A program made the translations under genes and the position numbers. A stretch of DNA of 64,000 nucleotides from Vigna angularis (taxonomy: Eukaryota > Streptophyta > Magnoliopsida > Fabales > Fabaceae): contig NC_068970.1 of assembly GCF_016808095.1 (NCBI RefSeq), positions 47,465,630-47,529,629 of the forward strand. Reading direction: 5' to 3'. This document shows positions 1 to 64,000 of the stretch, in pieces. How positions within the stretch are numbered: the first letter of the stretch is position 1; each line of letters opens with the position of its first letter. The notes under the pieces are model-generated. The model searched no databases. It worked only from the letters and a program-made list of their open reading frames with translations, and was not told the origin of the DNA.

Positions 1-513
1 CCGTGGCTGGACGCTCATGTGCACAAGGGCTGGACCGAAAGCCCTCTCCATCCTAGCCTTGCTGGACCGAAAGCCTTCTCCAATTGAAGCATATTTTTAC
101 ATTGTGGCCCTGACCGTGAATGTGGAGCTGCCCTTTTCTTTGCTATTCAATAGATGAAGCCTCTTGCAGCCAATAAAGAAGCCCAACAAAAATTGAAGCT
201 GCTCCCTCCAAAACGGATTAGCACATCTTTTTCTATTCAAGACAAAATAAATCAATTCAGCATAGTTTCTTCCAAGTACATAACACCGTGTGCAAATGAA
301 TACATTCCAAATATCCTAAAATGTATTTCAAAACTTTCCTGCAATCAATAATGCAAATAATAGCCTCAGATAATTCAAATTAATTAAAATAAGAATTTCT
401 GATGAAATTAAGCATAATTAGCGAAAACGGAAAAATACCGGACATTTAAGCATAATTCTCCGATTAATTCTAGCATAATAAACTAAGTGAAGTTGAGAAA
501 ATATTGACTCTCA
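1..513 (-). mobile_element. Partial LTR, older relative of the 21-40 kb retroelement
   Basis: Read on the minus strand from 513 downwards, this stretch follows the first ~490 bases of the LTRs at 21324, 29489 and 37665 with many substitutions and small indels. Shared landmarks are the start (TGAGAGTCAA here, TGATGAATCA there), the phrase CACTTAGTTTATTATGC, the block with TCCGTTTTGGAGGGAG, and GAATAG-AAAGAAA-GGGCAGCT. It begins exactly where copia #1 loses its reverse transcriptase, so the element inserted there. The rest lies outside the window. Divergence from the young copies is obvious by eye, so it is an older insertion of the same family. Confidence 0.8.
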
Positions 514-1917
514 ACTCCTCCATCATAGCCTCTTTTCATTCTTCTATATCAATAACTTGCTTCCAAGTGAGTGTTTCACCATCGGCTAAGAAGGCAAGAT
601 GAATCAAATCACCAGAGTCTGCAATATCGTTATCTGTAGACACTTCATGACCTATAAGTCTAGTTGAGGGAAACCGAGATCTCTACGGTCTTCTGTTGTT
701 AACTTCTACATCAACAACTACTTGTTCAATCTCATCAGACTTCTTCTCCTCCAGCCAGCTAGACACAACAACACTTGGATTCAAGTCAGTCTTTGCTTCA
801 ACCCAATTGAATGTAGCAGCTTCATCTACTATCACGTCTTTGTTGATCACGATTTGCCTCTCCTCTGGATCATATAGCCTGTAAGCGCCTATTGGGTGGT
901 AACCTACTAGGATGAGAGTCTCACTTATGTCATCTAGCTTCTTCCTACTTTCATCTGGGACGTGCTTGTGGCAAACCGATCCAAAAATCCTCAAGTGATG
1001 CACATCAGGTTTCTTTCCTGAACAAGCCTTCTGAGCTGCAATATGGTAAAGCTTTAGTCGGGCTCCTGTTCAACAAGTAGGCTGTAGTTGAAACTGCTTC
1101 TCCCCATAAGTAATGAGGTAGCTTCCTCCCCTTGATCATACACCTGGTTATATCCAAGAGCATCTTGTTTCTTCTCTCTACTAATCCATTGTGCTGGGGT
1201 GTGTAAGGAGCTATAACTTCGTGCACAATTCCTTTGTCATCACAGAATCTACTCATTTCACCAGAGTTAAATTCGCTTTCACCGTCAGTCCTGAGAATTC
1301 TGATTTGCATGTCAGATTGCCTCTCCACCATAGAACAGAATTTAACAAAGTGAGTTTAAACTTCTTTCTTTTCTTTTAAGAGATAAACCCAGATTTTTCT
1401 AGACCATTCATCTACAAAAAGTAAAAAATATTTGTTACCTTCAAAGGATGACATGTCAAAGGACCGCACACGTCTGAATGCACAACATCCAATAGTTGTC
1501 TTGCTCTCTTCGAAGCGAACCTTTTAAACATCTTCCTGACTTGTTTCCCGACTGCACAACCTTCACAAATTTTGTTTGGTGCTATGATCAGAGGAACTCC
1601 CTTCACCAATTCTTTGCCTTTTAATTGACCCAAGCTTCTAAAATTCAAATGCCCGAATCTGTAGTGCCATAGTCATCCTTCATCTTCAGCGTTGACAGCA
1701 GCAAAACACTAAACGTTAACAACATTTAGATTCACCTTGAACATTCGGTTTCTGGCAAGACAAGCCTTGAGCACTAGACGTTGCCTTTCATCAAACACTT
1801 CTATGTGCCTTTGTTGCATTGACATTGTGTATCCTTTTTCAAGTAGCTGTCCCAGACTCAGCAAGTTACTTTTCATTGACGACACATACAGCACATTATT
1901 CACGTATGCAGATCTGT
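514..1917 (-). pseudogene. Copia #1 pol, protease end to start of RT (broken)
   Basis: This minus-strand piece resumes directly after the CACTA insertion with the copia motif NNVLYVSSMKSNLLSLGQ. It continues into a GAG-pre-integrase block with a CEGCAVGKQ zinc-binding half and the integrase start SDVCGPL. The integrase core shows LRTDGESEFNS and TPQHNGLVERRN, carrying the second Asp and the Glu. It then runs through the HLRIFGSVCHKHVP and LVGYHP regions to the start of RT (AMMEEL), where it is cut. The family is integrase/RT of Ty1/copia. There are stops or frameshifts near 1005, 1331-1412 and 1648-1709, so no full product can be made. Confidence 0.85.
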
Positions 1918-1920
1918 CAT

Positions 1921-2200
1921 CCTACAAGAAAAATGTCATTTACATACGGATTATTATATACAGATTTTGATTAATAGATAAAAATTTCATTATATACGAA
2001 TTTTATATACGGATAAGTTAAATACGGATTTTTTTGTATATAATGAGAAAAAAATTTATATACAAATTTTCCGTATATAAAATCGATATGTAATGGTAAC
2101 ATCTTTTGGGGAAGTTTTGTGAAAGATAAATCCTTATATAAAATCTGTATCTAAGCAGTTATATACGGATTTTATAATAAATAATAAAAATAATTAAAAA
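1921..2200. repeat. Left subterminal repeats of the CACTA element
   Basis: The motif TATATACGGATTTT and variants (tatatacaaattt, tatacgaatttt, ccgtatataaaa) recur about ten times in direct and inverted orientation. In CACTA elements such repeats bind the element's own regulatory protein; that role is inferred here from position only. Confidence 0.7.
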
Positions 2201-3682
2201 ACTAAACCTAATAGAAAACGTAAGAGTCAGAATCAATACTCCAAATTTCTCTTCTACTCCTTCTTCTTCCCTCTCGTCCAGCCATCGAGCCCCTCTTCTT
2301 CCTCACGCCTCTTGTTCTTCCCTCTCGAGCTCTTGTTCTTCCCTTTCATCGAACCATTTTTATCCATCCCTTCTTCTCTAGCCTCGATTGAAATCCTAAC
2401 CTCCACTGCAAACGCCTCTTTCGTGTTTCCCTCTCCTCGAACCCTAGCCGCTACCACGTACTCCATTACAAGGTTGAGGGGACTAGAGACCGCTCCACCA
2501 GTCATGCCTCCTCGTTGGCTCTCCCCTTGGAACCCTAACTCATTCTTAGACTCACGTGGAGACGACTGGAATGGTAGCATCGAAGTCTCGTGCTTACTGA
2601 CTAAAGCTTTCTCACTCACACTCTCTCATGGTCACTGGTAGAGAAGAAGAATGTCCCACACTAACTATTCTTCTCGCTCACGCTCACTCAAAGAGAAGAA
2701 GTTCGTCCATTATTCTCGTGTTCACTCACCTTGTTGGACATCATGCTCACTTGGGAGAGTTATTCATTCAATCGGTAAGTTTCTTCGTTTAAACCTTCTT
2801 CTTTGCTCGTCCCCTAAATCCCTAAATCCTTAAGTCCATAAATCCCTCTCTTCTCTGTTGAGATTGATGCAGAATGGTCCGTTGTGGGGTTTGCGCAAAG
2901 ATTCACCGAATATATTCGTTTGTTCTTGAATATGTAGTTGATTTTGATGAATAGAGCTTCTGAAATGTGAAAGACGGTGATGGACTTATTCCTAGGCCAA
3001 ACCATGGAAGTGAGAGTGCAAAAGAAGAAGAGAGAGACCGGAGAGTGGGTCGCCGTTGATGCCAAGACCAAACCCCTCTTGGAGCTCCAGACGAGGTTAA
3101 ATCACTTAGTTTTCTTCTTCATTACAATGTCCTATACTCTTATTTTCTACTGTGAAACCTCGGACATTTGTCAACCATTATGCCAAGGAAATTGAAATTC
3201 CTACTTTGTATTTTGTATCATCAAATCTTATACTACATTTCATTGCTTTTTCTGTTTTGTTTTTCGTTGAAAGGGTAGGTAGTATGTTTTGGAAGTTAAT
3301 TTTACCTCTAGTTGACGAATGTCTTCTTTATCTTTAAATGTGGAATGACAGGTGAAGTTTGCCTTAGACATTGTGGTCCTGTATTGTAGCTTTGCAACAG
3401 TTTGCTTCCCTACTTATCCTGTATTAGGTTCCTTCCTCTACATAGTTCATTGGTCTATCATGATCCCATTTCAATTTAATTGGCCATGGAGCTTTCTCAT
3501 TCTAGTGTCTTCTAATTCTTAGTTCTGGTGCAAGTGTCTGGTTTGAAGTCCATCACATCTAAACACCTGGCATTGGCAAGTCAAGTAATTAGTTTCGTAC
3601 ATGTTATTATTCCTGGTTCAAACTCACTCACCTAAATGAAGTTTTTAATGCGTTTTCTCTGGGATGTATTGAGTTCTCTTAG
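2201..3682. other. CACTA interior: CT-rich block and unidentified exon-like sequence
   Basis: Positions 2235-2350 are rich in CTTCTTCCCTCTCG, like a plant 5' leader. An open stretch near 2977-3100 (reads VQKKKRETGEWVAVDAKTK) looks exon-like and is followed by a possible donor (gag|gttaaa), but I do not recognise the protein. 3100-3680 is T-rich and intron-like. The block could be the 5' part of a captured gene, possibly the one that supplies the MAP65-like exons downstream, but nothing links them directly. Confidence 0.4.
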
Positions 3683-3994
3683 GAGAAACCAACTAATGAG
3701 CAAAAGAAGTTTAGCCATGTTACTCCATTAATTTTAGCATTAGCGGATGAAGTGTCAACCCGTGGTTATCTTTCTTTAGAAGTCATTGAGCAGGTGAAAC
3801 TTTTGTTGATTTGAACTTAGAATACAGATGTTCACTTCAATACTTAAGTATTTGTGGTTTGATCATATATATATTTGCAGGTTGAAGGTGAGGTCCAGCG
3901 ATTAAATGTTGTCAAAGCCAGTAAGATGAAACATTTGATGTTTAAGAGGCAGAATGAGCTTAAAGAATTTTACAGAGGAGTTCACATGGTTTGA
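3683..3994 (+). pseudogene. Captured MAP65-like microtubule-associated protein fragment (two exons)
   Basis: Exon A (3683-3793) lies between ttctcttag and gag-cag|gtgaaa. Exon B (from 3881) follows atatttgcag. Joined in phase, they give FSHVTPLILALADEVS, then LSLEVIEQ, VEGEVQRLNVVKASKMK and FKRQNELKEFYRGVHM. This is the conserved core of plant MAP65/PRC1/Ase1 proteins, which cross-link antiparallel microtubules. The frame closes at 3994 just after the conserved segment, and the rest of the gene is not present. Intron retention with intact splice sites shows the fragment was captured at DNA level, not by retroposition. Family assignment is from recognition of the motif, not a search. Confidence 0.75.
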
Positions 3995-4965
3995 AGGAAT
4001 TACAGAGTTTCCTTGATAACTTGGGTAATTGAGTTCCTTCAATTTTCTTCTTTTTGAGGATTAAGATTCATTTGTAAGTGTAGGTGTAGTATGCTTGAGA
4101 GAAAACTTTGACTATAACATATGCCATCTAGTCGACATTTAATTTAGTTCTTGGATGTTTACAATCACTGCCACTGTCTCTAAATCATTCTTGTTACATT
4201 TCTGCATAATCAGTACGCATGGTTATGTGATGCATTTCAACAATCTTGTTCTTTTTAATAGGAGTATTACATGGTTCAGATAAACTTTTATGTAAAACAG
4301 ATCATTTTTGAATTTCATCTTGCTTATCATGTTTAAATTTTTTGTATACATTACATTATTAGTTCTAAGACATCCTCCATGCTTAGTCTCTTTTTTATGC
4401 AGATTCATCACGAGGCGCGTCACCCTAAGATCCCCTTTGAGGAGGACAAGGTCGTCAACCTTCACGCCATAATCACCAGCGAATCGTCGAAGTCGCGTCC
4501 AAGCATTCGCGGAAGCCACAAGAAATGCTTAGATTTTGGAAACGAGATACTCTTTGCATTTTTAACTTAGTCGTATTTTTGGGAAGACTTAAGCTCTAAC
4601 CATGTCATCTTCAAATGACCACTAACCAGGTAGTAAATGTTGTATTTTCTCTTTGTTAATATTTCTTGTTCCACTTTTCAATATTTTTATTTGGTATATT
4701 ATTGCTTCATAGTTACTGGAAGGGATGACTTTACCGTTGATGATGGCAAGTTTACATGAATCTCAACCACTGTCTTGGCTTTTGAATAATGATAATCATC
4801 AATTATTGTTACCAAATGACTTTTGAATAATTTTATTGATACAAGAATTGGATAAGATAACATTTACTGCCGTGTTATAGTTTGAGAGCATTGGTTATGG
4901 TTATTGCTTGTGTTTATGTTATGATTTATTGTGAGTGATTTTGAACTGACTTTGTGAGTTAATTT
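3995..4965. other. CACTA interior without a recognised gene
   Basis: AT-rich, intron-like sequence. One GC-richer island at 4402-4530 follows a good acceptor (ttttttatgcag) and stays open to a stop at 4570 (HHEARHPKIPFEEDK start), so it may be another captured exon. I cannot name the protein. Confidence 0.35.
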
Positions 4966-5168
4966 GGGAGAAGAAAGTTTTGGATGTGGGGACTAGAAGT
5001 GGCATTCTTGCTATATGGTCAGCTCAAGCAGGCGTGAGGAAGGTGTATGCAGTGGAAGCGACGAAGATGTCAGAACAAGCCCGTGCACTAGTCAAAGCGA
5101 ATAATCTCCAGAATGTAGTTGAGGTCATCGAGGGATCAATGGAGGATGTTACCTTGCTTTAGAAAGGT
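4966..5168 (+). pseudogene. Captured PRMT10-like arginine methyltransferase fragment
   Basis: The open stretch reads EKKVLDVGTRSGILAIW, then SAQAGVRKVYAVEATKMS, ARALVKANNLQNVVEV and IEGSMEDVTL. This is SAM-binding motif I, post-I and motif II of plant class I protein arginine methyltransferases, closest in my memory to PRMT10. PRMTs methylate arginine in nuclear and RNA-binding proteins. Two defects are visible: the glycine of VLDVGTGSG is Arg, and a stop follows VTLL where the family continues. Only this exon is present, so it cannot encode an enzyme. It lies in the same orientation as the MAP65-like fragment 1 kb upstream. Confidence 0.85.
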
Positions 5169-6072
5169 TAGAATTAATGAGATCTGTTTAGTTTGTTTGA
5201 TATAACTTTTTTTTTCTGGTTCTTGTGTACATTAATGATTTCAAAAATGACATTTACTCTGTTTCCTGTTTTTAAGGATTTGTGGTGGAAGAAAACATGC
5301 TCGTGACCACTAGCTCAAACTGACAGGAGTGATGTATGTATTGTCGCAACTATTTTTCTACCGCAACTATTTTTCTGTCTCAAAGCAGAGAAAAAATTAT
5401 TTTGATGCATTGATGTTGTGTTCTCATTTGCTCCCTACCACCTTAGCTATTAATCCATTTTGTGTTTTGGTTGTGTCAATTAAAATCGATATTGTGTAGT
5501 TCCTTTTTCATTCTACTGGAGTATTTTTGGTCACTTGATATTTGAAGCAAAACTATTGTCCCAAAAAAGATGTAATCCTTAAATTTCAACAATTGTTTCC
5601 ACGTTTCAAACCAAGCTACGAAGAAGGCACAAAGTTTTGTTTTGTGTAACATATTCTATAGTTTTCAATGGAATTGGTTAGCTTCAAAATTCTTATTTCA
5701 TAGTCATTACTCATTAGTCAAAAAATATAGTGCCAAACTTGTCTCATGAATTAAATACAAAACTACTCAGTGCTTGTCTATTTACATTAGATTCATTGTC
5801 TTGGCATGTAGTGCGCACTATGCTCATTTCATCACATTACCAATGGTGATAATTTACATGTATAAATAATTTGGTTGTTGCCTGATGGTGATAATTTACA
5901 TGTATAAAAAGACTATCCCTAGATGGCATGTATACTCTATAAAAGGGAAAGCCATTGGTTTGTTCATGGCATTTTTATTGACTCTGGGATTAGTGTGGAA
6001 CCTGTGGAAAATAGTTACTACTTTTTTTTCGTATATATATATATATAACTAGATTTAAACACTTTTGGTATA
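5169..6072. other. CACTA interior, non-coding
   Basis: AT-rich with no gene seen. A short direct duplication (ggtgataatttacatgtataaa at about 5845 and 5886) and a TA microsatellite at about 6032-6050 precede the insertion site of copia #2. Confidence 0.6.
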
Positions 6073-6279
6073 ACTTGAGATCTAAAAGAGGAGAAAATAT
6101 TTCTCAAATGACTTATTTCATTTCCACTCTTCATCTTACATTTATAGAACTAGAGAGAGTGCTCTCTAGTTGTAATACACTTAACACAACTCACACACCA
6201 CTCATACACACTCACACACAGCTCATACACACTCACACACAGCTCATACACACTCACCCATAAACCAATAATTCTAACA
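6073..6279 (-). repeat. 3' LTR of copia #2 (207 bp)
   Basis: Starts on the minus strand with TGTTAGAATT and ends GATCTCAAGT, so it lacks the usual CA end. It contains three tandem copies of the 21-bp CTCATACACACTCACACACAG-type unit, one more than the 5' LTR. The downstream boundary is set by the GTATA duplication at 6068-6072. Confidence 0.9.
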
Positions 6280-6292
6280 CTCCCCCTCAAGC
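6280..6292 (-). other. Polypurine tract of copia #2
   Basis: On the minus strand TTGAGGGGGAG abuts the 3' LTR start TGTTAG. This is the standard site for plus-strand cDNA priming. The pol stop codon overlaps this end, so coding sequence runs to within 7 bases of the LTR. Confidence 0.85.
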
Positions 6293-9200
6293 TGGAGCAT
6301 ACAAATTGTATGTGCCAAGCTTGGAACAAATAAACTCAATCCGAGGTCCCCTTAATGACTTAGTCAACATATCTGCAAGTTGGTCATTTGATCCAACAAA
6401 CTCAGTACATATTTCTTTTGACAATAACTTTTCCCGAACAAAATGACAATCAATTTCTATATGTTTGGTTCTCTCGTGAAACACTGGATTTGATGCAATG
6501 TGAAGAGCAGCTTGGTTATCACAATACATCTTCATACCCTGGATGTCACAGAAGTTAAGTTCTTGAAGGAACTGCTTCACCCATATAAGTTCACATGTTA
6601 ATGAAGCCATTGCCCTATATTCAGCTTCAGCTGTTGATCGAGCCACTACATTTTGTTTCTTACTTTTCCATGAGATAATGTTTCCTCCAAGGAAAACACA
6701 ATATCCCGTAGTAGATCGTCTATCAATAGGAGAACCTGCCCAATCAGCATCACAATATCCTGATACTTGAAGGCTTCCTTTTTCTTCATATAACAGCCCT
6801 TGCCCAGGAGCCTTTTTTACATACCTTAGAATGCGAATGATAGCATTCCAATGGTCAACACATGGAGCTTGCATGAACTGACTAACCACTCCAACTGCAA
6901 AAGATAGATCCGGCCTTGTAATAGTAAGATAGATTAGTTTTCCAACTAGCCTCCTATATCTCTCTGGGTCGGAGAATAACTCACCTTCTTCTGTTGTTAA
7001 TTTTTGATTTGGATCCATAGGGCTATCAACCGGTCTACAATCAATCATGCCTGTTTCTTGCAAAATATCCAGAGCATACTTCCTTTGGGAGATTACAACT
7101 CCATCTTTTGACTGAGCTACTTCAATGCCTAGGAAGTATTTGAGGCTCCCAAGATCCTTGGTTTGGAAATGTCTACACAAATACTCCTTCAATTGAGATA
7201 TTCCAGTAGTATCATTTCCTGTAATAACTATATCATCAACATATACTATCAAGTAAACACATTTTCCTGGAGACGAATGATAATAAAAGACTGAATGATC
7301 TGCTTCACTGCGTTTTAGCCCAAATTTTTGAACAATGGAGCTAAACTTTCCAAACCAAGCACGTGGTGATTGCTTGAGCCCATATAGAGATCGGTTCAAT
7401 TTACAAACCATACCAGACTCCCCCTGAGCAACAAACCCAGGAGGTTGCTCCATATAAACTTCTTCCTCAAGATCACCATGGAGAAAGGCATTTTTGATAT
7501 CCAGTTGATGAAGTGGCCAATGACGAATGGCTGCCATTGCAAAGAACAATCGAATGGTAGTCATTTTTGCCACGGGAGAGAAGGTATCACAATAATCAAG
7601 ACCATAAACCTGAGTGTACCCTTTTGCAACCAGTCGAGCTTTGAGTCTATCAATGTCACCATTAGGACCGACTTTAATTGCATATACCCATCGACAACCA
7701 ACAGCCTTTTTGCCTGAGGGAAGTGGCACAAGCTCCCAAGTTTGACTGTGGTCAAGAGCCTGCATTTCTTCAATCATGGCTTGTCGCCATCCAGGATGAT
7801 CAAGTGCTTCTTTCACAGTTTTAGGAATAACCACAGCAGATACTGAGGATAAAAGTGAATAAAAGGAGGGAGATACTCTGTGATAACTAAGAAAATTATA
7901 AATGGGATGAGGGTTTCGAGTGGAACGATTACCTTTTCTGAGAGCAATGGGCCAACCAGAATCATCTTCATCAGGAGACGTGACAGGAGATGGTGACGGA
8001 GAAGAATCTGAAGAAGAAGATCCACCATTTTCTGGAAGAGGAGTATCCATCGGGGTACTGTGTCGAAGGATATCAGTATGTGGAGAGGAAGGTTCGGGAG
8101 GACCTTGGGTATGACTTGGATTGACTGAGGTATTTGAGATATTAGACTCAACCACTGGAAGAGGAAGTACCTGTTGGAGGATATGAACATCTTGAACAGA
8201 TGGAGAGAAGAAAGGTGTCTGTTCAAAGAAGGTAACATTAGCAGACATGTAGTATTTTTTGGTTTCAGGAGAGTAACATCGATACCCTTTTTGAAGGCGA
8301 GAGTAGCCCAAAAATACACATTTGATTGCACGAGCAGAGAGTTTGTCGAGCCCCGGAGACATGTCGTGAACAAAACAAACACAACCAAAGACTCGAGGAG
8401 AGGTGTGAAAGAGAAGGTTATTGGGAAAGAGAATGGAGAAAGGAACTTTATTATTGAGAGAGGAGGAGGGCATTCTATTAATAAGAAAACATGCAGTTAA
8501 GATGGCATCCCCCCAGTGATGAACAGGAATATGAGCACCAAGCAAAAGGGTACGAGCCGTTTCAACCAAGTGTCTATTTTTTCTTTCTGCTATACCATCT
8601 TGCTGGGGTGTATGAGGACAAGTGGACTGATGCAAAATACCATGGGAGCTAAGAAGTGAAGAAAAAGTTGATGAGAAATACTCTTTAGCATTATCACTTC
8701 TTAAGACTTTAATAACTTGGCCAAATTGGTTTTTGATTTCATTCAAAAAGGATGTGAAAATGGGTAACAATTCAGAGCGATCTTTCATCAGATAAACCCA
8801 AGTACATCTAGAATACTCATCAATAAAGGTAACAAAATACCGAAAACCAAAAGAAGAGACGCGACTAGGTCCCCAAACATCAGAATGAATAATAGAAAAA
8901 CTAGAAGTACACATTGATTGAGATCTTTTAGGAAAGACAGATCTAACATGTTTTCCTAGTTGACAAGACTCACATTCTAAAGTCTGAAGACCACTAAGTT
9001 CAGGACACATCTTTTTTAATTTTGACAAGTTAGGATGGCCAAACCGATCATGTAACACTTTAGGAGGAAGAGCGGCAACACAAGATACCCGTGGACGAAA
9101 TCCAAAATGGTATAAACCTCCAGCTTCATATCCTTCTCCAATCTGTCTCCCCGAGCCACGCTCCTGTATAACAAAAGATTTTGAATCAAACGTTATTGAA

Positions 9201-9685
9201 CAATTTAATATTTTGGTTAACTGACTTAGGGAAATTAAATTGAATGGACAGCTAGGAACAAAAAGAACGGATTTCAGAGTTAGAGAGGGAGACAGGGAAA
9301 CTTGACCGACTCCCTTTGAACAAATTTTAGAGCCATTTGCAAGGGTAATGAAATGGGGTTTTTCTTGGAGGGAAAGATTTGAGAACAATGAGGTATTACC
9401 AGAAATGTGATCAGAAGCACCCGAATCAATTACCCATGAATTTGGACCTGCCATGGATTGAGAAATGCAAGCTGTGGACGTACTTGAGGACTGAGAGATA
9501 TTAGCGCTTTTTGAAGGAAAACCATGCAAGGAGTAGCAGTTTTCTCGGGTGTGACCCATCCTGTTACAGTAAGAGCATTGACGTCCTCGACCTCCACGTC
9601 CTCCACGACCTCCTCCTCTAGTTCCACGTCCTCCTCTTCCTCGCGTGGCAACCATGACAGATGGTTCTATTGTTTCATGAGCTTC
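6287..9685 (-). CDS. Copia #2 pol polyprotein (protease, integrase, RT, RNase H)
   Basis: The open frame is 1,122 codons from the ATG at 9655, and the same frame runs on upstream to the TAG at 9686. Order by residue from that ATG: glycine/arginine-rich RGG start; zinc knuckle C27-C30-H35-C40; aspartic protease DSG at 77-79; GAG-pre-integrase zinc site H202, H207, C228, C231; integrase core D259, D321, E357; RT with YVDD at 805-808; RNase H with YCDADWAG near 967 and STAEAEYRA near 1007. This is the normal Ty1/copia order and length, with no frameshift seen. The N-terminal zinc knuckle really belongs to gag, so 9655 is probably not a true start. Expression would need readthrough of the upstream TAG, or the TAG is an inactivating mutation. 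Confidence 0.93.
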   Translation of the reverse strand, partial: EAHETIEPSVMVATRGRGGRGTRGGGRGGRGGRGRQCSYCNRMGHTRENCYSLHGFPSKSANISQSSSTSTACISQSMAGPNSWVIDSGASDHISGNTSLFSNLSLQEKPHFITLANGSKICSKGVGQVSLSPSLTLKSVLFVPSCPFNLISLSQLTKILNCSITFDSKSFVIQERGSGRQIGEGYEAGGLYHFGFRPRVSCVAALPPKVLHDRFGHPNLSKLKKMCPELSGLQTLECESCQLGKHVRSVFPKRSQSMCTSSFSIIHSDVWGPSRVSSFGFRYFVTFIDEYSRCTWVYLMKDRSELLPIFTSFLNEIKNQFGQVIKVLRSDNAKEYFSSTFSSLLSSHGILHQSTCPHTPQQDGIAERKNRHLVETARTLLLGAHIPVHHWGDAILTACFLINRMPSSSLNNKVPFSILFPNNLLFHTSPRVFGCVCFVHDMSPGLDKLSARAIKCVFLGYSRLQKGYRCYSPETKKYYMSANVTFFEQTPFFSPSVQDVHILQQVLPLPVVESNISNTSVNPSHTQGPPEPSSPHTDILRHSTPMDTPLPENGGSSSSDSSPSPSPVTSPDEDDSGWPIALRKGNRSTRNPHPIYNFLSYHRVSPSFYSLLSSVSAVVIPKTVKEALDHPGWRQAMIEEMQALDHSQTWELVPLPSGKKAVGCRWVYAIKVGPNGDIDRLKARLVAKGYTQVYGLDYCDTFSPVAKMTTIRLFFAMAAIRHWPLHQLDIKNAFLHGDLEEEVYMEQPPGFVAQGESGMVCKLNRSLYGLKQSPRAWFGKFSSIVQKFGLKRSEADHSVFYYHSSPGKCVYLIVYVDDIVITGNDTTGISQLKEYLCRHFQTKDLGSLKYFLGIEVAQSKDGVVISQRKYALDILQETGMIDCRPVDSPMDPNQKLTTEEGELFSDPERYRRLVGKLIYLTITRPDLSFAVGVVSQFMQAPCVDHWNAIIRILRYVKKAPGQGLLYEEKGSLQVSGYCDADWAGSPIDRRSTTGYCVFLGGNIISWKSKKQNVVARSTAEAEYRAMASLTCELIWVKQFLQELNFCDIQGMKMYCDNQAALHIASNPVFHERTKHIEIDCHFVREKLLSKEICTEFVGSNDQLADMLTKSLRGPRIEFICSKLGTYNLYAPA

Positions 9686-10285
9686 CTAAGACTGAGACAC
9701 AGGAACACGAAGAAGACGTGTGGTCAAAGCTTCCAAGGAAGGGACTTCATGACTTGTCAGAAGTTGATCTCTGATGTGATTCAAATCTGGATGCAAAGTA
9801 CGGAGGATCATCACCATATAATACTGGTCAAGTTTCTTTTTGATATCTTCTGAAGATTCCAAGAACATTCTCAATTCTTCCACAGCTGCTTGGGCTTCAG
9901 TCATGAAGGAGACCATATCATGATCTATCATTTTGAGACAGGCGAGCTTGTTTGCAGTATCATAGAGACGTTGAATATCATTAGCATAAATGCTTTGAGC
10001 TTTCTTCCAAAAGGTGTGACATGTCTTGAAGGCTCTAAGAGATATCAAAAGTCGGGGTTCCACAGATTGCCACAATAGGGCACATAATTGAAAATCAGCT
10101 TGTTTCCATTGTTCAGCCATGTCAGATGGTACTTGACTCCCATCTTGCTCAAGGTGGTCATAACGTCCTTGACCAAGGAACCACATTTCTACAGCACCAG
10201 ACCAAGACATATAATTCTTTCCATTTAGCTTTTCGGAAGTGATTGAGGGACTTCCAGAGAAAGAGAGAGCACTTCCAGATGCCAT
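9686..10285 (-). CDS. Copia #2 gag (capsid part)
   Basis: 199 codons from ATG (MASGSALSFSGSPS) ending in TAG at 9686-9688. The sequence LNGKNYMSWSGAVEMWFLGQ and the later RLYDTANKL block are the UBN2/retrotran_gag fold of plant copia capsids, which packages the RNA. The frame is continuous with pol apart from this single TAG, and the zinc knuckle lies on the pol side of it. The codon after the stop is GAA, so this is not the classic readthrough context, and I favour a recent nonsense mutation. Confidence 0.88.
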   Translation of the reverse strand: MASGSALSFSGSPSITSEKLNGKNYMSWSGAVEMWFLGQGRYDHLEQDGSQVPSDMAEQWKQADFQLCALLWQSVEPRLLISLRAFKTCHTFWKKAQSIYANDIQRLYDTANKLACLKMIDHDMVSFMTEAQAAVEELRMFLESSEDIKKKLDQYYMVMILRTLHPDLNHIRDQLLTSHEVPSLEALTTRLLRVPVSQS

Positions 10286-10866
10286 TCTTCGACAAAAACA
10301 GGAGAGGGAATCAGAAAAACCGTGAAGGACCAGAAAACCCTATAGGGTTTCTTAAGGTTTTCTTAAAGGGAAGCTTCTGGACCCACCAAAGTAAGATTTT
10401 GAGGGTCAGAATGGACAGAGGAGATGAGGGCGACAGCTATGGAGGTGGCGCGGAGACTTTCCGGTGAGCAGAGGGCGGCGCGTGGGCAGCACGCGCCTGT
10501 TCGCAGCGCGCAAAGAGGCGGCGCGTGACGGCGCGTGACGGAGAATCAGGCGAACCCACCGGTGGGGTTGGCTGTCGCGTGAAGAGGCGAACCAGATCCA
10601 GTGGTCGTCAGACGGAGCGGTGACGGCGGACGGCGGCGGACGGCGGCGGACAGCGGCGGACGGCGGCAGACGGAGGTGGACGACGACAGACGGTAGTTGA
10701 CAAATACCAGGATGGCTGACAACCAAGTTGAAGAACTTGAAACTGCAGTTGACAGCTGCAGATAGTGGCGAGACAGCCACAGACAACTACGAACGACACC
10801 GGACAGGTACAACCAGCAGTGACAGTGCTGGTGGACAACACACGGAAACCAGAGCAGGATGAACCC
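10286..10866 (-). other. GC-rich 5' leader of copia #2
   Basis: Untranslated leader between primer site and gag. It contains short tandem CGGACGGCGG units near 10625-10675 and is far richer in GC than anything around it. Several open stretches here are low-complexity by-products of this composition and are not called as genes. Confidence 0.7.
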
Positions 10867-10878
10867 GCTCTGAAACCA
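10867..10878 (-). other. Primer binding site of copia #2
   Basis: TGGTTTCAGAGC on the minus strand directly abuts the 5' LTR. It matches the usual initiator-Met tRNA site TGGTATCAGAGC with one mismatch. Confidence 0.88.
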
Positions 10879-11064
10879 ACTTGAGATCTAAAAGAGGAGA
10901 AAATATTTCTCAAATGACTTATTTCATTTCCACTATTCATCTTACATTTATAGAACTAGAGAGAGTGCTCTCTAGTTGTAATACACTTAACACAACTCAC
11001 ACACCACTCATACACACTCACACACAGCTCATACACACTCACCCATAAACCAATAATTCTAACA
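10879..11064 (-). repeat. 5' LTR of copia #2 (186 bp)
   Basis: Same sequence as 6073-6279 except for one C/A change and two rather than three 21-bp units. Followed by the target duplication GTATA at 11065-11069. Confidence 0.9.
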
Positions 11065-12385
11065 GTATACATTACGAGATTTTAAAATTACATTTCTTAT
11101 ACATGGAAGATAAATAACAAAAATGTACTTTATTAAAGTGGAACTTTTATGTTTGATATAAAAAATATAGACTTGGGCTGAAAGAAAAATTAAGATAGAG
11201 TTAGACACTCATATAAAAACATTAAAAGTTAGCTAAGCTTATTTTACTGTAAGACAATATTGTAAAGTACGAAACTAAGATGAAAGACAATATTCTAAAT
11301 GTTGAGATGTCCGAATAATTTTTCACTTTCTAGCATTATTAGTAAGAAGAAATAATTGTTTGATAACTTATTACTCTTTATATTGATAATCAGTGGAATA
11401 TATAGCTTTGTTTTTTTTTCACTTACATTGTCTAGAACATGAGTTTTTGTTCAATGTTAGGTGCTTGCATTAAAGTATTTGCATTCCCTGCATGGGTTGA
11501 AATAGACACGTGGAAAGCTTGGTCTTGATGCAAAGATGGTATTGATTGAGGAGAAATAGGTCCAGGGACTAAATAGGAAGTTGAAGTACGGGCTTGCTTT
11601 GTACATGCGGTGGAGAAAATGCAAGAGCTAATAAGTAAAAGTCAGGAAGACAGGTTAGTCTTTTCTTACCAGAATATCTTCCCCTCATGGCCATTTTCCA
11701 ATGCATGTAGAGTTGGATTTCTTCTAAGGTTATTTACCAGACCCATAAAAAATTTACCAAAACATATTTGATGGAATAATAGCATTAGTCTTGATTATAA
11801 ATTATGGATTTATCTTTAACTTTGGATGGTTCGTTGTGCTTAAACATTTATTGGTTTGTGATATATAGATTTTAAGTTATTTATCTTGTATTTATAATGA
11901 CCATCCCACTATTTACTATCGTGGTGTTTTTGGATCAGTTGCTTTGCTAATATTTGAGACTTATTACTATAACACAAAATAGATTCAAATAAATTCTTTT
12001 GTTTGTGTGCAAGTGCACGTACTAAAACAAACCATAAATCTAAACTATTAGTTCCTGGCAACGCGAGTTACATGAAATCTTTTGAGATTGATCATGTATT
12101 GTTTATATGTAAGTTTTGAAAGACTTTTAATTTAATGCATGAATTTAAACATGCATGTTATTAAGGAAACAATTGATTCCAATATTACAATAGAATACAA
12201 GTCAAACACAGTTGATGATTTACATATAAGGAAGCCAGATATTAGCAAAGCGAAGGAACTGCTGATTTAGGAACACAAAATCCCACTTAATGATGAAATT
12301 GGATTCTAAATAAAGATGAAGGTAAAGGGATGAAATTTTCCTTTAGGAAGGAGATTTATTCTAATCTTCCATTTCAGGCTATGAA
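11065..12385. other. CACTA interior, non-coding AT-rich
   Basis: No recognisable gene. A moderately GC-richer stretch at 11455-11680 may be another captured fragment, but it has no clear reading frame and I do not recognise it. Confidence 0.5.
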
Positions 12386-12813
12386 GGAAGTTAATTAGCT
12401 TTTAGAAATGTTACCTTTAGAAGTTTAATTGTATATTGATTTACAATATGAAAATAAAAGTTAATTAGCTTTTAAAAATGTTACCTTTAGCAGTTTAATT
12501 GTATATTGATTTACAATGTGAAAATCAACTAAGATACACGTGATTGTTAATTTATTTAGATGTTCATACTTAACTTCATCCATGTTTGTACAAAGTTTGA
12601 TATTATTCAAACTAAAAAAATATTCAATCGTGTATGTCTATTATGTTGTATTTTTAAGTAATTCATGATTGATTTATGTATTGCATTAGTTGTAAAAGCA
12701 TTTTGATGGTTGTATTTATCTCTAGTCAGATATATAAAACTCCTAAAAGGAATTTGGTGGTTGTATTTATCTTTACTCAGATATATAAAACTCCTAAAAG
12801 CAATTTGGTGGTG
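12386..12813. repeat. Two local tandem duplications inside the CACTA element
   Basis: A unit of about 70 bp (AAGTTAATTAGCTTTTAGAA...) occurs at about 12389 and 12459 with few changes. A second unit of about 51 bp (GGTTGTATTTATCT...) occurs at about 12708 and 12760. Both are just inside the right subterminal repeats. Open frames here follow from the repeats. Confidence 0.85.
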
Positions 12814-12837
12814 TAATCTAGGATTACCTAATTTTTT

Positions 12838-13128
12838 TTTTAAAAAAACTATAGTTATATACGGATATTACATACGGATTTATCCATACATAATTATATA
12901 CGGATATTATATACGGATTTATCCGTATATAATTTATATACAGATTAATCCGTATATAATTTATATATATAATTTATATACGGATAAATCCATATATAAT
13001 TTAGCTATGATAGTTTTATATACGGATTTTTATCCTTATGTAAGTCGTATATAACTAAGTGTTATATACGGATTTTGGACCTTATATACGGATTTTGGTT
13101 GTATGTAATTCAATTTTTTCTTGTAGTA
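12838..13128. repeat. Right subterminal repeats and terminus of the CACTA element
   Basis: About twelve copies of TATATACGGATTT and its inverse (AATCCGTATATA) lead to the terminal TTTTTTCTTGTAGTA. They mirror the left end at 1921-2200. Confidence 0.75.
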
Positions 13129-14788
13129 CCTGTGATCAGAATCTTGCCCACTCTTTCAACCATGATCACGCTATTATCTACAAATCTTACACTGCTCTTT
13201 ATACTCGTATCTAGATCGATCAACCAATCTTTTTTACCCGTCATGTGATTGGAACACCCTATGTCCAAGTACCAACTCATTTCATCCTCTACATGGCTCG
13301 ATTCTTTCGACAACAACATTCATCCGGTTTCCTCATCGACTCCCATTCAGTCTGAAGACAATAGTCGTCCGTTTCTTCATCAACACCCGTTCGGTTTGAA
13401 GACATCAGCCGTCCGGTTTCTTCATCAAAACCCGTTCGGTCTGAAGATGACATCCAATTGTCAAGACCCGTTCAGTCTTTAGACGACATCCAATTGTAAA
13501 CCCCCATTCGGTCTTTAGACAACATTCCATTGTCTTCATCAGTTCGATCTTTAGACAACATCCCATTGTCGTCATTCGTTCGGTCTGAAGACGACACTCG
13601 TTTATCAACACTCGTTTGGTTTTTGTCAATGGTCGTTCAGTGTGAAGATGATATCTGTCTGTCAACTCTTGTTCGGTTTGAAGACGACAGTCATTCAGTT
13701 TCTTCGTCGACACCAGTTCGGTTAAAAGGCAACAACCGTTCGATTGTACTCATCAAAAGAACATGGTCAGACTCTGAACCGCATGCGTCTTGAGCAAGAT
13801 TCGTTGCCTCATCATTCTTGGTGTTCTTTGCCCCTTCGTTGTGCCAGCATTCCACAGAGTAATGCCCAAACTTGTTGCACGTGTAACATTGATCATTTAT
13901 CTTGTTGAAATTCCTTTTGTGTCTGCCTCTCGACTGTCTTCCTCCTCTTTTGTTTCCCTCTTTTTGCTCACTGCCATTAACTTTCGTGTGCTGATCAGAA
14001 GAATTTACGCTTCTACCACCCGTTCGGCCACCGCGTGTCCATCCTCTACCTCTTCCAACTCCTCGGCTCTTGAAGCTTTGATTACTTCTGACTTGCAAGG
14101 CTTGATTTGTGCCTTGAACCAGTGCCTTTTCCGCATTCTTCCTTTCGATTAATCTCTGCTCATGCGCCTCCAGAGAATTCCGCAGTTCTTCCACTTTCAT
14201 TGTTTCAAGATCCTTGCATTCCTCTATGGCAACCACGATGAGATCGTACTATGGTGTTAAGGTTTGAAGTATCTTCTCGACAATCTTTTTGTCCTTCACA
14301 ACCTTATCACATGCTCTCATAGCATTCACCACGATCTGAATTATGCCAATATACTCCACCATCGTTTCATGCTCCCCCATGCATAGGAGCTCATATTGCC
14401 TCTGTAGGGACTGCAAACGGACCTTCTTCACCTTGCCGAAATTACCATAACCATCTTGTAGAATGTCCCAGACCTCTTTGGCTGTGGCAGCTTTTGATAC
14501 CTTTTGAAAGATTGAGGCAAAAATGCATTGATGCAATAGCATCCTTGCTTTGCAGTCAAGCGTTATGTTTTCTTTGCACAGCTTCTTCACCTCTTCGGAA
14601 TCGCCTTTCGAAGGTTCTTGAAAACCTTTTTTCACTATTTCATCAACTTCTTGAAACCCAAGAATCGCTTCCATTTTCATGCACCAATCATCGTAACCCT
14701 TGCCGTCAAATACCAGTAGGTTACTGTGAATCATTTCGGCCATCACTTCCACACTCCTTTCTTCTTGAGGCGTCTTCTTGAACGTCAC
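13129..14788 (-). pseudogene. Copia #1 gag and protease start (broken)
   Basis: Gag starts at 14788 (MIHSNLLVFDGKGYDDW near the N-terminus) and runs through the UBN2 capsid region. It is cut by a TAG at 14249 after KILQTLTP, with the same frame resuming immediately. It continues through an RGGR-rich linker to the zinc knuckle CYTCNKFGHYSVEC (about 13875-13835) and stops at 13691. After a degenerate minisatellite the protease begins (SWYLDIGCSNHMTGKKDW). The catalytic triplet usually seen as DTG reads DIG, so the protease would be inactive. The frame is then cut by the CACTA element at 13128. Confidence 0.88.
13325..13735. repeat. Degenerate minisatellite within copia #1
   Basis: About ten imperfect units of 35-45 bp built on CCCGTTCGGTCTGAAGACGACA with variable spacers. 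It lies between the gag zinc knuckle and the protease, where copia elements normally have a short linker. Confidence 0.75.
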
Positions 14789-14816
14789 AAAACTTCACCA
14801 AATTTCGGAACCTATC

Positions 14817-14829
14817 GCTCCTGATCCAC
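14817..14829 (-). other. Degenerate primer binding site of copia #1
   Basis: GTGGATCAGGAGC on the minus strand, directly next to the LTR-like TAACA end at 14830, resembles the initiator-Met site TGGTATCAGAGC with decay. Confidence 0.6.
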
Positions 14830-15023
14830 TGTTAGCACCGATAGGTGTTAGAGAGAATACAACAGTGAAGAGAGAGTGTAGCAAAAAGTGTAATGCAAAG
14901 AAAGAGAGAAAACGAGAGTTGTTCTCATTAACCAAAGTAAGGTATATATGTGTACCGGATACAAAAGTGGCGGACTGTCATTTGACAGTTAAAGTAGTTA
15001 CAGTTTAGTTTTTACATATAACA
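14830..15023 (-). repeat. Probable 5' LTR of copia #1
   Basis: Begins TGTTAGCACCGATAGG on the plus strand at the primer site. It contains GAGAGAG-rich and TATATATGTGTACC sequences and probably ends in ACATATAACA near 15023. The outer edge is a guess because the partner LTR has been lost from the window. Confidence 0.5.
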
Positions 15024-15119
15024 ACTAATATTACAACTTTTCAATTTTTTAATCTGTTTTTTTGTTCTTTTATTTTAACTAAATAAAAATAATTAAGACT
15101 AATTTATAATGTAAATAAC

Positions 15120-15530
15120 ATTAATATTTTATATTTTAGAAAACTTAATTTATAGAGAAAATATTATAAACAAACTTAAATAAAAATTTAATTTATTAAA
15201 TATTTAATTTGAAAACTATTTAATATAAGGTAATTATAAAGAAATCTAATACAAAATAGAGTTATTGACTTATTCTTCATTTAAATAGTATTTCTCAAAG
15301 ACTTGTGAAGAATTTAAAATTTTCAAGTCGTCTGAGTCGCGAATCCATTACCTGGCTTTGCTCTTTTTCTATTAAATTTTATTAGTTGATTTTATCCAGA
15401 ATTTGACTTTTACGGATTGATTTAGGTCATATTTATAATCATTTCCTTTTAAACTATTCTCTCAACTGAAATCTTTAAATCAGTTGCAATTTTTTTATAA
15501 GATATAAAGCAACATAATTGCTGAAAAGTC
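15120..15530 (+). repeat. Dispersed repeat R3, copy 1
   Basis: Shares with 49160-49740 and 51070-51500 a long alignable sequence. Landmarks are CTTATTCTTCATTTAAATA, TTTCTCA--GACTTG-GAAGAATTTAAAATTTT, CGAATCCATT--TGGCTTT-CTCTTTTT and AATCAGTTGCAA-TTT. All three copies have the same orientation. It is non-coding and its nature is unknown. Confidence 0.8.
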
Positions 15531-16714
15531 AACCCATTTGCTAATGTTTTGGAAAACAATGCAAGGGAAATTTTTTGTTAAACTCTTGTTTTTATTTTTT
15601 TAATTGAATTTGAATTCAAAGTAAATAGTTCTGAAATCTTGTTCTTTTTTTATGTACAGCTATCTTTGCTTTTGATTCTCTGTTTGCTGAATTTTCTTTT
15701 GATTTCCTACTTTTACAAGTTAATTCAAATGTTCAATTCATTTCAATTTCAGTTGTAACTGCAATTTCCAGTTCATGTTTCCAATTTTTGTTTTTCGTTA
15801 GTTCAATTTTCAACTTTTGTTTATTGCTCTTGTTTCTTCTAATTTTAATTTGAACTTCTGCTGTTGTTTCAATTTTAGTTTATAGCTTTTAGTTTGCTTT
15901 ATAGTTAATTGCATTATGTTACATTTAGTTCCAGTTTTACAGATTTTAGGTTTTATAGTTTACAGATTTAACAGGTTTAGCATTTAATCCAAATTTCCTC
16001 ATTTTTGCATTTAAATGCTAAATTTCTTCAATAAACTTAGTGACACTGCAATTCTGTAATTGATCCATAATTGTCTTCAGTTTATGTTTTGGTTACTATT
16101 TCCAGTTTATATTTCCAGTCTAATCTTACCTCTCTTTCCATAATTTCTATTTCAGCAATGATTCTCTTCCCAACTGGAATGCAAGACTTTGGCTTTCTTC
16201 GTTTTATGATTATTAACAAAGATAGAATTGCGACCTAATTTATTTGTTTGTGTTTGTGATGACTTATTCGCTAATGAAAGCGAAGATTTGAGATAGATGA
16301 ATTTTGAATCCTGACACTTTGCTTGGATATGTAAGGATTTAAGAAGAAATGTTTAAATAGTTTTTGTTGTGGCTGGAATCGACTTCAAGAATTATGTATC
16401 TGATTCCAATTCACAACAAAACACAATGGAGATTTATTAGATTCTAGAGACTATGTATTCGATTTCAACATATATGTAATTGATTTTAGAAACGGTATTC
16501 GATTTCAGCCAAAAATGTATTCAATTGCAAAAAATATATTTGATTTCAATAGGTTGTATTCGGTTCTACGAGCAGTTGTATTCGATTCTAATAAACTGTA
16601 TTCGGTTCTTAGACTCCTTCCTCATTTCTTCCACCTTTCAGGTGAGTCCAAATGATATATTAAAAAGGTTATTTTACTTTTTTTAATGGGCATTCATGAT
16701 AACTCAGAAATGCA
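15531..16714. other. T-rich spacer with degenerate TGTATTCGATTC repeats
   Basis: No gene seen. 15560-16160 is T-rich with phrases such as TTTCAATTTCAGTT that resemble LTR-derived sequence. 16380-16620 contains about eight scattered copies of TGTATTCGATTC-like dodecamers, a degenerate minisatellite. Confidence 0.5.
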
Positions 16715-17270
16715 TGAAAGTTAGAGCATTGCTCCCTACACCACCAATGATTGCTCCCAGCACCTTTCCATTCCTATTTTGCCCTTCAGTAAAATTTAAG
16801 TTTTAGGGTTAATATTTTTCAACTTCCTCATTAACGACCTATTAATGGTCCCCTATATGAATGCATGCAACAACAAGCACAAAAGCTCTTCTTATTTACT
16901 TTTGCTATTTCATTGTTTCATTGTGTTGTGAGAGTGTGGTGAGTTGTGTTGTGGTGGTGGTGTGAGTGTGTTTCATGGTGTGCTTAATGAGAGGTTGCAA
17001 AGCTTGGTGGTGGTGCAAGGAACTGATCTAACGATGCGAGAGGTCAGTCTCAATGGTGGTGCTTAAAGGTGCGGTGGTGAAAGTGGTGAAGGTGCAGTTC
17101 AAAGGTTCGTCCTAGGTGCGTAATAAATCCTAAAAAAATAATATTACCCTTAAACGGATGTGAGCATCTGTCAGCGAATGTCAACATCCGTTGAACGTAA
17201 AAGAGATGTGGATATCCGTTTTACCTTCAACAGATGTTGACATCCGCAGACCCGTTTAAGGGTAATATTT
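16715..17270. repeat. Left end (TIR and target duplication) of MULE #1
   Basis: TGAAAGTTA (16715-16723) is the 9-bp target copy; the right copy reads TGAAAGTTT. The element starts GAGCATTGCTCCCTACACCA, matching the reverse complement of the right end (GAGCGTTGCTCCCTCCACCA). Further in, 17150-17262 holds inverted copies of GGATGTGGATATCCGTT also found near the right end (43350-43465). Confidence 0.85.
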
Positions 17271-17720
17271 TTTAAACTTTTGTTTTTATTAGTTTATTGT
17301 TATTACTTTTATATTATTTTTGAAGATATTTTAATAATGTAATTTACATGTTTTGATGTATTATTTTTAATATATTTTTGATGTATTTTAATGATGTATT
17401 TTTGAAGATCTTTAATGTTATTAGTTTATATTTATATTTTTGTATTTATCAAGTTATATATAATTAGTTTATAAATTTAATGTTTTTATATAATATATTA
17501 GTTTATTTTTATTTATGATTATATTTTAATAATGTAGATATATATTTTTTATGTATGATTTTTGTATTTTTTAATTGTTAACAATTTTATAATTATATAA
17601 AAAATTACTTATTAGTTTAATTATATGAATTATATAATTTAGTTATATTAATTATTTTATATTTGTTTGATTAATTATTAATTATGTTAATGAGACTCAT
17701 TATAATTTTATAGGTGATTA

Positions 17721-20700
17721 TTGTTTAAAATGGTTGAATATCTTCATATGGATTCTCAAATTGATTCTAGTTTCATATCTGATTTCTGTTCATTCATCAA
17801 CGAAGTTGTAGAGGAAGATTTGACAAATAAATTTACCACAAATGAAATATTTCGTTCACGGGAGCACTTAATTGAATGGGTAAGAGGGATGACTTATGAT
17901 TTAGGATTTGTTGTGGTAATAGTAAGATCTGACATAGCTACTAGTGTACAGGGAAGAAAAACGTTCGTCATACTTAGATGTGAAAGAAGGGAGAAATATC
18001 GGAAATACAAAGTCGATGCGGTGGCTAGTGTATACAGAACTCTAAATATGAGTGTCCGTTTAGATTAAAGGGTAAACCATGTTTAGATGAGGACGGATGG
18101 GTGTTGAGGTGATGTGTGGACATCACAACCATGAGTTGGCTGAAACTTTAGTTGGTCACTCTTATGCTGGCAGGTTAAATATGAGTGAGCAATCATTACT
18201 AGTTGATATGACAAAGAGTAAAGTTACACCTACAAATATTTTATTAACCTTAAAAGAAAATAATGATCGAAATGTCACAACAATTAAAGAAATCTACAAC
18301 GCAAGGCAAGCGTATAAACGATCATTGAGAGGGTCCAGAACTAAACTACAACAGCTTATGATGTTGTTGGACCAGGATAAGTACATTCATTGGAGCAGGT
18401 GTGCTGACGATTCAGAGGTTGTTACTGACCTATTTTGGACACATCCTAATGCGGTGAAATTCTTAAACTCATTTAATGTTGTATTTTTTATGGACTTCAC
18501 ATATAAAGCAAACAAATATAGACTTCTGTTGCTTGAGATTGTGGGCATGACGTCTACAGGGTTAACCTTCTCAGCCGCGTTTGGTTTCTTGTTTATTGAA
18601 AGGAAAAGTAATTTCACATGGGCTTTGGAAAAGCTAAAAGGTTTATTTTTGAACATCTAAGGGTGGTCCTAAAGTCATTGTCACTGACCGAGACTTGGCT
18701 TTGATGAATGTTCATTGCAAATGTATTCCCTGAGTCATATCAGATGTTATGTCGATTCCACATCCTTAAAAATGTTAAAGCTAAATGAAAAATGTTAGTT
18801 AATTCTACTAAGGCTTGGGATGTGTTGATGGATGCATGGGAAAAGGTGATGGATTGTGCTTATCAGACCTTGTTTGTTGAGTATGTGAATGGTCTTTAAT
18901 ACGCGAGTAGTTCATGGCTTCTCACTAGTGTAGAAAGGGCATTTAATGTCTGTTATATTGGCCTTTTAACGTCAACTCTAGAACTGACGTCTTTGTGGGT
19001 GACGTTAATCAAACGTCGGACTCAAACAGGTCCGACGTCTTTATAGACGTCGGTTACTGCATGACCTCGACGTCTAAAGGGCTCCATAGACGTCGGACAT
19101 TGCATTAACTGACATCTACTACATCTCTTGTCTTTGGGTAACGTAGTAGCACCTTCTTCCTTTGCTAGTTTCGTCATAGAAAAGGTTGCGTCTTTTGGAT
19201 CTCTTATGGCATTTCAACCGAAAACCGAATATGGGTCATTGCCTAGTTCCATTAAAACCGCCAATGAAAACGAACGGTGACAATAGAACTAGGCAATGAC
19301 CGAAGTTCAGTTTTTGGTTGAAACGCTATAAGACATCCAAAAGACGCAAGCTTTTCTTACGAGGAAACTAGCAAAGGGAGACTGCGATACAACCCTACCC
19401 TAAGACACGAGAAAAACTGCACCAAAACACAACAAAAACTCATTTTAATCGGTTCAAATGAAAGATAATCAACCAAAGACTAATATAATCGAAATAAAAC
19501 TACGTTTAAACAGTTCAAAAGAGACAAAAACGCACCTAGAAAAGCAATGCCGCAGAGAGAAAAAGCGAGAAGGAAGAGGATGAAGTGCTCGTAACAGCAG
19601 GTTTGGTGTTTGATTCAACAACAAACTAGACGTCGGCTCCCCAGGTGAACCGACGTCTATTCTAGCCTAGACGTCGGGGTCCTCACATATATGATGTCCA
19701 AAACAACTTTTCATCAAGCCATTTAGACGTCGGATGGCGTGATCCGACGTTTGTACGGCGAAAGAAAATGACTTTTCATCTACCTGTCAGACATATACAC
19801 GTCCGTTAGGAGGGGCACCGACGTCTATAATCGAATATAGATGTCAGGGTGACGGGATCGGACGTCTCTAAGGCGAAAAAAAAATGATTTTTCACCTACT
19901 TGTCAAGCATTAAGAGGCCAGTTAGGAGGGGCTCCGACGTCTATAATAATATAGACGTCGGGGCCCATCCTAACCGACGTCTATATGTCCACTTATTTAC
20001 GAAAATGTCACCGGTCAATAATTTACGTTGGTTATTTTGTGGTCCGACGTCTACGGGGTGACGTTAAAGCCCAATTTTGCACTAATGTCTGTTATGTGAA
20101 TATGTGAATCAGACATGGATTAATTCGTACAGTACATACTTTATAAAGTTATGGACGAACAGAGTAATGCATTTAGGGAACACAACCACAAATAGGTATG
20201 TTGTAATGTTATTTTACTTATTTGTTTTGTAGATAAATATTTTTTTGCACTTGTTGATGATTTTTCTTTTATTTTAGGGTTGAATCTGCTCATTGGAGCC
20301 TGAAGAAAGTTTTGGGCAATAGTATGGGTGATTTATGTTCTTGGTTGGATAGTATTCATAACGTCGTTATCCTACAACACAACAAGATTAAGGCATCATT
20401 TGAAAGAAGTTTGTTGCTCACAAGTGACTTTTTTAAAGGATATAGATATAGAAAACTTATTGGGTGTGTCTCTCCATATGTATTGGATCTCATTGTTGAG
20501 GAATTGGAAAGAGTGCAGCAGATAGGATTGGACTCATCAAAGTGTGGATGCGTATTGAGATGTACATTTGGTGTCCCCTGTGCATGTGAATTAGCACGCT
20601 ATAATCCTGGGATGATCCATTTGGGTGAATTTCATATCATGTGGCGAAGATTGCATTTCTCAAATGTTGAATTAAATGAAACCAGGCTCCAATTATCCAT

Positions 20701-21320
20701 TAAAGATGAGTTGAAACAAGTAGAAGAACGATTCAATGAGGTTGACATTGGAGGTAAAGTCACCATCAAGCAGAAGTTACTTGACATTACTTGTCCTATA
20801 ATGACATCAATGGTCCCTCCATTACATAAAGTCAAGACAAAGGATGCACAAAAAAGTAAAGTTCAACGAAGAGAAAGGTCTACTATGCGGGATCCATCAT
20901 ATTTTGAGCATGTGGACTCCTTTCATTCAACCTATGAATCTTCATCTGTGAGAAGTAAATTACAATCAAAGCCAATTGTAGTGAAGAAAAGAAGAGTTCC
21001 AATGATAGACCAGTTTCATTCTATTACTCACACCTTCATTGTGGACGTTGTTGATGTTGTGGCTGATGGTCATTGTGGATATAGATGGTCAGTCAATGGC
21101 GTGATGAATACGCAAGTCTAGTAGAAGGCTATGATAGACTAGAAGAACTGAGGAAGTCTTTGTTGGTGCAGTCACAGTCAGCGGTAAGTGTTTCCCGTTT
21201 TATGTATTTTATTTATTATATTTATTTTTTCTAACAACTTGTTTTATTCACTACAGGCTAATAGGAACAAGTGGATGACATTACTAGACATTGGTTATGT
21301 AATTGCTAACTGATATAATG
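17721..21320 (+). pseudogene. MULE transposase with C-terminal OTU-like domain (5' and middle part)
   Basis: Starts at about 17721 with a FAR1/MuDR-type N-terminal domain (REHLIEWVRGMTYDLGFVVVIVRSD) and loses frame near 18060. It continues as CGHHNHELAETLVGHSYAGR, then the MULE catalytic core: first Asp in FFMDFTYKANKYR, second in VTDRDLALM (after a stop at 18658), and the Glu in NRVESAHWSLKK (20275). An intron at 20196-20277 has clean GT/AG ends. A SWIM-like zinc motif follows (CGCVLRCTFGVPCACE). The C-terminus enters an OTU-like cysteine protease start, VVADGHCGYRW (20,070-21,090 frame). A second intron ends at 21257 (ttcactacag). Transposases of this family bind the TIRs and cut them. Frameshifts, stops and two insertions make it a pseudogene. 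Confidence 0.88.
18920..20090. mobile_element. CACTA-type foldback element, 1165 bp
   Basis: The element is 18923-20087, flanked by TCT (18920-18922 and 20088-20090), a 3-bp duplication typical of CACTA. The ends are CACTAGTGTAGAAAGGGC and, inverted, CATTAGTGCAAAATTGGGC. Many GACGTCGG/CCGACGTC repeats lie in both subterminal regions. The centre (19160-19376) is a long imperfect inverted repeat with arms of about 90 bp. There is no coding capacity, so it is non-autonomous. It splits the MULE transposase between the second Asp and the Glu. Confidence 0.85.
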
Positions 21321-21323
21321 TCA
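21121..21323 (+). other. MULE transposase tail up to the retroelement insertion
   Basis: A frameshift near 21090 separates ADGHCGYRW from the next conserved block, which reads RLEELRKSLLVQSQSA before the intron and NKWMTLLDIGYVIAN after it. It reaches a TGA where the family has Arg. The 5 bases GTCAT (21319-21323) are the left target copy for the retrotransposon dimer. Confidence 0.75.
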
Positions 21324-23823
21324 TTGATGAATCATTATTTTCTTCACTGCACTTAGTTTATTATGCTAAATTTAATTAGGGAATTGTGCTTAATTGTTCA
21401 GTATTTTCCTGTTTTCACTAAATGTGCTTAGTTTGATCAGAAATTCTTATTTTACTTAATTTGAATTATCTGAGACTAATTACTTACATTATTGAGTGCA
21501 AGGAAAATTCTGTAAATATTTTGGGACATTTGGAAGGACATTCATTTGTATACGGTGTTATTTTACTGAAGCATTGATATATTTTTAGTGAAAGACTTGT
21601 TGATCCGTTTTGGAGGGAGGATCTTAATTCATTTTGTTGAGCTTCTTTAGTTGCTGCAAGGAGGTTTCATCTACCGAATAGAAAAGAAAGGGCAGCTGCA
21701 CTCATTCAATTATTAATTCATCACGGGTTCTTGGAGGGGGCATGCTGATTTTTAACACTTGCTTTACAAGTGAACGGTGCTTTAATGTGTGTGAAAGTGA
21801 GATTTTAATTTTTATTGAATGAGGGCTTGATGGGCTCGTGCTGCAGCATTTGGTAAGAAAGAGTGATGTTAAATAAATAAAGAATGTACATGGGAAACAC
21901 CATGTCCCACACGTCCTCTCAATGGTAAAGAAGGTGATGATAGCACATTGCATAAGGAAATTGGAGAAGTGTTTATGCTAATTCACGTAGCACATGTCAC
22001 ACGGCCAATTATTTTTAGCAAGCATCATTTTAAGTGGAAGGAGGGGACCACAACAAAGAGCTCACGGTTACACAAGACCCCATATGGAATTTCATTTCAG
22101 CAAGCATTTAGTAACTTCAAATGCAGCAACAATAACATCCAGCAGCTTACGTCCAAAGCAAAGTTGGAAGAAGTGAATGCACATGTTAAGGGAAGTGTCT
22201 CGGCCTGGATAGAGCTGGAGCAGTCTCTACCAAGCAGCAGCAGCACGTTGCTGGCTGGGAGGAAAGACATCCACCATGGCAGCAGATTGAAGCCGCAGTC
22301 TAACATCTTCACGCTCCCAGCTGGTCCAGCAACTCCCATCCAGTGCCCATGGCAACATCTCACGTCCAACAACCTTAGTCCAGTAGCTTGGATGAAAGCA
22401 TCTCACGGCTGGAAGCAACAACACTTCACAGCTGCAAGCTTCATTCACACCTCATGGCAGCAAGGAGGTCCAGCAACGTCTAGCACCACCAACACCAGAA
22501 GAAGCCAGCAACGTTGGAGAAAAGCAAGCAGGAGATAGCCCATGGGTAGCTTCAAAGAAGGAGAACCATATGAAGAAGCTTGGTGGGTTTCATAGCAGCA
22601 TGCACTCCAGCCACCTTGAAGAAAGAAACAAAAGAAGTGGCACCCATGGTGTTGGATTTTAAATGAAAGAGAAGGAGAAAGTGATGTGTTGATCACGGCT
22701 GTTTGGGAGCAAAGATGCAGCTGTCCACACATCCAGATTACAGCAGGAAGCACCATCCAGCCATCACACCACCAGAAACACCTCACGGCCTTGGTGCAGC
22801 AGCAAACCATCCAGCATTCACACTTCACACGGACATGGAAGAGCACTAGCAAAGAGAAGCCAATACATGGCCTTGGAAGAAGGTGAAGCATCCATAGAAG
22901 AGAATCATCCAGCAACCGTGAGCAAAGAGCTGGAATGAGAACGTGTTGGAGCAGCTGAGTTTGAAGAAGAAAGAGCTGGTCCAGTAAAGGAAATACTCCA
23001 CATCCAGCAGCTTGGAAGCATAGAGGAAGGCACGGATGCTGCATATCCAGCAGCCATAATCACGGCTTGATGGAAGTAGAAGAATCCAAGGTGTAAAAGA
23101 TGACAGAATGGAGGGCCCTCACCCTATTTTCTCACGGGAAGGCAAAAGGAGAGGCTCACGGGAGTAGCTTAATTGGGCTATAAAATGGAGCAGCAGAGAA
23201 GTAGAAATCATTAGTTTAGGAGTAGAGTTAAGAGTTATGTTCTGAGTTTCTCCTCCCCTTTTGGGGGAGGTTTTGTGTTTGATTCAATTTCCAGTTTCCA
23301 GAATTGAATTTTAATTGTATTTTCCAATTCAGTTGCATTTCTTAATTGATGTTCGTTGAAATTTATTTTCATTTATCATTTTCTGAAATTATCGTTTTAT
23401 GAATTTACCATTTTCTAAACTCTCTTTATTTTACCGTCTACTGTTACGTTTTATGCATGTTTACAGTTCCAGTATTTTAATTTCAAACACTGTGTAATTT
23501 TCCCTTTTCCATTTTTACCGTCTTTTACCGCTTGTTTTTACCGTCATTAAAATTTATTTCAGTATGTTTAAATTCAGTTGTGTTTAATTTAATTTCCAGT
23601 CCACTTTAATTTTATTTTACTTCAGTTTTATTTAATTTCCAATTTTAAATTTTATTTTTCTGCATCCAAAAACTTTCACAAACCCCCCCCCCCCCCCCTT
23701 CGTGTTAGATCTAAGACTTAACCGATATTTGGTCCTTGAGAGACGACCTAGGAGTCACTTCCTAGTTATACTGCATTATTAATATCTGCAATCAACTTTT
23801 GATGGGCCGCGACAGCTTCATCA
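21324..23823 (+). repeat. LTR 1 of the dimer
   Basis: About 2.5 kb, TGATGAATCA to CAGCTTCATCA. The U3 region is rich in CATCCAGC and CACGG motifs (about 22100-23160). TATA box at 23179. A GC hairpin CTCCTCCCCTTTTGGGGGAGG lies near 23252. A run of 16 C lies at about 23683-23698. It differs from LTR 2 and 3 by a T at about 21410. Long open stretches in the U3 are conserved only because the copies are new. Confidence 0.93.
23179..23185 (+). promoter_or_regulatory. LTR 1 TATA box
   Basis: TATAAAA in GGGCTATAAAATGGAGC, with transcription expected about 30 bases downstream. Identical boxes are at about 31343 (LTR 2) and 39519 (LTR 3). This would drive the sense RNA containing the gag-like gene. 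Confidence 0.7.
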
Positions 23824-23827
23824 AAAA

Positions 23828-23845
23828 TGGCGCCGTTGCCGGGGA
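23828..23845 (+). other. Primer binding site, tRNA-Asp type (copy 1)
   Basis: TGGCGCCGTTGCCGGGGA begins four bases after LTR 1 and is the complement of the 3' end of plant tRNA-Asp as I know it. This primer is typical of Athila-lineage elements. The second copy is at 31998-32015. Confidence 0.88.
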
Positions 23846-24301
23846 TCAATAACGGTTCGGTTTTAGATTTTTGTTGTATAAAGTTTTGTTCTGTTAATAT
23901 GTTTGTTTTGTGTGTTTTGTCTTGTATATTTTTGTAGGCGACAACGACACCTTCAGCAAATTTTGGCGGCGTTGTCACTTCAGTTCAGGTTCTTGTTTTA
24001 GATTTTTACTGTTTTTGTTTTGTTACGTGGTTGTAATATATGTTTTGTCTTTTATATTTTTATTGTGTTGTGTTTTGTATTATATCTGTTAATTAAAAAA
24101 AAAATTAATTAATAAAAAAATTTAAAAAAAAAAAAAAAAATTGTTCTGTCTTGTTTATGTCTGAAGCATGTTTAATTGTGTTGTGTTTTATTTTGTGTTG
24201 TGATGTGATGTTCTATTTTCTGTATGCATGTCATGTATTTTATCTGTTAATTAAATTTTTTTTTTTCTTTCCTGTGTTTTATTTTGAAATTTTCTTTTTA
24301 G

Positions 24302-25678
24302 ATGTCTACCTATTTTAATTTTGTGAACAATGTTTATTCTGCCGATACCTCTAATTATGAATCTCCTTCTGCATGGTACTTTAATTATTCTGCTGATTTT
24401 TGTAATGAGAACAATATTGCGCATCCTCTGGTGAGGGGCGTACATGATGATGTTGCCCAGTCTATATCAGATTTTGAAAGCAAGTTGGACGATAAGATTG
24501 ACTCTCTTGAGAAGTTGGTGACACAATTGACTACCAACAGGAGATCTACATCTCCATCTGCGTCTGTTGCACGACTATGTGCTATTTGTCTTTCCAGTAA
24601 CCACTATACAGATGCATGTCCTTCTTTGCAGCACCATGTTGCCTCTGATGCGCCTCAAGCTTATTCTACGAACATCTACAACAGGCTACAAAAACAACAA
24701 CAACAGCAGATGCAATTTTATGATGCTCCCTTTCAAATAACTCCTCAACCTTCAACTTCTGAACCTACATTGAAGGAGTTATTAGAGCAGATGACCATGC
24801 AGAATCTCAAGTTCAAGCAAGAGAGCATGAAGATCCAGCAGGAAACTCAAGCTGCCATGCAGAATCTGAGTAATCAGATCAGGCAGATGGTCACTCTTGC
24901 ACCTGAGGAGAATGCTGAAGTTTTTGAGGACCAGGCAAGAATAAGCAGTACTATGGAGCCAGGTAGACCATTTTTATCTTCCACCGTGGAGGTAAGTGTA
25001 CCGCAACTTGAATGTGCAGTTGATGAATTGGAAATTCATGAGAAAATTTCTACTGAGCAAAAACATGTTTATTCTGAAACTGATATAGATTTGATTGACA
25101 ATTCTGAAGTTTTTGATTCAGTATTAGTTTCTGAAACCATTGATATAAATGTTGTGTTGAATGAACATGATTACAGTGATGAAATTTCCATTGATAATAG
25201 CTTGGAACTGAATGTGGATTTTGTTGATAATGCATATGTCAATATTGATTTTGAGACAGGAATTTTGCAATCGCATAACATGATAGAGTTAGAACAAAAT
25301 TTCGATCTGACTCAGTTTTCTGAGAATTGTGAATGTGATTGTGAATCTGGTTCTTGCCCGATTTGTATTGAAATTGATTATGTGTTACAAACAGATTCTG
25401 AATTCATAACAGATGTTATTGATTATGAGTTTGATGACCAGGTTACAAAAGTAAATGAGAATACAGGTATTACTCCGGTGTCTCAGACTCAACAACTGCT
25501 GGTGGACAGAAGGCTCCTCATTTTATTGATACAACAACTTGCTCGGAGAAGAAGCAAGAAAACTCTTGATTTGAGTAAGACGGCAGTACTGGGCGAGCTG
25601 CTCCTGAAGACATCTTCGCCGGATCCTGAGGTGGAAGATATATCACTGATGGCCCAGAATTGGCAACTGCCACCATGA
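24302..25678 (+). CDS. Gag-like protein of the dimer, copy 1
   Basis: 458 codons from ATG in TTTTTAGATGTCTACC. A short coiled-coil-prone segment (DFESKLDDKIDSLEKLVTQL, about 57-76) leads to a zinc knuckle C93-C96-H101-C106 (C-x2-C-x4-H-x4-C). Then come a Gln-rich linker, repeated QNL/QQETQAAMQNLSNQIRQ heptad-like text as in Athila-type gag, and an acidic C-terminal half rich in Asp/Glu/Ile. No protease, RT or integrase follows. A stub capsid seems to be missing at the N-terminus. Likely role: RNA binding during assembly with proteins supplied by another element. The acidic half is unlike gag and unexplained. The frame is kept in both copies. Confidence 0.8.
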   Translation: MSTYFNFVNNVYSADTSNYESPSAWYFNYSADFCNENNIAHPLVRGVHDDVAQSISDFESKLDDKIDSLEKLVTQLTTNRRSTSPSASVARLCAICLSSNHYTDACPSLQHHVASDAPQAYSTNIYNRLQKQQQQQMQFYDAPFQITPQPSTSEPTLKELLEQMTMQNLKFKQESMKIQQETQAAMQNLSNQIRQMVTLAPEENAEVFEDQARISSTMEPGRPFLSSTVEVSVPQLECAVDELEIHEKISTEQKHVYSETDIDLIDNSEVFDSVLVSETIDINVVLNEHDYSDEISIDNSLELNVDFVDNAYVNIDFETGILQSHNMIELEQNFDLTQFSENCECDCESGSCPICIEIDYVLQTDSEFITDVIDYEFDDQVTKVNENTGITPVSQTQQLLVDRRLLILLIQQLARRRSKKTLDLSKTAVLGELLLKTSSPDPEVEDISLMAQNWQLPP

Positions 25679-26500
25679 CCAGGGAGCACTCTTTTTCCTC
25701 ATTATGTACATAGCTTTTCTGGTGTGTTTTGATGGTTGCATTTATTTCGTTTTATTTTTTTTAAATTGTGGGCATAAAAATTAAAAAAAAAATTGTGATA
25801 TAATATTTTGTTTTAAGCGTATCAAATCTTTATTTTGATATGTGTATTTATTTCTTAGTTTACGAATCATTTTTTTTTTAAAAAAAAAAAAAAAAGAAAA
25901 AAAAAGAGAAGAAAAAAAAAGAGAAAAAAAAAAGAGTTTTTGTGTTTTGTTTCAAGTATGTTATTTTGTTAATATATGTTAATATATGTTTTGTAATTAT
26001 GTTTTTTGTTTGCTGTTTTTGACATATGTGTTTTATCCGCTTTGATATTTTAATTCTGTATTAGGTCTGTTGTTTCGTTATTATGTGTTCTGTTTTTATT
26101 TATTTATTTTGTTTTTGTTAAAAAAAAATTATAAAAAAAAAAATAAAATAAAAATAATCTAAGAGCATAATTAACATGTAAGGGCAGAGAGGTGTAATTT
26201 GAGCTGAAACTATCTGAGTACTTTTATTGAAAACCAAATTCACCGAAAACATTTTGTCTTACTTTGTTAATTATAATAATATTAATAAAAAAAACATAAT
26301 AAAACATGGGCAGTGATCGATCAGTAATGATCGTTAAGGATTACAGTCCAACAAAAAAAATAATAAAAATAAAATACATAAAAAGCATAATAAAGATGTT
26401 CGGAGGTCGATCTTTAGTGATCGTTAACATTACAGACCAAATAAAATAAAACACATAAAAAAAAAACATAAAAAACATAAAAACAAACAAACATAAAAAT
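25679..26500. other. A/T-rich spacer between gag-like and WOX-like genes, copy 1
   Basis: Contains A-tracts and GAAAAAAA purine runs (25870-25935). Two imperfect copies of a 25-30 bp sequence with AGTGATCGTTAA (about 26320 and 26415) lie just past the WOX-like stop and may be in its 3' untranslated region. Confidence 0.55.
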
Positions 26501-27049
26501 TTAAAACTGGAAGAATTCACGAGCTGGTTGTGGTGGTCTAAGGGAGAGCTCCGTTGAGGGAGCTCTGGTTCGGAATGTGAGAAGCATGGGTGGAGGGATT
26601 TGTCTCTCATCTCTATCATCGTCAATGATGATCGGAACGGGAAACAGATTCAGCAGCCTCGGTGCCCTCATTATCACCCAGTCGTATTCTTTCAACAAAA
26701 AAAAAAATTGTGTTAATAATTGTAGAGGAATGGAAAAAAATCAATAAAATTGAGGTGTGATCAGAGTCTTACCGTACATATATAGCGGCAGTTGTGAAAA
26801 CTGAGTGCCAGTGGGGTCTATCTCCGCTTGCCAGCGCCTGACCCGATTGCCGTGGTTGTTGAACCAGCAGTGCACGTTGTATTCGCTGGCATCTCCGAAC
26901 ATCCTTAGTCGAGACGTGATCTCGACAACTTGCGCTCTACTTGGGTGTGTGACCCCAAAGTTGTAGATTCTGGTCATCATCTGGGTCTGATTTTCGGTAG
27001 GACGCCACCGCTGACTGGTGTATCTCTCTGATTCTATCTCACTCATCAT
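26501..27049 (-). CDS. WUSCHEL-type (WOX-like) homeodomain gene inside the retroelement, copy 1
   Basis: Antisense to the element. Coding exons are 27049-26773 and 26688-26501, with splice signals TACG|GTAAGA and a T-rich tract ending GTTGAAAG|AA. The exons join in frame to 154 codons. Residues 13-73 are a WOX-type homeodomain: RWRPT, YNFGVTHP, ITSRLRMFG, NVHCWFNNH and R-R, with the helix-3 Trp, Phe and Asn kept. LLNLFPV near 104-110 resembles the WUS box (TLxLFP). TELSLRPP near the end resembles an EAR repressor motif. WOX proteins are plant DNA-binding regulators of stem-cell and organ programmes. The residues between motifs are quite diverged, so it could be an old capture or an element-specific gene. 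A leader exon and TATA box lie upstream (27696-27894). The second copy encodes the same protein. Confidence 0.75.
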
Positions 27050-27695
27050 TCCTCTCGATAAATTCTAAAAAAAAAAAATATATAAAAAAAAAAAAAACAA
27101 AAACATAAAAAATAAAAAACATAAAAATAAAATAAAAAAAAAAAAAAAACAGCAAAAAGCATAAAAAATTTTGTTCTGTGTTTTCTTTATTTTTTCTTGT
27201 TTCCTTTTTGATTTATTTGTCCAGTCTGTATGTGATGTTTCAGTGTCTGGTCTTAGATCTGTTTCACGGTCCTTGCAAAAGGGTCCTAAACGGATCTACG
27301 TCCAGTTGTCCTTGTCCATATTGTTCTTGTATATTATGTTTCTGTGTTTATTTTGTTTTAAGTGGGGTACGTGGCGTTGTTCTACCCGATTGTCTCTGCC
27401 ATACCTTCAAACGAAGGGAGATTAACGTCTGGTTTCCAGCCGATATACCCCTTAAATTTTAAGACAGTTATGTTTTAAGTGTTTTATGTTTAGAAAAAAA
27501 AAATTGAAAAGGGAGAGGAAGAGCAGGAAAGAGGAAAGCAGAGAAGAAAAATAAAGGAAAGCAGGAAATGGAAAATAAAAGGCAGAAAATAAAGAAGAAC
27601 GAAGTGCATAAAGGAAGGGAACAGGCAGGAAAAGCTTAAAGGGGAGTATGGAAAGAAATTACATGAAGGAAAGAAGGAAGGTGTCGAGGACTTAC
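27050..27695 (-). other. Intron 1 and leader splice sites of the WOX-like gene, copy 1
   Basis: On the minus strand the leader exon ends CTCCAG|GTAAGTCC (donor at 27695-27694). A U-rich intron of about 630 bp ends TTTTTTTTTTTTAG (27067-27065). The next exon starts 15 bases before ATGATGAGTGAG. Both sites fit the plant consensus closely. Confidence 0.7.
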
Positions 27696-27894
27696 CTGGA
27701 GTAGTAGGCTGGCAGAGAAGCTCCTCGGGGTTCTCACACTCTTCAGATGGCACCAGGGCAGAGGCTCCGCAGAGATTCCAGACGCTCAGGTTGAAAGAGA
27801 GAGGAGAGCGGAGAGGAGAAGAGAGAGAAGGGAGGATTAGAGAGAGAGACTAGGTCAGAAAATGTTGCTCGACGCTGAGATTGGCCTATTTATA
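27696..27894 (-). promoter_or_regulatory. TATA box and leader exon of the WOX-like gene, copy 1
   Basis: TATAAATA on the minus strand (27894-27887, within CCTATAAATAGGCC) is followed after about 30 bases by a pyrimidine-rich leader (TCTCTCTCTAATCCTCCC) with no ATG, ending at the donor at 27696. It looks like a real plant core promoter pointing against the element's own transcription. The copy 2 box is at 36061-36068. Confidence 0.65.
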
Positions 27895-27973
27895 GGCAAA
27901 TTGTTTCCACTGTAGCAACAGTTCCGGTCGTTGCCACCGAGACTGTTGTCACAGTAACGGTCATCCTTTTTTC

Positions 27974-28004
<31 letters not shown>

Positions 28005-29488
28005 GCATCTACTGATGGATGTTACTAAAGAATTTCTTCCCTATTTCCTAACTTTTTATTGCACTTATCTATATTATTTGATTGCTCTGAAATTGATAAT
28101 CTGACGATTGTGACACACTGAGGACATTGTGTGATTTAAGTGTGGTCTACTGGGAAGAAATTCTGATTTTTCTGTTAGTTTCTGTTAGTATGTATTTTGT
28201 GTGTTAAATTTTTTGTTTTTGAGTGTTAAATTTTTCTGTTTCAAGTTGTTTTTAGTGTGTTTTGTGTGCAATAAATTTTACATTTTTCTCTTGATTTCTG
28301 GATTATCTAAATTGTAGATTTTTCCTTCACTTACTTACTACTTATAGATTGTAATCCTTGCTTTTCTTTGCTTGGAAAGATGATTATACGTTTGAGAGGT
28401 TGATTTGATTGTGACGAATACCCTGTGAGAGATTTGAGCCACTTAATTTTCTTTCTTGTGTGTGATATGTATCTTGAATGCTTGCATATATGCCTTGGCT
28501 TGATTCTTTTTGATATACTTGATTGATATACATGTTCAGACGTGATAAAGGCATTTTTGTTCTTGAGCCTCTTTAGCCAAATAAGCCTACCCTGCTATTA
28601 TCCTTTGAAACCCCTTTGAGCCTATACTGTATTTATTTCCTTGTGATTGAAGCTCATACACTGATCCTAAGTAAAAACAATGATTACCTAAAACGTAGGA
28701 AAGTCTGGAGCTACAGAAGTGTTTTGTGAAAAAGTGTGGTCTCCTTGGGAATTCTGATGAATTGGCTAGTTAGTTCCTCATCATGTTTTGAAAATATGAA
28801 TTATATCCTGTTGTGTGATAAAAAAAAAAAAAAAGACAGGATGAAAAAAAAAATTGATGAGAAAAAGAGAGGAAAATGAAAAATAATTTTGAGGACAATG
28901 GAGTCGAGAAGAGGATTGAATTAGAGGTTTGGGTGAGATTTGACTGTATTTCCTTGTTTTCCCCAGTGCTCCTCTAATTCTTCTGAGATCTAGCTACTTT
29001 TCCAAATTTATCCTTCCTTGTCCTTGGCCTCATTACAACCCCTAAAAGACCTTTTGATCTGAACATGCATATGTTTTAAGTATTGATAATTAGAAGCTTG
29101 CCAAGTCTACTTGTGTTTGTTTTCTTGAGTACATCGAGCTGATATTATTATTTACCCTAGACACTTGAGAGAAACACTGTGAGTGCATCTGTGAGGTTTT
29201 GTTATTTTTGAATCACCTCTTGAACTGATTAATCATTTTGCTATGTATTGAATTGCTTGGATGATTTCTATAAGTATCTGCTATTCTTGATTTTGTGTTG
29301 GATAATTTCTACTTCTTTTATTTGTCCAGAATTCTTGAGAACTGTGTAAATTTTATTTGTTTTCTTGCGAATTTTTATTTTTCTGTCTGCTGAGTTTTGT
29401 GTCACCCTCCCCAAATGTCCTTTGAACCATTCCTTGATTTGCGTCTTAATTTTGCCCAGGAGTGCAAAAGACTAAGTGTGGTCTATTT
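27895..29488. other. 3' internal non-coding region of the retroelement, copy 1
   Basis: No long reading frame. It holds a run of about 29 A (27976-28001) and repeated phrases GAGGACA-TG and TAAGTGTGGTCTA (about 28128, 28887 and 29474). In Athila-type elements these mark the approach to the polypurine tract. A clear purine tract next to LTR 2 is not visible. Confidence 0.6.
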
Positions 29489-31993
29489 TGATGAATCATT
29501 ATTTTCTTCACTGCACTTAGTTTATTATGCTAAATTTAATTAGGGAATTGTGCTTAATTGTTCAGTATTTTCCCGTTTTCACTAAATGTGCTTAGTTTGA
29601 TCAGAAATTCTTATTTTACTTAATTTGAATTATCTGAGACTAATTACTTACATTATTGAGTGCAAGGAAAATTCTGTAAATATTTTGGGACATTTGGAAG
29701 GACATTCATTTGTATACGGTGTTATTTTACTGAAGCATTGATATATTTTTAGTGAAAGACTTGTTGATCCGTTTTGGAGGGAGGATCTTAATTCATTTTG
29801 TTGAGCTTCTTTAGTTGCTGCAAGGAGGTTTCATCTACCGAATAGAAAAGAAAGGGCAGCTGCACTCATTCAATTATTAATTCATCACGGGTTCTTGGAG
29901 GGGGCATGCTGATTTTTAACACTTGCTTTACAAGTGAACGGTGCTTTAATGTGTGTGAAAGTGAGATTTTAATTTTTATTGAATGAGGGCTTGATGGGCT
30001 CGTGCTGCAGCATTTGGTAAGAAAGAGTGATGTTAAATAAATAAAGAATGTACATGGGAAACACCATGTCCCACACGTCCTCTCAATGGTAAAGAAGGTG
30101 ATGATAGCACATTGCATAAGGAAATTGGAGAAGTGTTTATGCTAATTCACGTAGCACATGTCACACGGCCAATTATTTTTAGCAAGCATCATTTTAAGTG
30201 GAAGGAGGGGACCACAACAAAGAGCTCACGGTTACACAAGACCCCATATGGAATTTCATTTCAGCAAGCATTTAGTAACTTCAAATGCAGCAACAATAAC
30301 ATCCAGCAGCTTACGTCCAAAGCAAAGTTGGAAGAAGTGAATGCACATGTTAAGGGAAGTGTCTCGGCCTGGATAGAGCTGGAGCAGTCTCTACCAAGCA
30401 GCAGCAGCACGTTGCTGGCTGGGAGGAAAGACATCCACCATGGCAGCAGATTGAAGCCGCAGTCTAACATCTTCACGCTCCCAGCTGGTCCAGCAACTCC
30501 CATCCAGTGCCCATGGCAACATCTCACGTCCAACAACCTTAGTCCATTAGCTTGGATGAAAGCATCTCACGGCTGGAAGCAACAACACTTCACAGCTGCA
30601 AGCTTCATTCACACCTCATGGCAGCAAGGAGGTCCAGCAACGTCTAGCACCACCAACACCAGAAGAAGCCAGCAACGTTGGAGAAAAGCAAGCAGGAGAT
30701 AGCCCATGGGTAGCTTCAAAGAAGGAGAACCATATGAAGAAGCTTGGTGGGTTTCATAGCAGCATGCACTCCAGCCACCTTGAAGAAAGAAACAAAAGAA
30801 GTGGCACCCATGGTGTTGGATTTTAAATGAAAGAGAAGGAGAAAGTGATGTGTTGATCACGGCTGTTTGGGAGCAAAGATGCAGCTGTCCACACATCCAG
30901 ATTACAGCAGGAAGCACCATCCAGCCATCACACCACCAGAAACACCTCACGGCCTTGGTGCAGCAGCAAACCATCCAGCATTCACACTTCACACGGACAT
31001 GGAAGAGCACTAGCAAAGAGAAGCCAATACATGGCCTTGGAAGAAGGTGAAGCATCCATAGAAGAGAATCATCCAGCAACCGTGAGCAAAGAGCTGGAAT
31101 GAGAACGTGTTGGAGCAGCTGAGTTTGAAGAAGAAAGAGCTGGTCCAGTAAAGGAAATACTCCACATCCAGTAGCTTGGAAGCATAGAGGAAGGCACGGA
31201 TGCTGCATATCCAGCAGCCATAATCACGGCTTGATGGAAGTAGAAGAATCCAAGGTGTAAAAGATGACAGAATGGAGGGCCCTCACCCTATTTTCTCACG
31301 GGAAGGCAAAAGGAGAGGCTCACGGGAGTAGCTTAATTGGGCTATAAAATGGAGCAGCAGAGAAGTAGAAATCATTAGTTTAGGAGTAGAGTTAAGAGTT
31401 ATGTTCTGAGTTTCTCCTCCCCTTTTGGGGGAGGTTTTGTGTTTGATTCAATTTCCAGTTTCCAGAATTGAATTTTAATTGTATTTTCCAATTCAGTTGC
31501 ATTTCTTAATTGATGTTCGTTGAAATTTATTTTCATTTATCATTTTCTGAAATTATCGTTTTATGAATTTACCATTTTCTAAACTCTCTTTATTTTACCG
31601 TCTACTGTTACGTTTTATGCATGTTTACAGTTCCAGTATTTTAATTTCAAACACTGTGTAATTTTCCCTTTTCCATTTTTACCGTCTTTTACCGCTTGTT
31701 TTTACCGTCATTAAAATTTATTTCAGTATGTTTAAATTCAGTTGTGTTTAATTTAATTTCCAGTCCACTTTAATTTTATTTTACTTCAGTTTTATTTAAT
31801 TTCCAATTTTAAATTTTATTTTTCTGCATCCAAAAACTTTCACAAACCCCCCCCCCCCCCCCCCCCCCTTCGTGTTAGATCTAAGACTTAACCGATATTT
31901 GGTCCTTGAGAGACGACCTAGGAGTCACTTCCTAGTTATACTGCATTATTAATATCTGCAATCAACTTTTGATGGGCCGCGACAGCTTCATCA
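29489..31993 (+). repeat. LTR 2 (central) of the dimer
   Basis: Same sequence as LTR 1, with C at the position that is T in LTR 1 and two private substitutions (about 30547 and 31172). The C run is longer (22). It serves as 3' LTR of the first unit and 5' LTR of the second. Confidence 0.93.
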
Positions 31994-31997
31994 AAAA

Positions 31998-32015
31998 TGG
32001 CGCCGTTGCCGGGGA
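31998..32015 (+). other. Primer binding site, tRNA-Asp type (copy 2)
   Basis: Identical to 23828-23845 and at the same distance from LTR 2. Confidence 0.85.
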
Positions 32016-32473
32016 TCAATAACGGTTCGGTTTTAGATTTTTGTTGTATAAAGTTTTGTTCTGTTAATATGTTTGTTTTGTGTGTTTTGTCTTGTATATT
32101 TTTGTAGGCGACAACGACACCTTCAGCAAATTTTGGCGGCGTTGTCACTTCAGTTCAGGTTCTTGTTTTAGATTTTTACTGTTTTTGTTTTGTTACGTGG
32201 TTGTAATATATGTTTTGTCTTTTATATTTTTATTGTGTTGTGTTTTGTATTATATCTGTTAATTAAAAAAAAAATTAATTAATAAAAAAATTTAAAAAAA
32301 AAAAAAAAAAAATTGTTCTGTCTTGTTTATGTCTGAAGCATGTTTAATTGTGTTGTGTTTTATTTTGTGTTGTGATGTGATGTTCTATTTTCTGTATGCA
32401 TGTCATGTATTTTATCTGTTAATTAAATTTTTTTTTTTCTTTCCTGTGTTTTATTTTGAAATTTTCTTTTTAG

Positions 32474-33850
32474 ATGTCTACCTATTTTAATTTTGTGAAC
32501 AATGTTTATTCTGCCGATACCTCTAATTATGAATCTCCTTCTGCATGGTACTTTAATTATTCTGCTGATTTTTGTAATGAGAACAATATTGCGCATCCTC
32601 TGGTGAGGGGCGTACATGATGATGTTGCCCAGTCTATATCAGATTTTGAAAGCAAGTTGGACGATAAGATTGACTCTCTTGAGAAGTTGGTGACACAATT
32701 GACTACCAACAGGAGATCTACATCTCCATCTGCGTCTGTTGCACGACTATGTGCTATTTGTCTTTCCAGTAACCACTATACAGATGCATGTCCTTCTTTG
32801 CAGCACCATGTTGCCTCTGATGCGCCTCAAGCTTATTCTACGAACATCTACAACAGGCTACAAAAACAACAACAACAGCAGATGCAATTTTATGATGCTC
32901 CCTTTCAAATAACTCCTCAACCTTCAACTTCTGAACCTACATTGAAGGAGTTATTAGAGCAGATGACCATGCAGAATCTCAAGTTCAAGCAAGAGAGCAT
33001 GAAGATCCAGCAGGAAACTCAAGCTGCCATGCAGAATCTGAGTAATCAGATCAGGCAGATGGTCACTCTTGCACCTGAGGAGAATGCTGAAGTTTTTGAG
33101 GACCAGGCAAGAATAAGCAGTACTATGGAGCCAGGTAGACCATTTTTATCTTCCACCGTGGAGGTAAGTGTACCGCAACTTGAATGTGCAGTTGATGAAT
33201 TGGAAATTCATGAGAAAATTTCTACTGAGCAAAAACATGTTTATTCTGAAACTGATATAGATTTGATTGACAATTCTGAAGTTTTTGATTCAGTATTAGT
33301 TTCTGAAACCATTGATATAAATGTTGTGTTGAATGAACATGATTACAGTGATGAAATTTCCATTGATAATAGCTTGGAACTGAATGTGGATTTTGTTGAT
33401 AATGCATATGTCAATATTGATTTTGAGACAGGAATTTTGCAATCGCATAACATGATAGAGTTAGAACAAAATTTCGATCTGACTCAGTTTTCTGAGAATT
33501 GTGAATGTGATTGTGAATCTGGTTCTTGCCCGATTTGTATTGAAATTGATTATGTGTTACAAACAGATTCTGAATTCATAACAGATGTTATTGATTATGA
33601 GTTTGATGACCAGGTTACAAAAGTAAATGAGAATACAGGTATTACTCCGGTGTCTCAGACTCAACAACTGCTGGTGGACAGAAGGCTCCTCATTTTATTG
33701 ATACAACAACTTGCTCGGAGAAGAAGCAAGAAAACTCTTGATTTGAGTAAGACGGCAGTACTGGGCGAGCTGCTCCTGAAGACATCTTCGCCGGATCCTG
33801 AGGTGGAAGATATATCACTGATGGCCCAGAATTGGCAACTGCCACCATGA
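32474..33850 (+). CDS. Gag-like protein of the dimer, copy 2
   Basis: The same 458-residue protein as at 24302, with no residue difference seen. It keeps the zinc knuckle at 93-106 and the acidic C-terminal half. It sits at the same place in the second internal region, behind LTR 2 as its potential promoter. Confidence 0.8.
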   Translation: MSTYFNFVNNVYSADTSNYESPSAWYFNYSADFCNENNIAHPLVRGVHDDVAQSISDFESKLDDKIDSLEKLVTQLTTNRRSTSPSASVARLCAICLSSNHYTDACPSLQHHVASDAPQAYSTNIYNRLQKQQQQQMQFYDAPFQITPQPSTSEPTLKELLEQMTMQNLKFKQESMKIQQETQAAMQNLSNQIRQMVTLAPEENAEVFEDQARISSTMEPGRPFLSSTVEVSVPQLECAVDELEIHEKISTEQKHVYSETDIDLIDNSEVFDSVLVSETIDINVVLNEHDYSDEISIDNSLELNVDFVDNAYVNIDFETGILQSHNMIELEQNFDLTQFSENCECDCESGSCPICIEIDYVLQTDSEFITDVIDYEFDDQVTKVNENTGITPVSQTQQLLVDRRLLILLIQQLARRRSKKTLDLSKTAVLGELLLKTSSPDPEVEDISLMAQNWQLPP

Positions 33851-34672
33851 CCAGGGAGCACTCTTTTTCCTCATTATGTACATAGCTTTTCTGGTGTGTT
33901 TTGATGGTTGCATTTATTTCGTTTTATTTTTTTTAAATTGTGGGCATAAAAATTAAAAAAAAAATTGTGATATAATATTTTGTTTTAAGCGTATCAAATC
34001 TTTATTTTGATATGTGTATTTATTTCTTAGTTTACGAATCATTTTTTTTTTAAAAAAAAAAAAAAAAGAAAAAAAAAGAGAAGAAAAAAAAAGAGAAAAA
34101 AAAAAGAGTTTTTGTGTTTTGTTTCAAGTATGTTATTTTGTTAATATATGTTAATATATGTTTTGTAATTATGTTTTTTGTTTGCTGTTTTTGACATATG
34201 TGTTTTATCCGCTTTGATATTTTAATTCTGTATTAGGTCTGTTGTTTCGTTATTATGTGTTCTGTTTTTATTTATTTATTTTGTTTTTGTTAAAAAAAAA
34301 TTATAAAAAAAAAAATAAAATAAAAATAATCTAAGAGCATAATTAACATGTAAGGGCAGAGAGGTGTAATTTGAGCTGAAACTATCTGAGTACTTTTATT
34401 GAAAACCAAATTCACCGAAAACATTTTGTCTTACTTTGTTAATTATAATAATATTAATAAAAAAAACATAATAAAACATGGGCAGTGATCGATCAGTAAT
34501 GATCGTTAAGGATTACAGTCCAACAAAAAAAATAATAAAAATAAAATACATAAAAAGCATAATAAAGATGTTCGGAGGTCGATCTTTAGTGATCGTTAAC
34601 ATTACAGACCAAATAAAATAAAACACATAAAAAAAAAACATAAAAAACATAAAAACAAACAAACATAAAAAT
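33851..34672. other. A/T-rich spacer, copy 2
   Basis: Same as 25679-26500 apart from homopolymer lengths. Confidence 0.55.
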
Positions 34673-35221
34673 TTAAAACTGGAAGAATTCACGAGCTGGT
34701 TGTGGTGGTCTAAGGGAGAGCTCCGTTGAGGGAGCTCTGGTTCGGAATGTGAGAAGCATGGGTGGAGGGATTTGTCTCTCATCTCTATCATCGTCAATGA
34801 TGATCGGAACGGGAAACAGATTCAGCAGCCTCGGTGCCCTCATTATCACCCAGTCGTATTCTTTCAACAAAAAAAAAAATTGTGTTAATAATTGTAGAGG
34901 AATGGAAAAAAATCAATAAAATTGAGGTGTGATCAGAGTCTTACCGTACATATATAGCGGCAGTTGTGAAAACTGAGTGCCAGTGGGGTCTATCTCCGCT
35001 TGCCAGCGCCTGACCCGATTGCCGTGGTTGTTGAACCAGCAGTGCACGTTGTATTCGCTGGCATCTCCGAACATCCTTAGTCGAGACGTGATCTCGACAA
35101 CTTGCGCTCTACTTGGGTGTGTGACCCCAAAGTTGTAGATTCTGGTCATCATCTGGGTCTGATTTTCGGTAGGACGCCACCGCTGACTGGTGTATCTCTC
35201 TGATTCTATCTCACTCATCAT
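34673..35221 (-). CDS. WUSCHEL-type (WOX-like) homeodomain gene inside the retroelement, copy 2
   Basis: Exons 35221-34945 and 34860-34673 encode the same 154 residues as copy 1, with the same splice signals. The leader exon ends at 35870 and the TATA box is at 36061-36068. Two identical copies only show the duplication is recent and are not evidence of selection. Confidence 0.75.
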
Positions 35222-35869
35222 TCCTCTCGATAAATTCTAAAAAAAAAAAAATATATAAAAAAAAAAAAAAACAAAAACATAAAAAATAAAAAACATAAAA
35301 ATAAAATAAAAAAAAAAAAAAAACAGCAAAAAGCATAAAAAATTTTGTTCTGTGTTTTCTTTATTTTTTCTTGTTTCCTTTTTGATTTATTTGTCCAGTC
35401 TGTATGTGATGTTTCAGTGTCTGGTCTTAGATCTGTTTCACGGTCCTTGCAAAAGGGTCCTAAACGGATCTACGTCCAGTTGTCCTTGTCCATATTGTTC
35501 TTGTATATTATGTTTCTGTGTTTATTTTGTTTTAAGTGGGGTACGTGGCGTTGTTCTACCCGATTGTCTCTGCCATACCTTCAAACGAAGGGAGATTAAC
35601 GTCTGGTTTCCAGCCGATATACCCCTTAAATTTTAAGACAGTTATGTTTTAAGTGTTTTATGTTTAGAAAAAAAAAATTGAAAAGGGAGAGGAAGAGCAG
35701 GAAAGAGGAAAGCAGAGAAGAAAAATAAAGGAAAGCAGGAAATGGAAAATAAAAGGCAGAAAATAAAGAAGAACGAAGTGCATAAAGGAAGGGAACAGGC
35801 AGGAAAAGCTTAAAGGGGAGTATGGAAAGAAATTACATGAAGGAAAGAAGGAAGGTGTCGAGGACTTAC

Positions 35870-36068
35870 CTGGAGTAGTAGGCTGGCAGAGAAGCTCCTC
35901 GGGGTTCTCACACTCTTCAGATGGCACCAGGGCAGAGGCTCCGCAGAGATTCCAGACGCTCAGGTTGAAAGAGAGAGGAGAGCGGAGAGGAGAAGAGAGA
36001 GAAGGGAGGATTAGAGAGAGAGACTAGGTCAGAAAATGTTGCTCGACGCTGAGATTGGCCTATTTATA
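35870..36068 (-). promoter_or_regulatory. TATA box and leader exon of the WOX-like gene, copy 2
   Basis: Same as 27696-27894: TATAAATA on the minus strand, pyrimidine-rich leader, and donor CAG|GTAAGT at 35870. Confidence 0.65.
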
Positions 36069-36146
36069 GGCAAATTGTTTCCACTGTAGCAACAGTTCCG
36101 GTCGTTGCCACCGAGACTGTTGTCACAGTAACGGTCATCCTTTTTT

Positions 36147-36180
<34 letters not shown>

Positions 36181-37664
36181 GCATCTACTGATGGATGTTA
36201 CTAAAGAATTTCTTCCCTATTTCCTAACTTTTTATTGCACTTATCTATATTATTTGATTGCTCTGAAATTGATAATCTGACGATTGTGACACACTGAGGA
36301 CATTGTGTGATTTAAGTGTGGTCTACTGGGAAGAAATTCTGATTTTTCTGTTAGTTTCTGTTAGTATGTATTTTGTGTGTTAAATTTTTTGTTTTTGAGT
36401 GTTAAATTTTTCTGTTTCAAGTTGTTTTTAGTGTGTTTTGTGTGCAATAAATTTTACATTTTTCTCTTGATTTCTGGATTATCTAAATTGTAGATTTTTC
36501 CTTCACTTACTTACTACTTATAGATTGTAATCCTTGCTTTTCTTTGCTTGGAAAGATGATTATACGTTTGAGAGGTTGATTTGATTGTGACGAATACCCT
36601 GTGAGAGATTTGAGCCACTTAATTTTCTTTCTTGTGTGTGATATGTATCTTGAATGCTTGCATATATGCCTTGGCTTGATTCTTTTTGATATACTTGATT
36701 GATATACATGTTCAGACGTGATAAAGGCATTTTTGTTCTTGAGCCTCTTTAGCCAAATAAGCCTACCCTGCTATTATCCTTTGAAACCCCTTTGAGCCTA
36801 TACTGTATTTATTTCCTTGTGATTGAAGCTCATACACTGATCCTAAGTAAAAACAATGATTACCTAAAACGTAGGAAAGTCTGGAGCTACAGAAGTGTTT
36901 TGTGAAAAAGTGTGGTCTCCTTGGGAATTCTGATGAATTGGCTAGTTAGTTCCTCATCATGTTTTGAAAATATGAATTATATCCTGTTGTGTGATAAAAA
37001 AAAAAAAAAAGACAGGATGAAAAAAAAAATTGATGAGAAAAAGAGAGGAAAATGAAAAATAATTTTGAGGACAATGGAGTCGAGAAGAGGATTGAATTAG
37101 AGGTTTGGGTGAGATTTGACTGTATTTCCTTGTTTTCCCCAGTGCTCCTCTAATTCTTCTGAGATCTAGCTACTTTTCCAAATTTATCCTTCCTTGTCCT
37201 TGGCCTCATTACAACCCCTAAAAGACCTTTTGATCTGAACATGCATATGTTTTAAGTATTGATAATTAGAAGCTTGCCAAGTCTACTTGTGTTTGTTTTC
37301 TTGAGTACATCGAGCTGATATTATTATTTACCCTAGACACTTGAGAGAAACACTGTGAGTGCATCTGTGAGGTTTTGTTATTTTTGAATCACCTCTTGAA
37401 CTGATTAATCATTTTGCTATGTATTGAATTGCTTGGATGATTTCTATAAGTATCTGCTATTCTTGATTTTGTGTTGGATAATTTCTACTTCTTTTATTTG
37501 TCCAGAATTCTTGAGAACTGTGTAAATTTTATTTGTTTTCTTGCGAATTTTTATTTTTCTGTCTGCTGAGTTTTGTGTCACCCTCCCCAAATGTCCTTTG
37601 AACCATTCCTTGATTTGCGTCTTAATTTTGCCCAGGAGTGCAAAAGACTAAGTGTGGTCTATTT
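36069..37664. other. 3' internal non-coding region of the retroelement, copy 2
   Basis: Same as 27895-29488; the long A run is slightly longer here. No gene seen. Confidence 0.6.
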
Positions 37665-40164
37665 TGATGAATCATTATTTTCTTCACTGCACTTAGTTTA
37701 TTATGCTAAATTTAATTAGGGAATTGTGCTTAATTGTTCAGTATTTTCCCGTTTTCACTAAATGTGCTTAGTTTGATCAGAAATTCTTATTTTACTTAAT
37801 TTGAATTATCTGAGACTAATTACTTACATTATTGAGTGCAAGGAAAATTCTGTAAATATTTTGGGACATTTGGAAGGACATTCATTTGTATACGGTGTTA
37901 TTTTACTGAAGCATTGATATATTTTTAGTGAAAGACTTGTTGATCCGTTTTGGAGGGAGGATCTTAATTCATTTTGTTGAGCTTCTTTAGTTGCTGCAAG
38001 GAGGTTTCATCTACCGAATAGAAAAGAAAGGGCAGCTGCACTCATTCAATTATTAATTCATCACGGGTTCTTGGAGGGGGCATGCTGATTTTTAACACTT
38101 GCTTTACAAGTGAACGGTGCTTTAATGTGTGTGAAAGTGAGATTTTAATTTTTATTGAATGAGGGCTTGATGGGCTCGTGCTGCAGCATTTGGTAAGAAA
38201 GAGTGATGTTAAATAAATAAAGAATGTACATGGGAAACACCATGTCCCACACGTCCTCTCAATGGTAAAGAAGGTGATGATAGCACATTGCATAAGGAAA
38301 TTGGAGAAGTGTTTATGCTAATTCACGTAGCACATGTCACACGGCCAATTATTTTTAGCAAGCATCATTTTAAGTGGAAGGAGGGGACCACAACAAAGAG
38401 CTCACGGTTACACAAGACCCCATATGGAATTTCATTTCAGCAAGCATTTAGTAACTTCAAATGCAGCAACAATAACATCCAGCAGCTTACGTCCAAAGCA
38501 AAGTTGGAAGAAGTGAATGCACATGTTAAGGGAAGTGTCTCGGCCTGGATAGAGCTGGAGCAGTCTCTACCAAGCAGCAGCAGCACGTTGCTGGCTGGGA
38601 GGAAAGACATCCACCATGGCAGCAGATTGAAGCCGCAGTCTAACATCTTCACGCTCCCAGCTGGTCCAGCAACTCCCATCCAGTGCCCATGGCAACATCT
38701 CACGTCCAACAACCTTAGTCCAGTAGCTTGGATGAAAGCATCTCACGGCTGGAAGCAACAACACTTCACAGCTGCAAGCTTCATTCACACCTCATGGCAG
38801 CAAGGAGGTCCAGCAACGTCTAGCACCACCAACACCAGAAGAAGCCAGCAACGTTGGAGAAAAGCAAGCAGGAGATAGCCCATGGGTAGCTTCAAAGAAG
38901 GAGAACCATATGAAGAAGCTTGGTGGGTTTCATAGCAGCATGCACTCCAGCCACCTTGAAGAAAGAAACAAAAGAAGTGGCACCCATGGTGTTGGATTTT
39001 AAATGAAAGAGAAGGAGAAAGTGATGTGTTGATCACGGCTGTTTGGGAGCAAAGATGCAGCTGTCCACACATCCAGATTACAGCAGGAAGCACCATCCAG
39101 CCATCACACCACCAGAAACACCTCACGGCCTTGGTGCAGCAGCAAACCATCCAGCATTCACACTTCACACGGACATGGAAGAGCACTAGCAAAGAGAAGC
39201 CAATACATGGCCTTGGAAGAAGGTGAAGCATCCATAGAAGAGAATCATCCAGCAACCGTGAGCAAAGAGCTGGAATGAGAACGTGTTGGAGCAGCTGAGT
39301 TTGAAGAAGAAAGAGCTGGTCCAGTAAAGGAAATACTCCACATCCAGCAGCTTGGAAGCATAGAGGAAGGCACGGATGCTGCATATCCAGCAGCCATAAT
39401 CACGGCTTGATGGAAGTAGAAGAATCCAAGGTGTAAAAGATGACAGAATGGAGGGCCCTCACCCTATTTTCTCACGGGAAGGCAAAAGGAGAGGCTCACG
39501 GGAGTAGCTTAATTGGGCTATAAAATGGAGCAGCAGAGAAGTAGAAATCATTAGTTTAGGAGTAGAGTTAAGAGTTATGTTCTGAGTTTCTCCTCCCCTT
39601 TTGGGGGAGGTTTTGTGTTTGATTCAATTTCCAGTTTCCAGAATTGAATTTTAATTGTATTTTCCAATTCAGTTGCATTTCTTAATTGATGTTCGTTGAA
39701 ATTTATTTTCATTTATCATTTTCTGAAATTATCGTTTTATGAATTTACCATTTTCTAAACTCTCTTTATTTTACCGTCTACTGTTACGTTTTATGCATGT
39801 TTACAGTTCCAGTATTTTAATTTCAAACACTGTGTAATTTTCCCTTTTCCATTTTTACCGTCTTTTACCGCTTGTTTTTACCGTCATTAAAATTTATTTC
39901 AGTATGTTTAAATTCAGTTGTGTTTAATTTAATTTCCAGTCCACTTTAATTTTATTTTACTTCAGTTTTATTTAATTTCCAATTTTAAATTTTATTTTTC
40001 TGCATCCAAAAACTTTCACAAACCCCCCCCCCCCCCCCCTTCGTGTTAGATCTAAGACTTAACCGATATTTGGTCCTTGAGAGACGACCTAGGAGTCACT
40101 TCCTAGTTATACTGCATTATTAATATCTGCAATCAACTTTTGATGGGCCGCGACAGCTTCATCA
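37665..40164 (+). repeat. LTR 3 of the dimer
   Basis: Same sequence as LTR 1 except the T/C site at about 37750 and homopolymer length (17 C). It ends TTCATCA and is followed by the target copy GTCAT (40165-40169), where the OTU-like reading frame of the MULE resumes. Confidence 0.93.
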
Positions 40165-40500
40165 GTCATCTTAGTGTGTATGTTATATTCTCAAAATTAT
40201 ACTATCTTCCCACTACGTTCCACACCACCTTCTGATATAACTCAGCATCGCTTAATTTGTATAGGACATGTTCATGGATATCATTTCGTGCAAGTAATTG
40301 TATTATTTTGTGCTTTAATTTTAAAATTACTTATCACTCAATTAACTATTGTAATTTGTATAATGCATGTTAAGCTACAAGAAGGTTGTCCTCTACCCAT
40401 GCTGAATATCATCTCCTCAACCCACTGTTATCCTGAGGCACGAGCGTGGTCATCTATTTATACTAGTAGGATGCAAACATTTGCACAATTGATGGCGTAA
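40165..40500 (+). pseudogene. OTU-like domain, C-terminal part of the MULE protein
   Basis: Directly after the right target copy the frame reads FPLRSTPPSD, HRLICIGHVHGYHFVQ and, after a short intron-like stretch from about 40290 to 40370, LQEGCPLPML and AWSSIYTSRM. This is the end of the OTU-like cysteine protease domain fused to plant MULE transposases of this type, and GHVHGYHF carries the expected catalytic His. Removing the dimer and one GTCAT puts this piece in frame with the part ending at 21323. OTU proteases remove ubiquitin; whether this one was active is unknown. Confidence 0.8.
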
Positions 40501-41049
40501 CAAAATCTTATATTGACTCAGGTGACTTGTGATATTTACATTATGTCTGAAGATATGTAAAAATACATTATTAATTGTTGTTAATTAGGCACTTATTCAT
40601 TTACTTTAATTCATATAAATCTTGTATGATCTCTATAAACAATAAAAGCACATGTAAATGAAAATGAAAACGTTAATAAAAATTAAAAGCGATATCATTA
40701 TTCATTGGCCTCTTAAACGGATGAAATGAAATGCAAAAACGAAATACAAACTGATAGTCCTAACACAAATTGAAACACTGAAACACAAAGTCCTGTCAAT
40801 TAGACGTTGACCGTCTACCACGTACATGCTTCTGACCTCTCCTACTCAGGGAATATTCCTCAATGCCCTCATTAGCAATCTGAAGTAGGTCTACCTTCGT
40901 TTGATGTGCAACAGTTTCCTCGGTCACATGACGACACGATAGCATGGACTATAACATTCTCGCCATTCGCCAAATCTAGCCTGCATTATAATTATGTCTA
41001 ACAATTAAATAAATAAGGTGAAGAAAATTTAATAATATAAGCAATGAAA
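40501..41049. other. Spacer between the two MULE genes
   Basis: No gene seen. It is AT-rich to 40680. The minus strand of 40800-40980 keeps short open pieces (RRSEACTW-like) that could be the last coding exon or 3' region of the plant mobile domain gene. Confidence 0.45.
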
Positions 41050-42765
41050 AATAACATATCAGGGTGCCATATGGTAAAGGTGGAGACGGTCTACGATGGG
41101 GTCGTGCCTCTTGTGGAACATCGGGGCGTTGTGTAGGCGCAAGAGCTAGTCGCACTTCATCTGCAGCAGCAATAATATAAGGATGTGAAACCCTCCTTAA
41201 CCACTGAATGTACCCATCGGCATAGTCAGAAAGGGAAGATGCATGCCTGACATTACTCACAACGTGAACTCTGAAGTGCAACCAAGCATGATCAATGGCC
41301 ACTATATCTGGAATGGTAGTGGGTGATCGTGGAATGTCCTGCTGAAACCCAAATTGCCTCAGCACATGCTCAGGAAAAAGAAGGCAAAGGGTGTCACCAA
41401 TCCGAATCCATCTAGAATACATACAGATGTCGAAGAATGGTCGAATGCCCCTATGTCCCTAATATAGATGCCATACAACTCCACTGTATGTCAGGGCATC
41501 CAATTGTGACTGAATCTCCGCGAGAGTGGAACTTTTCCTTGGGCTTGCCACCTAGTGGCACGCGGTGTGCTGTCATCATAAGAAGACACCAACTGCCTCC
41601 TTCCTATGCTAGGGAAATGCTCGTATCTCAAACTCTAAAAAAATAATTATTCAATTAAATTTCATCCATCTTCGAACATGGAAATAAGTACATGAAATAA
41701 ATGTGGTAGGTATAAGTGTACCTGTAACAGAGTCAAATATCCGGCCATCTGCCTCATGGAAGCTAGACTCGCATCCTTGAGTTGCTCGTATAAATCGGCG
41801 AGTGCAGCAACGCCCAAAGCATATTTGTCACACGTGTGTATGTCTCTAAATAAAAGTAAGTAAGTCACGCATATAGAAGTGGCACTCTTATTTGCAAACA
41901 TGGTGCATCCAACTAGATGCAAAAGATATGCTCTGGCACCATAGTCCTACTACTACTACTCACAACTCTGAACATAGATCTATCTGAGCCAGCTCAACCT
42001 GACTTTCGGTCCACGTACCTCCTCCATCTCAACATGAGCACTACCACCATCAACGCCAAGGAAGTCCACAAGGGTTGTACGAGCCTCCTCAAACTCCAAT
42101 TCCTCCAAATCACACATTTGTCCCATCACGAGCAGGTGAAGTAATGTCGAGACGTCATCAAGAGTAACCGACATCTCCCCTATAGGGAGACGAAAACTAC
42201 TGGTCTCGAAATGCCACCTCTCTATGAATCCGAGGAGTAAGCCCTTATCGACGTAATCGTAAGAAATATGTGTGAGAGGCATCAAAGTGGAATTTAACAC
42301 AATGTGTTGAATTCCCTCGTGGCACGATCCTAATTTATTTAGTTTTTTTTTTCGTGGGAGATCAACTTCAAGATATCCCCTCGATCCTACACATCACTAT
42401 TTAATAAAATTTCTATTACAAAAAAAATAATAATTAAAATTTAAATTTTGAACTCTCCCGGCCTACGAAATAGCATAAGCGACATGTTGAACATAGTGTG
42501 TCAACAATGAAGTATGCTCCTCCTCATCATCATCATCGTTAGAGGCCTCAAATGCCTCCTCCTGACCATGAGTCTCATAGGCCTCATATGTTTCCTCCTC
42601 AAAGGCTCACTCCTCAACTATAGGATCATCCTCAATAGGAGTTGCATCCCTTCTATGAGCGTAAGCGGTAGGTCTTCTTTGAGCTTCGCCCTGCGTAGAA
42701 CTCTCTCCTCGGAAACTCTCACCTTGAGAACTAAAAGATGCACCGCATATTCTTGCTATTTCTGA
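41050..42765 (-). pseudogene. Plant mobile domain (MAIN-like) gene of MULE #1
   Basis: Minus-strand pieces in family order. An acidic N-terminus (QRRPTAYAHRRDAT, then EDDPIVEE and a stop near 42605) comes first. Next is HTSLLTHYVQHVAYAI. The core at 42300-41980 has GFIERWHFETSSFRLPIGEM and LDDVSTLLHL. Then RAYLLHLVGCTMFANKSAT and LADLYEQLKDASLASMRQMAGYLTLLQ (41935-41720). The C-terminal part has WIRIGDTLCLLFPEHVLRQFG and YIQWLRRVSHPYI (41415-41160). This is the aminotransferase-like plant mobile domain, found in MAIN/MAIL1 proteins and in MULE and gypsy elements. Its role in transposition is unknown. Stops and frame changes show decay, and some gaps are introns. Confidence 0.82.
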
Positions 42766-43345
42766 CAAAAATTTAATTGTTTCATTTTAAAAATTAAATA
42801 AATTATTGTTTTAAATATCATAAATAAACTATAAAACAGTACAATTCAAAGTAATTAAACTAATAATAATTGATTTATTAACTAAATAAAATAAAATAAA
42901 ATAAACAATTACATTAATTAATTAAAAAAATTAAATACATTTCCAATTAATTATTATTAAATTAATTATTAATTACAAATATAAATTTACTATAAATAAA
43001 TTAAATACAAATACAAATTCACTAACATTAACTAAAATTAAATTAATAATATTTATTTCAACAAATAAAAATAATTTAGATATATAAAAAAATTACGTAA
43101 CTAATTAAAACTTAATAAATTCATTTAAAAACTATAAATAGAAAATTTTATAAAATATTAACTTAATAATCTAAAACGGCAAAAAAAATCTAAAAATATA
43201 TCAAATAAATATATCAAATAACTCTATATATTCTAATTATATTATTGTTTAATAAAATTAAGAAAAATATATTATATATATATATATATTCGAATTATAA
43301 ATTCTAAAAAATTAAAATACTAAAAGAAAAAAAATATAGAACCCG
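42766..43345. other. AT-rich inner flank of MULE #1 right end
   Basis: More than 85% A+T by eye, with TA microsatellite at about 43272-43290. No gene seen. Confidence 0.6.
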
Positions 43346-43992
43346 AAAGGTCAAAACGGATGTGGATATCCGTTTGGCCTTCAACGGATATCCCACATCT
43401 GTCGGCATAAGTCAAATATCTGTTGAAGGCCAAACAGATATCCCATATCTGTTTTGGCCTCTGCGGGCTCTGTTCAGGTGACAAACAATCCAACCACCAC
43501 CAACAACAGTGCATAAGCAACAACAAAACAACACAGATTCAAAGCACACAAACAATAGTACACCCTAAATTAAACTACCTAACATACAAACAAGCTACAA
43601 AAGAATGGTGAAGAAAACTAGTGAACCTGGAGACGAAAACAAGCCGCAAAAGAATTGGATCCACGCTCCTCGACGCTCCTCAACACCAACAACAATGGAA
43701 GCAATGAAACCCAAAAGAAAAATGGGAAAGAGACAAATGAAGGAAAAAGAAAGGAAAGGAAGAACAATGGAGAGGAAGTGAAACTAGAAATGGGAAAGAG
43801 AGATCCGTGAAACTACGAGGTGTAGCTGCGTAGTGAGTAAATAAGGAGAAATAGGGTTTCAAATAAATTAAAATATCCTAAATGGTAAAAGTAAAGAAGT
43901 TTTAACCTAAGGATAGAATTGGTATTAAAAGAAGTTAGGAGAGGTGTAAAAAGCACACTGTGGTGGTGGAGGGAGCAACGCTCTGAAAGTTT
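43346..43992. repeat. Right end (TIR and target duplication) of MULE #1
   Basis: Reverse complement begins GAGCGTTGCTCCCTCCACCA at 43983. TGAAAGTTT follows at 43984-43992. The inner part (43350-43465) has four inverted copies of ACGGATGTGGATATCCGTTT-like palindromes, shared with 17150-17262. Confidence 0.85.
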
Positions 43993-44999
43993 TTTGTTCG
44001 GAGGGTAAGGAAACAATAGCATTACTGATGTCCACCGGAAGGAGGAATAGGAAGGGAAAGAATATATTTTGTTAGTTGTAATAATGCAGAAGATGAACCA
44101 CCAAATTCACATAATGATAACCATATTTCTCCAAGTCAACATTTTTATGTGCAATAAAAAAAATGAAGATAATATGAATATTAGTAAATGAAAACATGCA
44201 CTTTAAAACACATGAAAGGAACTACATGCCTAAAGCGATTTGCATGATAATTTTAAAAATTATGTCAATGAAAACATGTCATATGGAATATTATAGCTTT
44301 ACTTCATTATTTGATTAATCATAAATATTTAAATTATATTTCTAAAAAAAATAAACATAATTATTTGATTTTACTTAAATACAAATTTCTTTTATTAATA
44401 TTAATTTTGATTTTTTTCTAGCATTAAATATATTATTAATAAATATCATTTTATATTACTTTTATCACTAAGGTCATTTTGGTAATCTTTATTTTCTATC
44501 AATTAAAACATTTTTTTATCTATCACATCGATTAAATCCTACACTAATTTTCACAAACTTTACTTCCAAATCCACCCTCACTCACCTTCCAATCCTTTAA
44601 AAAAAAACAACACTCAATTTACTCTCAAATTCATTCACTTCCTGTCCCTCAAGTTATTCCCTTCAAGTGAACACGCCCTTTATAACCCTCTACTGCCATT
44701 TCCTTAATTCGTTGTTGTTTCATTTTCTCTATTGATTGTAGATTCAAACATTCTTACCATTTTCAATTAATACAAAAGCACATTAAAGCTCCCCTCAACT
44801 TTAGCATTGTTATATTGGTGTTTTCATTGACTCCATGGTTGAGAACACATGTATGAAGGAATTATAAAAAAATGTAAAAAAACAATGTGGATGATTTGTG
44901 TTGTTTATTGGTAACAATGGAGAAGCTCAAAGTAGCTCTTGCAATTCAATCCAAATCATAGGAAAAGAAGATAGATCAGATCCAACTAGCATTGCAGTA
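43993..44999. other. AT-rich intergenic sequence
   Basis: No gene. AAGTGAACACGCCC at about 44668 resembles the end of common legume MITEs, but I could not find its partner. Confidence 0.4.
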
Positions 45000-45240
45000 A
45001 TTGTTAGAAAATGCTTCTCAATCCAATGGAAGTTTAACAAACTCAAGATCAACAAAGAAATTTACTCCGATCAACATTGTTCGTAAATGATATTTCACTT
45101 GGTTTCCCTCATTTTGACAGTTCTACTTCATTGTTAGAGTGGATCTTTAAAGAGGACAAGTTCTTTAACTATCATAACACTCTTAACTTAGATCGTGTGG
45201 AAATTTTGTAAAAATTGCTGACAAAATCACGAACAGTATT
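45000..45240 (+). pseudogene. Ty3/gypsy gag fragment
   Basis: One frame reads VNDISLGFPHFDSS, then TSLLEWIFKEDKFFNYHNT, the retrotrans_gag start of chromovirus-like gypsy elements (consensus style: P-FDG--P--WI---E-FF--H). It breaks soon after. No pol follows, so it is a remnant. Confidence 0.6.
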
Positions 45241-48200
45241 TCTTAAAGTGCGTAGTTCATTGTCCTTAAGAACTTATCCACGGTATATTACGTAAGTCCC
45301 CAATATACAAGAGGAACTTATTAGAAATTTTTAAGGATCTCAGAACTATCAAGAAACTCTAAAGAGAGCAAAAGAACAAATCCAGGATATAAAGAGGATA
45401 AGAAAAGAAAGGAAGAAAAACTAAGAAGATAGCTTGAGAAATAAAGTTTCCTTTTGAGAGAAGAAGGAAAGCTTAACTTGGTGTGGTTTTTGGAATGCAG
45501 GAAATTCTCTATGTAAATTCTCTATTTATAGAGCATAAACCTGGTCAAAAATTATTGCCACAATAATGAATAATAAAAATTGATCGTTGGCACTTATGAA
45601 CTTTAATGAGAAAATAAAAACTATGCATTTATGAACGTTAAGGAGAAAATAAAAATTGTTGGCCAACATTTAAAACTAACGTTTCTTTTGTAATTATTAT
45701 TATTTTATAATAATCCCCTACATATTGCAAAAGAAAGATAATAAACTTTTATTCCGGGTTTCATAGGTTGTAATGCATCAGAATTGGTGTAGCGAGCTAT
45801 ATGAACCAGTCTTAGATCAAGAAAACATAATAGACAGTGTAGAACCAAAGACACTTGACTTGTGTTAGAGGTTTATCAATTAAAATACACATCCACAATC
45901 TTTATTGTTATCGTAGTGTTGCGCTTATTAGGCCATGTGCATGCCCGGTATTCATGAGTGCTCTAGAGATCATGCCAAGATCTTATACAAGCGGCCCAAC
46001 TCGACACTCATATAGGTTTTTTTTATCAAGTGTATGTTGCAAATCATACATCAACCATAAGGAATATGAAAATCATTAAAAACTTTGTTTAAGCTAAAAT
46101 TCTTTCACCACAAAGAATTTTAATGACAAAGTTTAACCTCTCATAATGTAGTCTCTAGCACTTTCACACACACACACACCATAAGAATGAACATAATTGA
46201 TTAAAATCAATTTATTGCTATCAGAACTAACGAGTGACTTGTTTTTACCCACATGAGAGATATGGGTAAAAGATATATAATTTAAATAAGATGTTTAGAC
46301 GTTAGTTTTATGATTGACTTATATGGAAAACGTTTAAAAGAGAAAATCAATAAAGCACAGATTTTGTATTGGTTCACTCAAACTTGAGCTACATCCAAGT
46401 TTCCCTCAAGAACTCTTAAGGGGTTCCACTATTCTTCAAGAAAAATACACAAGTTTTACCTCTCCAGATTTACAACGAGTATTCTCACCATTTATGGTTC
46501 ACCTAGTCAACACGACTAGTTCGAGTTTAACAACTCCTAGTATATAAGTATTATAATCACTTCTAGTCCCACCCTAAAGAACTCGTCCAAATTATTTAAC
46601 TCAACTAAGTTAAACATCGAATGCTTTAATTCTCTTCATAATGTACAACACATTCAGTGTTATGAGCAAATACATATTGATAACTCTCAAGGAATGGATA
46701 AAAATAATAAAAAGAAATCTGAGAATTTGATAAGGTTTTTCTCTTTTGCAAAATTTAGCTTTAGACGATATATGAGCACAATAATCTTGTTTGAGCGTTC
46801 ACGAGTTCACTATATATTTATTATCTTCTCTTCAAGCTTCTATTTATTTATATCTTTTTTTGAGAAATGACCATTAGATTGAGAGGTTGAATTCATGTGG
46901 AGTAGGTAGCCTTTTGGTCAACAGTCAGACTCAAGTCTACTTTGCAGAGGTACAATGCTTTGTCATAACTTTTAGCAAAACGTAGCTTGTATGATGTGAC
47001 TAAGCATAAGGCTTCAAAGGAAACATTCCTAAAATGTTCTTCATATCTCTCAACATTTTTTTTCTTAAATGCAGTGATTCTAATAAAGTATTTCTGCATT
47101 TTGTGATATGCACTAATATTAAGAACAATGTATATAAGTATTAAACCACTTTATCGTACATGCATTAATATTTTGAATATTGATAAGTGTTAGGCTATAT
47201 TACGTTCAAACATTTTATCATTTTTCCTTTCACTAATAAATGCATCGTTTGGTAAAGCATTCAACATATATGATCATCATATGGTATACAACATTAGATG
47301 CTATTGAAATTTGTTTAAGTTATGCAACATTTTGCGGTCATTTGTTAGATGATTCATTTCATAAGACGCTTGCTTGAATTAACATTGTTTTAAATAAAAC
47401 ACATTTTAAGCTTTAGTGTTGACATTGAGATAGATGCTTTTGTTCATAAAATGCTAGCTTGTAAGACGTTATTGCTTAGATGTTTTAGAAGTTGTTTGTA
47501 ACCCAAATCCTCTATTAGATGATACTTTGAGAAAGACACTTTCTTTTCTTTATATACTGTTTATAAAACCTTTTCATCAAACAATATAGTCTAGAAAACA
47601 TTATTATAAGCTTGTTTTCGTCTATAAAAGATGTTCTAAAATATTTTTCTCTTAGACGTTATTTCTTTAAAACAACTTTTCTTACAAAGCTATATTTTGT
47701 TTAATGTTTTTTTTCCAGAACCTAAATTGTTAGACGGTCTAGTCTCTATATGATTTTTTCTAATAACAAAATCATTTACAAATACTTTAAAACACTACTT
47801 CTTCGCTCAATAAGTGCATGACTCCTCCAACAAATGCATCGTCTAATTATCTATCAAGTACATCGTCTAACGAATACATTGTCTATCAAGTACATGATCT
47901 GATCAGTACTTCCTCCATTAAATACCACATTCAACAAGTAATCGTTTAGAGAGTATTCATCTACTTAACTTATACCGACTAAGGACTGTATTAATTTAGA
48001 AACATTGTCTTCTATATATATCTTAACTTTGCAAAATAAAATCGTCTGGTCTTAAAAGAATTTCCTTAATCCCAAACTCATAAACTCAGTTTATCTTCTA
48101 AAGTCTCATTTTCCTAACAGTAGATCACTCTTAACTACATCAATTGACTATTTTAGTTTATTTAGGTATTCTTACTCATTCTCCTAATTTTAAAAAGATT

Positions 48201-48535
48201 GTTTATAATTTTAAATTTTACCTACAGTAGAACCACTTAACTCAGCTGACATGCTTAAGAATCAAACTTTCTTTGTTCCTCTCAAAACCTTATAAACGAT
48301 CAATTTTGATAAGAACAATTAAACTTCTGTTCATCACCTCTTCGGAACCATAAAACATAGTAAGTCAATGAATTAACCATACATCTAAAAACCAACATCA
48401 TTAAAATAATCAAACCACATCACCTTTCATCAATCACATAATATAGTATTTCAAGAAAACAGTCATACATCTAACAACATTATCCAAAATACTCCTACTT
48501 ATTTAAACCAATGAAAAAAGTAATAATATCACATT
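45241..48535. other. Degraded repeat DNA, no gene recognised
   Basis: 45250-45720 may be an old minus-strand LTR: CTATAAATAGAG on the minus strand near 45510 looks like a TATA box. 46340-46600 has phrases (TATTGGTTCACTCAAACTTGAGCTACATCCAAG) common in legume retroelement ends. 47800-47950 repeats ATCGTCTAA/ATTGTCTATCAAGTACAT units. Nothing here keeps a reading frame. Confidence 0.4.
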
Positions 48536-48985
48536 CCATCGTTATATAGCAAATAATTTTAGAGAAAAAAATAATTAGTTACTACATCAACTAGATACTA
48601 ATTTATAAACTTCAAATTATTAATATCAATAGTGAAAAAAAAATTATAATTGATTTATAAATAAAATGCTAAATTAGTCACTAGCATTAATTATTAAAGA
48701 TTTGACAATCAAATAGATTAGTTTATAAATTGGTCTCTAATTAATTAGTGACCAATTTAGCACTAATCATTTTGATAAGTAGGACTAGTTTAGAGTCTAA
48801 ATTAAGCAAATTATAATTTTTTTTATTCATAATGGAGAGTACACTATTTTATATACCAATAATGTTAATTTTATAAATTAGTAATATATTAATTATTTTT
48901 TATCATTAAAATTGGTTGCTATTTAAGAATTTAATTATAGTGACAATACCACCATCAACTTGAAAATTATTCCTTGATACAATAT
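48536..48985. mobile_element. Probable MITE
   Basis: Inverted phrases GCTAAATTAGTCACTA (about 48668) and TTAGTGACCAATTTAGCAC (about 48745), plus flanking AATTAGTTAC-like text, form an AT-rich potential hairpin resembling legume MITEs. Outer ends and target duplication were not resolved. Confidence 0.4.
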
Positions 48986-49159
48986 TATTTAAAATTTTTC
49001 CAAGTTCCTAATATTATATTTTTTTCAATTTGTTAATCTACTTTTCTTTTTATTTTAACAATCGCGCAAAAATAAGATTAATTTTTAATACAAATAAATC
49101 AATTCTAATAGTCCAAGTCGCTCAGTTTTATAAGAATTAATTAAAGTCAACTTAATTAA

Positions 49160-49740
49160 TAATGTATATTGTTATTTCATATTTTAGGAAACTTAACTTA
49201 TAGAGAAAGTATTATAAAGAAACTTCAATAAAGAATAATTAATTTATTAAATATTTAATTTGAAAACTATTTAATATTCGAAACATAAAGTAATTATAAA
49301 GAAATCTAATATGCTGAAGTAGAAATAACGAAATTCTGAGTGATTAACAATTACCACGTACAAAATAGATTTATTATGTTATTCTTCATTTAAATAATTT
49401 ATTTTAGAAACAACCAGGCAACCTCCATTTCCCACTTAAATTGTATTTCTCACCGACTCGAAGAATTTAAAATTTTTAACTCGTAATAGCCCGAATCCAT
49501 TGCTGGCTTTACTCTTTTTCAATTAAATCTTAATTAGTTGATTTGACTCGAAAATTTGACTTTTGCATATTTATAATATTTTCTTTTTAAAATATTTCTA
49601 AGCTAAAATCTGTTAATCAGTTGCAAATTTCTTATATTCAACCGATATGTTTTTCCAAATAATGCGAGTAAACGAGGAATACATATATTTAAAGCAACCA
49701 TCCTTTTATCTACTTCAATTGCTTCATGACCCACTTGTTT
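49160..49740 (+). repeat. Dispersed repeat R3, copy 2
   Basis: Aligns with 15120-15530 and 51070-51500. It extends further with 51070-51500 (CAACCTCCATTTCCCACTTAAAT, ATTCAACCGATATGTT, ACATATATTTAAAGCAACC). No coding content. The Ser-rich open stretch downstream at 49840-49895 comes from a CTCCTCAAGCTCAAG repeat. Confidence 0.8.
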
Positions 49741-51069
49741 TTTTGTTTTATCTGACTTATTATTCATTAGTCATTATATATATATTTTTTTTGTTGTTTT
49801 TCAAAAACGTTAAATGTTTTCTTTTTCTTATCTTTAACGGTCTTTTCAACTCCTCAAGCTCAAGCTCCTCAAACTCAAGCTCCTCAAGCACAACCATTAT
49901 GTTCACTTCATTCAAAGATTCTTTTTCTCTCTAAGTTTACAATTAAGAACTACAGCTTCCTAATTCTTCACCTTTAGTTCAACCTTCATTTTCTCCACAT
50001 CTACCTATTTCAACCTTAAGTCATATTGAATTGTATCAATCTCGTGATTCTGATCTCTAATATTAAGATACAGCTCTCTACATGTTCTTCCAAAGAGACA
50101 AAATATTTTCTCAAAGAAGTAATACAATTGAATGCAAAACACTTTTATATTCAAATTTGAAGGTTTATGTATAAAAGAGACATTAGGTTGCTTATATAAC
50201 ACTAGGAGAATAAATAGGTGGAGAAAACTAATAGATATGGGACTTGGAGGGCTACAAGTATGGACAATAGCTCTCAAGGTTGTTTTAAGACTCACATCTC
50301 TTAATTCTATAACCTCCTAAGGGTATATAAGCTACCTAACTAGTCTAAAGATCAAAATTAAAACTATACATAAGATAACTTGCATTACAAGCAACTAAAA
50401 GGAGATAATACTTATTTACTTTTCTTTCTTCTAAGTCCAAACTATGTGAAATTCCACATTCACCTTAAAGAACAGAAGAATTTATAAGTTTCTCTATAAC
50501 AAAACTAAGAAAAAGAAACAAGAGAAGCAAAATAGAAGCCTAAGAAATCCTATCCTACTAAAGGAAAAGTACAAGCCATGAAACATACACTTCTATTTTT
50601 GTACAAAGTTGTAAAAGAGCCAAGAAATAAGATGATTTCATTTAATCATGCTTTTTGTCATCATTTTATCCTCTTCATCCTTTGCCCTATCTATGATCAC
50701 ATCACTAAAGCAAGGACACGTGGTTTGTTAGGTTGATTATCTCTCTCTTATTATCTCTTTCTCACTCTAACACTCGTTCTCTCAACTATGATTCTAATTT
50801 ATTAGAAAATATAACACTCATTAAATATTTCTGAATATACTTCTTATCTATGTCACATTATGTACAATAAGACATTTATAATCTATTAACTTACATATAG
50901 ACTTTTCACCTAAAAACTATAAACTCTATCACTAAGACACCGATTATTCTCTATTATTGTCTAATAACCACTATATTATACTACTTATATCCTTACTGTC
51001 TAAAACAAACAAAACTCTTAAACTCATTTAATTTTATTATATTTAAGTTTATCCAAATATAATCACATA
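49741..51069. other. Intergenic sequence between R3 copies 2 and 3
   Basis: No gene seen. It contains a short CTCAAGCTCCTCAAACT tandem repeat at about 49850-49890. Confidence 0.5.
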
Positions 51070-51500
51070 AGAAACTTATGAATGATTAACAATTAGCACG
51101 TAAAATATAGATTTATTATCTTATTCTTCATTTAAATAATTTCTTTAAGAAATAACCTGGCAACCTCCATTTCCCACTTAAATAATATTTCTCACCGACT
51201 TGCGAAGAATTTAAAATTTTTAAGTCGTTGAGTCCCGAATCCATTTCGTGGCTTTACTCTTTTTCTATTAAATCTTATTTAGTTGATTTGATCGAGAATT
51301 TGACTTTTACTCTTTTAGGACGTATTTATAATAATTTTTTAAAACTATTTCTAAGCTAAGATCTGTGAATCAGTTGCAAATTTCTTATATTCAACCGATA
51401 TGTTAATGTTTTTTTTCAAACAATGCGAGGAAAATGAGGACTACATGTATTTAAAGCAACCTCCCTTTTATCTACTTCAATTACTTGTGTATGATATCTG
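51070..51500 (+). repeat. Dispersed repeat R3, copy 3
   Basis: Third same-orientation copy, about 1.9 kb after copy 2. It shares TTAACAATTA-CACGTA, the CCTCCATTTCCCACTTAAAT block, CCGAATCCATT and CAGTTGCAAATTTCTTATATTCAACC. Confidence 0.8.
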
Positions 51501-53262
51501 ACTCGTCATTCCTTAAAGAATTCCTTCTTTTGTAAAATAGGCATTTCGCTCTAATATTACCAAACATAAACATCCATGATAGTTGTGAAAAGATTGATTA
51601 TAAAATACAAATATCATTTTATGTTCTTGTAATTAGTCGTGAGAAAAAAATCAAATAACAATCTGAATAGATCTACATATTTTTTTCTTATCCTAATTAT
51701 TCGTTTTTCTATAATTTATATTTTTTTTAATGTATGAAAAAGGATAAAAATATAAAGAAGGTTGAATAGTATTTTAAAATTTTTGATAATCTTTTGAAAT
51801 CTTTGTTTTACAAAATATAAAGAAAAAGGTTAAATAGGATTTAAATATATATGTAGTTATCTTGTAATTACTTACGGATAAATCTGAATGTAATTTAATG
51901 ACTTTATTAAAAAAGATTAATTATCTCACAAGCGTAAATATTGTCGGTTGTTCACAAATAAAATTCACTCTATGAGGAATATGAGAAAGGCTAGCAAATG
52001 CCATGAGGTAATAAAACAGAGCTCTATAGTTTCTTTTATGCCAATAAAATCACGTGAAAGGATCCCTCTTCAAAGAATTAATCTCATCAACAAAAAAATA
52101 ATGCACTTAGACAGTATCACTCTTCAAGTTTATATGTCAACACCTAATGCAGATATGTTGTTAGCAATGGACTCACAAACTTTAAAAAATTGTGTTTTTC
52201 CATTATAATGCATCATGCAGTGTGCTTTTAGAAAAAACATGGTCGTTAGTGATATAAGATATTAATTATATTTTTATTTTTTTGATCTGAAAGTTCTCTT
52301 GGTAAAAAAAACATAAACAAGCATGGCGAATATTAATAGCAGTAAATATTTGCAAATCCTATTTATATTGAAATATGGAAAAGGTTTGAGCAACTAAATT
52401 ATTCATATTCTGTGGTACTCATAAAGTTCATGGACCAAAAAGCAAAGCTGCTAAACTTTGTTGTTGGTTTTAGAAATAAATAAGCAAAATTTGATCGCAT
52501 ATATAATATGAATGAGTAATAGTTGTTGATTGGAATTTGAAAGCGTGTCTATGAAACATCAATTCTGGCGGCAATTGTATAATGAAAAACTGTTTGAAGG
52601 AAAGTCATTGATAGGTTCATGCATTGCAGTGATCTTAATTAAAATATCACCATACTTACAAAAAACTATATATGGAATAAAATGTAAATTGAATCAGTAT
52701 TCTTTTATAACATATAAATAACATAAAATACTATATTAATTTCAAGATACGTACTCAAATTCACCATGAATCATGTGTACACTCAAATTATTAAAATATT
52801 TTACTCATCATGCTTCTTTTTAGAAAAGTTTTGGGTAATTGATGTGATTATATATAAGCATGTAAAAGGTTTATTAAATAATGTTGAGCAGATATAACTT
52901 GAGTTCTATGGCGAGTTAATAGTACGGTTTCTGTTTAGCCACTTGTTTTGCAAAGAAAATAAGCATAGTTTATGTTCTAAGTCCAGCCTGGTAACCAAGG
53001 TTTAGCAAATGAATGTGGCCAAGTTTTAGATCCCTCTTCCCGGCAAAGTTTAAGGAACGTTTGAGCTTTTAGAAAATCACGCCCCAACTCCCCCACCAAA
53101 AAGATAAATCAGAACTGTCCCTAGCCTCTTTTACATGTAAATGATTCTACATTTTCTTTTATGCCACATATGTAACACACTGGAGGATAAATTATAAAGA
53201 TATTTCAGATATTGATTACTTGACGTTATTTTCACATGAATTATGAATGATAGTTATGTAAG
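51501..53262. other. AT-rich intergenic sequence
   Basis: No gene that I can support. The open stretch at 51948-52208 has no recognisable motif. Confidence 0.5.
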
Positions 53263-53642
53263 TGTTACCACGTGGTGAGTCGGACAAAATGATCGGTTGG
53301 GTTATAGAGACGAACGGCGCAGCCGGTCGAATCAAACAGTCGTTGAACATAGTTAAAGTGTAATCAATACGGTAATTGTTATTGATAAATGGTTAATGTT
53401 GGCATTAATGACCATTAAGAGATAAATTAATAGGTTTGATCCTTGTAAACTCTAAGACATTTTTTCTATAATTTGATTACTTTGGACTTTCAGAAAAAAG
53501 ATATTTAACTTGAGCGTTGAAGTGTCTTTTGCAGGTCACCTCCCCTCAAACCGATCAGTCATCCAGAGCAGTGAGAGCAGCAAATGTTTGTTCAAGCAAG
53601 AGAAGTGAGCAGGATCCATCCTCGTCCCATCCAGTAAAAACA
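53263..53642 (+). repeat. Ty3/gypsy LTR (380 bp)
   Basis: Starts TGTTACCACGTGG and ends CCAGTAAAAACA. The inner part has CTTGAGCGTTGAAGTGTCTTTTGCAGG, a phrase typical of gypsy R/U5 regions. Directly after it comes TTTTGGCACCCACCGTGGGG, the usual start of the internal region in this lineage. No partner LTR was found. Confidence 0.75.
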
Positions 53643-53782
53643 TTTTGGCACCCACCGTGGGGTCGAGGATAGCAGAAGAAACCTAGTTGAGACCATAAGA
53701 GTGGCGGGAAAACCAGACACAATGACGTTAGTCCAGGAGATCCAGAGGCAGATGCTAGCCATGCAGATAGAGATTGAAACTA
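53643..53782 (+). pseudogene. Gypsy leader and gag start, plus strand
   Basis: TGGCACCCACCGTGGGG is the primer region, followed after a short leader by a gag start (MTLVQEIQRQMLAMQIEIE). Homology stops near 53782, where the rest of gag appears on the other strand. Confidence 0.65.
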
Positions 53783-54790
53783 GTGGAAAGTGGTGCTTTA
53801 GGCTGGTCCCTAGGGTGGGACTCGCCCCCTTGCCACTAACACCATTTGGTTTTTTGCCTTCCTTATTCGAGTTTGTCGAAGCCTCTTACTACCTCTGAAG
53901 GTTGTGGAAATCCCAAATGTCTTCCACCTGTATATACTCTACGACCCTCTTTCTCAACTCCTCCATGATCTTCATTAGCCTCATGAATAGACTATTACCG
54001 AATGACTCGAGCCTCAAGGTTGTTATCATGTGGGTAAGGGAAAACTTGTGACTGAGAATCCTAATCTATCAAGCGATCTTCCCAAAGCGATCTACAAAAG
54101 CACAAAGGGGCTCTTCCTTCTCTTGTTTGAGGTTCACCAAAGAAAGAGTCATTAGGTGATGTGATCGACTCGTGAAAAAATACATCTTGAAGTACAAGCA
54201 TAAGGTCTTGAAGTTGCCTATGGAATTGAGTGGCAACAAGTTGAACCATGCCAAAGCTTCCCTTTGAGGGATAGGGAGAAAGCTCTACAACACACTTGGT
54301 CGCTTACGGTGTAGAAAGTCATTTGGTTCACGAACATCCTTAAATGCTCGTCTGGATTAGTTGGTCCATCATATTTCTCAAAGATTTTGAGGACTAGAGG
54401 CATGAGATCTCCATGATTATTGATTTAAAGGACAATAAATTGATTGTATTAACTATCTGCACGAATAGGTTCTCTCTGCTAGCTCATTTGTTGCCCTCAT
54501 ATAGTGTCTTGCATGAGTCTTCTCTATGCCTGGTTAGAGCAGGTTGATGTTGTTGCTGTAGGTTGATACGTAAGGCATCGACTGTTGAGCCCTTTACTCT
54601 TAGTGTATGGCTACATTCTCGACCCTAAGGGTCGTCTACTCCTTTTCGTATCTTCCCTATATTTCTTCCATATGCCTCTACAAGTAAGTCACTTAGGATC
54701 CAAAAGTTTTCTTGCAATCAAAGTTCTCTCTTAACCGCTCATCCAAATAGTTCGAAGTGTACCTATAGAAGGCACCATGATGCCAAAGTC
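53783..54790 (-). pseudogene. Gypsy gag body, inverted relative to its leader
   Basis: Read on the minus strand from 54790: a Gln/His-rich linker, then the retrotrans_gag core (FEKYDGPTNPDEHLRMFVNQM, CCRAFSLSLKGKLWHG, NSIGNFKTL, LKQEKEEPLCAFVDRF), then MEELRKRVVEYIQVED near 53925. Frameshifts at about 54230 and later stops show decay. The order fits one gag whose body was flipped after insertion, or two elements joined head to head. Confidence 0.75.
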
Positions 54791-56350
54791 GGCTCAATGT
54801 TAGAAGTTCAAATATTAATAGTATAGTAAATGCATATCACTTACTTCGTACCTCAAACTTATATTTCTATATTTTGGAGTTGGTTTTTTATTAACAATGA
54901 CCTAATTATAGCTCAATCGTGAGTAATTATATCTTAACTCTAAGTTGATCAACATTAAAACTAATTATCTTAACCATTGAACTGATCAGTTCAATTTTCC
55001 TATCACCTATCAATTTGTGATTAACTAAATGATCATAGCTATAAAATTGTTTAAAAATATAAAATAAAAATAATTAATAGATTTATATGTAATATAAATA
55101 AAAATAGTTATATATATATATATAATCTAAAAAACGTAATGATAAAATATTAAAATAATATGTAAAGGTGAGCCATATATGCGAAGTGAAATCAGGATGA
55201 GTACGGTGTGGGGCCCATATGTGCTTTTGGAAAGCACTTAATATTGGGTCAGTTCTCATAGTAGCCCATATGGCCATTCAGTACATTTATATGGGTCCTT
55301 ACGCACCTTCCATTTCTTTTTGTTATATAATAAGACTCTTGGCTCTCAGATTTGGTCCAATTGGAAACTCCATTTGGTATAGTTTTAATGTGAATGATTC
55401 TTTTATTAAAGTATTTTATTTAAAATATAAAATTAAATTGATATATTTGCTAACTTTAATTTCTTATTAATTTTAATACTTTAGTTTAACGTTTTATATT
55501 TAGGTTTATGATTCTTTCATGTCTTTATATTTGTTTTACTTAATTGAGTTTTTATTTTTTTTAACAGAGTCAGTATGATATCTTATATTAAATCAAAATT
55601 AACATCTTTTATGAAACGTAACAAGTCATAATATACGTTATTATTTACCTATAGAACTCTTCTGATATTTTTATTTTCCCTTCCGCCTTCCTCTACCTCC
55701 TATAGTCCTTTTCTCCTCCCTATCTATTTCATCATCAATTTTTCACCATCCTTTTTTGCTGTCTTCCTCTCTTTTTTTGTCACCCTCTTCCCTTTTCTCC
55801 CTCTCTTAGGGTTTCTATGTTCATGGATTGTTGTTCAAACTTAGGTTGGAATTAGATGTAATGCGGTGGGGGTGGGGGGAAGTGCATAAGGTTTATGAGG
55901 AGGTTTTTGGTGGTATTTAAGATAATGGAGTGAGATGGGATGGTTCCTTATGGATGGTGGAGGAAGATGGATGAAATTTGTGGAATGTGGAGAGTGGTAC
56001 AGGATGGTGGAGGAAGGTGGTGGGAGATGGAAGGATGTGTTTGGAAGGTGGTGGGAGGTGGAGGGAGAAAAAAAATAAATTGTAGTGAGTGGTGATTGTG
56101 TTATTTTATATTTCATATTTAGTTTCTAAATATAATAAATTTTAGACTTAAATATTTATTTCGTCTCTTATAAAAATAGAAGTAAATTTTTGTTTTATAT
56201 TTTTAGTATCCAGTTTTTAAAAGTAAAGAAATTGAATTTCAAAATTATAAAAATTTTACACTTTTTTTCTCATCTCCTGACACCTTTTTCTCTCTTTTCT
56301 TTATTTCTCTCACCATTAACCCTACAGTACAGGTTCAGTCTAAATACAAG
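54791..56350. other. Intergenic sequence
   Basis: No gene. 55860-56060 is a purine/GGTGG-rich low-complexity stretch (GGTGGGAGATGG units). I looked here for further phototropin exons on the minus strand and saw none. Confidence 0.5.
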
Positions 56351-56460
56351 ATTACATATGGGCAGCGATATTCCAACAACTGGGTTTTGACAACACTTTT
56401 GACAACGCCACGTGGCGCGTTGTACTTGGTTGGGTTTGAATTTATTTTCTTAATAAGAAA
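56351..56460. repeat. Left TIR and target duplication of MULE #2
   Basis: ATTACATAT (56351-56359) is repeated exactly at 63116-63124. From 56360 the end contains TATTCCAACAACTGGGTTTTGACAACACTTTTGACAACGCCACGTGG. The inverted right end reads TATTCGACAACAGATTTTTGACAATAATTTAACAACGATACGTG, about 70% alike. A near-palindrome CAACGCCACGTGGCGCGTTG with a G-box sits at about 56404-56423. Confidence 0.8.
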
Positions 56461-56833
56461 ATCTGCTTTGGATGAGTTTCCCAAACTGCCCTGCTTCATT
56501 TTTCACTTAATCCTTTGTCCAGAATAGTTGGTGCTCATTGCTAGGGATTTCTTTTTCAAATTTTCGTTGTCTCTCCTTCACACAGTCGTTCTTCTCTGCC
56601 CCACCACTCTCGTTCTCTGTTCCATCACTCTCGTTCTCCTTCACACTCTCTTTTTCGTCTTCCATTTTCAGGTTTTTGATTTTCATTTCATTTTGTGTGT
56701 TTGTTGTGTTGACTGTGTACCCATTTGAGTTGGTGTGGTGCAGTTTTGTTTGTGGAGTTCGTGGTCTGCTTTAACCGGTCTCAATGGAAGGGTTTTTTGA
56801 AGTTTGTGGTTCTTTGTTCGTTATTTTGTACAA

Positions 56834-58300
56834 TGGCTTCGACCCCTGACATTGGTTCCTCCAACAAGGTATGTACTTCATTCATTTTAGGTATTCATTG
56901 TGTTTTTGTTGGTTATATTGAAGCTTTGTCTTTATGGGTTGTGGGTTTTTATGGGTTCTGTGTTTTATCGCGACTTAATACATGAAAAAAATATTTATTT
57001 TCAGATGCAGTTGTTTGTTCGACATTCAATGAAAACCAAGTTTATTGGTGGTTTGAAGAAATGTTGACTGACAAACAGAAGGCTAGTATTTCACAAACTC
57101 CATTTCAATGGTTTTTAGAACTAAATGATGACATTAAGCTTGGTAGGAATATTCTGAGCGATTTATTAGAAAGGTGGGATGATGAGAGGGGTGGTTTTTG
57201 GTTTGGAGAAAAATTTGTGGAATTAAAGGAAGTAGATGTTACGTTAAGCTTAGGGCTGGGTTTAGTTGGTGAGCCGATTATGTTGAATGAAAAAACACTT
57301 GAAAAAAGTGATTGTCGGAAGTACTTTGCAAAAGGTAATGGAAAATATGAATTGCAAGTTATATATGAATTTATTTTGAAAAAACACAAGAAGTTGCCTT
57401 CAGTAGATGTTTGTAGGCTATACATTTTGGTAGGAATTTCTGAGATATTGTTACCAATCGTACCAAAACAATATTCCCAATTTTGTTTGAAAAAGTTGAT
57501 AAAATAAATGATTTGGGTAGGTTTTGTTGGGGTCGTATAGTATACCAATATCTACTTAGTAGTTTCAACAAAGCTTGTACAACTTGGAATAGAGGAAAAG
57601 GTGCAAGGACTATGTATGTGGAAGGTTGTGTGTACGTGTTCCAAGTAAATCTTTTATATGGATTGTTTCATTCCTTGAAATGTTTGAATTCATAAATGTA
57701 TAATGTTTTAGTGAGCATTTTATGTATACTAATTATGGTGTGTAATGTATTTCAGGTTTGGTTTTGTGATCGTTTCGTTCCTTCTAATAATTTAGTTCAT
57801 AAATACCCTAGAATTTTGCATTGGATTAATGTGAATGTAGGTGACAATTTCATAAAATCTACAATGGAGTCGGGTGTGGTATGTAATCAGTGGTTTTATT
57901 AACATATTTGATTTAATGATTTAATGATTTAATTTATACAATTATGTTTTTAATGAATTTGCATACGCTTGATGATTATGGTGCATCAATGACAGAAATG
58001 AGTCAGCCATTTGTGAGAGCATCATTTAGTCCAGCTGGAGAGGAAGAAAGGAAGAAAGCACATTCAAGGTCAGCAACCAATAAAAAACAGAAAAAAGATA
58101 TTGATGATGGTTTAGATGGTGTTTTAGAGGAACAAGTAGTTGAAATTAAAGCACTTGAAAAAGAGTTTGAAGCATTGAAGACTAAGTTGCTTGAGGAGAA
58201 AAATAAATATTATGGTGGTTACAGTACCCCATGTAACCAACATGAGAATTGCAACAACTTTGGATGTAGGGAGAAGATTGCAGCAATGAAATTGTTATGA
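56834..58300 (+). pseudogene. Transposon-associated plant gene, uncharacterised (frame broken)
   Basis: Exon-like pieces: 56834-56868 (MASTPDIGSSNK, then gtatgt); 57005-57643 (WFLELNDDIKLGRNILSDLLERW and FVELKEVDVTLSLGLGLVGEP, then after a frame change near 57475 KINDLGRFCWGRIVYQYLL and MYVEGCVYVFQ); 57757-57880 (VWFCDRFVPSNN, RILHWINVNVG); and 57944-58300, a Lys/Glu coiled coil ending CNNFGCREKIAAM. The layout and phrases such as LGRF-WG--VY-YL recall DUF1985 or plant-mobile-domain proteins found beside plant transposons, but I am not sure of the family. The first two exons also join out of frame. Likely a decayed element gene. Confidence 0.5.
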
Positions 58301-58689
58301 AGTATTACATGCACCGAAAGCGATTCAAAAGTGCAGTTTGTAAAACTTCGTACACCAGATATAGTCCCAAACTTTAATTATGGATAGTTGTATTACTGTA
58401 GTATTTTGTAGAACTTTAATTATGGAACTTATTTGTATTTGAAACAAAGATTTGGTTTGTTAATAAAGAAAGTGGTTGTTAGCAAATGCTTATTTGAATT
58501 GTTATTGTAATATTCATTCCATTTATTGATTGGTAGTGTTGTTTAATTTTCATCCTTAGTTGTTCTTAACAAATGTCCAGTTATGTCCATTTCTATGACC
58601 CCTATATGTAGGGAAGACCCATTAAGGGTGTTTGTAAGTTGACAGCTGAATTGATGAACAATTTTGACAGAGCTGAAGCGGTTGTAATC
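58301..58689. other. Spacer and 3' flank
   Basis: AT-rich, no gene. AATAAAG near 58461 could be a polyadenylation signal for the preceding gene. Confidence 0.4.
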
Positions 58690-60440
58690 GATTACAGAGA
58701 AGTTGTAATTGTTTACCTATTTGATAAATTGTTTTTGTACCAAAACCTCATGAGTGCTACAAAGCCTAGCTTAATCGCTCCCTGGGAGCCCTTTACAGTG
58801 TGTTAATGCAAGTGTAATCACTAACATGGGCCTGGTAATCGCTTACCATTGAAAAAATGGCCTTTTGTACCAAAATTTAAGGGGTGCTACCCAGTCTAAG
58901 CTGAACAACTTCCCACTGTCTGCAGGAGTGTGTTTTGAGTGTTTTGTGAATTGGTTAACCAAGTTGGGCATGGATGAAGGTGTGCAGAAGAAGGATTTTG
59001 AAGTTAGGTGAGTCCTTTGTTGATGGAAGACCAAGTACATGTGATCTTGGGTTGATGGGGGAGGCCATTGACCATGGACAGCCTTTGACATGCAGTTGTA
59101 ATCGCTTACATGTGTTGGTTATCGCTTACAATTGGAAAAATGCCATTTTTTACCAAAAGTTGACTAGTGCTACCCAGTTTCGGCTGAAGAACTCCCCACT
59201 GTGTGTAGGACTATGTTTTCAATTATTTTTGAAGTGGTTAACCATGGATGAAGGTGTGGAAAAGAAGGATTTTCAAGTTAGGTGAGTCCTTTGTTGATGG
59301 AAGACCAAGTACAGGTGATCCTGGGTTGATGGGGGAGGCCATCGACTATGGACAACCTTAGACATGCAGCTGTAATCGCTTACATGTGATGGCAATCGCT
59401 TACAATTGCAAAAATGACATTTTGTACCAAACGTTGACTACTGCTGCCCATTATTCACTGAACAACTCCCCAATGTCTGCAGGACCGTGTTTTTTGTTTT
59501 TTTTAAGTGGTTAACCATGGTTGAAGGTGTCCAAGAGAAGGATTTTCAAGTTAGGTCAGTGTTAGTTGTTGATGGAAGACCAAGTACAGGTGATCCTGGG
59601 TGGATGGGGGATGCCCTTCACCATGGACAAGGTTTGACATGCAGATGTAATCGCTTACATGTGTTGGTAATCGCTTACAATTGGAAAATTGGAATTTTGT
59701 ACCAAAAGTTGACTACTGCTACCCAGTATTTCCTGAACAACTCCCCACTGTCAGCAGAACTGTGTTTTCATTTATTTTTTTTGAAGTGGTTAGCCATGGA
59801 TGAATGATTGGAAAAGAAGGATTTTCAAGTTAGGTCAGTGTCAGTTGTTGATGGAAGACCAAGTAGAGGTGATCCTGGGTTGATGGGGGAGGCCCTTCAC
59901 CATGGACAAGGTTTGACATGCAGATGTAATCGCTTACATGTGTTGGTAATCGCTTACAATTGGAAAAATGATATTTTGTACCAAAAGTTGACTACTGCTA
60001 CCCAGTATTGCCTGAACAACTCCCCACTCTCTGCAGGACTGTGTTTTAATTTTTTTTTGAAGTGGTTAACCATGGATGAAGGTGTGGAAAAGAAGGATTT
60101 TCAAGTTAGGTCAGTGTCAGTTGTTGATGGAAGACCAAGTACAGGTGATCACAGTGTCAGTCTCGGTATTTGTATTTTGGGGAGTGGATTTTGGTCTTGC
60201 ATCTGTTCGTCATTTTTTGGTGTGTCTTGCTTTTGGGTTGTCACTTACGTTGGTTATTTGTACCAACAAATATTAATTTTGTTTTGCAGTTGTTTGTTCG
60301 TCATCATTGACACAAGACTGATGTTGTTGTAATCGATTACAGGGAGCTGGTAATCGCTTACCAGTAGAAAAATCTCCTTTTGTACCGAAAGTTGAAGAGT
60401 GCTACCCAAACGTGGCTTAAGCACTCCCCAGGAATATTTT
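58690..60440 (+). repeat. Tandem array of about 276 bp with paired GTAATCGCTTAC motifs
   Basis: Units start at GTGGTTAACCATGGATGAAGG at about 58949, 59232, 59505, 59784 and 60060, with divergent partial units at both ends. The last three full spacings are 273, 279 and 276 bp. Each unit carries two GTAATCGCTTAC-type near-palindromes, TTTTGTACCAAAAGTTGACTA, and AACTCCCCACTGTCTGCAGGA. One frame stays largely open across units (KKDFQVRSVSVVDGRPS). Confidence 0.85.
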
Positions 60441-60591
60441 GGATTCGTTATGACTGTCTTTTGAAGGTTTTGTGGATGCATCATTAATGGAACACTTCAA
60501 GTTGGAATACTTCAATATTAAACAAATATAAACAAAATAATGAAGGGTATTGAGTAATGAAAAATGACTTTGGGGACACAAAATCAACTTT

Positions 60592-60760
60592 GGGGAACAA
60601 TGTTCATCTAGCTGGGGAGTACAGTTGAAGTTTCTGTACAAATTACACTTTTTCCTGTAGTAATCGATTACAAGACCCCTGTAATCGATTACCAAAGGAA
60701 AAAGGGTAATTTGTACAGAAACTTCAACTGTACTCCCGAGCTAGATGAACAATGCTCCCC
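60592..60760. repeat. Long perfect-like hairpin, 65-bp arms
   Basis: Left arm 60592-60656 (GGGGAACAATGTTCATCTAG...) pairs with 60697-60760 with about five mismatches. The loop carries two more GTAATCGATTAC palindromes. It lies between the tandem array and the captured kinase gene. Confidence 0.88.
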
Positions 60761-60968
60761 ATTCTCTATTTTTGTTGAATTTTTCCTTTTTTGAGATGGG
60801 TGAGTGACTTCAATGTTATTGGGTGTACTCCCTGCACTAATATATTATCAGTACATATTACCCAACATTTATAATCATAATCTTTTGTTTACAAAAAACA
60901 TGTACAAGGCTCATACAATGTAAATATCTAGGCAACTAATAAACATATAATTGAAAACCTATAAAATC
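60761..60968. other. AT-rich spacer with part of a direct repeat
   Basis: Positions 60943-60970 repeat 60979-61006 (ATATAATTGAAAACCTATAAAATC), a direct duplication spanning the end of the neighbouring reading frame. Confidence 0.6.
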
Positions 60969-62632
60969 CTAAGTGTTGCAACATATAATTGAAAACCTAT
61001 AAAATCTAGGAGGTGAACCTTTAGCTAGTGAAATTGCTTCTCTAACACTTTTGCTCAAGTTCACATCAATTTTACAGTTAAGCATTCCTAGTATAGGATC
61101 TTCATCCAACTTTGAGAATTTCTGAAGCAAAGCTTCATATGCAGTTGCCAAAGTCTTGTCGCTGGATCTCTGCACGTTGTCTTCATGCTTTGAGAAATCA
61201 CCATCCATGCAAATCACATTCGCAATCCATGGCTGAAAATATGAACTCTTGGATGACATGCTAAGCTTTTCGCTCTCGGAGTCAGACTCAATATCCTCTA
61301 GGTTTGTCAGTCCCTCGTGGACGAAGGTGAAACCTCTCCTTTGTCTCTCATAGTTGTCAGAGTGAAAAAATGGGGAAGTAGCAGGATCTGAGCTTGATAT
61401 TGATGATGTTCCAACATCAGTTGCAGTCAATGGTGGTGACCCTTGTTCAGGACTACTAGCAGGAGTAACAGCTGGACCTCTGATTATACCTCCATGTCCA
61501 GTGTTCTCTTTCAAGTTTCTTCTGAGTTTCAATGGACAACCCATGTTCAGTTCCATCTTAGGTGAACTATTCAAATTCAAGCGCAGAATCTTTGGCCTAG
61601 ACCGCTTCATCATTACAATATTGCAATGCAGCTGCTCCATGCAATATTTCTTTTCATGCTTCAACTTTCTGCAAATAGACAATCATCTTCGGTGTATGAG
61701 TAATTGGGAAAACTTCACAGATGTATCAAGCAACAACGCAGCCTTTAACAAAGAAAGTTAAAAATTACTTGTCCAATATAACCCAGCTTGACTCAACTCT
61801 CTTGGCCTCAGCGGCCACACCTCCACATGAAGAACCAGAAAGAATCTTCACTCTGATCTTTATCTGTGTAAATTGTTTGACAGTTTAGGAAAACCGAACA
61901 CTAGACATAAAGAAAGCAAGAAAGAATATGCATATATGGAAGCTATTACAATGTTATGTATGTCCCAACCTTCTCTGGATCGTAAAAATCATGGAGTTGA
62001 AGCACTAACTGAGAACAGGATTTTGTTATAACTACTTTCTGATCTGAAGCAGTTCCTAAACTGGATCTCCAATTACTGGAGGCACAGTCAGTGGTAAATC
62101 TTGAAAATGCCCATACCCTCTTGCCTGCAAATGCAGAAATTGTAGTCAGTTACGAACCTCGATACAAGAATGAGTAAAACAGGTTTCTGGATTGTTCAGA
62201 TCTCTAGCAACGTCGAGGTCCTAAAGCCTTACATATTTGAAGGTTCAAAACAGAATTGCGTAGAATGTGCCAACCAGTGCCTCATTCTCTGTATTCATCT
62301 TCTAGTTTACTTTTTCTTTAACTCAGTTTTATAAAGCCATTAATGTGAAACTAAACTGAGTAATGTAACTAAGAAAGAGCCAAACCAATCATATATAAAT
62401 TAAAAGGAAAAAAAGAGAGAGAGAATGAAGAAAAGTAAGCAATACTTGAAGAAAGAGCCGGAATGACCACCAACAGCTTAATGCAATCCCCTGGTTGAAC
62501 AACATGAGTCAAAGCCCACACCAGAGCAGTCCTTGAGATATCTCTGGAAGCTTTAACTGCAACCACAACCACTTTCCCGGTGGTTTCTGAGGTGCCCATC
62601 TCTTCTTCATGACGACCCTTTTGGCTGCTCAT
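60969..62632 (-). CDS. Captured receptor-like kinase gene, USP-like N-terminal part only
   Basis: Four minus-strand exons: 62632-62446, 62124-61970, 61863-61769 and 61668-60969. All junctions have GT/AG ends and total 1,137 nt, giving 378 residues without an internal stop. The start (VVVVAVKASRDISRTALVWALTHVVQPGDCIKLLVV) is a universal-stress-protein-like fold. SSCGGVAAEAKRVESSWVILDKKLKHEKKYCMEQL and MMKRSRPKILRLNL follow, as in plant kinases annotated as inactive protein kinase SELMODRAFT_444075-like. A Ser-rich linker follows. Homology ends at EAISLAKGSPPR just before the usual kinase domain, then a 12-residue foreign tail. Function as a protein is unknown. It could make a decoy-like fragment or only an RNA. 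Confidence 0.82.
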
Positions 62633-62960
62633 CTCAAATTCTCAACTTGGTAGGAGAATCAACCACCAAAAGCCATCTGAAACGCTGAATCAGCCAAAAT
62701 ATTGCAACTTTGCAGCGATGAACAGTGACAACAAACACCCTCGGAAACCAAGGTCTTCTTCTTTTGTGTTACCCAGAAACGAAAAAGTAGAAGGCCACAC
62801 GACTTCCTCCGGAGACAACGGTGGATCCAAGCAACGAACGAACAACAGTGAATAAACACAGTACTTCGGTGGCGGAGATTCGAATGAGGAATGTCAAAGG
62901 CGGTGAGAGAGTTTCGAAGAGAGGAATAGGTTTTTCTTCTGAGTATTGTTTCAAAAAGTG
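62633..62960 (-). promoter_or_regulatory. Leader of the captured kinase gene
   Basis: Upstream of the ATG the minus strand has a leader interrupted by possible splice sites (CCTACCAAG|TTGAGAATTTGAG before ATGAGC) and pyrimidine-rich text. No TATA box is certain. It reaches to within about 150 bases of the MULE end, so some of the source gene's 5' region came along. Confidence 0.4.
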
Positions 62961-63124
62961 AAAAGTACCAAAATGTTTCTGAACCATCTTTCCAAAGATG
63001 CCCTCGAAGACAAAATGAAACTTTTAAAAAAATTTGATAAAAACAACCAATGATAATGTCACACGTATCGTTGTTAAATTATTGTCAAAAATCTGTTGTC
63101 GAATAAACCTTTTCCATTACATAT
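62961..63124. repeat. Right TIR and target duplication of MULE #2
   Basis: Inverted match to 56360-56460; ATTACATAT at 63116-63124. Confidence 0.8.
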
Positions 63125-63667
63125 AGCAGTAGAAACCACGAAAGTTTGTTGAAACACCGAAAGAGCATCCCTCAGGTCCTCCGAAACCCTCGGGATTCCT
63201 CCCCGGTACTCCCTCCCATCGTCGGAGGACTCGCCGGAGCTCCGAACGGAGTTTCCGGAGTCCGTCCTCGGCTTACCGGTCACCTTCCGAACCGCCACTC
63301 CCTGCGGCTTCCCGGTTTTCGTGTCTGTCTTCAGCACTAGACCCCATTCCGCAGCGCGCTTCGCGGCATTTCCGACCTCCGCCTGAGGCCCACCGAGCAC
63401 CGCAGCGAGTGTTTGTGATGGAAGCGGCGGAGTGGAGTCCTTTAGCGCCATCCACGACGTGGCTGTGACTTCATCGGGACCGTCGTCTTGCTGCTGCTCC
63501 TGTGGCTCCTCGGTGCATGACTCCATCCACGTCTTCCACGTGGATTGAGTGCGCAATGGCGAGTTGACCGGCTTCTCGTTGGAGTAAGAAGACGAAGGGT
63601 TGAACACTTCGAGCGAGGCACGTTGGTCTCTGGGAAATGCCTCCATTCTTCTCCTCATCAGGGGCAA
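63125..63667 (-). pseudogene. PHOT1: Phototropin-1-like first coding exon (truncated)
   Basis: Minus-strand frame, likely start at 63646 (MEAFPRDQRASLEVFNPSS). Hallmarks in order: SLEVFNPS, TSWMALKDSTPP, SQTLAAVLG, AAEWGLVLKTDTKTGKPQGV, a Ser-rich linker (NSVRSSGESSDDG), GIPRVSEDLRDALSVFQQTFVVS. This is the N-terminal extension of plant phototropin 1, the blue-light receptor kinase of the plasma membrane. It ends at the first residues of LOV1. At 63124 the MULE begins, and no LOV or kinase sequence appears on its other side. So this is either a gene truncated at this locus or a duplicated 5' fragment. An acceptor (TTGTTACAG) near 63750 suggests a leader intron. Confidence 0.85.
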
Positions 63668-64000
63668 TGTGAGTGTTTGTCCATTTTGCTCCCACTTTTC
63701 ATGGTCTTTCCATACATGACTTCACATCACGTGTCATAGCTCCACAACTGTAACAAGAAGATTGGAGTGGTCCATAAATAAATTCAGAGACAAGCCTGGT
63801 TGTCAAATAGTTTATGGGATTTCAAAGATAGTATTTAAAAAACATGTCTTAATATCAAAACATATCAAATAACATATTCACTTACTCATAAGTAATGAAG
63901 TTATAAGGTAAAAACATAATTAACTAAGTCATATGTTATGCTATATACAGTCCAACTTACAGCCATTATCATGTAGTTTAAATAACACTACAAAAACTAA
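63668..64000 (-). other. Upstream region of the phototropin-like exon
   Basis: Minus-strand leader with GACACGTGATGTGAAG (a CACGTG box) near 63730 and a possible intron acceptor near 63752. The promoter itself would lie beyond the window. Confidence 0.4.

Follow-up and report, generated by a model that had tools for sequence, protein, structure and literature searches.

A WUSCHEL-related homeobox gene carried antisense by LTR retrotransposons of several backbone types in Vigna angularis, probably derived from one host gene

The window, by which we mean the whole 64-kb stretch of Vigna angularis DNA that was analysed, harbours a retrotransposon with the order LTR-internal-LTR-internal-LTR on the plus strand. 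Its LTRs of about 2.5 kb are 99.9% identical and bear TG...CA ends. LTR 1 (TGATGA...TCATCA) was found at 21325-23823, LTR 2, common to both tandem units, at 29489-31993 and LTR 3 at 37665-40164, the latter two by self-alignment and reading of their ends; a single mismatch and one gap separate LTR 1 from LTR 3 (99.92% identity). The two tandem units are 99.8% identical to each other, and the whole structure is flanked by the 5-bp target-site duplication GTCAT at 21320-21324 and 40165-40169. A primer binding site, TGGCGCCGTTGCCGGGGATC, was read from the sequence at 23828-23847 (plus strand) and is presumably of the tRNA-Asp type. LTR pair, target-site duplication and primer binding site, the features by which an LTR retrotransposon is recognised, are therefore all present. 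According to the open reading frame list, a gag-like frame of 458 amino acids with a CX2CX4HX4C motif occupies 24302-25678 and recurs in the second unit at 32474-33850, both on the plus strand. This frame gave no Pfam match of its own; its residues 30-134 are 67.6% identical to a frame of locus L089, which matches Retrotrans_gag. Since no further sense frame of more than 108 amino acids was found between LTR 1 and LTR 2, the element has no apparent pol and does not count as an autonomous LTR retrotransposon. Outside the element, a frame at 18091-18660, to its left, contains a MULE transposase domain (1.6e-8), an LTR fragment of about 78% identity lies on the opposite strand at 117-514, and tandem repeats with a period of about 274-283 bp extend from 58833 to 60476.

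Between gag and the 3' LTR, on the minus strand, lies a gene of the WUSCHEL-related homeobox (WOX) type. It begins with a TATA box, TATAAATA, at 27887-27894, read from the sequence, followed by a pyrimidine-rich leader exon at 27696-27862, whose start was placed from the TATA box. A U-rich leader intron is predicted at 27065-27695 (CAG/GTAAGT...TTTTAG), with the junction sequence CAG/GTAAGT at 27698 and the terminal AG at 27065. The next exon (26773-27064) contains the ATG at 27049 and the WOX homeodomain, as indicated by the gene model, Pfam, PDB and selection. A coding intron of 84 nt (26689-26772, donor GT at 26772) and a last exon with the motifs LLNLFPV and ELSLRPP and the stop codon TAA at 26501 (26501-26688) were derived from the gene model and the comparison of copies. 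The second tandem unit holds a second copy of the gene at 34673-36068 (minus strand; gene model and self-alignment). The initial annotation had described a WOX-type homeobox gene antisense in an LTR retrotransposon, and every feature that it listed was recovered at the same coordinates on the minus strand. Rebuilding the gene model reproduced the in-frame join of the coding exons to 154 residues, and the motifs named there as WUS-box-like (LLNLFPV) and EAR-like (ELSLRPP) are present in the last exon. The additional claim that the gene has its own promoter and introns held for the core promoter, which is conserved, and for the coding intron, whose splice sites are kept; the leader intron appears less firmly supported than the coding intron, because its strict donor AGGTAAGT was found in only 4 of 13 promoter-bearing loci (L019, L026, L027 and the window).

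A genome search with exon 1 of the window gene yielded at least 150 copies with 87-100% identity, located on C1 to C11 (150 of 621 candidates were scored and all 150 matched), and 145 of these 150 were free of internal stops. At 10 places among the 150, neighbouring WOX matches were 8.1-10.0 kb apart, with up to four units; examples are the window itself (21325-40164), C6:890918-917659, C6:1947086-1972123, C9:14399964-14416487 and C7:11219417-11238268. Tandem arrays of the element seem to be common in the genome, the LTR-sharing structure being known from the window only. In protein databases, 60 homologues were found, and the four largest clusters comprise 34, 62, 50 and 30 sequences. The nearest homologues of the window protein are hypothetical proteins of V. 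angularis. Among the matches listed in the protein searches, compact relatives came from V. angularis, V. umbellata and V. radiata. One later search, whose query included the ordinary WOX2-like protein P0079, listed 120 of 3317 matches, and the non-Vigna matches used as homeodomain rows were P0079, P0092 and P0115 only. Some element-type proteins of Vigna (P0062, P0063, P0065, P0068, P0069, P0071, P0073, P0074) are annotated as WUSCHEL-related homeobox. A total of 80 stretches around homeodomain matches, chosen for WOX-like length, were split by reading into 20 ordinary host WOX genes and 60 stretches of the element type, the latter consisting of 29 of clade A (window-like), 2 of clade B and 29 of clade C. 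Decayed copies exist, since the aligned exon is interrupted by in-frame stops in six of the 29 clade C stretches (L049, L050, L051, L054, L058, L059).

The assignment of the protein to the WOX family was borne out by the homeodomain searches. Pfam recognised the domain with an E-value of 1.3e-6 (28.5 bits versus a cut-off of 22.9), and in a PDB sequence search with E up to 0.1 the window protein matched only the WOX proteins STENOFOLIA (6.7e-11) and WUSCHEL (1.8e-10). The AlphaFold model employed was that of P0002, which is 89% identical to the window protein; its confidence is low overall (mean pLDDT 64), with a well-predicted part of three helices (18-29, 37-47 and 55-76). The 11 best PDB folds retrieved for this model by Foldseek were all WOX homeodomains, nine of them WUSCHEL. 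The WUS-box has the motif T-L-x-L-F-P, and the corresponding region reads TLDLFPI in clade C proteins and LLNLFPV in the window copy, where T is replaced by L. EAR-like repression motifs follow LxLxL; at this site ELSLRPP was found in the window and many other copies and VLSLRPP, ALSLRPP or ELTLRPP in some. Changes have accumulated in the recognition helix, where NHKAR of the host WUS clade reads NHGNR, NHSNR, NYGYR, NHGYR or NREYR in the elements, and clade A elements have N for Q ahead of the invariant N. With such an altered recognition helix, the DNA targets of the element WOX proteins may differ from those of the host WOX proteins.

In order to compare the carriers, the WOX cassette was masked, and co-linear DNA matches sorted 22 loci into four backbone families and the single locus L093. 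Family 1 consists of the window, L016, L019 and L023, all four with an Asp-type primer binding site (that of L023 lies in the overlapping stretch L089). Family 2 comprises L022, L026, L027, L028 and L092, family 3 L009-L011, L013-L015, L017, L018 and L025, and family 4 L012, L024 and L091, where L012 was placed by 1.9 kb that possibly stem from a neighbouring element. A different primer binding site, TGGTATCAGAGC, which we take to be of the tRNA-Met type, follows the LTR-type end TTACA in L010, L013, L014, L015 and L025 of family 3 and in L024 and L091 of family 4. A tRNA-Met primer binding site is described as not used by non-chromoviruses (PMC6317226), and by this site the seven loci are classed as chromovirus or Ty1/copia. 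In L009, L011, L017 and L018 it was not found, and in L012 it was found only on the far side of the WOX gene. The pol of L026 and that of L028 contain RVT_3 between RNase H and integrase (at 645-752 in L026). An aRH in this position is a feature of Tat (Ogre/Retand) elements (PMC6317226), and L026 and L028 are classed as Tat-like by their domain order. Athila elements are characterised by a pol free of aRH and a non-chromovirus primer binding site (PMC6317226). The pol of L023, which is related to the window element, consists of RT, RNase H and integrase, with no RVT_3 at E 0.001, and the primer binding site of L089 is of the Asp type with one mismatch; the backbone of the window, whose own element is devoid of pol, looks Athila-like.

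L089 and L023, which overlap on C1, are bordered by two LTRs that share 99.8% identity over 2553 bp, the stretch ending within the right one, and between them lie a gag with Retrotrans_gag, RT, RNase H, integrase and then an antisense clade C WOX gene. L024 has LTRs with 99.75% identity, the target-site duplication CCCGG and a tRNA-Met-type primer binding site, and apart from the WOX frame its stretch has no open frame that reaches 200 amino acids. L091 on C7 and L024 on C10 are 99.5% identical over 4.1 kb including the LTR ends. L024 was itself inserted within the apparent primer binding site of an Athila-like element, and past this site a gag-like fragment follows. Judged by these markers, the same WOX cassette is present in at least three unlike LTR backbones, namely Athila-like, Tat-like (with aRH) and with a tRNA-Met-type primer binding site. 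The initial annotation had spoken of one element with a WOX gene as cargo; the location inside an LTR element was confirmed, the restriction to one element had to be given up.

The orientation of the WOX gene relative to its carrier was readable in 15 of the 22 loci and was antisense in all 15; the count leaves out L009, L011, L012, L017, L018, L027 and L092. The orientation followed from the primer binding site in 11 cases (window, L016, L019, L023 with L089, L010, L013, L014, L015, L024, L025 and L091), from pol in L026 and L028, from the gag frame in L022 and from a PPT-like run in L093. The order was pol, WOX, LTR in L023, and in L026 and L028, where no 3' LTR was delimited, the gene likewise comes after pol. 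What characterises an antisense accessory ORF (aORF-3R), namely antisense direction, many copies, conservation as protein and a place between pol and 3' LTR, was therefore found for the WOX gene, the last of these in L023. The promoter recurs as well. Pattern search on the minus strand of the window detected a distal palindrome, ACTGTGACAACAGT, at 27942-27955 and a proximal one, ACTGTTGCTACAGT, at 27909-27922, and before the second gene copy the corresponding palindromes at 36083-36096 and 36116-36129. The module consists of ACCGG[A/C]ACTGTNNNNACAGTG, in which up to 3 mismatches were observed, about 13 bases, a TATA-like box (TATAAAT, TACAAAT or variants) and then GAGCGACATTT or similar. Together with the palindrome ACTGTN4ACAGT it was found in 13 of 19 upstream regions, from clades A, B and C and from backbone families 1 to 4, and the exact palindrome in 11 of 19. 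The module pattern was not found in 6 of the 19 regions, of which L009 and L012 hold the exact palindrome. Each WOX copy of the 64-kb window is preceded by two exact palindromes, and the window holds no others. A role of the palindrome in controlling the LTR too was considered and rejected, since exact palindromes lie only ahead of the two WOX copies of the window. Situated next to the TATA box, the palindrome is a candidate operator, perhaps for the WOX protein itself.

Comparing WOX clades and carriers, clades A and C were found in families 1, 2 and 4 and clades C and B in family 3. As the clades are spread over the backbone families, a given WOX clade is not tied to a given backbone. The window element is co-linear with members of families 2 and 4 only over roughly the transcription unit (26353-27989 versus L026, 26353-27939 versus L028, 26317-27617 versus L024), and in some copies (L107, L113) the two exons come from different subfamilies, so that the WOX genes of L094-L113 look mosaic. 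Both observations together indicate recombination between elements. The limits of this homology would also fit a small mobile unit which inserts the WOX cassette into LTR elements. A free inserter is, however, expected in both orientations, whereas all 15 readable loci are antisense, and the switch of subfamily between the exons speaks for recombination; we regard such a unit as improbable.

Selection on the frame was studied in two samples of copies, which have the window in common. In 30 copies of clade A, including both window copies, exon 1 showed a pN/pS of 0.201 compared to 1.91 and 1.09 in the shifted sense frames (27 unique of 30; L027, which is cut off, and 3 identical sequences were dropped, L088 with a frameshift and L072 with one stop were kept). 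For exon 2 a pN/pS of 0.247 compared to 1.29 and 1.26 was obtained (23 unique of 30; 7 identical sequences were dropped, and L027 has no exon 2), and a codon bootstrap with 12 sequences gave 0.15-0.35. The second sample comprised the window and 20 further copies that closely resemble it. Here, values of 0.167 versus 1.49 and 1.61 for exon 1 (20 of 21, one identical sequence dropped) and of 0.143 versus 1.84 and 1.79 for exon 2 (16 of 21, five dropped as identical or of another length) were determined. Antisense frame 1 was also low, with 0.27 in the exon 1 set and 0.32 in the exon 2 set, because it has its third positions in common with the WOX frame. A codon model for 26 sequences (L088 and 3 identical sequences left out, a single stop codon in L072 replaced by a gap) preferred an omega of 0.25 (lnL -1440.2) over an omega of 1 (lnL -1482.5) by 42 log units on a coarse grid. 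Sorted by pS bin (22 sequences), pN/pS was 0.36, 0.22, 0.15, 0.20 and 0.20, with the highest value in the closest pairs, a trend which would fit a replicating lineage under selection whose copies decay once they have inserted. We were aware of the fact that copies picked by homeodomain score or by similarity to window exon 1 are enriched for intact ones; exon 2, which is linked to exon 1, took no part in the picking and gave the same answer. In L094-L113, which were picked by their exon 1, divergence is much greater in exon 2 than in exon 1 (pS 0.28 versus 0.08), partly due to the picking. All 51 exon 2 readings (30 and 21, with the window in both) were open to a stop near the same place. The donor GT of the coding intron was kept in 29 of 30 and 20 of 21 copies and the acceptor AG in 30 of 30 and 21 of 21. 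Since the intron is not a multiple of three in 18 of 30 and 12 of 21 copies, the frame of those copies exists only after splicing. Neutral decay of the WOX frame, one half of the outcome that would have contradicted the earlier reading, was thus not observed: with pN/pS at 0.14-0.25 and the other sense frames at 1.09-1.91, the frame is under strong purifying selection in the copies examined.

These values bear on two further explanations. The uniform antisense direction and the recurring promoter would suit selection for an antisense RNA, for example for silencing or timing of the sense genomic RNA, a possibility which was raised for other antisense ORFs (PMC7264820). Nevertheless, the constraint acts on codons and not on bases, pS being four- to seven-fold above pN, and the frame is re-established by splicing although the introns differ in phase. 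We hold it unlikely that the RNA is selected instead of the protein; the RNA may have a second role. Alternatively, a WOX gene or pseudogene captured once might be passive cargo which hitchhikes, its conservation reflecting recent amplification. Some carriers are young, as judged from their LTRs in the window and L024, hitchhiking alone could multiply a gene, and decayed copies were found. Clades of only about 35-50% protein identity still keep the homeodomain and the LFPI-type and ELSLR-type motifs, however, and in L024 the WOX frame appears to have outlasted gag and pol; together with the low pN/pS this makes passive carriage very unlikely. Strong selection on the homeodomain in combination with WUS-box-like and EAR-like motifs argues for the element WOX protein being a transcriptional repressor.

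To investigate the origin of the gene, a tree was built from 66 homeodomain columns. In this tree, the 27 element rows formed one clade (support 99/99, 100% of 200 bootstrap trees), apart from the 23 ordinary WOX rows, which were composed of 20 rows of the adzuki host and 3 of other plants. One capture of a host WOX gene probably stands behind the element copies; given the few columns and the long branches that meet, a single origin is favoured and not proven. In the best tree the elements were placed beside six host rows (91/82), presumably the intermediate WOX clade, while alternative placements stand with the WUS clade (p-AU 0.418) and with the WOX13-like rows (p-AU 0.268). That host WOX genes expanded for the plant's own use and LTR elements inserted around them, as the gene names given by annotators to some copies might suggest, is most improbable in view of copies between LTRs with a primer binding site, target-site duplications for the window and L024, the near-identity of L091 and L024 up to the LTR ends, arrays at 8-10 kb spacing and an element clade separate from host WOX.

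Hence, we are rather confident in a protein-coding accessory gene of LTR retrotransposons, which probably goes back to one host WOX capture. The antisense placement would allow an intron-bearing gene with its own promoter to survive copying through RNA, because splicing of the genomic RNA would remove its introns if it lay in sense orientation. Transfer of the cassette among the backbones would have taken place via recombination between elements. Its protein would act in the nucleus, bind DNA and repress transcription to the benefit of the element, most likely in meristem or germline-precursor cells, and the palindrome might serve as its own operator. With regard to the targets, we tentatively favour host cell-fate genes, at somewhat less than an even chance; regulation of the elements' own transcription is possible, at lower probability, and the remainder falls to some other function. 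The most far-reaching version is doubtful to us: Asian Vigna retrotransposons would share a stolen stem-cell regulator across unlike backbones, which alters meristem or germline-precursor identity or opens their own transcription there, so that insertions become inherited. If true, elements that compete with one another would maintain and exchange, as a common good, a developmental transcription factor of a selfish kind. A WOX frame kept intact in several kinds of elements does suggest an advantage of the elements' own. For practical purposes, element copies may inflate the number of WOX genes counted in Vigna genomes, and such copies could explain the significant expansion of the WOX family reported for V. 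reflexo-pilosa (PMC10357499).

The initial annotation knew of no described WOX-carrying retrotransposon family, and in agreement with this no description of a WOX-carrying LTR family was found in the open-licence literature. A survey of extra ORFs considered those of at least 250 codons (PMC6317226), a limit which a spliced gene of 154 residues would escape. Another survey, of 121 angiosperm genomes, reported 15 unusual domains, nine of which are PMD, G-patch, AIR1, DUF1409, YgdH, L26, B3, ArgoL2 and 2-ODD (PMC9289625, section 12). The terms "homeo" and "Vigna" each occur 0 times in its main text, so that the species surveyed there may not cover the Vigna case. Antisense additional ORFs were described in plant Ty3/gypsy elements, namely Grande gene23, RIRE2, Retand TRP28 and pvRetro ORF2 with an SMC domain (PMC7264820, PMC11963269, PMC4093653). 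Like the WOX gene, they are antisense in the 3' part of the element, some are nuclear or DNA-binding, and for Grande an own promoter is cited there. They are, however, described as lacking clear similarity to other proteins (PMC7264820), whereas the window-type gene encodes a recognisable host-type transcription factor, contains introns and resides in unlike backbones. The AlkB-type 2-ODD domain in Ty3/gypsy elements of orchids is likewise a host-like domain that is kept across subfamilies, but it is an RNA demethylase, tested in vitro (PMC9289625). Citrus LTR elements with LONELY GUY (YgdH) resemble the present case in carrying a growth regulator inside plant LTR elements (PMC9289625), yet LONELY GUY is an enzyme family of cytokinin activation and not a transcription factor. 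In bdelloid rotifers, the same accessory ORF types (ORF3) are found across unrelated retroelement lineages, there as enzymes (esterase, exonuclease) and in animals (PMC5408684). With the host proteins WUSCHEL and STENOFOLIA the element protein shares the WOX homeodomain fold, and its motifs resemble their WUS-box and EAR motifs; unlike them it is compact (about 150 amino acids), multicopy, mobile and changed in its recognition helix. It has been known for a long time that plant LTR elements contain antisense accessory ORFs, though none with a function that could be recognised. In comparison, the WOX cassette encodes a developmental regulator that can be named and whose fold is known, with repression-type motifs of known kinds, a conserved candidate operator and measured selection; these properties, together with its presence in unlike elements, make the role of antisense accessory genes directly testable.
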